Shown here: in pieces, positions 1 through 42,650 of the stretch
How the letters are laid out: each line of letters opens with the position of its first letter
Numbering within the stretch: position 1 is the first letter of the stretch
Assembly (NCBI RefSeq): GCF_003259895.1
Contig: NZ_QLME01000028.1
Span: forward strand, 390 to 43,039
Source of the DNA: Halanaerobium saccharolyticum
Lineage (GTDB): Bacteria > Bacillota > Halanaerobiia > Halanaerobiales > Halanaerobiaceae
Length of the DNA stretch: 42,650 nt
Direction: 5' to 3'
Notes under the pieces: model-generated
Database searches by the model: none
Told to the model about the DNA's origin: nothing
Seen by the model: only the letters and a program-made list of their open reading frames with translations
Position numbers and translations under genes: made by a program

Positions 1-560
1 AAAAAATTAGAACATATATGATTAAAGAATTATTTAAAAAAAGATGTTTTGAAAAGTATAGATATCTGGGTAAATGATATTTCCTATCAAAATCACAGTC
101 TAAATATGGTAGAATTAAAGGAAATGAAAGATGATGAAGAAAAGAACTTTGTATTTTTAAGCAGTATAAGAATTATGAGCAGTAATGTTGTAGAGATTTG
201 TAGGTTTGGACGTAAACGCTGGAAGATAGAAAATGAAGGATTTAAAAAATAAAGGTTATGAGCTGGAGCATATGTACAGCAGAGATCCAAACGGAATGAA
301 AAATCATTATCTGTTAGAACAAATTTCTCAGATGATAGGGCAGTTGTATGATAAAGGAGTAAAAAAATTAAAATTATTAAGATCCAGCATAAAAAGAATG
401 TCTTCCCTGCTGTTAGAAGCATTTCGCAACAAAGTCCTAACAGGAGAAGACATCAAATACGTAAATCTTACCAGAATACAGATAAGATTCACAACGTAGG
501 ATTTAATAATATACTAAAAGGATGTGATTTGCAATAGCAGGATTCAAAATTTTAAAATAA
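1..560 (+). pseudogene. Decayed DDE transposase, copy A
   Basis: This is a remnant of an insertion-sequence transposase that continues off the left edge of the window. The readable C-terminal part has the pattern RFGRKRWKIENEGF and, in another frame, KNKGYELEHMYSRDPNGMKN, typical of the end of a DDE transposase. Near positions 70-80 the N-terminal reading frame (IKELFKKRCFEKYRYLGK) hits a stop and the C-terminal part resumes in another frame, so the middle of the gene is missing. Compared with copy B at 3153-3720 this copy lacks 8 bp near position 243, which breaks the C-terminal frame again. It cannot encode an active enzyme. The exact IS family was not settled. Confidence 0.75.
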
Positions 561-579
561 AAAAAGTAGGGGGACTAAA

Positions 580-2919
580 ATGTTTAAAACAAGTATTTTG
601 AAGAGAAGTAGAAAGTATTTTATTAGAAGTTCATTTTTTTCTATTGTATTTATTTTTCTAGTTATGTTTTCAGCTACAGCGCTGGCAGAACAGGTTGAAT
701 TTAAATTTTATCCAGCGAAAGTAGAATTTGAGGGTGAAGTTGAGGCTGTATATCTGGCGGGTTCATTTAATGACTGGCAGCCAGCCGACGAGAAGATGAA
801 CGGTCCTGATGAAGATGGTTTTTATACTTTAAAATATAATTTGAGGCCGGGAGAATATCAATATAAGTTTGTAATTAATGGTGAGCACTGGTTTCATGAT
901 CCAGATAATGAGCTAACTACAGCTGATGGGCATGGAGGAAAAAATTCGATTCTTGAGGTTGGAGAAAAGGACTTAGAAAAAGCTCAGGTTGGAGATGGAG
1001 TAATTAATGCAGAATTTGTTTTGCATGATCCAGAAAATAGAGTTTATTTAAATAAATTATCTCAGGATAAGGTTCAGATTAGGCTGGAAACCCGAAAAAA
1101 TGATGTAGAAGCAGTGTCTTTATTGACAAAAATCAATTCTGAAAGAGCCAAAAAAGAGATGTTTTATTACAGTTCAGATAATAAGCTTGATTACTGGACT
1201 ATTGACCTTGATAATTTAAATAAAGCATTGGATTATACTTTTTTAATTGAAGATGCAGATTCTCAACTGGTTTATCATAAAAATGGTAATGGTTTTGATA
1301 AATTAGAATATTATAGCTTTGATCCTGCCGAAACAGCAGTCTTTAAAACACCCGGCTGGGTTCAGAATGCTATTTTCTATCAGATTTTCCCGGATAGATT
1401 TTATAATGGAAATCCAGACAATGATCCAGAGTTAATTGAAACATATAAGAATAAGACTGAAAGATATAAAAACATTGTTCCTAAATGGCATCAGGGAATA
1501 AAGGAAAGCGAAAGTAATCTTATTGATCCTGATAACTTTACTGATCATGATCCATCCATTCATCCTAAATCAGGCTGGCGTATTTTTTATGGTGGAGATC
1601 TGCAGGGAGTAAAGCAGAAGTTTGGTTACCTAAAAGAACTTGGAATTAATGCTATTTATTTTAATCCAGTTTTTGAAGCGACATCAAATCACCGCTATAA
1701 TACAGCAGATTACGGAAAAATTGATGATAATCTGGCAGTTAAAGATGATTTTGAGGCTTCAGAAGAATATTTTATAGAGTTTATACAGAATGCTCATCAG
1801 AAAGACATTAAAATTGTACTTGATGCAGTTTTCAATCACACCGGATTGGAATTTTTTGCCTTTGAAGATGTTGTAGAAAAAGGTAAAACTTCAGAATACA
1901 GTGATTGGTTTTATATTGATGATTATCCAATAACCACATTATATGAACAGCGTACTGAAAATAAAGAGCCAAATTATGAAGGCTGGGCTGGTTATGGGAA
2001 TCACCCAGTTTTAAATTTAGATAATCCAGAAGTAAAAGATTATATCTATCAAATAACAGAAAAGTGGATGGATCCTGATGGAAATGGGAATCCCGATGAT
2101 GGAATTGATGGCTGGAGATTGGATGTGGCAAATGATGTTAAAGCAAGACATCCTGAATTTTGGCGTGAGTGGAGAAACTTTGTTAAAGAAATTAATTCAG
2201 AAGCCTATATTACCGGCGAAATTTGGAATAATGCTGCTGGGTATCTCCAGGGAGATGAATTTGATGCAGTAATGAATTATCGATTTAGAGAGGCAGCCCT
2301 TGCTTTTATAGCTGAAGAAAGAATAGATGCTCAGAGTTTTATAAACAGAATCAATGCGCCAAATTTAGATTATCCAACACAGGCAATTTTTAGTCTACAG
2401 AATTTAATTGATAGTCATGATACAGAAAGATTCTTATACAGTTCTCAAGGAAATAAAGATAAGCTTAAAATGGCTGCTGCACTGCAGTTTACCTATCCAG
2501 GGGCACCAATGATCTATTATGGAACAGAAGTTGGTCTAAGCGGGGCTTCAGACCCGGACACACGCAGAACCATGATCTGGCAAAAAAGGCCAAATGGAAA
2601 TCAACCTGATCAGGAGCTTTATGAGTATTACAGTAAATTAGCCAGCATCAGAAAAGAAAATGAAGTTTTAAGAACCTCTGGAGTTGAATTTGAAACTTTA
2701 GGATCTGAGCCAAAAATTGTAATAGTAAAAAGAAAAGATAAAAATGATGAAATCTATACAATTTTGAATGCTGCTTCAGAAGAAAAAACTTTGCAATTAG
2801 TTATTGAAGATGCTGAACAAGTTATAGAGCTGCTGACAGAAGAAAAATATAAAGTTGACAATGGGCAACTAAAATTAAAACTGGACTCTTTTTCTGCTAA
2901 AATCTTAAAAATAAAATAA
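580..2919 (+). CDS. Secreted GH13 alpha-amylase / neopullulanase-type enzyme with N-terminal CBM48-like module
   Basis: The 779-residue product should hydrolyse alpha-1,4 (and possibly alpha-1,6) linkages in starch or maltodextrin outside the cytoplasm. A basic N-terminus and hydrophobic stretch ending in ATALAEQ form a signal peptide over about 36 residues. Residues of about 45-125 (VYLAGSFNDWQP, YQYKFVINGEHWFHDP) are a glycogen-binding-type beta-sandwich module. The GH13 barrel has region I DAVFNH (415-420), nucleophile D515 in GWRLDVA, acid/base E547 in TGEIW and D614 in IDSHDTERF; all catalytic residues are present. The ATG is preceded by AGGGGG. The gene lies between two transposase relics, so it may have been mobilised. 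Substrate preference within GH13 cannot be read from sequence. Confidence 0.9.
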   Translation: MFKTSILKRSRKYFIRSSFFSIVFIFLVMFSATALAEQVEFKFYPAKVEFEGEVEAVYLAGSFNDWQPADEKMNGPDEDGFYTLKYNLRPGEYQYKFVINGEHWFHDPDNELTTADGHGGKNSILEVGEKDLEKAQVGDGVINAEFVLHDPENRVYLNKLSQDKVQIRLETRKNDVEAVSLLTKINSERAKKEMFYYSSDNKLDYWTIDLDNLNKALDYTFLIEDADSQLVYHKNGNGFDKLEYYSFDPAETAVFKTPGWVQNAIFYQIFPDRFYNGNPDNDPELIETYKNKTERYKNIVPKWHQGIKESESNLIDPDNFTDHDPSIHPKSGWRIFYGGDLQGVKQKFGYLKELGINAIYFNPVFEATSNHRYNTADYGKIDDNLAVKDDFEASEEYFIEFIQNAHQKDIKIVLDAVFNHTGLEFFAFEDVVEKGKTSEYSDWFYIDDYPITTLYEQRTENKEPNYEGWAGYGNHPVLNLDNPEVKDYIYQITEKWMDPDGNGNPDDGIDGWRLDVANDVKARHPEFWREWRNFVKEINSEAYITGEIWNNAAGYLQGDEFDAVMNYRFREAALAFIAEERIDAQSFINRINAPNLDYPTQAIFSLQNLIDSHDTERFLYSSQGNKDKLKMAAALQFTYPGAPMIYYGTEVGLSGASDPDTRRTMIWQKRPNGNQPDQELYEYYSKLASIRKENEVLRTSGVEFETLGSEPKIVIVKRKDKNDEIYTILNAASEEKTLQLVIEDAEQVIELLTEEKYKVDNGQLKLKLDSFSAKILKIK

Positions 2920-2929
2920 TAGTTCAAAA

Positions 2930-3040
2930 AAAGGGGCTGTACTGTTTAGTTAACGATAATCACTCCAAATCAAAAATTACAGTACAGTTTCTGAGACCAG
3001 CAATAAAGAATAAAAATTTTTCGAGTTAAAAAGCCCCTTT
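2930..3040 (+). repeat. Nested inverted repeat after the amylase gene
   Basis: The outer arms AAAGGGGCT (2930-2938) and AGCCCCTTT (3032-3040) and the inner arms CTGTACTGT (2937-2945) and ACAGTACAG (2979-2987) are perfectly complementary. The unit starts 10 bp after the amylase stop and could stop transcription, although no clean T-run follows. The same AAGGGGCT motif recurs at 3094-3101, at the start of the next transposase relic, so this may instead be a small non-autonomous element using that IS end. Confidence 0.5.
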
Positions 3041-3093
3041 AATTCAATATTTTTGATAAAATAGAATAAAGATACAAAAATATTTTTTCGAAT

Positions 3094-3720
3094 AAGGGGC
3101 TGAATTAAGTGAACAGGAAACAGAGCAGAAATATTACCTATAGATAATCTTGAAAAAATTAGAACATATATGATTAAAGAATTATTTAAAAAAAGATGTT
3201 TTGAAAAGTATAGATATCTGGGTAAATGATATTTCCTATCAAAATCACAGTCTAAATATGGTAGAATTAAAGGAAATGAAAGATGATGAAGAAAAGAACT
3301 TTGTATTTTTAAGCAGTATAAGAATTATGAGCAGTAATGTTGTAGAGATTCGTAGGTTTGGACGTAAACGCTGGAAGATAGAAAATGAGGGGTTTAATGT
3401 TCAAAAAAATAAAGGTTATGAGCTGGAGCATATGTACAGCAGAGATCCAAATGGAATGAAAAATCATTATCTATTAGAACAAATTTCTCAGATGATAAGG
3501 CAGTTGTATGATAAAAGAGTAAAAAAATTAAAATTATTAAGATCCAGCATAAAAAGAATGTCTTCCCTGCTGTTAGAGGCATTTCGCAACAAAGTTCTAA
3601 CAGGGGAAGACATCAAATACGTAAATCTTACCAAAATACAGATAAGATTTACAACGTAGGATTTAATAATATACTAAAAGGATGTGATTGGCAATAGCAG
3701 AAGCCAAAATTTTAAAATAA
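3094..3720 (+). pseudogene. Decayed DDE transposase, copy B
   Basis: The relic begins near AAGGGGCTGAATTAA, a candidate IS end. It reads the transposase N-terminus (AEILPIDNLEKIRTYM, then FEKYRYLGK) up to a stop codon at about 3227. The C-terminal third (3201-3659) is open in a different frame and contains the RWKIENEGFNVQKNKGYELEH motif. From 3153 to 3720 it aligns with copy A (1-560) with few substitutions and one 8-bp difference, so both copies share the same internal deletion. The shared lesion shows that the element was copied after it was already defective. Confidence 0.75.
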
Positions 3721-3875
3721 ATATAAATTTATAGGATAGTCTTTTTAGCAAAAAAAAAGAGAAATACTAATTGTAATAAAAACCCATAAATAGAAATAAA
3801 AGATTAAAGATTTTAACTTATATAATTCTGCAATTAATTTTTACTCTTTATTGCTGATTTAGAATAAATAAAAAT

Positions 3876-3904
3876 TAGACACATACCTGTACCTTTTATA
3901 TAAT
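3876..3904 (+). promoter_or_regulatory. Candidate promoter of the cytoplasmic GH13 gene
   Basis: A -35-like TAGACA (3876-3881) and a perfect -10 TATAAT (3899-3904) are 17 bp apart, 38 bp before the proposed start codon. The stretch from 3721 to 3875 shows nothing else recognisable. Confidence 0.5.
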
Positions 3905-3942
3905 GTAATTAGCTAGATAAAAATCAGGAGGTGCAGTTAAGT

Positions 3943-5715
3943 TTGATTTATTCATCAATTCGACATGATTATAAAAATGAAATGCAGTCAGTAATTGATT
4001 TAAATACTTTAGAAATAACATTAGAAGCTGCTCGAGATGATATATCTCGAGTAGTATTAATTTATGGTCCCCGGTATTCTGATAATAAAGATGCCAATAA
4101 TAAAATTGAAATGAATTTAAAATATCGGAGTAAATACCATGATATTTTTTCTGTCAGGTTAAATTTAGATGACACCCGGTTGAGATACTTATTTTATTTA
4201 GAAGATAATGGGGGGGACAGAGTCTGGTATAATGAAAAAGGATTTTTTAAAACCAGACCCCAAGGATATGATTCTGGTTATTTTCAAAAAGCTATTATCA
4301 ACAAGTCTGATGTAAAAAAGTCTCCCGAATGGGCCCAGGACGCTGTTATATATCAAATATTTCCCGATCGATTTTTTAGAGCAGATTCTAATAATTATAA
4401 AAATAGGGAATGGAATCAGTTACCCAAAAAAGATTCAATTTATGGTGGAGACCTCAAAGGTATAATTAAAAAATTGGATTATTTGAAGGAATTGGGGATT
4501 AACACTCTATATTTAACTCCAATTTTTAAATCTCCCAGTAATCATAAATATAATATTGATGATTACTATCAAATTGATCCTAACTTTGGCAGTATTGAAG
4601 ATGCAAAAGAATTATCAAAGGCAGCGAAAGAAAAAGGTATTAAATTAATTATTGATGCAGTATTTAATCATTCAGGCTCTAATTTTTTTGCATTTGAAGA
4701 TTTATTAACAAAAGGTGAAAAGTCGAAATATATGAACTGGTATTTTCCAGAAAATTTTCCCATTTCAAAAGAAGAGGTGAATTATTCAACATTTGCTAAT
4801 GATATCCAGGATATGCCTCGCTTAAATTTAGATAATCCTGAAACTCAGGAATATTTTTTAAAAGTTGCTGAGTACTGGACAGCTGAACTTGACTTAGATG
4901 GCTGGAGATTGGATGTTGCAGATGAAGTGTCAAGAGAATTTTGGGAAAAATTTAGAAAAAGAGTCAGAAAAATTAATAATGATATTTTTATTATTGGAGA
5001 AGTTTGGTATAGAGCTTCAAACTGGCTAGATGGTAATACCTTTGATTCAGTTATGAATTATGATTTGCAGCGTGATATTTTTTCATTAATAATCGAAGAA
5101 AATATGGATGTCGATCAATTTAGTTCTCAAATTCAGGAAAATTTTAGACATTATCACCCTGAGAAGCCAAATATTTTAGTTAATTTATTAGACAGTCATG
5201 ATACAGCAAGATTTAATTGGGAATTACGAAATTATAATAAAAAAATTATTGATCAAAAAATGAAGTTTGCTATATCTCTGCAGTTCTTATTACCCGGGAT
5301 CCCTCTGGTATATTATGGTAGTGAAGTTGGATTAACAGGTGCTGATGATCCTGACTGCAGAAGGACTATGATCTGGGACAAAAACAGGCAAAATCGAGAC
5401 CTTTATAATTATTATAAAAAAATTATTTCTTATTATAATCAAAATAGAGATTTAAGAAAAGGAGACTATAAAGAACTTTTTATGGATCCTTTAAATAAAA
5501 TTTTAATATTTTCAAGAAAAAATAAAAAAAGCAATGAAAATAGTACAGTAGTTATCATAAATATGTCTGATAAAAAGCAAAATATTAATGATAAAAATAT
5601 AATTGAGCTCTTAAAAAACAAAAATTTATCCTTCTCAATCAATAATAACAATAATAATTCTTTTAATAATAACTGTCTAAAAATAGATAAAAAGCAAATT
5701 TTAATTTATTCATAA
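3943..5715 (+). CDS. Cytoplasmic GH13 cyclomaltodextrinase / neopullulanase / maltogenic amylase-type enzyme
   Basis: A 590-residue protein without a signal peptide, expected to cut imported maltodextrins or cyclodextrins inside the cell. It has region I DAVFNH, nucleophile D324 in GWRLDVA, acid/base E353 in IGEVW and D420 in LDSHDTARF. It matches the secreted enzyme across the barrel but lacks the signal peptide and CBM48-like module, so it is a paralogue. TTG at 3943 is chosen because AGGAGGTG (3926-3933) lies 9 nt upstream; the in-frame GTG at 3931 is inside that ribosome site. The C-terminus ends in an Asn-rich low-complexity tail. A LacI-type regulator follows directly and may control it. 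Confidence 0.87.
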   Translation: MIYSSIRHDYKNEMQSVIDLNTLEITLEAARDDISRVVLIYGPRYSDNKDANNKIEMNLKYRSKYHDIFSVRLNLDDTRLRYLFYLEDNGGDRVWYNEKGFFKTRPQGYDSGYFQKAIINKSDVKKSPEWAQDAVIYQIFPDRFFRADSNNYKNREWNQLPKKDSIYGGDLKGIIKKLDYLKELGINTLYLTPIFKSPSNHKYNIDDYYQIDPNFGSIEDAKELSKAAKEKGIKLIIDAVFNHSGSNFFAFEDLLTKGEKSKYMNWYFPENFPISKEEVNYSTFANDIQDMPRLNLDNPETQEYFLKVAEYWTAELDLDGWRLDVADEVSREFWEKFRKRVRKINNDIFIIGEVWYRASNWLDGNTFDSVMNYDLQRDIFSLIIEENMDVDQFSSQIQENFRHYHPEKPNILVNLLDSHDTARFNWELRNYNKKIIDQKMKFAISLQFLLPGIPLVYYGSEVGLTGADDPDCRRTMIWDKNRQNRDLYNYYKKIISYYNQNRDLRKGDYKELFMDPLNKILIFSRKNKKSNENSTVVIINMSDKKQNINDKNIIELLKNKNLSFSINNNNNNSFNNNCLKIDKKQILIYS

Positions 5716-5782
5716 ATTTGCGTTATTACTTATAAAGCTGATATGATTAATTTGTCAAATCAAATTATGAGGATTGATAAAT

Positions 5783-6802
5783 ATGCCTACTTTAAAAGAT
5801 GTAGCAAAAAAAGCCGGAGTCGCACCTTCTACAGTTTCTCGAGTTATTAATAATAGTTCCCGCATAAGTGAAGAAACTAAAGAAAAAGTAAGAAAAATCA
5901 TGGATGAGATTGGCTACCATCCAAATATTAATGCGCGAAACCTTGTTAAACAGAGATCACATAATCTGGGACTGGTAATTCCCTATTCAACAGAAGAGGC
6001 CTTTGCTGATCCCTTTTACTCAGAAATTTTACGTGGAATTGGAGTTCTTGCCCATTCAAAAGGATTTAATTTGCTTTTATTGACCAGTAGTGGGGAAGAA
6101 GAGGAAAAAAAGACGGTTTTAAATGCAGTTAGAGGGAAACAGATTGATGGAGTTTTGCTTTTAAGAGCAAAAAAAGAGGATCAGTTAATTGAGGAATTGA
6201 CTAAACTTAATTTTCCTTTTGTGATTGTGGGAAGACCGGAAGAAAAGGATAAATATTATTGGGTTAATAATGATAATATTGCTGCAAGTGAGAGAGTTGT
6301 TGATTATCTAATTAAAAATGGTCACCGAAATATAGCGATGATTGTTGGTGACAAAAATTATATAATGAATGATGATCGGCTGCAGGGATATAAAAATTCT
6401 TTTCAGAAAAATAATTTAAATATTAATGAAGATTTAATTGTTCAATCAGAAATGATAGATTATCAGAGTATTTATATGCTTTCTCAAAAAATGATTAAAG
6501 AACATCCGGAAATAACTGCTTTTTATGGAATGAGTGATACAATGGCCTATACAATTATGCAGGCTATGAATGATCTACAGGTTAAAATACCTGAAGATAT
6601 CTCGATAGTTGGTTTTAATAATAATCCTGTTTCCAAGTTGATTTCTCCACCCTTGACCACAGTGGATATTAATATTTATCTTCTGGGAAACAAGGCAACT
6701 GAATTATTGATTGGAGTTATAAATGGACAGATCAAAAAATATGAGCATACAATTGTCCCTGCAAATATTATTGAAAGAGACTCCTGTAGGAACTTAAATT
6801 AA
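5783..6802 (+). CDS. LacI-family transcriptional regulator
   Basis: The protein binds operators as a dimer and responds to a sugar ligand. Residues 1-50 are a LacI helix-turn-helix and hinge (PTLKDVAKKAGVAPSTVSRV, then NARNLVKQ), followed by a periplasmic-binding-like sensor domain ending with the usual DISIVGFNN and LTTVDIN segments. ATG at 5783 is preferred over TTG at 5774 because TGAGGA (5768-5773) is 9 nt upstream of the ATG and touches the TTG. It lies just after two maltodextrin enzymes, which suggests a MalR-like role; the ligand is inferred only. A short inverted repeat AATTTG/CAAATT at 5749-5766 just before the start could be an autoregulatory operator. Confidence 0.88.
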   Translation: MPTLKDVAKKAGVAPSTVSRVINNSSRISEETKEKVRKIMDEIGYHPNINARNLVKQRSHNLGLVIPYSTEEAFADPFYSEILRGIGVLAHSKGFNLLLLTSSGEEEEKKTVLNAVRGKQIDGVLLLRAKKEDQLIEELTKLNFPFVIVGRPEEKDKYYWVNNDNIAASERVVDYLIKNGHRNIAMIVGDKNYIMNDDRLQGYKNSFQKNNLNINEDLIVQSEMIDYQSIYMLSQKMIKEHPEITAFYGMSDTMAYTIMQAMNDLQVKIPEDISIVGFNNNPVSKLISPPLTTVDINIYLLGNKATELLIGVINGQIKKYEHTIVPANIIERDSCRNLN

Positions 6803-6829
6803 AATAACTATTGTTTAAGCTTATAAATT

Positions 6830-6856
6830 CCGACAGACTTATACTGTCGGTTTTTT
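6830..6856 (+). terminator. Rho-independent terminator after the LacI gene
   Basis: Perfect 7-bp arms CCGACAG (6830-6836) and CTGTCGG (6844-6850) are followed by six T, 28 bp after the stop codon. Confidence 0.88.
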
Positions 6857-6867
6857 CTGTTAAATTC

Positions 6868-7041
6868 TTGACTTTATTAATTGTAATGATATAGTTAACT
6901 CTGGTTAATATTTAAAATAAGCAGGGAGAAGTATAATTATGAGTCTTCATTTTCTGGCCTTATTTAAATATTTATAAGACAAAAATTTAATAATAAATTA
7001 AGAAGTTAATTTTTTACTTTTAGCCCTCAATATAATATAAT
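6868..7041 (+). promoter_or_regulatory. Two candidate promoters in the gap before the YbhN-like gene
   Basis: In the roughly 330-bp gap after the terminator there are two promoter-like pairs. The first is TTGACT (6868-6873) with TATAGT (6890-6895), spacing 16. The second is TTTACT (7013-7018) with TATAAT (7036-7041), spacing 17. The second leaves a leader of about 145 nt. No larger gene is visible in this gap. Confidence 0.45.
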
Positions 7042-7189
7042 TAGATCAGCAAATAATATTTATTGGGGGTTAACTATATATTTATATTTATTTTTTTATT
7101 ATGAATTTTTTATCTACTCCTGCGGCTAACAATATGAGCAATAACTGGTTTTAGTTATTTTATTATAACTAATAGGAAAGGGGAAAATA

Positions 7190-8251
7190 ATGGCAGATAA
7201 GAATAAGAGTTTTATAGAAAAATATTTTAATATAAAAAATTCACTGCTATATTTTGGGCTTTTTCTTTTAATTTCTGCTGTAACCCTTTATTACATTAGA
7301 AGGGTGTTTTCTCAGGGTAGTAATTTAAATATTATTTTTAGTTTTCCAAATGAAATTTTAATTTCTCTTATAGTTTTGTTGTTTTCTTATTTTGCTATAG
7401 ATGCTTTAAGACTATTTTTTGTTTTAAAGACATTAAATGCAGAAATTTCTTTCTGGAATGTTTATAAACTGGTATTTATTAATATCTTTATCTCAAATAT
7501 AACTCCACTGGCTACAGGTGGTGGTTTTGCTCAGGTCTACTTTTTGCAAAAAAAAGGAATTCCACTTGGCAAATCTTCAGCTGCCATATTAATTAGAACA
7601 TTATTATCAGCAACCATGCTTTTTTTGAGTGTACCACTGATAGTTTTTAGAAATCAATCAATGCTTAATCTGCTGCCCGGTGACTATGTATTTGTTTATT
7701 TAGCAATATTTATGGGACTTTATATTTTAATATTTTATTTTTTGATTTTTAAAGTTAGATTTATAATGAAATTAATTTATAAGGTTTTTTATTTTTTAAG
7801 ATCGAAACATCTAATAACCAGAAAAAGATTTAGAAAGATTATCAGATATATTTTTAAACATCTACAACTTTTTTCTGAAGATCTGGCTTTTTTTATTCAG
7901 GGTAAAAAGATTTTTGTTTTCCTATCATTCTTATTTACAATAATATTTTTAGTAGCAGAATTTTCTTTTTCATATCTGCTCCTTAATGGAATGGGTTATC
8001 AAGTAGCTTTTTCTAAAGTTTTAACTTTACAGGTTCTTGTTGTCTTTATCATGTATTTTGCCCCGACACCAGGAGCAGCTGGAATAGCAGAAGGTGGATA
8101 TTCCCTCTTATTTGCCAGATTTGTAGATCAAAGTGATTTATTCCCACTATTATTTTACTGGAGATTTTTCAGTAAATATGTAGGTATTTTTATTGGTATT
8201 TTTGTCTTTTTCTATTTAATTATTAAAGGGGGAGTAAAAGTTGAAGAGTAA
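7190..8251 (+). CDS. YbhN / LPG-synthase-TM family membrane protein (flippase-like)
   Basis: A 353-residue integral membrane protein with about eight hydrophobic segments. The conserved family patches NITPLATGGGFAQVYFLQKK (residues of about 102-121) and APTPGAAGIAEGGY (near 288) are present, as in the membrane domain associated with lysylphosphatidylglycerol synthase and the YbhN/AglD2 proteins. Relatives have been linked to movement of lipid or lipid-linked sugar across the membrane. It overlaps the following glycosyltransferase fusion by 11 bp, so both are made from one mRNA and probably act on the same glycolipid. The start follows a GGGG-type ribosome site. The exact substrate is unknown. 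Confidence 0.8.
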   Translation: MADKNKSFIEKYFNIKNSLLYFGLFLLISAVTLYYIRRVFSQGSNLNIIFSFPNEILISLIVLLFSYFAIDALRLFFVLKTLNAEISFWNVYKLVFINIFISNITPLATGGGFAQVYFLQKKGIPLGKSSAAILIRTLLSATMLFLSVPLIVFRNQSMLNLLPGDYVFVYLAIFMGLYILIFYFLIFKVRFIMKLIYKVFYFLRSKHLITRKRFRKIIRYIFKHLQLFSEDLAFFIQGKKIFVFLSFLFTIIFLVAEFSFSYLLLNGMGYQVAFSKVLTLQVLVVFIMYFAPTPGAAGIAEGGYSLLFARFVDQSDLFPLLFYWRFFSKYVGIFIGIFVFFYLIIKGGVKVEE

Positions 8252-10460
8252 AAGTAAAATTTATTTATTAATTTTAATTATAATTATTTTAATCTTAATC
8301 AGCTATAAGATTTATGCTCCCTATACAATTCAGGATTTTAATGCGGTTAATGTTCGAAACATGGATATTATAAAAAATAGAATAGAAAATGAGGATTATT
8401 CTTTTGCAGTAGTTGGAAATATAGAGAACTCAATTGCAATTTTTGATAATAGAATTCTGGAAAAAATTAATCAAAAAAATGCTGATTTTATTATCTCTAC
8501 AGGAAATAATCTTCGGGATGGTGATGAAAGTAAATATCGAGTTTTTTATAGAACTTTAGAAAAACTAAATATACCTTTTTTAACTGCTATTGGCAGTAGA
8601 GAAATTAGAGATGGTGGAAATGAAAATTTTTATAAATATTTTGGTCCTTTTTATTACTCTTTTCACATAAATGACTCTTATTTTATTTTCTTAGATACTA
8701 CTGAAAACACAAATCCAGACTGGCAGCAGCAGTGGCTGGTAAATGTACTGGAAGAAGCTGCAGCTTATGATAAAAAGTTTGTTATAATGAATAAAACTCC
8801 GCTGAAAATTGATGCAGAGTACTTACTGGATGACAGTATTAAATATATTGAATCTGCTGATTTAAGAAACTTTTATCAAAATATTTTTGCAGAATACAAT
8901 GTTGAGGCTGTATTTTCTTCTAATCTGGAAATATTTCACCAGGAAAATATAGAAGGTGTTAATTATTATGTTAGTGGTGGTGCTGGTGGAGAATTGATTT
9001 TTGATAATAAAAAAAGCTTCTATCATTATTTACTGGTAAATGTGACAGCAGATGGGGTAGATGTCAGTGTTGAACGCCTGGAGAGCAATCCGGGAACTTT
9101 TTCGAAATTAATGGTTAATATCTGGGTAGCTTTCCAATCTTTTTTCTATGCAAATTATATTAATATTTTATTAGTCTTATTTATTGGCTCATCAATTTTT
9201 TATATTTTCCACAGAGAAATTAATAAAGAAGTAGATTATTATCGTGACTTTGCCTATGCAGAAGATGAAATAAAAGTTCAAAAATTAAAAATTGCGATGT
9301 TTACAAATAACTATTTTCCAGTTATTGGGGGAGTACCTATCTCAATTCAGCGCCTCTCTAAAGCATTAAGAAAAAGAGGACATGAGGTTAAGATCTTTGC
9401 CCCAGAATATAAAGAGCAGACTGAAAATGAAGAAAATATTATTCGGTGTAATTCCTTATATCATTATCAGGAATCAGGACTTGAGTTTCCAGTAACTAAT
9501 ATTTATTCACCCCAGATAAAAAAAGAGTTTGTAGCTGAAGATTTTGATTTAGTTCACGCTCATCATCCATTCTGGCTGGGTAATAAGGGCCGTAAATTAT
9601 CAGAAAGGTTTAATCTTCCGCTTGCTTTTACTTACCATACGCGTTTGGAAAAGTATGCACATTATGTTCCTAATATCTTATTTATGCGAAAATTATTTGC
9701 TAATCGTCTTTCGCATTTTTTAATCAAAAGCTTTGCCAATAAAACTGATGCAGTTTTTGCTCCAACCGAATCGACTAAGGAATATCTGCGTAATGTTGGT
9801 GTTAGTAGGTATATTAAAGTTATGCCGACCGGAATTGACTTTGATTATTATAAATGCAGTCAGGAAAAAATTGATAATTTGCGAAGCAAATTGATCGGTG
9901 ATTCTGAACATCTTTTGATTTCAGTCTCAAGATTATCTAAGGAAAAGAATTTATATTTTATTCTGGATGGAATAAAAAGATTGAAAGAAAAGAGTGACCT
10001 TAATTTTAAATTGATAATTATCGGCAGCGGCTCAGAAAAAGAATCTATTGAGCGGTTTATTAAAGACAATGATTTAGAAAATTATATTGAACTAATTGGA
10101 GCAGTTGACTTTAAAGAAATGGCAAAATATTATCTTGCTTCAGATTTATTTGTTTTTGCTTCTACAACTGAGACCCAGGGTATGGTTCTTTTAGAAGCTA
10201 TGGCCGGCTATAATCCAGTAGTTGCTGTTAAGTCAAGTGGAATAGATGATGTAATAGAAAATGACTACAATGGATATAAAACTGAAGAAGATATAGAAAA
10301 ATGGAGCAGCAGAATTGAAGAATTACTTAATAATAGTGATAAATTTAAGCAGAGCTCTCAAAATGCTCGTAAAATCGCTGAGAGTTATTCCATTGAAGAG
10401 ATGGGTGCAAAAGCGGAAAAACTTTATTATAAAATATTACAGCTTAAAAAGTACCAATAA
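8241..10460 (+). CDS. Fusion: membrane-anchored degenerate metallophosphoesterase domain plus GT4 glycosyltransferase
   Basis: 739 residues. Residues 7-26 are a membrane anchor. Residues of about 54-280 follow the layout of calcineurin-like phosphoesterases (FAVVGN, IISTGN, FYKYFGPFYYSF, VEAVFSS), but the expected metal ligands are replaced: N60, N89, S119-R120, N184, N228 and E230 stand where Asp, Asp, Asn-His, His, His and His are usual. A second membrane segment lies at about 304-323. Residues 348-735 are a GT4 glycosyltransferase of the diacylglycerol glucosyltransferase type, with TNNYFPVIGGVP (355-366), VMPTGIDFDYY and the E644-x7-E652 donor motif. TTG at 8241 follows GGGGGAG. It likely makes a membrane glycolipid, and the first domain is probably structural or regulatory. 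Acceptor and sugar are inferred. Confidence 0.8.
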   Translation: MKSKSKIYLLILIIIILILISYKIYAPYTIQDFNAVNVRNMDIIKNRIENEDYSFAVVGNIENSIAIFDNRILEKINQKNADFIISTGNNLRDGDESKYRVFYRTLEKLNIPFLTAIGSREIRDGGNENFYKYFGPFYYSFHINDSYFIFLDTTENTNPDWQQQWLVNVLEEAAAYDKKFVIMNKTPLKIDAEYLLDDSIKYIESADLRNFYQNIFAEYNVEAVFSSNLEIFHQENIEGVNYYVSGGAGGELIFDNKKSFYHYLLVNVTADGVDVSVERLESNPGTFSKLMVNIWVAFQSFFYANYINILLVLFIGSSIFYIFHREINKEVDYYRDFAYAEDEIKVQKLKIAMFTNNYFPVIGGVPISIQRLSKALRKRGHEVKIFAPEYKEQTENEENIIRCNSLYHYQESGLEFPVTNIYSPQIKKEFVAEDFDLVHAHHPFWLGNKGRKLSERFNLPLAFTYHTRLEKYAHYVPNILFMRKLFANRLSHFLIKSFANKTDAVFAPTESTKEYLRNVGVSRYIKVMPTGIDFDYYKCSQEKIDNLRSKLIGDSEHLLISVSRLSKEKNLYFILDGIKRLKEKSDLNFKLIIIGSGSEKESIERFIKDNDLENYIELIGAVDFKEMAKYYLASDLFVFASTTETQGMVLLEAMAGYNPVVAVKSSGIDDVIENDYNGYKTEEDIEKWSSRIEELLNNSDKFKQSSQNARKIAESYSIEEMGAKAEKLYYKILQLKKYQ

Positions 10461-10490
10461 TTAACACCTATTACACCTATTGTTTACTTG

Positions 10491-10527
10491 TCGATTTATA
10501 ATGATTTTTATCGAAAACAAAATCATT
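10491..10527 (+). promoter_or_regulatory. Candidate -10 box and operator before the alpha-galactosidase gene
   Basis: A perfect TATAAT (10497-10502) sits inside overlapping inverted repeats. One is TCGAT (10491-10495) with ATCGA (10510-10514). The other has 9-bp arms AATGATTTT (10500-10508) and AAAATCATT (10519-10527). No good -35 box is visible, which fits a regulated or activator-dependent promoter. Operator function is inferred. Confidence 0.4.
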
Positions 10528-10546
10528 TATTACTGGAGGGAATAAG

Positions 10547-12736
10547 ATGTCAATTGAATTTTTTAAAGAAAGAAAAATTTTTCATCTGCAAAATGAAGAA
10601 ATAAGTTATGCAATCAAAATTTTGAAAAATGGTCAGTTAGGCCACCTTTACTGGGGTAAAAAAATTAAAAATGCTGAAAGACTGAATCGGTATCCAATAA
10701 CTCAGCACAGACCCTATGAGGCTTATGCGGTTAAAGACGACACTGGTTTTATCTTAGAAAATATAGCCCGGGAATATCCTTCTTTTGGGCAGTCAGACTT
10801 TAGAGAGCCAGCCTACCAAATCAAAGCAGAAGATGGCTCAATTATCAGTGATTTAAAATATAGGGATCATCAGATTTACAGAGGTAAAAAAGATTTAAAG
10901 GGGCTGCCAGCTACTTATGTTGAAAAGGATTCTGAAGCAGATAGCCTTGAGATAACACTTTATGATGAGGTCTTGGATTTAGAAGTGACTTTAATCTACA
11001 CAATCTTTAGAGATTATCCGGTAATTACTAGATCAGCTAATTTTAATAATAACGGTAAACAAAATATTAATCTTAAAAGAGCTCTTTCAATGAGTGTTGA
11101 TTTTGAGAATAGAGATTTTGAATTACTGCAGTTATCAGGTGCCTGGGGTAGAGAAAGAGATATTCTGCGGCGTTCTCTGGATCAGGGAATAACTAAGATT
11201 GACAGTAAAAGAGGGGGCAGCAGCCATCAGCAGAATCCATTTGCAGCTTTAGTAGAACCAGATACAGATGAATATAGTGGGGAAGCATATGGGTTCAGTT
11301 TAATTTATTCTGCTAACTTTATTGCTCAGGCTGAAAAAAATCATTATGGAAAAACGAGAATGATCATGGGGATTAATCCCTTTAATTTTAGCTGGCTGCT
11401 GGAAAGCGCTCAAAGTTTCCAGACACCAGAAGTTGTGATGAATTATTCTGATCAGGGCTTAAATAAGATGTCTCAGAATTTTCATCAATTATACAGAAGT
11501 CGTCTGGTACAGGGCAGACATCGAGATCAGGAAAGACCTGTTCTAATTAACAACTGGGAAGGTACTTATTTTGATTTTAATACAGATAAAATATTAGAAA
11601 TGGCAGAAGCTGCTTCAAAAGTTGATATTGAATTATTTGTACTTGATGACGGCTGGTTTGGGAAAAGAAATGATGATACTTCTTCTCTTGGTGACTGGTA
11701 TGTAAATGAAGACAAACTGCCTGGCGGTCTGGAATATTTGGCTCAAGAAATTAATAAACTGGGAATGGATTTCGGTCTCTGGTTTGAACCGGAAATGATA
11801 TCTCCTGATAGTGACTTATATCGTGAGCATCCAGAGTGGTCTATTCAGCTTGAAAATAGAGAATCTTCACTTTCCCGTCAGCAGTTAATTTTAGATTTAA
11901 GCCGCAGAGATGTTCAGGATTATATAATAGAGAGAGTGTCTGCAATTTTAAATAAAGCAAATATATCCTATGTTAAATGGGATATGAACAGACCGATGAC
12001 TGAATACGGCTCTCTGAAACTAAAAGCCAAACGTCAGCGAGAATTGAACCACCGCTATATTTTAGGTCTTTATCGAGTTTTAGAAGAAATAACATCCCGA
12101 TTTCCTGATATATTATTTGAAAGCTGTGCCGGTGGGGGAGGCCGCTTTGATCCAGGGATGCTCTATTATATGCCTCAAACCTGGACCAGTGATGATACTG
12201 ATGCAGTAGAAAGATTAAAAATTCAATATGGAACTTCAATGGTTTATCCGGCATCCTCTATGGGAGCTCATGTTTCAGCAGTGCCCAATCATCAGGTGGA
12301 GCGCAGTACTTCACTTAAGATGAGATATGATGTGGCCAGTTTTGGGAACTTAGGCTATGAGCTGGATATAACAGAGTTAAATCCTGATCAAATAAAAGCT
12401 GTAAAAAACCAGGTTAAAAATTATAAAGAAATAAGAAGACTTGTCCAATTTGGTGATTTTTATAGACTTCAGAGTCCATTTGAAAGTAATTTTACAGCCT
12501 GGTCTTTTGTAGCTGAAGCTAAAGAAGAAGTGTTAGTTGGATTTTATCAGATTCTTGCTTCTCCCAATCCCAGAGAACAAAGAATTAAATTGAAGGGCTT
12601 AGATGCTGACTCTGATTATAAAGAGCTTAACTCAGCCAATATTTATGGTGGGGATGAACTAATGAATTATGGAATTAAAATTCCCTATCTCAAAGGAGAT
12701 TTTTCTTCTAAAGTTTGGAGATTCCAAATGATTTAA
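10547..12736 (+). CDS. GH36 alpha-galactosidase
   Basis: A 729-residue cytoplasmic enzyme (no signal peptide) that removes terminal alpha-1,6-galactose from raffinose-family oligosaccharides or melibiose. Residues of about 1-330 form the N-terminal beta-supersandwich, followed by a TIM barrel. Nucleophile D479 is in YVKWDMNRP and acid/base D549 is in WTSDDTDA, 70 residues apart as in characterised GH36 enzymes. ESCAGGGGRFD, DDGWFG and LWFEPEMISPDSDL are further GH36 signatures. Length is normal for the family. The start follows GGAGGG. It is a single-gene unit with its own upstream palindromes and a downstream terminator. Confidence 0.93.
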   Translation: MSIEFFKERKIFHLQNEEISYAIKILKNGQLGHLYWGKKIKNAERLNRYPITQHRPYEAYAVKDDTGFILENIAREYPSFGQSDFREPAYQIKAEDGSIISDLKYRDHQIYRGKKDLKGLPATYVEKDSEADSLEITLYDEVLDLEVTLIYTIFRDYPVITRSANFNNNGKQNINLKRALSMSVDFENRDFELLQLSGAWGRERDILRRSLDQGITKIDSKRGGSSHQQNPFAALVEPDTDEYSGEAYGFSLIYSANFIAQAEKNHYGKTRMIMGINPFNFSWLLESAQSFQTPEVVMNYSDQGLNKMSQNFHQLYRSRLVQGRHRDQERPVLINNWEGTYFDFNTDKILEMAEAASKVDIELFVLDDGWFGKRNDDTSSLGDWYVNEDKLPGGLEYLAQEINKLGMDFGLWFEPEMISPDSDLYREHPEWSIQLENRESSLSRQQLILDLSRRDVQDYIIERVSAILNKANISYVKWDMNRPMTEYGSLKLKAKRQRELNHRYILGLYRVLEEITSRFPDILFESCAGGGGRFDPGMLYYMPQTWTSDDTDAVERLKIQYGTSMVYPASSMGAHVSAVPNHQVERSTSLKMRYDVASFGNLGYELDITELNPDQIKAVKNQVKNYKEIRRLVQFGDFYRLQSPFESNFTAWSFVAEAKEEVLVGFYQILASPNPREQRIKLKGLDADSDYKELNSANIYGGDELMNYGIKIPYLKGDFSSKVWRFQMI

Positions 12737-12837
12737 TTAAGCTTCTCTTATAAATTATTAAAAGTATAAGTAAAAACATTTTTATCTACTATCTTTAAAG
12801 TTCAAGTCAAGAACTCATAAATTAAAATTAAACAAAA

Positions 12838-12874
12838 AAATGGTGCCTGAAGTTTTAGCCTTCTGGCACCATTT
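12838..12874. terminator. Bidirectional terminator between converging genes
   Basis: Arms AAATGGTGCC (12838-12847) and GGCACCATTT (12865-12874) are perfectly complementary, and the stem continues inward through GAAG/CTTC after one mismatch. An A-run on the left supplies a T-run for the minus strand. It lies between the galactosidase and helicase genes, which converge. Confidence 0.85.
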
Positions 12875-12930
12875 CTGCATTTATTCTGATATAAAATTTA
12901 AAGCTAAGTTATACATCATCTAATTCTAAA

Positions 12931-14532
12931 TTACTTAGATCTTGCAGCTTCAATATTAACTTTAGTTCCTTTAATATAGTTATCCTTCATGATCTGTAAT
13001 ACTTCATGACCTTTTTCTCTGGGAACTTCAACAAAAGTAAAGTTATCATAAATATCAATTGCTCCAATTAAGCCACCAGGCATTCCTGTTTCACCAGCAA
13101 TGGCACCTACAATGTGACGGGGAGAAACTCTATCTTTTTTACCGATATTGATAAATAATCTAACCATTCCTGGTTCAGCACCAGTATCACCAAAACTCTG
13201 ACCTGAGCTTTCAGGTTCAGCTTCATTTTCTTTTTTATCAATTGATTTTTTCATTAAAGCAGCAGCAATTTCGATTGCAGAATACTGCTCATCAATTAAA
13301 TCTTCAATTAACTCAATATATTTTCCTAAATCAGCAGAATCCATATAAGAACTCAGTTCATCACTAAATTGATCAAATTGAGCTGCTTCAATATCACCTT
13401 GAGATGGAATTTCTGCTCTTTTAATTTTTGACTTGGTATATTTCTGAATATCTCTTAATTTATAGATATCCTTGCCTACTACAAAGCTGTGAGCTTCCCC
13501 ACTTTTTCCTGCTCTACCTGTACGTCCAATTCTGTGGACATAATAATCAGTATCCTGAGGTAAATCATAATTAAATACTGCTTCAACATCTTCTACATCA
13601 ATACCCCGGGCTGCAACATCTGTAGCAACCAGAACTTCTATAATTCCATTTCTAAATTTATTCATTACTCGATCACGCTGATTTTGATTTAAACCACCAT
13701 GGATGGCATCAGATAAGTAGCCGCGTGCCTGAAGTTTAATATTTAAATCATCTACCATTCTTCTGGTATTACAGAAAACGATAGCCAGTTCTGGACTGCT
13801 TAAATCAAGAATTCTAGTTAAAGCCTTAAGTTTATCGTGTCTTCTAATCTCATAATAATACTGATCAATAGAAGGTACGGTTAATTTTTCGTGAGCAACT
13901 CTTAAAAACTCTGAGTTCTTCTGATATTTTTTGCTCAATCTTTTTATTGACTGAGGGATAGTTGCAGAAAAGAAGAGAGTCTGTCTATCATCCGGAATAT
14001 CTCTTAATACAGTTTCTATATCATCAATAAAGCCCATATCTAACATAACGTCAGCTTCATCAAGCACAAAATAATCTATATTATCCAATTTTAAAGTTTT
14101 ACGACGAATATGATCCATTACTCTACCAGGAGTACCGATAACAATCTGAACCCCTTTATTTAAGGCTTTAATCTGTCTGCCGATTGACTGTCCCCCATAA
14201 ACGGGAAGAGTATAAATTCTATTTTTATATTTTGCCAGTCTTTTTAATTCTTCTGAAACCTGAATAGCAAGTTCTCTTGTAGGACAGAGTATAATTGCCT
14301 GAGGATTTTTATTGTCAGCATCCATTTCCTCCAACAGAGGGATACCAAAAGCTGCTGTTTTACCAGTACCTGTTTGAGCCTGACCAACAATATCTTTACC
14401 ATTAAGTATTGCCGGGATAGCATTAGTCTGGATCGGTGTCGTTTCCTCAAAACCCATTTCTTCAACTGCTTTTAAAATTTCATCTGATACATTTAATTCA
14501 TTAAATTTAATCTTTTGCAAATTAACTTCCAC
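12931..14532 (-). CDS. DEAD-box RNA helicase with DbpA-type C-terminal RNA-binding domain
   Basis: An ATP-dependent RNA-unwinding enzyme of 533 residues. In order: Q motif (FNELNVSDEIL to TTPIQ), motif I AQTGTGKTA, PTREL, TPGR, DEAD, SAT, ARGID and HRIGRTGRAG. A C-terminal RNA-binding domain (from MVRLFINIGKKDRVSP) is of the DbpA/CshA/DeaD type. The likely role is in ribosome assembly, mRNA decay or cold adaptation. GTG at 14532 lies directly against the AAGGAA ribosome site; an in-frame TTG at 14520 is better spaced and may be the true start. The gene stands alone, with a hairpin in its upstream leader. Confidence 0.93.
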   Translation of the reverse strand: MEVNLQKIKFNELNVSDEILKAVEEMGFEETTPIQTNAIPAILNGKDIVGQAQTGTGKTAAFGIPLLEEMDADNKNPQAIILCPTRELAIQVSEELKRLAKYKNRIYTLPVYGGQSIGRQIKALNKGVQIVIGTPGRVMDHIRRKTLKLDNIDYFVLDEADVMLDMGFIDDIETVLRDIPDDRQTLFFSATIPQSIKRLSKKYQKNSEFLRVAHEKLTVPSIDQYYYEIRRHDKLKALTRILDLSSPELAIVFCNTRRMVDDLNIKLQARGYLSDAIHGGLNQNQRDRVMNKFRNGIIEVLVATDVAARGIDVEDVEAVFNYDLPQDTDYYVHRIGRTGRAGKSGEAHSFVVGKDIYKLRDIQKYTKSKIKRAEIPSQGDIEAAQFDQFSDELSSYMDSADLGKYIELIEDLIDEQYSAIEIAAALMKKSIDKKENEAEPESSGQSFGDTGAEPGMVRLFINIGKKDRVSPRHIVGAIAGETGMPGGLIGAIDIYDNFTFVEVPREKGHEVLQIMKDNYIKGTKVNIEAARSK

Positions 14533-14635
14533 TTCCTTTTTTATTATATTCTTATACTAAATCTACCAACCACACAATTTTCTTAACAAATAATACTGCA
14601 TCAGGTTGATAAATCTATACTTATACGTAGACGCT

Positions 14636-14668
14636 AAAAAACCCCGACTACATTTATATAGTCAGGGC
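14636..14668 (-). promoter_or_regulatory. Terminator-like hairpin in the leader of the DEAD-box gene
   Basis: Read on the minus strand, CCCTGACTA (14667-14659) pairs with TAGTCGGGG (14650-14642, one mismatch), followed by six T (14641-14636). It lies about 105 nt upstream of the helicase start on the same strand. A segment further upstream on the minus strand, GAGGGCT (14723-14717), can pair with the start of the left arm, giving an alternative fold. It could be an attenuator, or the terminator of a small upstream RNA. Confidence 0.5.
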
Positions 14669-14838
14669 TTAGTTGCTATATTATCTATTAAGTTATAAAA
14701 CATTAATTTTTTAGTCAGCCCTCTTAGTATATCTCAGGCAGTAGTTAAAGTCAAATGATATAGTCTGTAATCAAGCGGCTGCCATTATAATTTAATATAT
14801 TATAAATATAAAGACAATTTTTAATTTATCCGATCGGT

Positions 14839-14867
14839 TTGACAGACCGGACTTAGTTTGTTATTCT
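14839..14867 (+). promoter_or_regulatory. Strong sigma-A-type promoter of the betaine operon
   Basis: A perfect -35 TTGACA (14839-14844) and -10 TATTCT (14862-14867) are separated by 17 bp. Transcription from here would give a leader of about 175 nt before the ATPase gene. Confidence 0.78.
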
Positions 14868-14905
14868 TTTATAGAAGTAAGTAAATGGGTTAAAATTATC
14901 CCGGG

Positions 14906-15005
14906 TTATTATCAGAGGAGACCTTGTGCTGATAATAATTGAACAATAATTTTGAGTATATGGTTTAGAATTTGTTCGCAGAGAACATTTTCTAGACCTT
15001 TTTTT
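14906..15005 (+). promoter_or_regulatory. Structured leader with intrinsic terminator upstream of the betaine operon
   Basis: Two hairpins lie between promoter and gene. The first has perfect 10-bp arms TTATTATCAG (14906-14915) and CTGATAATAA (14929-14938), with AGGAGACC in the loop. The second is a 16-bp stem with few mismatches (14962-14977 with 14983-14998), followed by seven T (14999-15005), a textbook intrinsic terminator about 45 nt before the start codon. The layout implies premature termination that must be relieved for expression. It matches no riboswitch class I recognise. Confidence 0.75.
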
Positions 15006-15051
15006 GTGCCAGAGTAATTTTAACAAAAAATAAAATAGAGAGGTGAAAATA

Positions 15052-16230
15052 TTGAAAATAAAAGCAAAAAATCTCTATAAGATTTTCAATGGTAATGACC
15101 AGGAAGAAATTGAACTGCTCAAAGATGGTATGAGCAAAGATGATATTTTAGGAAAAACTGGGGCCACTGTTGGAATCAATAATGCCAGCTTTGAAGTTGA
15201 AGAAGGGGAAATTTTTGTGATTATGGGGCTCTCCGGTAGTGGTAAATCAACACTACTGCGCTGTATTAACAGACTGGTAGAACCAACTTCTGGATCAGTT
15301 GAAGTTGATGGGACAGATGTTATGGATTTAAATAAAGAGGAACTAAGGGAATTTAGAAAAGAAAAGTTTGGAATGGTTTTTCAACATTTTGCTCTTTTCC
15401 CATACCGAACTGTTTTAGAAAATGCAGAATTTGGCTTAGAAATTGAAGGTGTAGATAAAGAAACAAGAAAAGAAAAGGCGATGACTGCTCTAAAACAGGT
15501 TGGTCTGGAGGGTTATGAAGATCAAATGCCGGATCAGCTTAGTGGTGGAATGCAGCAGCGGGTTGGTCTTGCCCGGGCACTTGCTGTTGATACTGATATA
15601 CTGCTGATGGATGAGCCTTTTAGTGCTTTAGACCCTCTGATTAAAAAAGACATGCAGGACAAACTGCTGGAGCTGTATGAACATATAGATAAAACAATTG
15701 TATTTATCACTCATGATCTGGATGAGGCATTAAAATTGGGGGATAGAATTGCTATCATGAAAGATGGAGAAATTGTTCAGGTAGGAAATCACGAAGAGAT
15801 TTTGACAAATGCCGAAAATGATTATGTTGCAGAATTTGTGCAGGATGTTAATCGTTCTCGTGTTTTAACAGCTGAAGATATTATGGATAAACCAGAGGCT
15901 GTATTATACAAGCAGGATGGTCTGAGAACCGCTCTACACAAAATGCGTCGTAATGAATTGGGCAGTATCTTTGTACTGGGAGAAAATAGAGAGTATAGAG
16001 GTATAGTTACAATTGAAGACGTGGTAGAATCCATTAATAAAGATAAAGAAAACCTGGATGACATCATAAAAGAAGTGCCATTAGCAGAGCCTGACGAAAG
16101 TGTTAATGATCTGTTTTCAAAAATAGCTGATATAGATACACCATTACCAGTATTAGATAAAAATAATAAACTAAAAGGAGTTATTGTTAAAACACATGTA
16201 GTTGCCAATCTGGCTTCCGAAAAAGTTTAA
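15052..16230 (+). CDS. Glycine betaine/proline ABC transporter ATPase with CBS domains
   Basis: 392-residue ProV/OpuAA-type ATPase that powers osmoprotectant import. Walker A GLSGSGKST (about residues 58-66), Q-loop FQHFALFPYRT, signature LSGGMQQRVGLARAL and Walker B ILLMDEPFSALDP are intact. The C-terminal part carries two CBS motifs (DIMDKPEAVLYKQDGL; LPVLDKNNKLKGVI), the module that senses ionic strength in OpuA. TTG at 15052 is preferred because GAGAGGTG ends 6 nt upstream; the in-frame GTG at 15043 lies inside that site. It is first in an operon with the binding protein and permease, behind a terminator-containing leader. Confidence 0.92.
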   Translation: MKIKAKNLYKIFNGNDQEEIELLKDGMSKDDILGKTGATVGINNASFEVEEGEIFVIMGLSGSGKSTLLRCINRLVEPTSGSVEVDGTDVMDLNKEELREFRKEKFGMVFQHFALFPYRTVLENAEFGLEIEGVDKETRKEKAMTALKQVGLEGYEDQMPDQLSGGMQQRVGLARALAVDTDILLMDEPFSALDPLIKKDMQDKLLELYEHIDKTIVFITHDLDEALKLGDRIAIMKDGEIVQVGNHEEILTNAENDYVAEFVQDVNRSRVLTAEDIMDKPEAVLYKQDGLRTALHKMRRNELGSIFVLGENREYRGIVTIEDVVESINKDKENLDDIIKEVPLAEPDESVNDLFSKIADIDTPLPVLDKNNKLKGVIVKTHVVANLASEKV

Positions 16231-16298
16231 AATAATTTTTAAAATAGTTTATAAAATTTACAGTTAAATTAATTAATAATATCTCTGGAGGGATATAA

Positions 16299-17237
16299 AT
16301 GAATAAGATAAAATTAATTTCAACTTTGCTCATCGTTCTTTTAGGATTTGGAATATTTGCCGCAGTACCACAGGTTGCAGCTCAGAATAATACAATTAAC
16401 TTTGGTTATGTACAGTGGCCTGGTGTAACAGTAAAAACACATGTTGCAGCAAAGATTGCTGAATATTTAGGTTATGAAACTGAAATGACAGCAGCTTCTC
16501 AGGCAATTATCTTTAAAAGTCTAGAAACTGAAGATCTGGATGTATTTTTAGGTAACTGGCTGCCAACAATGCAGATGCATTTTAATGAATACCAGGAAAA
16601 AGGTGTAGTTCATAATGTAAGAGTAAATTTAGAAGATGTAGTTTATCAGACAGCAGTACCTGAATATGTTTATGAAGCTGGAGTTCAGTCTCTTGCTGAT
16701 TTAAATGAACATGCTGAAAAATTTGATAATAAAATTTATGGTATTGAACCAGGGAATGATGGAAATATAATCATTCAAGAAGCTATAGATAATAACACTT
16801 ATAATTTAGGTAACTGGACCCTGCAGGCCAGTTCCACTGCTGGTATGCTTTCGTCTGTCCAGAGAGCAGTTAATAATAAAGAATGGATAGCTTTTAATGG
16901 CTGGAAACCTCACTATATGAATGTGATGTTTGATCTTAAATATCTTAAAGATCCAGAAGGTATCTGGGGAGAAAATGACAGTGTATATACTGTAGCCAGA
17001 AATGGTTATCAGGATGAAAATCCTAATTTCTATAAATTCCTGGAACAATTTACAGTAACTGCTCCAATCCAGAATCAGTGGGTTGATGAATATCAAAATA
17101 AAGATCGTGATCCAGAAGCCGTCGCAGAAGAATGGATTGCTAATAATTTAGATGTTGTCAATCAGTGGGTTTTTGGAGTAAAAAGTACTGATGGTCGAAT
17201 GGGCAGAAAAGTAATAGCTGAAATAGTAAATAACTAA
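16299..17237 (+). CDS. Glycine betaine/choline-type periplasmic substrate-binding protein
   Basis: 312-residue ProX/OpuAC-family protein that captures quaternary-ammonium solutes for the transporter. Residues 1-29 form a signal peptide ending AAVPQVAAQ; there is no lipobox cysteine, so the mature protein would be soluble in a periplasm, as in a diderm cell. Trp-rich segments such as FGYVQWPGVTVKTHVA and FLGNWLPTMQ are typical of betaine-binding pockets. GGAGGG precedes the ATG. In this operon the binding protein lies between ATPase and permease, unlike the common proV-proW-proX order. Confidence 0.9.
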   Translation: MNKIKLISTLLIVLLGFGIFAAVPQVAAQNNTINFGYVQWPGVTVKTHVAAKIAEYLGYETEMTAASQAIIFKSLETEDLDVFLGNWLPTMQMHFNEYQEKGVVHNVRVNLEDVVYQTAVPEYVYEAGVQSLADLNEHAEKFDNKIYGIEPGNDGNIIIQEAIDNNTYNLGNWTLQASSTAGMLSSVQRAVNNKEWIAFNGWKPHYMNVMFDLKYLKDPEGIWGENDSVYTVARNGYQDENPNFYKFLEQFTVTAPIQNQWVDEYQNKDRDPEAVAEEWIANNLDVVNQWVFGVKSTDGRMGRKVIAEIVNN

Positions 17238-17287
17238 ATCACATAAATAAGTAATATTATTATAAAGTAGTGCTGAACAAGTAAAGG

Positions 17288-17319
17288 CTGGTGGTGTCAA
17301 TTAATTTTGATGCCACCAG
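17288..17319 (+). other. Intercistronic hairpin between binding-protein and permease genes
   Basis: Arms of 13 nt, 17288-17300 and 17307-17319, pair fully if two G-U pairs are allowed, with a 6-nt loop. No T-run follows, so it is more likely an mRNA stability or processing element. Such an element could keep the binding protein in excess over the permease. Confidence 0.65.
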
Positions 17320-17334
17320 TTAAAATTTAATAGG

Positions 17335-18183
17335 ATGGTGATTATTATTAACAGTATTATTGAACTTTTAACAACCAAAATTCCTCTAGGGAACTGGGTT
17401 GAAAATTTAGTTAATTTTTTAATTAATAATTTCAGCGGACCTTTAAACAATTTTTCATCTTTTATAGAATTTATTGTAAATGGAATAGAGTCAATACTTG
17501 CTTTTCCACACCCTCTGGTATTAATTGCAATTTTTGCAGTTGCTGCCTGGAAACTTAAGGGGAAAAACATGGCGATATTTGTAGCTCTTGGACTATCACT
17601 TGTTTTAAATCTGGGAATGTGGGAACCTCTAGTAATAACTCTGGCTTCAATAATTACATCAGTTCTAATTGCGCTGTTTATTGGAATTCCAATAGGAATT
17701 ATTAAAGCACATAATAAAGTTGTTGATCTAATTACTCGACCAATTCTGGACTTTATGCAGACAATTCCACCATTTGTTTATTTAATTCCTGCTTTAATGT
17801 TCTTTGGGCTTGGTAATGTATCAGGAGTAATTGCAACTGTAGTTTTTGCAATTGCACCACCAATAAGATTAACCTATCTGGGAATAAAACAGGTAGATGA
17901 AGAGTTAGAAGAAGCAGGTCATGCTTTTGGAGCTAACTGGTGGCAGATTTTATTAAAAATTGAGCTTCCAGGGGCTATGCCTTCTATCATGATGGGAATT
18001 AATCAGTGTATTATGCTTTCTCTATCCATGGTAGTTATTGCAGCTATGATCGGGGCTGGAGGACTTGGTAAACCAGTGCTAAGATCTCTAAATGTTGTTG
18101 ATATTGGACTTGGTTTTGAAGCCGGTCTTGGTGTAGTAATTATTGCTATGGTACTTGATAGAATGTTTGGTAGAGATTCGTAA
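17335..18183 (+). CDS. Glycine betaine ABC transporter permease
   Basis: 282-residue ProW/OpuAB-type inner-membrane permease. It starts with a short N-terminal segment (LLTTKIPLGNW), followed by about six membrane segments. The coupling loop is EEAGHAFGANWWQILLKIEL, contacting the ATPase, and it ends with MIGAGGLGKPVLRSL. It completes the osmoprotectant importer. The start is uncertain: the ATG at 17335 and the next GTG both lie within the ribosome site AGGATGGTGAT, so translation may begin slightly downstream, possibly at an ATT codon near 17347. Confidence 0.9.
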   Translation: MVIIINSIIELLTTKIPLGNWVENLVNFLINNFSGPLNNFSSFIEFIVNGIESILAFPHPLVLIAIFAVAAWKLKGKNMAIFVALGLSLVLNLGMWEPLVITLASIITSVLIALFIGIPIGIIKAHNKVVDLITRPILDFMQTIPPFVYLIPALMFFGLGNVSGVIATVVFAIAPPIRLTYLGIKQVDEELEEAGHAFGANWWQILLKIELPGAMPSIMMGINQCIMLSLSMVVIAAMIGAGGLGKPVLRSLNVVDIGLGFEAGLGVVIIAMVLDRMFGRDS

Positions 18184-18255
18184 TTGAAAATTTACTTCAT
18201 TATAATAATTAATCCTTAAAGATAATAATATAATAAATGAAACACCAGTAAAATA

Positions 18256-18294
18256 AAAATCCCGCTCAGGCAGTAAAATGCCCGGCGGGATTTT
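18256..18294. terminator. Bidirectional terminator between converging proW-like and gdhA genes
   Basis: Perfect 10-bp arms AAAATCCCGC (18256-18265) and GCGGGATTTT (18285-18294) enclose a second short stem GGCA/TGCC. A- and T-runs on either side serve both strands. Confidence 0.9.
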
Positions 18295-18337
18295 GTTATA
18301 TCAATATTAAATTATTTTTCATAAAATAAAATCTAAA

Positions 18338-19690
<1,353 letters not shown>

Positions 19691-19874
19691 TCAAAAAAAT
19701 TTTTTATCATTAAACTATCACAAATTAATCTTAATATATAATTCACTTAAAATCAATTAAAAAGCTAAAGTTTTAGTTGTATACATGGATACTTGTTTAT
19801 TTGTGAAATTTAATAGAATCTACAAAATTATTATATTTACTAAAAATCTATTGAGATAAATTATCATTAAATTC

Positions 19875-19903
19875 TTGACAAGCTTTCTTCTATTATATAT
19901 ACT
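19875..19903 (+). promoter_or_regulatory. Promoter of the lysine operon
   Basis: A perfect -35 TTGACA (19875-19880) is 17 bp from TATACT (19898-19903). Transcription would start about 50 nt before the riboswitch. The region 19688-19874 between this and gdhA shows nothing else distinct. Confidence 0.8.
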
Positions 19904-19959
19904 TAAACAAAGTAAAAACATAATAAATTTTAATAGGAAAATGCCTCATCATATCTGAT

Positions 19960-20141
19960 GAGGTAGAGGCGCGAATTTAGAATAGTATTTTTCAACTTCA
20001 GCTTAAACCGCTGTTGGGAAAGAAAGGCTGATTCGCCGAAGTTTTCAGCCAGGGTTTAATGGCTGTCTGCTGGGTCTGTATAAAAAATATACAGGACTGT
20101 CATTAGTAGTTTAATCCAGACTGCTGATGTTGAGCTATCTC
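19960..20141 (+). promoter_or_regulatory. Lysine riboswitch (L box)
   Basis: The conserved L-box elements appear in order: GAGGTAGAGGCGCG at the 5' side, GGGAAAGAAAGGCTGATTCG followed by CCGAAG, then GCTGGGTCTGT, ACAGGACTGTCA and the 3' P1 strand CTATCTC (20135-20141), which pairs with GAGGTAG (19960-19966). A short hairpin CCTCATC/GATGAGG (19944-19963) competes for the 5' P1 strand. High lysine should favour the downstream terminator and switch off lysine and diaminopimelate synthesis. Confidence 0.93.
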
Positions 20142-20178
20142 AAAAGATGGAAGAGGTGATTTCTCTGATTAAGTATTT

Positions 20179-20203
20179 AACTCAGCGATTTCGCTGAGTT
20201 TTT
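20179..20203 (+). terminator. Riboswitch-controlled terminator
   Basis: Perfect 9-bp arms AACTCAGCG (20179-20187) and CGCTGAGTT (20192-20200) with loop ATTT and a run of five T. It lies between the L box and lysA, so it is the expression platform. Confidence 0.9.
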
Positions 20204-20286
20204 GTTATATATAGATATTTTTCTTTTAATAAGAAGTTATGATAAAATAATTTTAGAACAAAAATCTTTAAAAATGGAGTAGATTT

Positions 20287-21519
20287 ATGAAAACAATAAC
20301 TATACCTGAAATTAAAATTAGAGAAACAGTAAAAGAATATGGAACTCCGTTTCACATTTATGATGAGCAGACTATTGTTGATCGTTTAAACAATTTGATT
20401 TCTTCCTTTAGCTGGGCGGATTTTAAAGAGTTCTTTGCCATTAAGGCAAATCCAAATCCACATGTTTTAAAAATAATGAAGGAAAACAACTGTGGGGTTG
20501 ATGCAGCAACTGTAACCGAAATTAAACTGGCAGAAATGGCCGGTTTTAGTGGAGAAGATATAATGTTCACCTCCAATCTGACTACAATTGATGCCTACAG
20601 GTATGCAGTAGATAAAGGGTGTATTATAAATATTGACTGGGCAGCAGATATTTATGAGCTATTTGAAAATGAGATCATACCGGAAAATATTTGTTTCAGA
20701 TTAAACCCCGGCTCAATTGAAAATGAAATAATGGGAGACTCCAAAGAATCAAAATTTGGATCAACTGCCGAACAGATTAAAGAGGCAGTAAGTTTTCTGG
20801 CTGAACAGGGAATTAAGTCAATTGGACTGCACACAATGGTAGTTTCTAATGAAAACAATGCTCAAATTTTTGGTGAGTATACCGAGATGCTATTTGAATT
20901 TGCCAGAGAGATTATTAATGAGTATAAGATTGAGATTGATTTTATTAATATCGGCGGGGGAGTTGGAATCCCCTATCAACCAGAAGACTTTGTTGATCTA
21001 GATGCAATATCAGGGGCGGTAAATGAAGCCTACGACAAAGTTTTAAAGGCAAATGGACTGCAGCCCAAGATTTTTATGGAATCTGGCCGCTACATCACTG
21101 GCGAATCAGGTTATTTAATTACAGAAGTGATTAAGAAAAAAGAAACATACAAAAAATATCTGGGTGTAGATGCTTCGATGTCAGATTTAATGAGACCGGC
21201 AATGTATAGAAGCTATCACCATTTAACCAATATTGATGCAGAAGCTCGCGGGGAAGAAAAATCAAAAGAATATGATGTAGTCGGCTCCCTCTGTGAAAAT
21301 AATGATAAATTTGCAATTGACCGCCGACTTCCTAAAAGTAAGGTGGAAGATCTGGTTGTGATTCATGATACAGGAGCTCACGGACATTCAATGGGTTTCA
21401 ATTATAATGGAATGCTCAGAAACGGAGAATTTTTGTACACTACTGATGGTAAAGTGAAGCAGATCAGACGTGATGAAACTTTTGAAGATTATACAACTAC
21501 TGTAATAGGAGGCTATTAA
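20287..21519 (+). CDS. lysA: Diaminopimelate decarboxylase
   Basis: 410-residue PLP enzyme making lysine from meso-diaminopimelate. The fold-III PLP lysine lies in EFFAIKANPNPH (about residue 54), GLHTMVVSNEN and FINIGGGVGIPY follow, and the C-terminal domain has VVGSLCENNDKFA with the active-site Cys and DTGAHGHSMGFNYNG. It is the first gene after the L box. An ATG with GGAG upstream marks the start. The stop is 1 bp from dapA, whose ribosome site lies inside lysA, so translation is coupled. Confidence 0.93.
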   Translation: MKTITIPEIKIRETVKEYGTPFHIYDEQTIVDRLNNLISSFSWADFKEFFAIKANPNPHVLKIMKENNCGVDAATVTEIKLAEMAGFSGEDIMFTSNLTTIDAYRYAVDKGCIINIDWAADIYELFENEIIPENICFRLNPGSIENEIMGDSKESKFGSTAEQIKEAVSFLAEQGIKSIGLHTMVVSNENNAQIFGEYTEMLFEFAREIINEYKIEIDFINIGGGVGIPYQPEDFVDLDAISGAVNEAYDKVLKANGLQPKIFMESGRYITGESGYLITEVIKKKETYKKYLGVDASMSDLMRPAMYRSYHHLTNIDAEARGEEKSKEYDVVGSLCENNDKFAIDRRLPKSKVEDLVVIHDTGAHGHSMGFNYNGMLRNGEFLYTTDGKVKQIRRDETFEDYTTTVIGGY

Positions 21520-21520
21520 T

Positions 21521-22399
21521 ATGTTTAAAGGTGTAGGAACAGCTTTGATTACTCCTTTTAAAGACAATGGTGAGGTTGATTATGATTTATTTAAAAAGAT
21601 TTTAGACCATCAATTAGAGAACAATGTTGATGCACTTGTGGTACTGGGAACCACCGGTGAATCTCCGACTGTACATCTGGAAGAAAGAAAAGAACTGACT
21701 AAAATCGCAGTTGCTAAGGCTGATGGTGAAGTACCGGTAATTATAGGTACCGGAACTAATGATACTGTAAAAGTAATCGAAATGAATAAACTGGCCGAAG
21801 AACAGGGTGCTGATGGACTTTTAATTGTAACTCCCTATTATAATAAGACAAGTCAGGCAGGATTGGTCGACCACTATACACATATTGCCAGTCAGACTGA
21901 ACTTCCGATTATTGCCTACAATGTACCTTCCAGAACCGGAGTTAATATTGAACCGGAGACTTTTAAGAAAATGGCTCAAATGGAAGATAATATTGCTGCT
22001 ATTAAGGAAGCCAGTGGAGATATGAGCCAGATCTTAAATGTGATCGAAATTGCTAAAGATAGTAAAACTATTCTTTCTGGAAATGATGACCAGGCTCTAC
22101 CATTGATGCTGTGTGGAGGTAGTGGAGTTATTTCGGTATTTTCAAATCTAATGCCCGGAGTAATGAAGGAAATTACTTCTCATATTTTAGCCGGAGATTA
22201 TCAGGCTGCGAGAGACTTACATTATAAATACTTAAAATTAATGAGGCTTATTTTTGTTGATGTTAACCCAATCCCAATTAAATTTGCGATGCAGCAGATT
22301 GGACTTTCTAATAATAATCTCCGGCGTCCTTTAGTTAAGCTGAGCAAAGAGCATCAGCAGTTAATTTTAGATGAAATGAAGGAGCTGGATATTGTATGA
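21521..22399 (+). CDS. dapA: 4-hydroxy-tetrahydrodipicolinate synthase
   Basis: 292-residue aldolase-type enzyme that condenses pyruvate with aspartate semialdehyde, the first committed step to diaminopimelate and lysine. Schiff-base K162 is in AAIKEASGD, Y133 in AYNVPSRTG, Y107 in VTPYYNK and the TTGE motif is at 44-47. Length is typical. It is coupled to lysA upstream and overlaps dapB by 4 bp (ATGA). Confidence 0.95.
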   Translation: MFKGVGTALITPFKDNGEVDYDLFKKILDHQLENNVDALVVLGTTGESPTVHLEERKELTKIAVAKADGEVPVIIGTGTNDTVKVIEMNKLAEEQGADGLLIVTPYYNKTSQAGLVDHYTHIASQTELPIIAYNVPSRTGVNIEPETFKKMAQMEDNIAAIKEASGDMSQILNVIEIAKDSKTILSGNDDQALPLMLCGGSGVISVFSNLMPGVMKEITSHILAGDYQAARDLHYKYLKLMRLIFVDVNPIPIKFAMQQIGLSNNNLRRPLVKLSKEHQQLILDEMKELDIV

Positions 22400-23043
22400 A
22401 ATATGGAATTATAGGTCATTCAGGCCGGATGGGTCAGGCAATAGAAGAATTGTTTTCTGAAGCCGACCATAAGCTGGTCTATCAAAAAGATGAAAATGGT
22501 GAAAAAGAAATAGGAAAACCGGAAGTGATTATAGATTTTTCTCTAAAAGAAGCTTTTGCTGATACGGTAAGAGTCATTAAGAAAAAAGAGGTACCCTTGG
22601 TAATTGGGACTACCGGTTTAGATGAATCTGATTTTGCTAAATTAGATGAGTTGGCAGAAGAGGTGCCTGTTATTCAGAGTTTTAATTTTTCTATTGGAAT
22701 CAATATCTTATCTGAGCTAATAAACAAGGTCAATCAGTATGTAGATCAGGACTGGGATATAGAAATTTCTGAAACTCATCACCGCTTTAAAAAGGATAAA
22801 CCTTCCGGTACAGCAATTATGCTGGGAGCTCTTCTGGATAGGGATGTAGAAATGCATTCTAAAAGACTGGGCTCAGAGTTTGGTGAACACGAGATTGACT
22901 TTGCCAGCACAGGTGAAGTACTTACTTTAAAGCACAGAGCTTACTCCAGAGAAGCTTTTACCAGAGGAGTTCTGCTGAGTGCTGAGGCAATTTTAGATTT
23001 AGAGCCTGGATTTTATAGTTTTTCTGAGATTTTAAATGATTAA
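22396..23043 (+). CDS. dapB: 4-hydroxy-tetrahydrodipicolinate reductase, short form
   Basis: 215-residue NAD(P)H-dependent reductase for the second step of the pathway. Nucleotide-binding GHSGRMG is at residues 7-13, DFS at 47-49, GTTG at 71-74, and the catalytic ETHHRFKKDKPSGTA at 126-140. It is shorter than the E. coli-type enzyme (about 270) but similar to compact forms known from other anaerobes. Its start overlaps the dapA stop. Confidence 0.93.
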   Translation: MKYGIIGHSGRMGQAIEELFSEADHKLVYQKDENGEKEIGKPEVIIDFSLKEAFADTVRVIKKKEVPLVIGTTGLDESDFAKLDELAEEVPVIQSFNFSIGINILSELINKVNQYVDQDWDIEISETHHRFKKDKPSGTAIMLGALLDRDVEMHSKRLGSEFGEHEIDFASTGEVLTLKHRAYSREAFTRGVLLSAEAILDLEPGFYSFSEILND

Positions 23044-23141
23044 ATTTGGATTTAAAATCAAGCTCCAAAACTTATTCAAAAAAACTAAGATTCATTATAG
23101 ATAAAAATAATAGATAAAAACATATAACTGGAGGCAAAAAA

Positions 23142-23840
23142 ATGAATTCTTATGATTTAATTGACTATATTTCAAATTCTACTAAGAAGTCACCTGTTAA
23201 ATTTTATGTTAAGGGTGAAGGGTTAAAAGAAGTTTTAAATACTTACGAATATTATGGAGATGACAGTTCTGGAGTTGTTTTCTGTGAGCAGCAGGAAGCA
23301 GAAGCAATCAAGGAAGAACTGGGAGATAAGTTAACTCAATCCAGAATTGAAATGGATAGACTTAATTCTGCTATACCATTAGCGGATTACAATCAGTATA
23401 ACTGCAGAATAGAGCCTGGGGTACATATTCGCGATCAAGTTGAAATTGGAGATGGCTGTGTCCTGATGATGGGAGCTGTTATCAATATCGGTGCTAAAAT
23501 TGGTGCCAATACAATGATTGATATGAATACCGTGCTTGGAGGTCGAGCTACAGTTGGTGATAACTGCCATATCGGTGCTGGAACAGTGCTGGCCGGTGTT
23601 ATTGAACCACCAAGTGCTGATCCGGTTATTGTAGAAGATAATGTACTAATCGGGGCCAATGCAGTTGTTTTAGAAGGGGTTAAGATCGGTGAAGGTGCTG
23701 TTGTTGCAGCCGGTTCGATTGTTATTGATGATGTTCCTGCTGGTGCAGTTTATGCCGGTTCTCCTGCTAAAAAAATTAAAGATGTAGATGATCAGACAAA
23801 ACAAAAAACAGAAGTAATGGCAAGTTTACGCCAACTTTAA
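23142..23840 (+). CDS. dapH: Tetrahydrodipicolinate N-acetyltransferase
   Basis: 232-residue left-handed beta-helix enzyme that acetylates tetrahydrodipicolinate, placing this organism on the acetylase variant of the pathway. The N-terminal third (NSYDLIDYISNSTKKSPVK) is the DapH-specific domain; from about residue 90 hexapeptide repeats run through MGAVINIGAKIGANTMIDMN to AAGSIVIDDVPAGAVYAGSP. GGAGG precedes the ATG. A terminator follows, so the next gene may be read less. Confidence 0.92.
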   Translation: MNSYDLIDYISNSTKKSPVKFYVKGEGLKEVLNTYEYYGDDSSGVVFCEQQEAEAIKEELGDKLTQSRIEMDRLNSAIPLADYNQYNCRIEPGVHIRDQVEIGDGCVLMMGAVINIGAKIGANTMIDMNTVLGGRATVGDNCHIGAGTVLAGVIEPPSADPVIVEDNVLIGANAVVLEGVKIGEGAVVAAGSIVIDDVPAGAVYAGSPAKKIKDVDDQTKQKTEVMASLRQL

Positions 23841-23860
23841 AAATCAACTTTAAGATTAAG

Positions 23861-23890
23861 GCTGGCTGAATTTATTTTGGCCAGCTTTTT
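23861..23890 (+). terminator. Terminator after dapH
   Basis: Arms GCTGGC (23861-23866) and GCCAGC (23880-23885) are followed by five T. It lies between dapH and the aminotransferase gene on the same strand, so read-through may be partial. Confidence 0.8.
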
Positions 23891-23949
23891 CAAATTAGGC
23901 AGGCATATTATATCTATTCCCAAATATATTTATAAAGGATGTTTTAAAA

Positions 23950-25071
23950 ATGCGTTATTTAAAACTTTATAACAATTATGACTTTACAATTGAAAAAGCT
24001 GAGGGTGTTTATATTTATGATACTGACGGTAATAAATATTTTGATACTTTTGCCGGGATTGGTGTGCTGGCCCTGGGCCACAGCCATCCCAAAGTTGTAA
24101 AAGAGATTTCTGCAAAACTGAAGCGCTATGCTCACACTTCCAATTATTTTTTAGATGAAGATACAGAAAAGGTAGCTGAGTTAATTAGCAATCAGGGAGA
24201 AAAAGTATTTTTTGTTAACTCAGGTACTGAAGCAACCGAACTGGCTTTAAAAGTAATTAAAAAGAAAATTGATGGAGGGAAAATTTTATTTTTTAGCAAT
24301 TCCTTCCACGGCAGATCATTAGGTGCACTATCAGTTAATGGTTTTCCCGGAATTAGAGACCAGTTTAAACCCCTGCTTCCGGATACAATAGAAGCAGAAT
24401 TTAATGATGTAGAGAGTCTAAAAAAGACTGCAGCAGATAATCCGGATATTAAAGCAGTTTTTTTTGAACCACTGCAGGGTTCTGGTGGGGTGCAGCCAGC
24501 ATCTCAAGAATTTATAGCTGAACTTAAAAGTCAAATAGAGGCCAATGATTGGATTTTGGCTGTTGATGAAGTACAGGCAGGTCTTTACAGAACTGCTAAG
24601 CGATATTCTTATCAGCATTTTGATTTAAAACCTGATCTGGTTACAGTAGCTAAAGCCCTTGGGGGAGGTTTGCCATTAGGTGGAGTAATTATGGCTGGAG
24701 AAATGACAGAGGTACTTAAACCAGGTGATCACGGCTCAACCTTTGCTCCCAATCCACTTGCTTTAAGAGGGGCAAAAGTTGTTTTAGAAGAGCTGGAAAC
24801 AATGGAAGATTCGATTGCTGAAAAAGGAGAATATTTTCTGAACAGATTAAAAGAACTTGATTCGGAAAAGATTGAGGATGTCAGAGGAATTGGCTTAATG
24901 CTGGGAATTGAGTTAAAAGAAGTAATTCCTAATTTAAGGGACAGAGCTCAGGCAGAAGGAGTTTTACTTAATCTTGTTAAAGGCAGGATAATTCGATTTT
25001 TACCTGCTTTAAATATCACTAAAGATGAAATAGATGAACTAATAGAAAAATTAGAAAAAATATTGGCTTAA
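23950..25071 (+). CDS. Class-III aminotransferase, probably N-acetyl-diaminopimelate aminotransferase
   Basis: 373-residue PLP enzyme of the acetylornithine aminotransferase (ArgD) family. GTEATELALKV binds PLP phosphate, AVDEVQAGL contacts the ring, and K235 in VAKALGGGLPLGG forms the Schiff base. By sequence alone it could be ArgD, but its place after dapH and the lack of arginine genes nearby favour the N-acetyl-2-amino-6-oxopimelate step of lysine synthesis. The deacetylase and epimerase needed to finish the pathway are not in this window. The ribosome site is AAAGGATG. Confidence 0.85.
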   Translation: MRYLKLYNNYDFTIEKAEGVYIYDTDGNKYFDTFAGIGVLALGHSHPKVVKEISAKLKRYAHTSNYFLDEDTEKVAELISNQGEKVFFVNSGTEATELALKVIKKKIDGGKILFFSNSFHGRSLGALSVNGFPGIRDQFKPLLPDTIEAEFNDVESLKKTAADNPDIKAVFFEPLQGSGGVQPASQEFIAELKSQIEANDWILAVDEVQAGLYRTAKRYSYQHFDLKPDLVTVAKALGGGLPLGGVIMAGEMTEVLKPGDHGSTFAPNPLALRGAKVVLEELETMEDSIAEKGEYFLNRLKELDSEKIEDVRGIGLMLGIELKEVIPNLRDRAQAEGVLLNLVKGRIIRFLPALNITKDEIDELIEKLEKILA

Positions 25072-25079
25072 AATAATAG

Positions 25080-25124
25080 TACCGGGTACTTGGATTAAAT
25101 TTCCAGTTACCCGGTATTTTTTTT
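25080..25124 (+). terminator. Terminator of the lysine cluster
   Basis: Perfect 9-bp arms TACCGGGTA (25080-25088) and TACCCGGTA (25108-25116) with a run of eight T (25117-25124). It overlaps the last bases of the convergent recombinase gene. Confidence 0.88.
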
Positions 25125-26061
25125 AAAAATCAGGCATCTCATCAATAGCATTTTTCTTTTCTTCTGTATCAACATGAGTATAAATCTGGGTTGTAGATAG
25201 ATTGGCATGACCTAAAAGGTCCTGCAGTACTTTGATGTCTTTAGTCTGACGATAAAGAGTAGAAGCAAAAGTATGGCGCAGTTTATGAGGGGTTATTTTC
25301 TCAGCTCTGCTTAAACCCGCTTTTTTTGCATATTTTTTGACAAAAAGCTGAATAGTCCTCGGATTAATTCTTCTGCCGTGACGGGAAATAAAAACTGCCT
25401 GACGGGCATCATTTTCTTTAATTTCAATTGAATTTCTTTCCCGCATATAACGCCTGATTGCCAGAACCACATCATGGTGCAGCGGCACATAACGTTCCTT
25501 TTTACCCTTACCATAAAATTTAATGGAGCCATCTTCAAAATCAATATTATCAAAATCAAGATTGACTAGTTCAGAGATGCGGAGACCTGCATATAAAAAG
25601 AGCTTAACTATTGCCAGATCCCGAAGGCGGTTGATTCCACCATGTTCATCAATAGCCTGGATGAACTTTTGAGCTTCCTTTAATTTTAAATAAATTGGCT
25701 CCAGTCTGGTATCTGTTTTACTGCTTTCTATTGCCTCAGCCGGATTTTTAGTGACAATTCCATAATGAAGCAGATACTTGTAAAAAGAACGGACAGCAAA
25801 GAGTTTTCTGTTTCTGGTAACCGCCTTATTATCATTAACAATTACTGCATCAGCCAGAAACTCTGAGATATCAAGTCGATCAACCTCATCTGGTTTAAAA
25901 CCCTCTTTAAAATCAAGTTCTTCCAGCAGATATTTATGTAATTGATGTAGATCACTATCATATTCCTTAATTGTTAGTTTCGAATAACCTTTTTCTACAT
26001 CCAGATATTTTTTGAATTTATTTACAGCCTGTAAAAAATTAAGTTGAGAAATTTTAATCAC
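25123..26061 (-). CDS. Xer-type tyrosine recombinase
   Basis: 312-residue site-specific recombinase. An N-terminal core-binding domain (FKKYLDVEKGYSKLTIKEY) precedes the catalytic domain, which has Arg in LFLYAGLRISELVNL, Lys in YGKGKKERYVPL, HKLRHTFA, LGHANLSTT and nucleophile Tyr in IYTHV. This is the Xer/chromosome-dimer type, but context alone does not show whether it is the housekeeping XerC/D. The GTG start at 26061 sits inside AAAGGAAGTGATT, which matches an extended ribosome site, so initiation a few codons later is possible. It stands alone, convergent with the lysine cluster. Confidence 0.87.
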   Translation of the reverse strand: MIKISQLNFLQAVNKFKKYLDVEKGYSKLTIKEYDSDLHQLHKYLLEELDFKEGFKPDEVDRLDISEFLADAVIVNDNKAVTRNRKLFAVRSFYKYLLHYGIVTKNPAEAIESSKTDTRLEPIYLKLKEAQKFIQAIDEHGGINRLRDLAIVKLFLYAGLRISELVNLDFDNIDFEDGSIKFYGKGKKERYVPLHHDVVLAIRRYMRERNSIEIKENDARQAVFISRHGRRINPRTIQLFVKKYAKKAGLSRAEKITPHKLRHTFASTLYRQTKDIKVLQDLLGHANLSTTQIYTHVDTEEKKNAIDEMPDF

Positions 26062-26088
26062 TTCCTTTGTTTGTACTTTTTTTCTCTT

Positions 26089-26124
26089 GTACCAGGTACA
26101 AAAAGGCCTTTTTGTACCTGGTAC
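26089..26124. repeat. 36-bp perfect palindrome
   Basis: The left half GTACCAGGTACAAAAAGG (26089-26106) is the exact reverse complement of the right half (26107-26124), with no loop. Each half contains its own odd palindrome, GTACC-A-GGTAC. It lies between the divergent recombinase and clpB genes. It may be a small mobile repeat or a two-way hairpin. Confidence 0.85.
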
Positions 26125-26175
26125 CTACATATATTACTTATTCAATTAAAAAGATTAAATTCCTCTTTTAAAACT

Positions 26176-26205
26176 CTTGACCTTCTCTGACCTTTGTATT
26201 ATAAT
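26176..26205 (+). promoter_or_regulatory. clpB promoter with CtsR-like operator
   Basis: -35 TTGACC (26177-26182) and -10 TATAAT (26200-26205) are 17 bp apart. On the minus strand 26192-26176 reads GGTCAGA-GAA-GGTCAAG, two direct heptads with a 3-nt spacer. Each heptad matches 6 of 7 positions of the CtsR box GGTCAAA-NAN-GGTCAAA. It covers the -35 region, a repressing position. Confidence 0.75.
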
Positions 26206-26261
26206 TATATTATAGAAAGTAAATTAAAATTGAATAACTTGTATCAAAGGAGGAATAAAAA

Positions 26262-28844
26262 ATGGATATGGAAAAGTTTACACGGAAAGCACAGCAGAGT
26301 CTGGTAGAGGCACAAAATGTTGCTAAAGACTATCAGCATCAGGAAATATTTCCGTCCCATTTATTTAAAGCATTGTTAAATCAGGATGATGGTATAGTAA
26401 TCCCACTGCTGCAGAAGGCCGAAGCAAATCTGGCAGAACTTAAGTCGGAAAATGAAAAACTGCTTAAAAAACTGCCCCAGGTTTATTCTGAACAGGGTGG
26501 TCAGGCATATATGTCACATCAATTAAATGATATTATGCGCGAGGCTGAAAAACAGGCAGATGGACTTGGTGATCAGTATGTATCAACCGAGCATTTTTTG
26601 CTGGCTATTTTAAAAAACAGGAAAACTGACTTAGGTAAAATGCTTTATCAAAAAAATATAAACTATAATGATTTAAAACAAATTATTCAGGAAGTCCGTG
26701 GAGGCAGTAAAATTGATTCCCAGCAGGGAGAAGAAGGTTTTAATGTTTTAGAAAAATATACAATTGACATCACTGAGCTGGCCAAAAATGGAAAATTAGA
26801 TCCAGTAATCGGTCGTGATAATCTAATCAGAAGAGTAATGCAGGTTCTCTCACGACGCCGTAAAAACAATCCGGTTTTAATCGGTGAACCCGGTGTTGGT
26901 AAAACTGCGATTGTGGAAGGACTGGCACAGAGAATTATCAATGGTGATGTTCCAGAAGGCTTAAAGAAGAAAAAGGTAATCTCTCTGGATATGGGTTCTT
27001 TAGTTGCTGGAACTAAATTTAGAGGTGAGTTTGAAGAAAGACTGAAATCAGTTTTAAAAGAAATCAAAAAAGCTGAAGGTCAGATTATTCTCTTTATTGA
27101 TGAGATGCATACCTTAGTTGGAGCTGGTGCTACAGAAGGCTCAATGGATGCAGCCAATCTTTTAAAACCTGCCCTGGCGCGAGGTGAACTGCACTGTGTG
27201 GGAGCAACAACCTTAGCTGAATACAAAAAACACATCGAAAAAGATGCAGCCTTAGAGAGAAGATTTCAGCCAGTTCAGGTCTCTGAGCCGGATATAGAAG
27301 ATACAGTATCTATTTTAAGAGGCTTAAAAGAAAAATACGAAATTCACCATGGAATTAAAATTACAGATAATGCAATTGTAGCAGCAGCCAGACTTTCTGA
27401 CCGCTACCTGACTGAGAGATTCTTACCTGATAAAGCAATTGATTTAATTGATGAGGCGGCTTCTAAAATCAGAATTGAAATTGATTCGATGCCGATCGAG
27501 ATCGACGAACTGGACCGCAGAGTACGAAGACTGGAAACCGAAAAAGAAGCATTAAAAAATGAAGAGACAGAAGAGGCTCAGCAGAGATTAGAAGAAATTG
27601 AGGAAAAACTTCAGGAATTGAAAGATCGACGAGATCCACTGCGTCTAAAATGGAAAAATGAAAAAGATCAGCTGGCTAAAATGCAGGAATTAAAAGAAAA
27701 AATTGACCAGGTTGAATATCAGGCTGAGGCTGCAGAAAGAGAAGCAAATTACGAAGAGGCAGCGAGGCTGCGATATGGAGAACTAAATGAACTGCGCCAG
27801 AAGCTGGCAGAAGTCAGTCAGAAGGTTGAAGAATCACAGCAGGATGCAACTCATCTGGTTAAAGAAGAGGTAACTGAGGAAGATATTGCCGAAATTGTTT
27901 CTCTCTGGACCGATATTCCACTGCAGAAGCTGATGGAAGAAGAAAAAGAAAAGTTGATTCATTTAGAAGATGAATTAGAAAAAAGAGTTGTCGGTCAGCA
28001 TGATGCAGTTAAAGCAGTCAGTAATGCAATTCGTCGTTCCCGGACAGGTCTCCAGGATGCGGATCGACCACTGGCATCTTTTATGTTTATGGGACCAACC
28101 GGTGTTGGTAAAACAGAGCTTGCTAAAACACTGGCAGAATATCTATTTGATGACGAAAAAGTTCTGACCAGAATCGACATGTCAGAATATATGGAAAGAC
28201 ATGCAGTTTCTAAATTGATAGGTTCACCTCCAGGTTATGTGGGCTTTGAAGAAGGTGGACAGCTGACAGAAAAGGTCAGACGCAGCCCCTATTCTGTAAT
28301 TCTTTTTGATGAGATAGAAAAAGCACACCCGGATGTATTCAATATTCTGCTGCAGATTCTTGATGATGGAGTTTTAACTGACAGTCAGGGAAAAGAGGTT
28401 GACTTTAGAAATACAGTAATTATCATGACTTCTAATGTTGGCTCTCAGTATATTCAGGATTTAGATGATGAAGACAGGATAAGAGAAGAAATTGATGAGG
28501 CACTTAAAGGTCAATTTAGACCTGAGTTTTTAAATAGAATTGACGAAAAAATTATCTTCCACTCTTTAACTAAGGAAGATATCTTTAAAATCATCGATAT
28601 CCAGATTTCTTATCTGCAAAATAACCTGTCTGAACAGGATATTGAAATTGAACTGACTAAAGCTGCCAAAGAAGAACTCTTAGAGCTCGGTTTTGATCCA
28701 GCTTATGGAGCCAGACCTTTAAGAAGGGTTATTCAAAATCAGATTAAAGACGAACTGGCAATGCTGCTCCTTGAAGAAAGAATTACAGAAGGTGATCAGA
28801 TTAAAGTTGATTTTAAAGATGGAAAATTTCAGTTTAAAAACTAA
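26262..28844 (+). CDS. clpB: ClpB protein disaggregase
   Basis: 860-residue hexameric AAA+ chaperone that pulls proteins out of aggregates with DnaK. In order: N-terminal Clp repeat domain (1-145), AAA-1 with Walker A GEPGVGKT (208-215) and Walker [11 protein letters not shown], the long coiled-coil middle domain (about 405-520, rich in Glu, Leu and Lys) that distinguishes ClpB from ClpA/ClpC, and AAA-2 with Walker A GPTGVGKT (611-618). No ClpP-docking loop was recognised. AAAGGAGG precedes the ATG. A CtsR-like operator on its promoter suggests heat-shock control. Confidence 0.96.
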
Positions 28845-28906
28845 AATAACGATCAAATAGAGTAATTGATTGCTAAATAAGCTTCAAAAAATATTATTTT
28901 GACTCC

Positions 28907-28934
28907 AGACCGGTTAAATTGCCGGTCTTTTTTT
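28907..28934 (+). terminator. Terminator after clpB
   Basis: Arms AGACCGG (28907-28913) and CCGGTCT (28922-28928) with a T-run to 28934, about 60 bp after the clpB stop. Confidence 0.9.
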
Positions 28935-29038
28935 ATGTTCTGTTTTTTAATATAATGAAGGAATATAATTAATTACCAAGAACTATAATTATTGTACATA
29001 CTATTTGAATAAAAAAATTAAAAATGTGAGGTTTTTAA

Positions 29039-30193
29039 ATGTCTGAACAAAAGAAAAATATTAAACTTTTTGTTTTCGTCACTGCTTTTTACTGGTTTTC
29101 AATGTATGCCTATATTCCCACCTTTTCACCCTACATAGAATCTCTTGGGGCATCACATAAGATGATCGGTTTAATTTTAGGTTCATATGGTTTTACCCAG
29201 ATGTTGATTAGAATTCCACTGGGGATTTATTCGGACAGAATTAATAAGAAAAAGATATTTGTTAATCTTGGGATTTTACTGAGTGTAATCAGCACCATCG
29301 GAATGTGGTTTGCAGAAACACCTGCTTTAATTTTAGTTTTTCGCTCACTTGCAGGAGCTTCCGCTGCTACCTGGGTCAGTTTTACTGTGCTTTTTTCTTC
29401 CTATTTTAAAGATGATGATACCGCCCATGCCATTGGAATTATCAATGCTTCCAATAAATCAGGTCAAGTTGTAGGGATGCTTTTAGGTGGAATAGTTGCT
29501 CAAAGCTTAAGTCAGCAGTATCCGTTTTTACTTGCTGCAGCTGCTGGAATAATCGGTTTTGCTTTAAGTCTGAAGGTTGATGAAAATAAAAAAATTGATC
29601 ACAAAGCTATTACTTTAAAAGAAATAATAAAAGTTGCAAAAAATAGAAGTCTGCTGACGGTTTCTTTTCTGGCAATTTTAATGATGATGATTTCTCATTC
29701 CACCACTTTTGGTTTTATCCCGGTGGCTGCTAAAAATCTGGGAGCAACAAGTTTTCATTTAGGACTTTTAACAACGATTACAACAATTCCCGGAATCCTT
29801 TCTTCCTATTTAAGCGGCAGTTATTTTAGTAAAAAGCTGGGAGAAAAAAACACGGTTACAATTGGTTTTTCACTGCTGGCAGTTTCCTGTATTTTAGTAC
29901 CCTTTGTCGAAGATCTTTATCTCCTATTTTTTGTTCAGATGCTGAACGGATTTTCTCAGGGCATGATCTTCCCGGTCTTAATGGGATTAAGTATTAAAAA
30001 TGTGAGGGCAAATAAAAGGGGAACAGCAATGGGATTTTTCCAGGCAATTTATGGTCTGGGGATGTTTATGGGACCAATATTTGTTGGAACCATCAGTGAT
30101 TTTGCCGGCCTGAAAATGGGATTCTGGATGATCGGTCTGGTTGGAATCCTGGGAGCCATTTTAACCCGCTTTTATCAGGCTGAAAAAGTTTAG
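29039..30193 (+). CDS. Major facilitator superfamily transporter
   Basis: 384-residue inner-membrane protein with about 12 hydrophobic segments in two halves. The motif-A loop between helices 2 and 3 reads GIYSDRINKKKIF. The fold suggests a proton-coupled exporter of small molecules or drugs; the substrate cannot be told from sequence. It has its own upstream region after the clpB terminator and precedes small acetyltransferase genes on the same strand. Confidence 0.87.
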   Translation: MSEQKKNIKLFVFVTAFYWFSMYAYIPTFSPYIESLGASHKMIGLILGSYGFTQMLIRIPLGIYSDRINKKKIFVNLGILLSVISTIGMWFAETPALILVFRSLAGASAATWVSFTVLFSSYFKDDDTAHAIGIINASNKSGQVVGMLLGGIVAQSLSQQYPFLLAAAAGIIGFALSLKVDENKKIDHKAITLKEIIKVAKNRSLLTVSFLAILMMMISHSTTFGFIPVAAKNLGATSFHLGLLTTITTIPGILSSYLSGSYFSKKLGEKNTVTIGFSLLAVSCILVPFVEDLYLLFFVQMLNGFSQGMIFPVLMGLSIKNVRANKRGTAMGFFQAIYGLGMFMGPIFVGTISDFAGLKMGFWMIGLVGILGAILTRFYQAEKV

Positions 30194-30267
30194 AATTGAA
30201 ATATATAAAGTTTAATGATAGACAAGAAAACCCAGATAGATAACTAGATTAAGTTAGGGAGATTAAG

Positions 30268-31032
30268 ATGATTAAAAATAAGATTATCGAACAGTTAAAT
30301 AAAAATAGAGCTAAAAATATCAGCCTTCTGGGAATAATAGAAAATTACGGGATCGAAAGTAGTTTGAAATATAAAGATTCTTATTTGATTACTATTAAAA
30401 CAGACCACCTCTGGTGCTACCCGGCGGTTGAGAGTAAAAACGAATTAGTTGAGCTTTTAAAAAGATTAGAGGGGAGAACAAATTACTTTGCTGCTTTAGA
30501 AAATTGGATGATCCCGGTTGTCAGTCAGAACGGAAAATTTGAATGGGAGTTAAAAACCGAAAGATTAATTCTGCCTGATGAAGCTAAATTGGATTTCTCA
30601 ATACAGAAAAAAATTAAAAGCAGCAGCAAAAATTTAGAGGCCGAAAAAGAAATTAAAATCAGAGAACTCAAAAATAAAGATGCCGACTTTATTTTTGCTC
30701 ACTCCCACTATCAGGATTTTACCTCTAAAGCATATATAAAAGAACGGATAGCGGCAGATTGTTCTGCCGGAATTTTTATTAACGAAGAACTCGCAGCCTG
30801 GGGTTTAACACATGATGATGGTGCAGTTGGTTTTATCCATGTCAGAGAAGATTTCAGAAAAAACGGTTATGCCCACCTAATTATGGAAAAATTAATCAAA
30901 AATAAAAGGGAAAATGGAAAAGATGTTTTTTTGAATGTTGAGCCGGATAATTCAAAGGCAAAAAAGTTATTTTATTCACTTGGCTTTGAATTTGATAGAA
31001 TAATCAGCTGGATTAAACTTAAAGAAGAATAA
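30268..31032 (+). CDS. GNAT-family N-acetyltransferase
   Basis: 254 residues. The C-terminal half carries the GNAT core: an acetyl-CoA-binding stretch with HVREDFRKNGYAHLIMEKLI (variant of the R/Q-x-x-G-x-G/A loop) and LNVEPDNSKAKKLFYSLGFE. The N-terminal half (about 1-125) is not recognised and may be a second, degenerate GNAT-like domain. The acceptor is unknown. GGGAG precedes the ATG. Confidence 0.8.
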   Translation: MIKNKIIEQLNKNRAKNISLLGIIENYGIESSLKYKDSYLITIKTDHLWCYPAVESKNELVELLKRLEGRTNYFAALENWMIPVVSQNGKFEWELKTERLILPDEAKLDFSIQKKIKSSSKNLEAEKEIKIRELKNKDADFIFAHSHYQDFTSKAYIKERIAADCSAGIFINEELAAWGLTHDDGAVGFIHVREDFRKNGYAHLIMEKLIKNKRENGKDVFLNVEPDNSKAKKLFYSLGFEFDRIISWIKLKEE

Positions 31033-31111
31033 CTTATTATAAAGCGGATAATAAAGTTTATGAATGCAGATTCCACGGTGGAATAATTAAATAAAGGAGG
31101 CCGACAGAAAA

Positions 31112-31750
31112 ATGAACGAAAAAGAAATAATAAATAAAACTAAAAAGCCGATTACAAAAAAATCATTAATTAATGATCTAAAAAAGTTAAAGTTAAAAGG
31201 AGAAGTTGTCATTGTTCATTCTGCTCTCAGCAAACTGGGCTGGGTCTGTGGGGGAGCTGTGGCTCTGGTGGAAGCTCTGCAGGAAGTTATTACTGCAGAA
31301 GGAACTCTGATTATGCCGGCTCACAGCGGTGATTATTCCGAGCCTAAATACTGGGGAAAGGAAGCGGAAGCTATCACAGCTGATCATAGATTGGACTATG
31401 CTCTGGGAGAAAACTCTCCCCTGGCTACAATTTATGAGAGAGAAGGTAAAATACTCTTAATTGGAGTCGGCCATGATTGTAATACTTCACTGCATCTGGC
31501 AGAATATAGGGCGGATTATGATCTTAAAATTAAAATCTTTGGCTCTTCAATTTTAAAGGATGGTCAAAATGTCTGGGCTAAATACCAGGATATTGAATTT
31601 AATGATGAGCTTTTTCCTGCAATTGGTAAGGAATATGAGACGAAATATGAATACAACAGTGCCATAATTGGACTGGCAGAGGCAAAATTGTTTGATCAAA
31701 AAATAATGGTCGATTTTGCGGTCAACTGGCTGGAAAAAAGAGAAAATTAG
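31112..31750 (+). CDS. AAC(3)/YokD-family aminoglycoside-type acetyltransferase with internal deletion
   Basis: 212 residues, shorter than the usual 260-270. The start VVIVHSALSKLGWVCGGAVALVEAL, the TLIMPAHS block, GENSPLATIYEREGKILLIGVG, TSLHLAEYRA and the end VDFAVNWL are family signatures. Between YWG (residue of about 88) and EAEAITADHRLDY the segment normally holding TPT-x3-G and the RS-x-HP region, about 60 residues with an active-site His, is absent although the frame is kept. The protein is therefore probably inactive as an acetyltransferase. AGGAGG lies upstream. Confidence 0.8.
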   Translation: MNEKEIINKTKKPITKKSLINDLKKLKLKGEVVIVHSALSKLGWVCGGAVALVEALQEVITAEGTLIMPAHSGDYSEPKYWGKEAEAITADHRLDYALGENSPLATIYEREGKILLIGVGHDCNTSLHLAEYRADYDLKIKIFGSSILKDGQNVWAKYQDIEFNDELFPAIGKEYETKYEYNSAIIGLAEAKLFDQKIMVDFAVNWLEKREN

Positions 31751-31793
31751 TTAAGAGAGTTATATAATTTCTGGCATTTAAAAGGAGAATAAA

Positions 31794-32378
31794 ATGAAAG
31801 CATTAATTTTAAATGGAGAAGAAGTAGATGGCCTTTCTTTAAAGCATATTTCAAAAAGTATTAAAGAAGAATTGAGAAGCTGTGATTTTGAAGTTGAAGA
31901 AATATTATTAAAAGAAAAAGAGATTGCAGACTGCCTGGGACTTTTTAAATGCTGGGTTAAAACTCCAGGAATCTGTATAATTGATGATTATGGAAGAAAA
32001 ACTGCAGCTAAATTAATAAATTCTGAACTTGTAGTTTTTCTGACACCAGTAACATTTGGCAGTTATTCTTATCAACTCAAAAAAGCTTTAGATAGAATGA
32101 TCCCTCTGATTTCTCCTTATTTCAAAAAAATTGAAGGAGAATTTCATCACAGAAAACGTTATTCAAAATATCCATCCATTTTAGCTGTCGGGGTAATGGA
32201 AAAGATTAACCAGGCCCAGAGTAAAATTTTTAAAGAACTGGTGAAAAGAAACTCTATCAACTTTCATTCTGCATATTGTGAAACTGAAGTTTTTGAGGTG
32301 GCTGATGATTTTAATAATAAAAAAATTAAAAATCTTGTTAAAGTGATTTCTGAAAAAGTAGGTGAACAGAATGATTAA
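31794..32378 (+). CDS. Flavodoxin-fold NAD(P)H-dependent FMN reductase-like protein
   Basis: 194 residues with the order of a flavodoxin-like reductase: MKALILNGE at strand 1, ELVVFLTPVTFGSYSYQLKKALDR (the flavin-loop pattern P-x-Y/F-x-x-S/G-x-x-x-x-K-x-x-x-D-R) and ILAVGVME. A Cys-containing segment CLGLFKCWVKTPGIC (residues of about 48-62) resembles the C-x-x-C-x-x-C-type insert of iron-sulfur flavoproteins, but spacing is atypical. It overlaps the next gene by 8 bp. The reduced substrate is unknown. Confidence 0.75.
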   Translation: MKALILNGEEVDGLSLKHISKSIKEELRSCDFEVEEILLKEKEIADCLGLFKCWVKTPGICIIDDYGRKTAAKLINSELVVFLTPVTFGSYSYQLKKALDRMIPLISPYFKKIEGEFHHRKRYSKYPSILAVGVMEKINQAQSKIFKELVKRNSINFHSAYCETEVFEVADDFNNKKIKNLVKVISEKVGEQND

Positions 32379-33083
32379 ATTTAAAAAAGCAGTTTTGCTA
32401 ATCGGAAGTCCAAAAGGTAAAGACAGTTCATCAGCCAGTTTAGGTAGTTATCTGCTTTCTAAGGTTGAAGAATATGATGTTTCAACCGAGAAGGGTTATC
32501 TTCATTCTGAAATAAATACTGAAACTAAAAGAATTCAGTTTTTAGAAAAGATAGCAGAAACAGATATTATAATTCTTGCGGCACCACTTTATGTAGATAC
32601 TCTTCCGGCAAAAGTGATCAGGGCTTTGAGCCTAATCGCAGAAAATAGAAAGAATATAAATAATGATCATTCTGATTTGAAACGGATAAGAGCTTTGCTG
32701 TAATAGTCAACTGTGGTTTTCCTGAAGCTGAGCAAAATAAAACAGCCCTTAAAGTTTATGAGCAGTTTGCTAAAGAAGCCGGGTTTAAATATCTTGGTGG
32801 AATATCGATTGGAATGGGAGGTGTAGTCAGCGGTAGATCTTTATTAGAAATGGGCGGAATAGCCAGTAATTTAATTAAAGGTCTTGAGCGGGCAGCTGAT
32901 GATATTGTAAGAAGTCATAGATTTTCAGACTCGGTTATTGAAAAAACTTCTAAATCAATGATTTCACCCAGATGGCTTTATACTTTAATCGGTAATTTTT
33001 CCTGGAGATTTCAGGCCTTTCAAAATGGAGTCTACAGGAAAATGAATGATAAACCCTACCAGAAGGTGAAACATAATGATTGA
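32371..33083 (+). pseudogene. Frameshifted NAD(P)H-dependent oxidoreductase-like gene
   Basis: ATG at 32371 follows GGTGA and reads a flavodoxin-like start (AVLLIGSPKGKDSSSASLGS, IIILAAPLYVDTLPAKV). It stops at 32701-32703, while the adjacent frame continues as FAVIVNCGFPEAEQNKTALK through MGGVVSGRSLLEMGGIASNL to the stop at 33081-33083. Adding one T to the TTT at 32694-32696 would join both halves into one protein of about 237 residues. It is a one-base deletion, either genuine or a base-calling error in a homopolymer. Confidence 0.8.
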
Positions 33084-33268
33084 AAATCTTAAGTTAAATA
33101 AAGGATTGTGGCTGATAACTGGAGTTTTCTGTTGCCCTGGGTAGTTTTTTGCGCCCAATATATAATATCAATTTCAGTGCAGAAGAAGCCTTTTTTTATC
33201 TTATACTGTCCTTAATCTTTCTGGCTCTTGCAGTATTAAATGTTCAACAGCTTAGAATAAAAAAATAA
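33076..33268 (+). pseudogene. Small frameshifted membrane protein gene
   Basis: ATG at 33076 overlaps the stop of the previous gene and reads MIENLKLNKGLWLITGVF before a stop at about 33142. In the next frame the reading continues as SVALGSFLRPIYNINFSAEE and a hydrophobic helix FYLILSLIFLALAVLNV. One extra T in the TTTT at 33125-33128 restores a protein of about 64 residues with two membrane segments. Its function is unknown. Confidence 0.55.
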
Positions 33269-33352
33269 ATTTATAAAATTAAAGGAAAAATAAGCCAGAT
33301 GAAGAAATATAAGAATATGGAAACTAATAAGAGATGGGAGCATATATATTAA

Positions 33353-34438
33353 ATGAGGTTGAAGTTAAACAAAAGAAAGAATCTGATCTGTGTTAGTTTT
33401 GATTATGATAAAGTTGTGATTAGAAAAATCAATTCAATTCCGGGGAGCCGCTGGAATCCAGAAAGAAAGTACTGGACATTTCAAAATAACTCTACTAACT
33501 TAGCCCTTTTTTTAGAAATGTTTAAGGGTGAGTATTTAATTTTTGAATCTAAAATTAAAGATTTTGCTGGCCCAGAATTAATTGCTGACTATTTTAATCA
33601 TTATTATCTGCCACAATTTGAAAAGAAGCTGAAGTTAAAAGACTATTCTAGAAATTCAATAAAAGCTTATCTTAACCACAATAAATCCTTTATAAAATAT
33701 ATTCAAAAAGATTTATTTGGGATTAAAATGGCCGATGTTAATGATTATGTATTGTATATTTTAGAGGATTTAAACAATACTCATTCTTATGCCAACCAGT
33801 TTATCAGTGCTTTTAAAACTTTTAATAATTTAATTTTACAACTTGATGGAATTAACAATAAATTGCTGCGCCCAAAAAAGAAAAAGAAGCTGCCCAAGGT
33901 TTTAAATAAGAGAGAAGTAAAGGAGATTATTGCTTCTGTTGATAATTTAAAACATCAATTAATATTAATTTTGACTTATTCTGCTGGTCTGAGAGTTAGT
34001 GAAGTTGTGAGATTGAAGATATCTGATATTGACTCTGATAGAATGCTGATATATGTACGTAACAGTAAGGGTTATAAAGATAGGTATACATTGCTGTCCC
34101 AAAACGTTTTAACTAAGCTTAAACTATATGTAAAGGCTTTTCAGATACAAAAATACGATAAGCAGTGGCTTTTCCCCGGTCAGAATAAGGATCGGCATCT
34201 ATCAAAGCGAAGTGCGCAGAAGGTTTTTAAGCGTGCCTGCAAGAAAGCCGGGATAAATAAAGAGGTTGGAATTCACTCGCTGAGACATTCTTTTGCTACT
34301 CATTTATTGGAGCAGGGAGTTGATCTGAGATATATCCAGAATTTACTGGGGCATAAAAGTTCTACCACAACTGAGATCTATACTCATGTGAGCAATAAGA
34401 ATTTGATTGAGATTACTAATCCATTTGATAGTTTATAG
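33353..34438 (+). CDS. Tyrosine recombinase with HARP-like N-terminal module, candidate integron integrase
   Basis: 361 residues. Residues 1-65 resemble the HARP-type module (IRKINSIPGSRWNPERKYWTF), known from SMARCAL1-like proteins that bind branched or single-stranded DNA. Residues of about 75-170 are a core-binding domain and 180-350 the catalytic domain: R214 in YSAGLRVSE, K239 in NSKGYKDR, H308 and R311 in HSLRHSFA, H334 in LGHKSSTTT, Y343 in EIYTHV. The tail NPFDSL recalls the SPLD-x-L tail of integron integrases, but the extra segment that marks classical IntI between the Lys and HxxR motifs is absent. The stop lies 79 bp before the first cassette core, in the same direction as the array. 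The ribosome site is weak and distant. Confidence 0.85.
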   Translation: MRLKLNKRKNLICVSFDYDKVVIRKINSIPGSRWNPERKYWTFQNNSTNLALFLEMFKGEYLIFESKIKDFAGPELIADYFNHYYLPQFEKKLKLKDYSRNSIKAYLNHNKSFIKYIQKDLFGIKMADVNDYVLYILEDLNNTHSYANQFISAFKTFNNLILQLDGINNKLLRPKKKKKLPKVLNKREVKEIIASVDNLKHQLILILTYSAGLRVSEVVRLKISDIDSDRMLIYVRNSKGYKDRYTLLSQNVLTKLKLYVKAFQIQKYDKQWLFPGQNKDRHLSKRSAQKVFKRACKKAGINKEVGIHSLRHSFATHLLEQGVDLRYIQNLLGHKSSTTTEIYTHVSNKNLIEITNPFDSL

Positions 34439-34523
34439 AATGAAGATCTAAACGAAATAACAGTCGTGAAGATTTGCTATTATTGTCTTAATGAACTTTT
34501 ATTCGCAAAGAAGTGAGTTATAC
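34439..34523 (+). other. Candidate attI (primary recombination site)
   Basis: This stretch joins the recombinase stop to the first cassette core GTTATAC (34517-34523). It has no attC-like palindrome, as expected of an attI. It contains ATAACAGTCGT (34457-34467), resembling the TAACAGTC-RTATAAC stretches at the R'' end of several attC-like sites. Placement at the 3' end of the recombinase gene differs from the usual position at the 5' end. Confidence 0.5.
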
Positions 34524-34848
34524 GCAATAATAACTGAACATCAGCAAATAAGAGAAAAAGATAAAAGAAGGGTTGGATCATCGCAAACTGGCATGAACTA
34601 GCTCCTGCAAATGAAGGAAATAATAATTGTAAATTTTCAGCGGCTTTACCAATTAACCTGGATGATTATAATCTACAAAGGTATTTACATATATCAGAAG
34701 CTAAATTAGTCACTGTTTGATTTTCACGCACTTCGTGAAGATGTAATATAGTACAAAGTTAATGAACTTATTTGCTGGTTAAGGAAGAAGAATGATATTT
34801 CATTAAACTGAAGTAAAAAATACTTTTAACGCGGCAAGTTATTACAGC
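34518..34848 (+). other. Cassette 1 body: no evident gene
   Basis: About 330 bp without a convincing reading frame on either strand. It contains a hairpin TTCACG (34723-34728)/CGTGAA (34734-34739) and aligns along its length with cassette 3 (35403-35736), with many scattered substitutions and small indels that follow no codon pattern. It may encode a structured RNA or a promoter. Confidence 0.6.
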
Positions 34849-34980
34849 GTATAACATGGGATTGGCGTCATGCCTTCTGTCATAAAGCTTGCAGGTTAAC
34901 CAATTACGGATACGGAAAAGCAAGCTTTACGCCAGTTCCTGCGGAATCAGGCACGAGCGCAAATCCCAGGGACGTTATAT
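34849..34980 (+). repeat. attC-like site 1
   Basis: R'' GTATAAC (34849-34855), then TGGGATT, a middle stem AAGCTTGC/GCAAGCTT, then AATCCCA, GGGAC and R' GTTATAT (34974-34980). The spacer between R and the inner box is one base on the R'' side and five on the R' side, so the fold is asymmetric as in attC. It is nearly identical to sites 4, 5 and 6 apart from the central loop. Confidence 0.85.
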
Positions 34981-35280
34981 GACATTATAGCAAAAGTTAC
35001 TGCAGCTAAAAAGATCAGAAAAAAGGTTTGGTTATTGCAGGATGATATTTTTATACTTTCTCTGGTGAAAGTAAATAGAAACTGAAAGGTTTTTAACTTA
35101 ACTAAGTGCTCTAAGAAAAGAAAACCGTGATCAATTTTATGAGCGGTTACAGCACTATCTCCAAAACTTCAGACTGATGTTTAAAGTTTTTTGCGGGCAG
35201 GCCGTTGCAAAAAAGGAGATAGAGGTTCGAAGTTTTGAAGATAAATGAGAAATAATAGAGTCGATGTTGCTATAACAGTC
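34981..35280 (+). other. Cassette 2 body: no evident gene, several inverted repeats
   Basis: There is no reading frame of note. AAAACTTC (about 35163-35170) pairs with GAAGTTTT (about 35230-35237), and TATCTCC just before the first arm pairs with GGAGATA (about 35215-35221). A separate short hairpin CTTTC/GAAAG lies near 35057-35072. This suggests a structured RNA, not a protein. Confidence 0.5.
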
Positions 35281-35408
35281 ATATAACATGGGATTAACGG
35301 CATGCCCTCTGGCACAAAGTTAGCACCTGAACAATTGCGGATATGAAAGCTAACTTTGCCCCAGGTCTGTGGACACCGGGTACACCGCGAATCCCAGGGA
35401 CGTTATAT
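35281..35408 (+). repeat. attC-like site 2 (divergent)
   Basis: R'' ATATAAC (35281-35287) and R' GTTATAT (35402-35408) with the inner boxes TGGGATT and AATCCCA conserved. The middle stem differs from the common type (AAAGTTAGC/GCTAACTTT in place of AAGCTTGC/GCAAGCTT) yet is still self-complementary, so the structure is kept while the sequence changes. Confidence 0.85.
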
Positions 35409-35736
35409 GCAATAATAACTGAACATCAGCAAATAAGAGAAAGAGATAAGAGAAGGGTTGAATAATCGCAAACTGAGATGAACTAACTCCTGCAAATGAA
35501 GAAAATAATAACTGCAAGCTTCAAATGGTCTTAACAATAGACTTGGGCAATTATAATTTACAAAATTATTTACATATATCAGAAGGTAAATTAGTCACTG
35601 ATTGATCTTCACGTACTTCGTGAAGATTTAATATAGTACAGAATTCATGAACCTATTTGCTGGTTAAGGAAGAATTTTGATATTTCATTAAGTTGAAGCA
35701 GAAAGAAAAACTTTTTACGTGGCAAGTTATTACAGC
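35409..35736 (+). other. Cassette 3 body: diverged duplicate of cassette 1, no evident gene
   Basis: It aligns with cassette 1 from the first bases to the end. The conserved hairpin is CTTCACG (35607-35613)/CGTGAAG (35619-35625); its closing pair is C-G here and U-G in cassette 1, a compatible change. No shared reading frame is kept. The two copies carry different attC-like sites. Confidence 0.6.
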
Positions 35737-35917
35737 ATATAACAGACCATTGGCGCTACTAGGTATAAAATTGAGCAGCAAGACATCCGTGCCCTTCGGG
35801 ACATGGCTTTTGTCACATCTCTTGCAGCAGCTTAAACAAAAAATGCTGATGAAAGGCAAGAGATGCGCCAACCTAAAGAACAGGACAGCCACGTCGCAAA
35901 TGCTCGGGACGTTAGAC
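35737..35917 (+). repeat. attC-like site 3 (long, divergent)
   Basis: R'' ATATAAC (35737-35743) and R' GTTAGAC (35911-35917) bound a longer site of about 180 bp with arms CATTGGCGC and GCAAATG. R' matches the integron consensus GTTRRRY exactly. R'' and R' do not match each other because R' belongs to cassette 4. Further stems such as CTCTTGC/GCAAGAG and CCCTTCGGG lie inside. Confidence 0.8.
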
Positions 35918-35941
35918 GAAAGAACACTAAAGGAGGATTTT

Positions 35942-37033
35942 ATGAAATTTGAAAAAGTTCTAACGGATGATCCTATAAAAGAAATGTGGAATAGATTAGA
36001 TATACTCTCTACTATTTCTGGAGCTAAAAAATTCTTGAAAGAAAGAATTAATGAAGACTCAGAGATAAGTGAAGAAATTTTAGAAGATAAAGCAAAAGGA
36101 ATTGCATTTTGTATTAGAAGTGCTCGAGAATTTTTTCAAACAGAGATAGACCACAATATGTCTACAGCTAGCATTTCTTTTTATTATGGAACTTTTAATT
36201 TTTTAAGTGCATTATTATTAGCGGATATTGAAAATAATTATACTTTAAAAGATATTGAAAAATTTTCAAGTTATGGGCATGGATTTAAACTTTTTAATAA
36301 TACTGATGAAGAAAAAATATTAAAAAGAGACAATTTAATTGTTAATTCTAATGGTTTCTTTTATAAATTTTTAAAAGAATTAAATTATGATGAAAACTTA
36401 ATATCTATGCAAGGTAAATATTATTCATTAGAAGAGGTTGAAGAGGAAGAAAAATATAAAATAATTGATATAAAAGAACTTATTTCTAGAATACCTGAAT
36501 TGAGAAATACTTTTATTGAAATTTTTAATGAACAACCATTATATTTAAATTTAAATTGTAGATATAATTTAACTGATCAAGAGCTATTTGTTAAATTTCC
36601 TTTCGACAAAAATTCTCCTTATCTATCAGATGAAGATATCTATCAAATTTTGGATTGGCCAAATGATATTGAGTTATCTCAAAAAATAGAGACTTCAAGG
36701 TTAAAAATTATTACAAGGGACAAAATAAATAAAAATATAATACCTGATAAAAAAGAATTACATAAAAGTGTTTTGTGTTACGATTGTTATATTAAACCTT
36801 TATTGGGTATAGAAGATATATTTTTAATTTACTTTATGTTTTTATATGTGTTAAGTATTTGGACAAGATATAGACCTAATTTATGGAGAGAAATAGTTGA
36901 AGGTAGGTTTGATATATACAGACCCCTTATAACTAAATTTTTAACCTCTTCTGAAAGGATATTACCAAATATTTTTTTAAATAAAATATATAATAGAAGA
37001 TTTTTATTTACCGGACATTCTTATTTGGGTTAA
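35942..37033 (+). CDS. YaaC-like protein (cassette 4)
   Basis: 363 residues from ATG 35942, with AGGAGG (35931-35936) 5 nt upstream. The frame is open further upstream, but only through the attC-like site. The start MWNRLDILSTISGAKKFLKE, the helix with SFYYGTFNFLSALLLAD and the C-terminal YVLSIWTRYRPNLWREIVEG resemble YaaC-like proteins, whose function is unknown. The DNA is very AT-rich with an Asn/Lys/Ile-heavy protein, consistent with foreign origin. It fills one cassette, in array direction. Confidence 0.75.
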   Translation: MKFEKVLTDDPIKEMWNRLDILSTISGAKKFLKERINEDSEISEEILEDKAKGIAFCIRSAREFFQTEIDHNMSTASISFYYGTFNFLSALLLADIENNYTLKDIEKFSSYGHGFKLFNNTDEEKILKRDNLIVNSNGFFYKFLKELNYDENLISMQGKYYSLEEVEEEEKYKIIDIKELISRIPELRNTFIEIFNEQPLYLNLNCRYNLTDQELFVKFPFDKNSPYLSDEDIYQILDWPNDIELSQKIETSRLKIITRDKINKNIIPDKKELHKSVLCYDCYIKPLLGIEDIFLIYFMFLYVLSIWTRYRPNLWREIVEGRFDIYRPLITKFLTSSERILPNIFLNKIYNRRFLFTGHSYLG

Positions 37034-37050
37034 CAGCACAGTGTTCCTTC

Positions 37051-37183
37051 GTCTAACATGGGATTGGCGCCATGCCTTCTGTCATAAAGCTTGCAGATTA
37101 ACCAATCACGGATATGGAAATGCAAGCTTTACGCCAGTTCCTAACGGAACCAGGCACGAGCGCAAATCCCAGGGACGTTATAC
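37051..37183 (+). repeat. attC-like site 4
   Basis: R'' GTCTAAC (37051-37057) matches the start of cassette 4 (GTTAGAC), while R' is GTTATAC (37177-37183), the start of cassette 5. Between them the sequence is nearly the same as site 1. This change of core between neighbouring cassettes is strong evidence for recombination at G^TT. Confidence 0.87.
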
Positions 37184-37739
37184 GACATTAAACTGAGCGA
37201 GTATGTTTTCAATTTGGAAGGAACGAGATGGATTTGTAAAATCCTCTTAGGTAATTCAAGAGCATTAATAATAATTAAATCAGTAATTTTAGATCTTATG
37301 GTTAAGATCAAAATAATTACCGGTTAATCGCTTTTGAAAAATTTTAGATGTAAAGTCTTAATGAGCAAAAAGTGTAAAAAGTTATTGAGCGTTAAAAAAT
37401 ATTTTTAGTAAATCTTTAATGAAGTAAGTTTCATAAAGATAGCAAATTCAATATATCAATGAGAGATACTGCACCATATGGTTATAATTTAATAAAAGAA
37501 AAGAGATAATAAAAGATTTATCCGCCTAACAGTCATAGTCGTGACATTAGGCTGGGTCAAGTGTCTTTATTGCTTAGAAGTTCCGAGATGGATTTATAAA
37601 ATATTCATAACTAAAAAGGAATAATTAAAAGTTTTCTCCTGTAAAATAAAGGTGATTTTTTCTTTTAATTGAATTATTAATTATAGTTTAGAATATTATA
37701 GAATTGAAAAAAATTTAAAGGGGAGAGATATTATTTAAT
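37184..37739 (+). other. Cassette 5 upstream region without gene
   Basis: There are 556 bp with no clear gene. A repeated segment CGAGATGGATTT-TAAAAT occurs at 37224-37242 and 37584-37602, each about 40-47 bp after a core-like sequence. Between them GCCTAAC (37524-37530) and ATTAGGC (37546-37552) form a short inverted repeat that looks like a collapsed recombination site. Two related cassettes may have fused here. Confidence 0.4.
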
Positions 37740-38372
37740 ATGGCAAAAACAAAAAAGATTGATCAAAATAAAATGATGGAAATTTTAGATTGGAGTTATG
37801 ATAAAGCTTTAAACGGATTACCTAGATGTCCTACAGCTCAAGAATTAGCAAATGACTATTTAAGTAAAAAAAATAGTGTAGATGAAGCAGTAAATTCTTT
37901 GATTAAGTGGCAAAATAGTAAATGTGGAACATCTGGTTTTATATCTGGACTAGGAGGAATAATAACATTACCTGTAGCATTACCAGCAAATATTACAAGT
38001 GTTATATATATTCAAATTCGAATGATTGCTGCAATTGCTTACATGGGAAAATATGATCTAAAATCTGATCAAGTGAGGTCATTAGTCTACATATGTTTAT
38101 GTGGAAACTCTGCAAAAGATATCTCTAAAAATATAGGAATTAAATTAGGAACAAAATTATCCAAAAGTGCTATAAATAAAATATCTGGAAAAACATTAAC
38201 AAAGATAAATCAAAAAGTTGGATTTAGACTGGTTACAAAATTTGGCCAAAAAGGTGTAATAAATATGGGTAAAGCTATACCTGTAGTTGGTGGATTAATT
38301 GGAGGCACAATGGATGTAGTAGCTACAAATACTATAGGAAAAGTATCAAAGAAGACATTTATAAATAACTAA
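37740..38372 (+). CDS. EcsC-family protein (cassette 5)
   Basis: 210 residues. The core TSGFISGLGGIITLPVALPA, NITSVIYIQIRMIAAIAYMGKYDL and the Gly-rich end IPVVGGLIGGTMDVVATNTIG match the EcsC family, membrane-associated proteins of unclear role. There is no signal peptide; one or two hydrophobic helices are present. A GGGGAG site lies about 14 nt upstream of the ATG. It has its own terminator. Confidence 0.75.
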   Translation: MAKTKKIDQNKMMEILDWSYDKALNGLPRCPTAQELANDYLSKKNSVDEAVNSLIKWQNSKCGTSGFISGLGGIITLPVALPANITSVIYIQIRMIAAIAYMGKYDLKSDQVRSLVYICLCGNSAKDISKNIGIKLGTKLSKSAINKISGKTLTKINQKVGFRLVTKFGQKGVINMGKAIPVVGGLIGGTMDVVATNTIGKVSKKTFINN

Positions 38373-38387
38373 AAAATAGAAATAATG

Positions 38388-38441
38388 ATACTCGTTAACT
38401 CATTAAATGAATATGTTTAAGAGTTAATGAGTATATTTTTT
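38388..38441 (+). terminator. Terminator inside cassette 5
   Basis: 14-bp arms (38388-38401 and 38421-38434), which pair fully apart from one G-U, are followed by A and six T. It ends the EcsC-like transcript before the cassette's recombination site. Confidence 0.8.
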
Positions 38442-38495
38442 AAGAAATCAAAATAATAAAGAAATAGTAATTAAGAGAGCTGTCGTTTAACAGTC

Positions 38496-38627
38496 GTATA
38501 ACATGGGATTGGCGTCATGCCTTCTGTCATAAAGCTTGCAAAATTCAGCAGCAAGAAATATTACAGCAAGCTTTACGCCAGTTCCTAACGGAATCAGGCA
38601 CAAGCGCAAATCCCAGTAACGTTATAT
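38496..38627 (+). repeat. attC-like site 5
   Basis: R'' GTATAAC (38496-38502) and R' GTTATAT (38621-38627). The outer and middle stems are as in site 1, but the terminal loop sequence differs completely and the usual CCCAGGGAC reads CCCAGTAAC. Variation is confined to loop and spacer, consistent with selection on the fold. Confidence 0.85.
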
Positions 38628-38663
38628 GACATAGGGCTAAAACTATTTGGAGATGAAACTATT

Positions 38664-39368
38664 ATGGATATTTTAAGTAGAATTATTTCTGTTATTTCTT
38701 TATGTGTTGCAATAATAGCAGCTTTATATGTGAAAAAGCAAACAGAAATTAATAAAGATCATCTTACAGAATATAAAAATCAATATATTTTAAAAAACGA
38801 TGTAGTTTTTTCAATTAAATGGGGCACAGATATTCTTGTTCCTAAATCTAAAAGATATATAGAAAACAAAAAACTTCTTGGTAATTCCTCAGTTTATAAA
38901 GATAAAGACGGGATTTTAAAAGAAATAGATGATAGAATAGTTACTTTATCAATAGAAAATATAAGTGAAATAAAGGCAAAGAACTTAGAAATTGAATGGG
39001 AAATTCATATGCCTTCAATTTATAGTTTTATTCATGAAATGGAGTTAGAATTTCAAGAAGATAATGAGATAAAGAAATATGGTTTTAAGACATTAGGAAA
39101 AAAGAATTATAACCAAATAAATTCTTTTGAAAGTAAAAATATACCTGCTTTTTATATTGGCAAAATACCAATTGTTATTTTAAAAATTAACAAGATTTTC
39201 TATCAAAAAGAAGGTGAAACAAATTATAGAGTTGCTAATTGTAAAAATATAAAAGGCAATATTAATTTTAAAGTTCAACATAAAAATGTAGTAGAAGATA
39301 TTAATGAGGATATAATATTAAAAGGTAGCAAAAATGACTGGAATAATTTCAAGAACTTTGATAATTAA
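38664..39368 (+). CDS. Membrane-anchored protein of unknown function (cassette 6)
   Basis: 234 residues. One N-terminal membrane helix (IISVISLCVAIIAALYV, residues of about 7-23) is followed by a soluble region rich in Lys, Ile, Glu and Asn, with beta-strand-like segments such as RIVTLSIENISEIKAKNLEI. I recognise no family. It is alone in its cassette, in array direction, with GGAG about 13 nt upstream of the ATG. Confidence 0.65.
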   Translation: MDILSRIISVISLCVAIIAALYVKKQTEINKDHLTEYKNQYILKNDVVFSIKWGTDILVPKSKRYIENKKLLGNSSVYKDKDGILKEIDDRIVTLSIENISEIKAKNLEIEWEIHMPSIYSFIHEMELEFQEDNEIKKYGFKTLGKKNYNQINSFESKNIPAFYIGKIPIVILKINKIFYQKEGETNYRVANCKNIKGNINFKVQHKNVVEDINEDIILKGSKNDWNNFKNFDN

Positions 39369-39388
39369 TCACTAGACAGCCCTACGTC

Positions 39389-39520
39389 ATATAACATGGG
39401 ATTGGCGTCATGACTTCTGTCATAAAGCTTGCAATTTAACCAATTACGGATATGAAAAAGCAAGCTTTACGCCAGTTCCTGCGGAAACAGTCACGAGCGC
39501 AAATCCCAGGGACGTTATAT
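39389..39520 (+). repeat. attC-like site 6
   Basis: R'' ATATAAC (39389-39395) and R' GTTATAT (39514-39520), nearly identical to site 1. The sequence just before R'' (AGCCCTACGTC) complements the start of cassette 6 beyond the core, with one mismatch over 18 bp. Confidence 0.87.
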
Positions 39521-39568
39521 GAAACCGTAGCAAACGCTTTAACAACTAAAAACTTATAGCATAAAGAA

Positions 39569-39596
39569 AACAGTGCCATTGACCTTCAGCACTGTT
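39569..39596 (-). terminator. Terminator of the toxin-antitoxin pair
   Basis: Arms AACAGTGC (39569-39576) and GCACTGTT (39589-39596), with a T-rich tail on the minus strand. It overlaps the antitoxin stop codon. Confidence 0.7.
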
Positions 39597-39873
39597 AATT
39601 AAATCTAATTTCAAGTTTTTTACCAAGTGCGTGAGCAACTTTATCAAGAAATTCAACACTTGGATTATAATCATCATTTTCTAGTCTGGAGATAGCAGAT
39701 TGTTTAGTTCCTATTTTATCTGCCAATTCTTTTTGAGTTAAATTATTTTCTATTCTATACCTAATAATTTGTTTTTTTATTTCATACATAACTTTCAATT
39801 TTTCATATTCTTCTTTAACTTCTTCAGATTCAAATAGTTCATTTTTAAGATCTTTATGATCTATAAATTCCAT
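39595..39873 (-). CDS. HigA-type XRE antitoxin (cassette 7)
   Basis: 92 residues with a helix-turn-helix of the Cro/C1 type: YRIENNLTQKELADKIGTKQ, then SAISRLENDDYNPSVEFLDK (residues of about 38-77). It should bind and neutralise the upstream-encoded toxin and repress the operon. It lies 11 bp after the toxin gene, in toxin-first HigBA order, on the strand opposite to the array. Confidence 0.87.
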   Translation of the reverse strand: MEFIDHKDLKNELFESEEVKEEYEKLKVMYEIKKQIIRYRIENNLTQKELADKIGTKQSAISRLENDDYNPSVEFLDKVAHALGKKLEIRFN

Positions 39874-39884
39874 TTTGTTTCACC

Positions 39885-40220
39885 TCACTTGATAGAATTA
39901 AGTCTATTAAGAGCAATATTTATTTCTCTCTGTGGAGTTTTGTTAGATTTCTTCTTAAAGATATGCAAAAGAACAAAGATACCATCCTTATAATTTAAAA
40001 AGAAGACCCTAAATATATTAGAACTATACTTTATTCGTAATTCCCAAAGATCATCATATCCCTTTAACTTTTTAAGATGTGGCATACCAAGAAATAGACC
40101 AAATTCTTCTAGAAGTTCTATTTCTCTTAGAATTTTAGCCTTTTCTTTAGCTGACTGTTCTTTAATAAATTCAATTACTGGAGATTTATTATTTTTTGCA
40201 TAATACTTAATTTTATACAT
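39885..40220 (-). CDS. HigB/RelE-type toxin (cassette 7)
   Basis: 111 residues of the Gp49/HigB-like family of ribosome-dependent mRNA interferases: MPHLKKLKGYDDLWELRI, then FRVFFLNYKDGIFVLLHIFK and the basic KKKSNKTPQREIN tail typical of the fold. The start follows GGAGTGA. A TATAAT on the minus strand (40253-40248) could be its -10 box. Such pairs are common in large integron arrays, where they stabilise the array; that role is inferred here. Confidence 0.87.
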   Translation of the reverse strand: MYKIKYYAKNNKSPVIEFIKEQSAKEKAKILREIELLEEFGLFLGMPHLKKLKGYDDLWELRIKYSSNIFRVFFLNYKDGIFVLLHIFKKKSNKTPQREINIALNRLNSIK

Positions 40221-40309
40221 AATTTATTCACTCCAATTTCTAAATTTATTATATCACACATATGTTATAAAAGGAAGTAAAAATTTAAGATTAAGCTTAC
40301 TCAAACTTC

Positions 40310-40329
40310 GCACTTGTAAAAGTGCTTTT
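40310..40329 (+). other. Small hairpin between cassette 7 and the IS4 element
   Basis: Perfect 6-bp arms GCACTT (40310-40315) and AAGTGC (40320-40325) with four T after. It may be a weak terminator shielding the transposase from array transcription. Confidence 0.5.
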
Positions 40330-40364
40330 GCACCTTGAAATTTCAATATTATTTAGCAAAAAAA

Positions 40365-40435
40365 TAGCATGAAACCCCCGTTTCTGGTATAATTGAATAG
40401 CAAAAAACAAAAAACCATAACGGAGGTTCATGCTA
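40365..40435 (+). promoter_or_regulatory. IS4-element end: promoter and ribosome-site-masking inverted repeat
   Basis: TAGCATGAA (40365-40373), continuing to CCGTT (40382), pairs with 40419-40435, which contains the ribosome site GGAGG and the A of the start codon. An extended -10 TGGTATAAT (ending at about 40393) lies between the arms. Transcripts entering from outside would fold and hide the start; transcripts from the internal promoter would not. Confidence 0.6.
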
Positions 40436-41649
40436 TGAAAATTATACCACAAATTTACCAGAATGATAAGAAGATTTTTTCTACTGTTTCAACTTTTTTT
40501 AAAAAATATCGAATAGCTTCTGTTTTAAAAGCTGCAAACGCCTATAAAACTAAGGGAGTTCCTGTAAGCTCAATCTTTTTCTATCTGTTTTCTCTGATTT
40601 TTGATAACCGTTCCATGTATATGGATATTTTAACAGGGAAAAATGAAAAAGATTTTGCTAAAGACACTGTTTATCGCTTTATGAAATCTATCAATATTAA
40701 CTGGATACAGTTCACAACCCTTTTATCTGGTAGAATCATTGATGACAGCATTGAGCATTTAACAAATAATGATCGTGTAAACGTTCTGATTATTGATGAT
40801 ACAACCTTTGAGCGTTCAAGATCCAAAAAAGTTGAACTGCTTGCCAAAATATATGATCATGCCAAAAAACAGTATAAATTTGGCTTTAGATTACTTACTC
40901 TCGGCTGGTCAGATGGAAACACATTCCTGCCAGTTAATGGCTGTCTGCTCTCTACTAAAAACTCTAAAAATCGAATTAATGAAGCAGTTGAAGTTGACAA
41001 ACGTACTGTCGGTTATTCCAGAAGAAAACTTGCTCAGACTAAAGCTACTAAAGTTATGCTTGAACTGCTTGAAGCTGCTAAAAAAGCAGCTATACCGGCA
41101 TCTCATGTACTTTTTGATACCTGGTTTTGTTCTCCATCTTCTCTGATTGCTGTCAAAAATATTGGCTATGATGTAATAGCCATGGCTAAAAAGACTTCTA
41201 AAGTGCATTATCTTTACAATGGTGAAATGCAGCCTTTAACAAAGATCTTCAGAGAAAACAGAAAACGTCGTGGTAGATCTCGTTATCTTCTTTCTGTAGA
41301 AGTTACTGTAGTTAAAGATGGACAGTCTATCCCTGCCCGTATTGTCTATGTTCGCAACCGAAACAAACGAAATGAATATCTTGCTCTAATAACTACTGAC
41401 ATGAAGTTAACTGAAGAAGAAGTTATCAGAATCTACGGCAAACGCTGGGAGATAGAAGTATTCTTTAAGGTTTGCAAGTCATATCTAAAACTGAGTAAAG
41501 AATGCAGATCATTATCGTATGATGCTATGACAGCTCATACAGCAATTGTCTTTACAAGATACATGTTACTGTCAGTAGAAAACAGAAAATATGCAGATGA
41601 CAGAACACTTGGGCAAATGTTTTATCTTCTGGTTGATGAAATGGTGTAG
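40435..41649 (+). CDS. IS4-family transposase
   Basis: 404-residue DDE transposase. The first Asp is in VLIIDDTTFERSRSKK, the second in SHVLFDTWFCSPSS, and the C-terminal IS4 signature Y-2-R-3-E-6-K is exact in IYGKRWEIEVFFKVCKSYLK. The sequence is uninterrupted, so it may be active. ATG 40435 is chosen because GGAGG (40422-40426) lies 8 nt upstream. The outer boundaries of the element were not resolved. It lies where the 3' attC of cassette 7 should be. Confidence 0.87.
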   Translation: MKIIPQIYQNDKKIFSTVSTFFKKYRIASVLKAANAYKTKGVPVSSIFFYLFSLIFDNRSMYMDILTGKNEKDFAKDTVYRFMKSININWIQFTTLLSGRIIDDSIEHLTNNDRVNVLIIDDTTFERSRSKKVELLAKIYDHAKKQYKFGFRLLTLGWSDGNTFLPVNGCLLSTKNSKNRINEAVEVDKRTVGYSRRKLAQTKATKVMLELLEAAKKAAIPASHVLFDTWFCSPSSLIAVKNIGYDVIAMAKKTSKVHYLYNGEMQPLTKIFRENRKRRGRSRYLLSVEVTVVKDGQSIPARIVYVRNRNKRNEYLALITTDMKLTEEEVIRIYGKRWEIEVFFKVCKSYLKLSKECRSLSYDAMTAHTAIVFTRYMLLSVENRKYADDRTLGQMFYLLVDEMV

Positions 41650-41769
41650 ATGATAAAATAGATTTTACAGAAAACGATAAATAAGATTTTACGGATATTG
41701 CTAGATAATGTAAAAACACAGATTTTGTGTTGGTAAATATGTTAAATTAATCCAGTATCATAATCTGCT

Positions 41770-41806
41770 CTTTTAGGATATAATATTCTTTAAATAATCC
41801 TAAAAG
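41770..41806 (+). promoter_or_regulatory. Inverted repeat around the -10 box and ribosome site of the IstA-like gene
   Basis: Perfect 10-bp arms CTTTTAGGAT (41770-41779) and ATCCTAAAAG (41797-41806) flank TATAAT (41779-41784); the right arm runs into AAGGAGG (41804-41810). It has the same logic as the IS4 end: only external transcripts can form the masking stem. Confidence 0.5.
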
Positions 41807-41818
41807 GAGGCAGAAATA

Positions 41819-42586
41819 TTGAGTAAAGTAGATGGATATAAAGTGTATATACAACTCCAGCAATTAAAAGAAATGGGGTTCAGCAAATCCCAGATTGCAA
41901 GGCAACTTGAAATAAGCAGGCCAACTCTCAATAAATACTATGATTTAAATATTGATGAATACGAGCAACTGCTGCAGTCAATGACCACAAGAGCTAAAAA
42001 GGCAGATCAATATCATGATTGGATTTTAAACTATCTCAGAGAATATCCCGACATAAAAGCATCTGAAATATATTACTGGATTCAAGAAAAAACTAATGGT
42101 GATCCTGGTTTTTCTGAAGGCACTCTTAGAAACTACATCAGGGAATTAAGAAAAGAATATAACATTCCTAAAACAAAAAGTCCCAGACTTTATGAGGCTA
42201 TTGAAGATCCACCAATGGGTCAGCAGATGCAGGTAGATATGGGTGAAAAATGGGTGTTTAAAGCAGATAAAATAAGAGAAATCAAACTTTATCTGATTGC
42301 ATTTGTCCTCTCCCATTCTCGCTACAAATATGTAGAATGGTTTGATAGACCATTAACCACAGCTGATTTAATAGCAGCCCATGAAAATGCTTTTCAATAC
42401 TTTGAAGGAATACCAGAGGAGGTAGTCTATGACCAGGATAAATTGATACTGTATAAAGAAAACTATGGTGATTTAATCTATACTCACCAGTTTGCGTCCT
42501 ACAGGCATAAAAGAAAGTTTAGAATCCATATGTGTAGGGCCGCCGACCCTGAGTCGAAGGGTTATGCAAAGTATATGATTATGTAA
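41819..42586 (+). pseudogene. istA: Truncated IS21-family IstA transposase
   Basis: 255 residues from TTG 41819, which has AAGGAGG 8 nt upstream. It has an N-terminal helix-turn-helix (LKEMGFSKSQIARQLEISRP), then the catalytic core with Asp in QQMQVDMGEKW, Asp in VVYDQDK and Glu in ADPESKG. Normal IstA continues for about 150 or more residues after this Glu; here the frame ends 8 codons later at an IS-end-like sequence, and no istB follows within the window. It is probably an internally deleted IS21 copy. Confidence 0.8.
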
Positions 42587-42643
42587 AGTAAATTCTTAGA
42601 CTATAATGATAACAGGATAGTTTCCAAATTTACTTTACATAAT
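42578..42643. repeat. 17-bp inverted repeat at the end of the IstA remnant
   Basis: ATTATGTAAAGTAAATT (42578-42594) is the exact reverse complement of 42627-42643. A related direct repeat TTATGCAAAGTA lies at about 42562-42573. Multiple short terminal repeats of this kind are usual at IS21-family ends, so this may be the right end of the deleted element or a second insertion. Confidence 0.6.
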
Positions 42644-42650
42644 TCCATTA

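Follow-up and report, generated by a model that had tools for sequence, protein, structure and literature searches.

Bacterial modules that combine a glycolipid synthase with a flippase, such as GpgSDF and HexSDF, are only now under study, and the module described here touches the open question of how inner-leaflet synthesis is matched to conditions in the outer leaflet. The GpgSDF operon of Pseudomonas aeruginosa is described as encoding a GT4 glycosyltransferase (GT) and a YbhN-type predicted flippase that act on a glycerolipid, with GpgF assigned to COG0392 (AglD2/YbhN) and its flipping activity being a prediction; the third protein is a deacetylase, predicted to be cytoplasmic and not of the metallophosphoesterase (MPP) fold, and the genes are separate (PMC12713373). 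Likewise, HexSDF from Clostridioides difficile is reported to combine a glycolipid GT with an MprF-like flippase and with an accessory enzyme whose proposed site of action is outside (PMC10128005). A third point of comparison is GAP50 of Plasmodium (3tgh), a eukaryotic protein without a fused GT, whose purple-acid-phosphatase fold is reported as a membrane anchor (PMC8949495).

Among open-licence full texts, no paper was found on a pseudo-metallophosphoesterase fused to a GT beside YbhN. Here, a bacterial and widely shared protein of this kind is described from Halanaerobium saccharolyticum. With a probability of about 0.6, we consider that this fusion and the YbhN protein encoded next to it constitute a glycolipid synthase/flippase module resembling GpgSDF and HexSDF, in which a dead periplasmic phosphatase would serve as a non-catalytic binding or docking domain.

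Organization of the locus

The window, that is, the whole stretch of 42,650 nucleotides that was analyzed, contains the two genes listed in Table 1. The ORF of the fusion, with its TTG start, was confirmed in the window and overlaps the upstream ORF by 11 bases. The latter belongs to the PF03706 family, reaching 120.3 bits against a curated cut-off of 33.4, and is the only match to this family found in the genome; thus, the overlapping YbhN-type partner of the original prediction is present. On the basis of its sequence family, this protein is probably a lipid flippase, and against the NF053789 model it reaches 57.9 of 320 bits, missing the cut-off.

Table 1 Features of the YbhN-fusion locus (positions in the window; TM, transmembrane)
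Feature	Position	Strand	Evidence
Terminator-like hairpin and T run 3' of the LacI gene	6830..6850	+	Consensus match only
YbhN / LPG_synthase_TM flippase-like membrane protein, 353 aa	7190..8251	+	PF03706, 1.5e-34
Shine-Dalgarno-like AAAGGGGGAG preceding the TTG start of the fusion	8225..8234	+	Sequence reading
Fusion protein TM - pseudo-metallophosphoesterase - TM - GT4, 739 aa	8241..10460	+	ORF, Pfam, predicted model
TM helix 1 of the fusion, ~residues 7-25	8259..8315	+	Hydropathy peak; model helix 3-29
Pseudo-metallophosphoesterase domain, ~residues 50-285	8388..9095	+	Fold match and ligand columns
TM helix 2 of the fusion, ~residues 304-325	9150..9215	+	Hydropathy; model helix 306-327
GT4 glycosyltransferase domain, ~residues 349-735, E644/E652 (E-x7-E) invariant	9285..10445	+	Pfam, NCBIfam, columns in 12 sequences

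The gene neighbors of the module are GH13, LacI and melibiase genes (Pfam) and transport or metabolic genes. Because a hairpin with a T run follows the LacI gene, YbhN and the fusion may form their own two-gene unit, the scan having found four such terminator-like hairpins against 1.5 expected, all by match to a consensus only. A promoter scan was uninformative (23 found, 23.7 expected), and no tandem repeats were found near the genes. As in GpgSDF and HexSDF, a GT and a YbhN/MprF-like gene are found in one unit; a deacetylase gene, sought among the neighbors of the module, was not found.

The GT4 domain and its putative product

The E-x7-E pair and conserved basic residues are a hallmark of GT4 enzymes. 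In the fusion, the Pfam matches span residues 362-711 (Glycos_transf_1, 2.7e-33; Glyco_transf_4, 5.8e-31) with both GT-B domains above cut-off, which places it in GT4, and residues E644, E652, R564, K569 and H466 are invariant in 12 sequences, with their codons checked. The downstream GT4 domain is therefore intact, as had been proposed.

Over the whole length, the best NCBIfam match is the alpha-monoglucosyldiacylglycerol synthase (NF049988, ~186-188 bits), and the fused GT is the top match of this genome to that model (188.3 bits, the next one being 43.5). Its score of 186.1 bits misses the curated cut-off of 400, and the other lipid-GT models likewise leave it below their curated cut-offs (113.6 of 480 for the GlcNAc-PG synthase model NF053787), 186 of 400 bits being the best result. 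The NF049988 model, unlike the fusion, has no TM helix or pseudo-domain. GT4 models of EPS, teichuronic acid and LPS match too, at 58-90 bits, and the consulted part of one source gives Halanaerobium an LPS outer membrane (PMC5007114), both of which would agree with a GT4 serving an exported polysaccharide or lipopolysaccharide step, with YbhN and the pseudo-domain assisting that pathway. We regard such a role as improbable, since the lipid-GT model leads by 64 bits and the neighborhood scan returned no polysaccharide polymerase, transporter or additional GT gene.

A glycolipid product would thus remain the preferred assignment. MGDG_synth, another glycolipid GT, is absent from all 11-12 Halanaerobium-genus genomes tested. 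In the available text on Halanaerobium praevalens, 43-47% of the lipids are glycolipid, a single DAG derivative whose share falls with salt (PMC3156398), and a genome identified as this species holds the fusion. Speaking against this assignment, for Halanaerobium congolense, whose genome has two copies, the accessible part of the lipidome report lists PG, PE, PA, CL, PC, TG, DG, ceramide and hexosylceramide, glycosyl-DAG being absent from that part (PMC10782966).

In a GT tree of 12 fused and 19 unfused rows, the fused sequences form a clade (100/99) whose sister group (100/98) comprises five unfused GT4s, four of them with YbhN within 1.5 kb. Indeed, the nearest GT relatives of the fusion are mostly YbhN and GT4 pairs without such an MPP.

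Fold of the N-terminal domain

The N-terminal domain was recognized only via profiles and its predicted fold. The fusion protein of the window has no Metallophos match in Pfam at E<=0.1, PF00149 being reached by two of ten relatives (best, 1.1e-4), and a phmmer search of the PDB with the N-terminal region as a single sequence returned nothing at E<=1, whereas a profile of the ten relatives matched purple acid phosphatases at 5e-6. The predicted model of the domain (pLDDT 77.8, pTM 0.75) matches MPPs with a Foldseek E of 1e-12. Moreover, VIA gives a Z of 21.4 against GpdQ and the pig purple acid phosphatase (rmsd 2.5-2.6, 213-219 residues) and of 21.1 against GAP50, so that the MPP fold suggested from the order of its motifs is well supported by the model. 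GpdQ, Rv0805 and purple acid phosphatases share this fold; however, they are catalytic with a metal site, which the fused domain lacks. According to hydropathy and the model helices, the pseudo-domain and the GT would lie on opposite sides of the membrane.

Loss of the metal site

The metal ligands and catalytic pair of calcineurin-like phosphoesterases follow the order D / GD / GNH / H / GHxH. The intact relatives show these letters in the alignment and read D/D/N/H/H/H/H at the seven ligand columns. At the same columns, D60, D89, N119-H120, H184, H228 and H230 of the intact homologues become N60, N89, S119-R120, N184, N228 and E230 in the window, where 0 of 7 residues are kept; the motif mapping of the original prediction was correct residue by residue, with no different set of conserved ligands emerging. 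The 18 aligned pseudo-domains read N60/N89/variable/variable/N184/N228/variable, with N60, N89 and N228 invariant in all of them and position 184 being Asn in 15 and Cys in three. In none of these copies is the site intact.

In 24 hand-picked unfused relatives, 42 columns reach a conservation of >=80%, and 28 of these keep their consensus in the 18 pseudo-domains. Twelve of the 14 differing columns are motif residues or belong to the loop after H184 (60, 89, 119, 120, 121, 184, 186, 189, 190, 191, 228 and 230), the remaining two being Y139F and A250G, which bears out the claim that the surrounding fold positions are conserved. The unfused rows left out as partial, weak or near-duplicate were L057 (Ala at the third-His column), L065, L069, L070, L071 and L080 (Asp there), L087 (Asp, both GHxH columns) and L095-L103. 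Outside the 18 pseudo-domains stand two partial copies of G003, in which the front of the domain is missing, while the pseudo-copy of G492 ends at the contig end ahead of the GT, leaving the fusion there outside view. The seven ligand columns are not conserved above background (3/7 invariant versus 42/218 columns, P 0.14), and hence no special constraint is claimed for the full set of Asn residues.

From these replacements, the loss of catalysis in the fused MPP domain is a well supported prediction. An altered but live enzyme, in which the site uses another cation (Ca, Na or K) or no metal and still modifies the glycolipid, would be in line with the Asn/Glu oxygens of N60, N63, N89, N90 and E121 that are still clustered in the sequence motifs of the site, and with halophiles being most of the hosts. 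Nonetheless, other residues now occupy the positions of the two GHxH histidines, of the third histidine and of the Asn-His catalytic pair, which leaves little room for this alternative. To our knowledge, no metal-free hydrolase of the MPP fold has been described.

Distribution and selection

Copies of the fusion occur across Halanaerobiaceae, Halanaerobacter, Ca. Mcinerneyibacterium and Deferribacterota, that is, in three phyla, where the host identities other than H. praevalens and Flexistipes sinusarabici are those we presume. The Mcinerneyibacterium MAG carrying the fusion is presumably a halophile, and F. sinusarabici, also a host, is reported as one (PMC3236037). No claim is made for halophily as an explanation, the salt habitat covering three hosts (Halanaerobium, F. 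sinusarabici and Mcinerneyibacterium). The module is missing from two near-complete genomes of this genus, Halanaerobium, which counts against the proposed reading. In two genomes lacking the module, YbhN adjoins methyltransferase-like ORFs, a different setting.

In the domain tree (17 pseudo rows, without L090, and 21 chosen unfused rows), the pseudo-domains form one clade with a support of 100/100, and the ligand losses are common to all copies of the alignment. A fusion with an intact site was sought in all fetched loci and none was found: the 42 ORFs that match a GT as well as the MPP profile, a number in which many copies are counted more than once, are all pseudo.

The pseudo-domain is under purifying selection, with dN/dS values of 0.09-0.27 for residues 50-285 against eight relatives, and evolves faster than the GT (0.06-0.10). 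This faster rate and the disappearance of all ligands could point to neutral decay, the domain being a remnant whose function was lost after fusion. However, dN/dS values far below 1, reading frames that stay open at 36% identity to the Deferribacterales copy and identical Asn residues in three phyla make decay extremely unlikely.

The YbhN partner and a proposed role for the dead domain

All 17 fusion copies for which upstream DNA is available are preceded by a YbhN-type protein, and this linkage, which extends over three phyla, supports the proposal that the pseudo-domain works with YbhN. Since the two-part protein occurs in these phyla always beside a probable flippase, the dead domain probably has a non-cutting role in making membrane sugar-lipids. 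A new finding is a split trio with an intact site: in two Deferribacterota genomes, separate overlapping genes encode an MGDG-synthase-type GT (PF06925), an intact TM-MPP-TM protein (PF00149) and YbhN (PF03706). The order of the trio, S-accessory-F, matches HexSDF, its GT being MGDG_synth. According to the available text, the HexSDF accessory enzyme is a polysaccharide deacetylase, whereas the trio and the fusion have an MPP, and HexSDF has neither a fusion nor a dead domain (PMC10128005).

In the two-gene module proposed here for a membrane glycolipid, the GT4 domain, on the cytoplasmic side, would add a sugar to a lipid acceptor on the inner leaflet, most likely diacylglycerol or glycosyl-diacylglycerol, and YbhN would move the product across the cytoplasmic membrane. 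The pseudo-phosphoesterase, which two TM helices would anchor on the periplasmic side and which would no longer hydrolyze anything, would bind either the flippase or a ligand such as the headgroup or phosphate of a lipid, Asn having replaced Asp/His. In this way, it may couple synthesis to export, or signal the lipid state of the outer leaflet to the transferase. The domain would descend from a catalytic TM-MPP-TM protein, which is a separate gene in the GT/MPP/YbhN operons of other bacteria. From the original interpretation, the pseudo-enzyme domain (fold kept, ligands lost in 18/18, one clade, purifying selection) and the YbhN partnership hold, whereas a positioning role is less favored: with the pseudo-domain opposite the transferase across the membrane, meeting the flipped lipid or the flippase would be likelier than positioning the donor sugar.

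The invariable YbhN linkage, the close fold match to GAP50 and ligand columns at background conservation, with three of the seven drifting, would also suit a pure scaffold, which would have no small ligand and whose sole task would be to tether the YbhN flippase or an envelope partner to the transferase. GAP50, compared here by fold, would be a pseudo-enzyme precedent for such a scaffold. Nevertheless, three phyla retain N60, N89 and N228 together with the adjoining N63 and E121 and, at the old site, the glycine run 246-250. A scaffold alone would need less than this, so this explanation is possible and less probable than the binding or docking domain of the proposed module.

A more tentative extension of the module is that the domain is a natural substrate-trapping phosphoesterase acting as a cross-membrane sensor, whose periplasmic pocket, made neutral and metal-free by Asn replacing Asp and His, would hold the headgroup of an outer-leaflet lipid and tune the GT via TM2. 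If this were true, the cell would tune its glycolipid/phospholipid ratio, salt-shifted in H. praevalens, after flipping by YbhN.

Finally, three evolutionary forms are available for comparison, the GT4 and YbhN pair, the intact three-gene trio with a phosphoesterase and the fused pair with a dead one, and therefore the role of the accessory domain is directly testable. As a separate observation that counts against the proposed reading, a close GT4 and YbhN pair works in other genomes without the pseudo-domain.

Architecture and topology of the fusion

The fusion gene, in a 3.3-Mb genome (G000), begins with an overlap of 11 bases with the end of the gene for a YbhN-type membrane protein. In a model of the full-length protein, helices are found at residues 3-29 and 306-327, although its mean pLDDT of 74.4 and pTM of 0.54 make the packing between domains unreliable. 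Because the N-terminus is Lys-rich and a charged stretch follows the second transmembrane (TM) segment, the simplest topology would have the N-terminus in, the metallophosphoesterase (MPP)-like domain out, and the glycosyltransferase (GT) in. Since an outer membrane is described for Halanaerobium in a passage of PMC5007114, the outward domain would be placed in the periplasm.

Coordinates of the fusion, its surroundings and related loci (positions without an L prefix refer to the window or to fusion residues; L numbers are loci fetched from other genomes)
Feature	Coordinates	Remarks
Fusion ORF	8241-10460 (+)	Contig 28, as originally predicted; TTG start, 6 bases past AAAGGGGGAG
YbhN ORF	7190-8251	
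TM segments	about residues 7-25 and 304-325	Hydropathy
GT4 domain	residues 362-711	
Starch and galactoside genes	580-6802 and 10547-12736	Two GH13 enzymes, LacI regulator, GH36 melibiase
Glycine-betaine/proline-type ABC transporter	15043-18183	ATPase with CBS, OpuAC, permease
Two phage-type integrases, DDE transposase	25126-26061, 33353-34438, 40393-41649	
Transposase ORF (genome G458)	L107:9567-10694	Both flanking frames open
Tandem YbhN-type genes	L035:1833-2870 and 2875-3933	Upstream of fusion, strain titled H. saccharolyticum WC1
Second YbhN and unfused GT4 pair	L117:5964-8190	Halanaerobacter
Split trio	L104:5357-8485 and L106:5141-8260	Two Deferribacterota genomes

Preserved fold and loss of metal ligands

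The window protein alone matched no MPP model in Pfam or in a PDB sequence search. A profile of ten relatives reached purple acid phosphatases in the PDB (5e-6), and two of these ten relatives reached Metallophos (best 1.1e-4). With a model of residues 28-340 (pLDDT 77.8, pTM 0.75), Foldseek retrieved Rv0805, GpdQ, and purple acid phosphatases with E-values down to 1e-12, and VIA gave a Z of 21.4 and 2.5 Å across 213 residues.

The ligand columns were compared one by one with intact homologues retrieved by the same profile as the copies devoid of ligands (pseudo-copies). In 24 unfused rows, columns 60, 89, 119, 120, 184, 228, and 230 hold D (100%), D (100%), N (100%), H (96%), H (100%), H (100%), and H (100%), respectively. 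For the pseudo-domains, N60, N89, and N228 are each present in 18/18 copies and N184 in 15/18, being Cys in the copies of G458, G459, and G460, and columns 119, 120, and 230 are variable. As a set, the ligand columns are not above other columns in conservation (3/7 invariant versus a background of 42/218, P 0.14). E121 is invariant in pseudo-domains, with Asp (Glu in some) in the relatives. The unfused set has 42 conserved columns, and the pseudo-domains share its consensus at 28 of them; of the remaining 14, 12 are motif residues or lie in the loop past H184. As judged from these alignments, the ligand loss is targeted, with the fold preserved. The original prediction, which placed the losses at N60, N89, S119-R120, N184, and N228/E230, was right in every residue when set against the aligned intact homologues; its proposal of a pseudo-enzyme is borne out with high probability.

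Distribution and linkage to YbhN

A search of the class matched the domain profile in 12/59 genomes, the fusion being present in 11: nine of the 12 from the same genus as the window, and also G013 and G056. G039 holds a distant MPP only. The genomes of the genus without the fusion are G006 and G010 (99% complete) and G002 (75% complete). In a phylum draw of 398 genomes, 38 match, with the fused form in four Halanaerobiaceae (G000, G007, G011, G013) and unfused or distant MPPs in the others. The phylum of locus L041 shows matches in 20/50 genomes (pseudo-copies in G443, G458, G459, G460, and G492), and that of L040 in 2/3, one with the fusion. In total, 20 pseudo-copies occur in 17 genomes, two from G003 being partial and that of G492 cut before the GT.

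All 17 pseudo-copies with upstream DNA are directly preceded by a YbhN ORF, with a transposase ORF in between in G458. Other neighbours differ between loci, so the YbhN-fusion pair travels as a unit. The tandem YbhN proteins of strain WC1 are 43% (first) and 81% (second) identical to that of the window. H. saccharolyticum WC1 and H. congolense have two copies of the module each, and a conserved membrane protein of about 338 aa comes after the second copy.

Selection and history

By a simple counting method, with dS near saturation, residues 50-285 have a dN/dS of 0.09-0.14 in comparison with seven relatives and of 0.27 with another; for the GT, it is 0.06-0.10 where dS is finite. In an unrooted tree of the MPP domain (38 rows), 17 pseudo rows form one side of a branch (100/100). 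Within the pseudo branch, the Deferribacterota copies are a branch of their own (93/91), and Halanaerobacter (L039/L011) pairs with a Ca. Mcinerneyibacterium MAG (L040) at 100/99; since these two belong to different phyla, the pairing points to horizontal transfer. The GT tree (31 rows), also unrooted, has the fused rows on one side (100/99), neighboured by five unfused GT4s (L012-L016; 100/98). Four of these five have a YbhN gene within 1.5 kb, and the pseudo-domain profile has no match in their genomes, which suggests that the YbhN-GT4 pair is probably older and that the MPP joined once.

A probable role in glycolipid synthesis

The best NCBIfam match of the window GT is alpha-monoglucosyl-DAG synthase; at 186 bits against a cut-off of 400, the protein is not called as such. 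The fused GT tops this model in each tested fusion genome but G056 (183-207 bits; runner-up at most 117, second fused copies aside), where an unfused GT4 adjoining its own YbhN reaches 329 bits. The second pair in Halanaerobacter, with a GT at 329 bits, has alongside a 182-aa ORF resembling, by eye, a CDP-alcohol phosphatidyltransferase. In three genomes that lack the fusion (G006, G010, and G012), the top scores are only 38-44 bits. MGDG_synth has no match in any Halanaerobiaceae tested. The YbhN partner is the sole PF03706 match in seven fusion genomes (G000, G001, G004, G007, G008, G011, G013).

According to an excerpt of PMC3156398, glycolipid, a single DAG derivative, accounts for 46.9% in H. 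praevalens at 5% NaCl and 43.0% at 25%; G007, matched to this species, holds the fusion. Against a glycolipid reading counts the H. congolense lipidome, glycosyl-DAG being unmentioned in the excerpt of PMC10782966. As described in parts of PMC12713373 (GpgSDF) and PMC10128005 (HexSDF), a modified glycolipid can be made by a GT together with an accessory enzyme and a YbhN/MprF-like protein, the flippase step being unproven in both systems. Most likely, the pseudo-domain serves in the periplasm for binding or docking, as part of a glycolipid synthase that works together with the YbhN protein.

A split trio with an intact MPP

G454 and G456 encode, in this order and with overlapping ends, an MGDG-synthase-type GT (PF06925 at 7e-23 and 7e-26), a TM-MPP-TM protein (351/347 aa, PF00149, intact site), and a YbhN protein (PF03706). 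G453 has an intact MPP without these neighbours. The intact protein reads GDNKNS, versus GNIENS or GNIKNS in fusions. When intact MPPs are scored with the pseudo profile, these proteins and those of G282, G209, and G179 come out on top (116-136 bits). Thus, the same three functions are carried by three genes with a live MPP or by two with a dead one, and the split trio may be the fused module's live equivalent.

Surroundings of the module

Starch and galactoside genes flank the module in the window, LacI upstream and melibiase downstream being recurrent in several relatives, and the ABC transporter lies close to it. The 33-42 kb region, which includes YaaC-like and EcsC-like genes, resembles mobile DNA.

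Follow-up and report, generated by a model that had tools for sequence, protein, structure and literature searches.

The window analysed here, a stretch of 42,650 nt (42.65 kb) from the halophilic bacterium Halanaerobium saccharolyticum, carries on its forward strand a gene for a 361 amino acid tyrosine recombinase (33353-34438, +), followed by an attI-like region and an array of six cassettes. Just upstream of the recombinase gene lies a seemingly broken flavodoxin-like reductase frame (32362-33083), and further upstream a lysine riboswitch (RF00168, 98.7 bits; 19956-20145, +) precedes a gene cluster beginning at 20287. Just behind the last attC site, on the opposite strand, is a toxin-antitoxin-like pair composed of a Gp49/HigB-like protein and an HTH protein (39595-40220, -), with transposase genes next to it.

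The attI-like region (34439-34524, +) begins directly behind the recombinase gene and is conserved in that position in many species. Conservation between species extends from the stop of the recombinase gene to a G|TTAT core with the crossover G at 34517, after which the sequences diverge. The region contains two dyad-like motifs. A consensus promoter scan gave no excess over shuffled sequences, and a Pc promoter is therefore not claimed.

The six attC-like sites, all on the forward strand, measure 128-181 nt each and are composed of R'' (NNNTAAC), L'', L' and R' (GTTANNN) boxes. They are site 1 (34849-34980; bottom-strand folding z -6.4), site 2 (35281-35408; z -4.6), site 3 (35737-35917; z -2.9), which is a longer variant and folds poorly, site 4 (37051-37183; z -8.2), site 5 (38496-38627; z -6.7) and site 6 (39389-39520; z -6.8); the bottom strand thus folds in five of the six at z -4.6 to -8.2. 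The site finder, run on both strands of the whole window, returned these six sites alone. An earlier note on this DNA, which dealt with the recombinase gene, had alluded to attC sites; they are present at 34849-39520, outside that gene.

Cassettes 1 (34518-34974, +), 2 (34975-35402, +) and 3 (35403-35911, +) have no evident gene. The first and the third are 85% identical over 300 nt (34517-34816 and 35402-35701), as for a non-coding cassette which was duplicated or repeatedly captured, and the sequences following attI at two other loci (L032, L036) begin in a similar way. Cassette 4 (35912-37177, +) encodes a YaaC-like protein of 363 aa (35942-37033; Pfam PF14175, E 1.5e-29), cassette 5 (37178-38621, +) an EcsC-like protein of 210 aa (37740-38372), and cassette 6 (38622-39514, +) a 234 aa protein of unknown family (38664-39368). 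The EcsC-like protein matches the PADLOC candidate phage-defence family PDC-S29 (E 5.6e-92) and may represent anti-phage cargo. Within cassette 5 is also a small palindrome, GCCTAACAGTCATAGTCGTGACATTAGGC (37524-37553), similar to the R boxes and to the attI-region motif TCGTGA.

The recombinase and its HARP-like module

In Pfam the protein shows a SAM-like core-binding domain at residues 87-163 and the Phage_integrase catalytic domain at 182-348 (E 2.4e-42). The catalytic hexad, which the earlier note had read as complete, is R214 K239 H308 R311 H334 Y343 and is invariant across 50 relatives. The top NCBIfam score is that of XerA_Arch (NF040815; 226.3 bits, above the cut-off of 220), a family entitled "site-specific tyrosine recombinase/integron integrase". 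The integron integrase model TIGR02249 gives 194.6 bits in two pieces, below its cut-off of 265. The best PDB sequence match is to XerA-type recombinases (4a8e, 5hxy); the closest solved full-length fold is that of VchIntIA with attC (2a3v).

Canonical IntI carry the IntI-specific insertion I2, which docks extrahelical bases of attC and thereby blocks the second strand exchange; IntI1 loses its function when I2 is deleted (PMC7790495). When 86 proteins were aligned without use of structures, the stretch matching residues 258-290 of the window recombinase measures 33 aa in this protein, 28-35 in its relatives, 32-39 in Xer and 69-70 in all sixteen canonical IntI. The I2 insertion is therefore absent from the recombinase, in agreement with the earlier note, and in the PDB search only 18 of its residues stand opposite 56 in VchIntIA (2a3v).

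The N-terminal module (residues 1-58; 33353-33526, +) has a b-b-a-b-b-a layout. The earlier note had seen a resemblance to HARP, given as residues 20-45, although the string it quoted sits at 23-43. Pfam by itself is too weak to decide the point in the window protein (PF07443, residues 14-44, E 0.07, 13.1 bits against a gathering threshold of 25; matches at E up to 1 in 10 of 50 relatives), and a family profile is required. With a profile from 28 diverse N-termini, the HARP domain of SMARCAL1 (4o66) ranks first of 177,635 PDB sequences (E 0.0012). AlphaFold2 predicts the module as a confident b-b-a-b-b-a domain (pLDDT 91.7), for which Foldseek finds XPB damage-recognition domains at prob 0.95-0.98 and 4o66 at prob 0.89. 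The VIA-align Z scores are 6.5 for XPB and 4.6 over 46 residues for 4o66, values which alone are no proof of kinship. CASTOR1 and eIF1 stand at the top of, or share, the list of structural matches to this small module, which we take to reflect a common a/b layout. Judged from the family profile, the module is HARP-related by real homology.

The earlier note went further and proposed that the HARP module replaces I2 in the recognition of folded attC. The homology itself speaks for this, as the fold is kin to the structure-specific DNA-binding domains of XPB and SMARCAL1, and so do the gain of annealing-helicase activity by other SNF2 proteins onto which HARP domains were fused (PMC4035279) and the wide occurrence of the module in array-associated recombinases. 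Against it, canonical IntI of Treponema have an alignable HARP-like module together with a full I2 insertion, and one relative of the window recombinase (L110) has neither the module nor a remnant of it, yet stands at the head of an array whose junctions show the cassette-circle signature described below (2/2). A one-for-one substitution is thus doubtful, and HARP is a common yet separable companion of integron-type recombinases, since Treponema IntI carry both elements and L110 carries neither. What is known of SMARCAL1 (PMC4035279) and XPB suggests that the module probably helps to hold branched or hairpin DNA. Two Paenibacillus relatives (L064, L077) were at first candidates for HARP-free proteins and were dropped as evidence because a HARP-like N-terminus was found out of frame with the recombinase core, by frameshift, error or decay. 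In four canonical IntI of the Treponemataceae (L162, L165, L173, L174) the HARP-like N-terminal extension comprises about 60 aa and a linker; we know of no description of it.

Folding of the sites and the signature of cassette circles

Alignment of 26 sites from five loci gave a consensus structure of 36 pairs, in which 96.7% of the cells are paired. The stem shows 27 compensatory (double) changes, compared to 5.7 in shuffles (reached in 0 of 500) and clearly over slid controls, showing a conserved fold of the bottom strand.

Known attC sites are described as having extrahelical bases in common, which steer the choice of strand (PMC2727003). In a canonical comparison set limited to seven Treponema arrays, the L'' arm has two or more single-base bulges in 79 of 80 sites. 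By the identical procedure, two extrahelical bases were found in 0/124 sites beside I2-less recombinases and one in 14/124; a 1x1 mismatch usually takes their place. The missing I2 and its missing ligand, the paired extrahelical bases, match one another. Of the 80 canonical sites, 77 have spacers of equal length on both sides between their R and L boxes, whereas the R' side is longer by 3-4 nt in 93 of 108 Halanaerobiales sites; spacers in sites of the I2-less type measure 1-4 nt on the L'' side and 5-7 nt on the R' side.

Cassettes that circulate after cutting at G|TT should carry an R'' box complementary to their own 5' end, and within an array this end is the R' of the preceding junction. 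Over the three variable bases in fourteen arrays, R'' matches the R' of the preceding junction in 79/104 cases and its own R' in 9/104, and 2000 permutations gave a mean of 19.0 and a maximum of 31 matches; the site finder used for this comparison made no use of R-box pairing. In the window R'' complements the previous R' in 5/5 cases, and site 1 likewise agrees with the attI core (TAC). Among far relatives the counts are 26/47 for the previous junction and 7 for their own R' (permutation maximum 21). This complementarity, read from the boxes, is the signature of circular cassettes.

An Xer-like enzyme exchanging double strands at the G|TTA core, with inverted repeats which serve something else, would accord with the lack of I2 and of extrahelical bases, with the XerA_Arch score of 226.3 bits and with the dyad-like motifs of the attI region. 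Such exchange, however, has no need of the R''-R' complementarity kept in the excised circle (79/104); moreover, the bottom-strand stem is maintained by compensatory changes, and the attI and attC cores have 4-8 bases in common (as few as 4 contiguous ones), all of them right of the crossover, with nothing shared on its left side. We therefore consider this reading improbable. Recombination of folded single strands is, by contrast, very likely the process at work, because the attI and attC cores share so little and the complementarity of the circle has been kept.

Relatives of the recombinase and their arrays

None of 38 Halanaerobiales genomes contains a protein over the cut-off of TIGR02249; in the positive control of this search IntI1, IntI2 and a third IntI scored 410-508 bits. 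Twelve of the 38 genomes contain the attachment pattern AATCCCAGNNACGTTA, in as many as 35 copies; in the reversed control it is almost absent. Ten of these 12 genomes have a homologue of the recombinase (E 1e-25). The exceptions are two Halanaerobium genomes (G011, G013) with few sites and no homologue at E 1e-25 and, conversely, an incomplete genome (G019) with a homologue and no pattern match. In another genome (G014; L017/L025) the recombinase gene is split, apparently by insertion of a transposase, and about 35 pattern matches persist in two large arrays.

From the genome collection 80 relatives of the recombinase were drawn. Downstream of HARP-type relatives the coding strand carries 33 sites in 168 kb, compared to 9 in 324 kb upstream, and for relatives without the module the figures are 25 sites downstream and 3 upstream. 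Relatives heading arrays are found in Halanaerobiales, Paenibacillus, Spirochaetota, Bacteroidota and an altiarchaeon, and the host genera and families of relatives include Halanaerobacter, Paenibacillus, Brucepastera, Altarchaeum, Sediminibacterium and Chitinophagaceae. A 41% relative is encoded on a Chryseobacterium plasmid (L131, NZ_CP041688), with repeated site ends behind it. The position of homologues next to attC arrays, which the earlier note had raised, is thus found across phyla. A scan of viral contigs with a single protein turned up no relative of the recombinase. The Treponema arrays could not be taken as the same I2-less system, most of them belonging to canonical IntI (36 of 118 genomes over the cut-off); the relatives in Brucepastera and in termite-gut Treponema are of the I2-less kind. 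Two small contigs of one genome (C50 and C51 of G000; L003, L004, L006-L008) carry three tandem tyrosine recombinase genes each, like recombinase-trio elements.

In a tree of 86 core domains the sixteen IntI form one clade (100/100) which does not contain the window recombinase. The latter falls within a clade of 53 rows (98/97), which unites every HARP-type I2-less protein with some that have no such module, and Xer is set apart from both (100/100). As the tree separates its clade from both groups, the recombinase is neither an IntI which recently lost I2 nor an ordinary Xer. The earlier note had named as refuting its idea a placement among ordinary phage or Xer integrases devoid of arrays; this did not occur.

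A rival view, in which the cassettes form an orphan cluster (CALIN) that a canonical IntI encoded elsewhere mobilises in trans and the neighbouring recombinase is incidental, would agree with the frequency of CALINs, a few of which are reported in Firmicutes (PMC9024848), and with two other genomes with relatives (G044, G049) which hold both enzymes and whose arrays are ambiguous for this reason, but it is very improbable, given that no IntI passes the cut-off in the 38 Halanaerobiales genomes with the control working, that the conserved attI-like region starts at the end of the recombinase gene in many species, that recombinase and array are associated across phyla with fixed strand and side, and that the sites miss the extrahelical bases used by IntI.

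Proposed mechanism and comparison with known systems

We consider it highly probable, from sequence comparison, that the locus is an integron platform and belongs to a non-IntI lineage, one which uses folded attC without I2. The recombinase (33353-34438) would recognise the adjacent attI core and the attC sites of the cassettes and would itself perform cassette movement, acting on the folded bottom strand. Strand exchange would take place at G|TTA, and promoter-poor cassettes would be captured and shuffled as circles. The asymmetric spacer, rather than extrahelical bases docked by I2, may set the choice of strand, and the HARP-like module would probably aid in holding the branched or hairpin DNA.

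Canonical integrons (class 1, Vibrio, Treponema) likewise have a recombinase gene beside attI, cassettes ending in hairpin-forming attC, a G|TT crossover and an R'' complementing the cassette's own 5' end, and in Treponema the recombinase is also transcribed towards the array (PMC3607928). They differ from the window type in possessing I2 (69-70 aa, against 28-35), in the separate clade of their recombinases, and in attC sites with two extrahelical bases and without the spacer asymmetry. The integrons of archaea (PMC9668308) also join an integrase to attC cassette arrays and are spread across domains; the IntI-specific domain ascribed to their IntI is lacking in the Altiarchaeales relatives found here. 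The HARP domain of SMARCAL1 (4o66) shares sequence profile and b-b-a-b-b-a layout with the module; there it is fused to an SNF2 helicase and here to a tyrosine recombinase. XerA-type recombinases (4a8e, 5hxy; NF040815) are the best PDB sequence match and their NCBIfam cut-off is passed. Xer acts on dif for chromosome dimers. Unlike these enzymes, the window recombinase bears a HARP module and is accompanied by a cassette array, and the same genome keeps its own XerD-like gene (25123-26061).

The view held in the field is that integrases gained single-strand recombination through the acquisition of I2 (PMC7790495). A natural lineage with attC arrays and without I2 or its ligand makes the requirement for I2 directly testable. 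With some reserve, we lean towards regarding the widespread clade beside IntI as a second solution for folded single-stranded attC, in which there would be no I2 helix and no extrahelical bases, strand choice would depend on the spacer and a HARP-type module would serve as an auxiliary DNA clamp. If so, the acquisition of I2 as what allowed integrons to evolve is an incomplete view. We found no description of such an I2-less kind in the open-access journal literature on integrons. The existence of such a lineage would explain why tools demanding the IntI domain report integrons as scarce in Firmicutes, with orphan clusters only (PMC9024848), and would add Halanaerobiales, Paenibacillus, Bacteroidota, Spirochaetota and Altiarchaeota as new reservoirs of cassettes. 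In the array of the Chryseobacterium plasmid, cassette-like genes are accompanied by a reverse transcriptase of the group II intron type, encoded on the opposite strand.

Follow-up and report, generated by a model that had tools for sequence, protein, structure and literature searches.

The gene cassettes of an integron-like array in Halanaerobium saccharolyticum begin and end with sequences that are complementary over 17–19 bp and form a stem of two parts, namely an inner helix that includes the R box and, beyond a constant non-matching step, an outer helix with a different sequence in each cassette. Our preferred interpretation, which we consider fairly likely, is that Bacillota possess an integron-like system in which the attC site, folded in the cassette circle, ends in a stem of two parts that has been selected for the re-integration or capture of cassettes. 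The inner half of the complementarity is known, and the outer half was not known before; in the open-access literature, we found no paper on Halanaerobium integrons or on such extended cassette ends.

Organization of the cassette array

The window, i.e., the whole stretch of 42,650 nucleotides that was analyzed, contains the recombinase gene and the array with the following features:

33353..34438, + strand: tyrosine recombinase, 361 aa, in the orientation of the cassettes (Phage_integrase, E 2.4e-42)
33353..33592, + strand: extra N-terminal domain of the recombinase, ~80 aa, bb-a-bb-a (pLDDT 89)
34439..34516, + strand: putative attI, between the recombinase gene and cassette 1
34517..34855, + strand: cassette 1, 339 bp, ORF-less; 34517-34535 pairs with 34837-34855 (17/19); start helix 34517-34526 and 34528-34535, end helix 34837-34844 and 34846-34855
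34849..34980, + strand: attC 1, R'' GTATAAC and R' GTTATAT, hairpin of VCR size
34974..35287, + strand: cassette 2, 314 bp, ORF-less; 34974-34993 pairs with 35267-35287, with one extra base in the step, on the end side; outer helix 34985-34993 with 35267-35275
35281..35408, + strand: attC 2
35402..35743, + strand: cassette 3, 342 bp, ORF-less; 35402-35420 pairs with 35725-35743 (17/19); outer helix 35413-35420 with 35725-35732
35737..35917, + strand: attC 3, inner hairpin different and longer
35911..37057, + strand: cassette 4, YaaC-family gene 35942-37033; 35911-35928 pairs with 37040-37057 (17/18); outer helix 35922-35928 with 37040-37046
37051..37183, + strand: attC 4
37177..38502, + strand: cassette 5, EcsC-family gene 37740-38372; 37177-37193 pairs with 38485-38502, with one extra base in the step; outer helix 37188-37193 with 38485-38490
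38496..38627, + strand: attC 5
38621..39395, + strand: cassette 6, gene 38664-39368 without a family match; 38621-38638 pairs with 39378-39395 (17/18); outer helix 38632-38638 with 39378-39384
39389..39520, + strand: attC 6
39514..40299 (approximate), + strand: cassette 7, truncated, end lost to an IS; genes for an XRE-type antitoxin and a RelE/Gp49-type toxin (Pfam) on the - strand

The attC sites have R''/R' boxes and an imperfect hairpin, with the bottom strand being the more stable one. The candidate attI contains a stretch, TTAATGAACTTTTATTCGCAAAnnnnnnAGTTA, that is conserved at the equivalent place in related loci (L011, L012, L014 and G022, in a five-genome comparison). Cassette 7, which the preliminary description of this DNA does not list, is interrupted by an insertion sequence near 40300 (region 39514-41649) and is 93% identical over 787 columns to an intact 885-bp cassette of another genome (G014), which still has the end GCTACGGCATCATATAAC; the array probably once extended past this cassette.

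The ORF-less cassettes of ~310 bp and ~340 bp are multicopy, often alternate with gene cassettes and contain a small conserved hairpin, CTTCACGCACTTCGTGAAG; the 340-bp cassette is found in 47 places across 7 Halanaerobium genomes, and at least 35 copies of the cassette 1 family were collected. Cassettes are shared and shuffled between genomes, a pattern that, as far as can be read from the sequences, is consistent with excision of circles and integration at attI. The YaaC-family gene occurs as a cassette in a Vibrio superintegron as well (L063, 34154-35215). An Rfam search of the array gave no family matches; elsewhere in the window, there is a lysine riboswitch (19956-20145, + strand).

Two helices at the cassette ends

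All six start/end pairings to which the preliminary description of this DNA had drawn attention are present. When the start of each cassette (S) is compared with its reverse-complemented end (E'), the motif GTTAxxYG[A/C]x is identical in both, and this inner helix, comprising the R box and its extension, occupies positions 1–10. Base 11 never matches: the start has A in every case (78/78 cassettes in the order), and E' has G in nearly all. It is followed by 6–9 identical bases, different in each cassette, after which there is no match, so that the outer helix usually consists of 7–8 bp at positions 12–18/19. The imperfect step, initially assigned to bases 8–10, lies at bases 10–11. The claim that the complementarity goes far past the attC core holds beyond approximately base 11 but not for the first 9–11 bp, which are ordinary in classical integrons, most cassettes of which have 9–11 consecutive complementary nucleotides (PMC2727003).

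Arrays were gathered beside homologous recombinases in the order and in the phylum, and around copies of the 340-bp cassette. The resulting collection, which is dominated by one genus, comprises 196 cassettes, 150 of them with distinct ends; when one is taken per homologous family, 125 remain, from ~20 Bacillota genomes. To locate the attC sites, an ad hoc script searched for TAAC...CGTTA sequences that have an inner stem and fold stably; it replaced a finder with a fold-based filter that had missed many sites; the script, too, misses some sites, and some of the "cassettes" are composites of two.

Among the 125 independent cassettes, the mean matched run after base 11 is 5.3 nt between own ends and 1.3 nt between random partners, and runs of at least 5 nt are seen in 63% of own ends compared with 0.7% of other ends. 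The summed run is 668 for own ends, and the best of 20,000 partner permutations reaches 214; this permutation within the same set rules out chance or base composition as the cause, and inflation through cassette copies is removed by taking one cassette per homologous family. Linear neighbors, i.e., the end of cassette i and the start of cassette i+1, match over 1.38 nt, which is the level of random partners. In the mutual information between the two ends, the maximum lies on the diagonal at each position from 12 to 19, with z of 46 at 13–14, 12 at 18 and 5 at 19, and background is reached from position 20 on; at positions 13–18, all four pair types occur. End-to-end covariation is present between unrelated cassettes. 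Complementarity is absent between non-matching ones; equal complementarity there was one of the two results by which the preliminary description would have been refuted.

In ~37% of the independent cassettes (46 of the 125), the outer run is shorter than 5 nt; such short outer helices, of 3–4 bp, are seen in about one cassette in three. The R-box match is intact in 24 of these, with the first 3 bp kept at 92%, and 15 others resemble composites or rearrangements. In the 24 cassettes with a perfect inner helix, the outer match is short, often of three base pairs, and many have the ends G-T-N-C-G versus A-T-N-C-T. Cassettes with a short outer match possibly represent a second class of ends.

Covariation within cassette families

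The covariation is also found inside homologous families, of which there are 18. In the largest (289–342 bp, ORF-less), the outer helix is TAATAACT, TAATAATT, TAATGATT or TACTAACT, with both ends matched in 33 of the 35 copies, and in the second, it is TTATGACA, TTATAGCA or TTATAACA, matched in 12/12. On trees built for these two families from the cassette bodies, with the ends left out, 11 changes in the outer helix are double, i.e., both ends change to a matching base on the same branch, and 6 are one-sided; at the control positions 21–32, there are 2 double and 69 one-sided changes. To judge from this comparison, which is the one that the preliminary description had proposed and which did not refute it, the outer helix varies freely in sequence, and its pairing is kept.

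Distribution of the outer helix

In a Vibrio superintegron used as a control (46 sites, 41 distinct cassettes), own ends covary at positions 5–10, and there is no covariation at positions 11–24 (z <2 beyond position 10), although as many Halanaerobium cassettes suffice to show it clearly at 12–18. In the few class 1 cassettes compared, the match stops at 9–12 bases. The initial assertion that the complementarity is longer than in classical integrons is borne out against this one superintegron and these few class 1 cassettes. Its further proposal, that recombination or cassette formation would use a longer folded substrate, is supported in part.

The same layout and the same step are found in nine Bacillota genomes outside the order, where the inner part of attC is quite different (~62–176 bp), and the 22 cassettes from these nine genomes show the outer match on their own. 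At the threshold applied, 23 of the 299 genomes sampled from the phylum have relatives of the recombinase, and arrays with the outer-helix layout adjoin several of these relatives. An IntI above the cut-off is present in one genome of the phylum (G159), with no array on its 4-kb contig; neither is there an array on the contigs of the relatives from Bacteroidetes (L015–L017).

Predicted folding of the circle junction

With DNA folding parameters, the mean free energy of the circle junction is -39.1 kcal/mol on the bottom strand, compared with -30.2 for the linear site and -29.9 for a site with a random start. The junction gains 8.9 kcal/mol over the linear site and is the more stable of the two in 156 of the 165 sites. 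On the top strand, the gain from the circle is 7.5 kcal/mol, with an overall value of -33.2; these folding energies point to the bottom strand as most likely the folded one. Within the outer helix, wobble pairs are too few to reveal a strand preference (3 favor the bottom strand and 2 the top). On the bottom strand, T pairs with G at the base 11 step in 68 of 78 cases. The statement that the full stem exists only in the circle is correct for the stem as a continuation of attC, but a linear single strand could pair the two ends across the whole cassette.

The recombinase

H. saccharolyticum, H. congolense and H. kushneri have close homologs of the recombinase. The protein narrowly passes the model for site-specific tyrosine recombinases/integron integrases (NF040815, 226.3 bits, cut-off 220) and remains under the cut-off of the integron integrase model (TIGR02249, 194.6 bits, cut-off 265), the latter match being interrupted between model positions 180 and 231, with 181–230 unmatched. 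In an alignment with IntI1 and the Vibrio IntI, two gaps coincide with the IntI-specific segment; they are common to all relatives from the phylum and absent from L152, the sole IntI of the phylum. Judged by its sequence, the recombinase of the array is not an IntI. Integron integrases have been described as needing an IntI-specific domain, according to the title of Messier and Roy (2001) as cited in PMC2426708.

In a search with the model of the whole protein, the best structural matches are XerA (PDB 5hxy, 4a8e) and the Vibrio IntI. For the extra N-terminal domain, the HARP model (PF07443) matches three relatives at E 0.008–0.04 (14.0–16.2 bits, cut-off 25), the top Foldseek rows are the N-terminal domain of archaeal XPB (E 0.13) and the HARP domain of SMARCAL1 (E 0.68), and the structural comparison (VIA) gives Z of 5.6 and 4.0. 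HARP and XPB damage-recognition domains are readers of DNA structure. We regard the modeled likeness to these domains as a lead only.

The association of the outer helix with the N-terminal domain is confounded by ancestry. In one genome (G022), there is a long array, yet the recombinase frame is without the domain; in another (G160), the array has the outer helix, and a recombinase with the N-terminal domain was not found in the genome. Two relatives that lack the domain (L029, L081) lie immediately before, or overlap with, a frame resembling an IS91-family transposase, apparently as two-gene mobile units, and are probably something else.

Possible origin and function of the outer helix

Several explanations of the outer helix have to be weighed against a role in cassette movement. 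One is templated repair, in which a folded single-stranded circle is mended from one arm and the ends evolve in concert, with no benefit from pairing. We consider this unlikely, even if it would yield private, freely varying matched ends together with matched double changes: repair of this kind should erase the A/G step at base 11, yet the step is kept in every cassette, and it provides no reason for the limit at 18–19 nt or for the absence of the outer helix in Vibrio.

Distinctly less probable is the possibility that the cassettes were formed from a stem-loop or by the copying of short ends, with the pairing left as a frozen, functionless trace. Unrelated cassettes indeed have unrelated 7-mers, and the length is almost fixed, but a frozen trace would decay one-sidedly, whereas double changes outnumber single ones (11 vs 6) in diverged copies; because matched changes occur inside families, this origin of the pairing is improbable.

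Slightly more doubtful still, in our view, is a role at the RNA level, whereby the cassette ends would pair in the transcript and mark a unit for processing or stabilize it, in a manner comparable to the stems involved in rRNA processing. Both ends can be on one transcript and the pairing is within the cassette, as this would require. Nevertheless, the arms are up to ~4 kb apart, ORF-less cassettes have the outer helix as well, and in a transcript the constant step would read A-C, in contrast to the weak T-G pair of the bottom strand. Furthermore, the outer helix runs straight on from the R box of attC, and in classical integrons the pairing of own ends at the R box is part of recombination (PMC2727003).

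It is highly improbable that we are dealing with ordinary R-box complementarity that is slightly longer in an AT-rich genome: the inner 9–11 bp are the same as in classical integrons (PMC2727003), but the constant mismatch at base 11 divides two helices, positions 12–18 covary here but, with equal numbers of cassettes, not in Vibrio, and random partners from the same genomes fail to match, so that the Vibrio and class 1 controls rule out such an extension.

Given its recurrence in the phylum and the evolution of its positions as matched pairs, we infer that the outer helix very probably is a working part of cassette movement. Under the scheme that we favor, with the attC stem completed in the circle, the array would be run by a tyrosine recombinase of the Xer/XerA type without the IntI-specific segment. 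The attC site, completed in the closed circle, would fold on one strand, most likely the bottom one, with a terminal stem composed of an R-box helix of ~10 bp, the conserved step at base 11 with its non-standard pair (A facing C in the top strand, T facing G in the bottom one) and the private outer helix, usually of 7–8 bp. Since the T-G pair of the bottom strand is weak and its counterpart in the top strand is A-C, the step may introduce a kink or serve to mark the strand. The outer helix most likely would lend stability to the folded site, or label it, when the circle is intact, so that the recombinase, possibly via its extra N-terminal domain, would capture and re-integrate it. Sites within the array take R'' and R' from two different cassettes and lack the outer helix; these linear sites would recombine less, and integration would be favored over excision. 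We infer the folding in the cell, the use of the site by the recombinase, the strand, the role of the N-terminal domain and the directional effect.

Tentatively, we also entertain the possibility that Bacillota have a cassette system of their own, independent of IntI, in which the HARP/XPB-like domain reads the structure and the private closing helix proves that the circle is intact. If so, the helix would amount to a self-recognition check that favors capture over loss. The literature describes Firmicutes as almost without integrons (PMC9024848). Point changes can break and restore the outer helix with the R box left untouched; therefore, both the drive toward integration over excision and recognition without an IntI-specific domain are directly testable.

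Comparison with known systems

The N-terminal domain shares a weak likeness of sequence and fold with the HARP domain of SMARCAL1 and with archaeal XPB, from which it differs in that all matches are under the curated cut-offs and Z is <6. With XerA-type recombinases (NF040815), the protein shares the catalytic part and the best model and structural matches, and it differs from them in the added domain and in its location at a cassette array. XerA acts on dif-like double-stranded sites.

In the IntegronFinder 2.0 survey, Firmicutes are represented by one complete integron and a few CALIN (PMC9024848). The latter resemble the Halanaerobium locus in being attC arrays in this phylum without a recognized IntI, whereas here a recombinase gene is present at the array. 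Since this recombinase fails the IntI model, the locus would be scored as integrase-less; arrays like that of Halanaerobium may be among the reported Firmicutes CALIN, with their recombinase unrecognized.

Classical integrons (IntI/attC, i.e., class 1 and the Vibrio VCRs) have in common with the Halanaerobium array the cassettes separated by hairpins, the RYYYAAC/GTTRRRY ends, VCR-sized sites, the match of own R''/R' over 9–11 nt in the circle, and an array that lies beside a tyrosine recombinase gene and a stretch resembling attI. In contrast to them, the Halanaerobium recombinase carries an extra N-terminal domain but no IntI-specific segment, its gene is oriented as the cassettes are, and the pairing of the cassette ends, instead of stopping at ~11 nt, continues past the constant step at base 11 into an outer helix of 7–8 bp.
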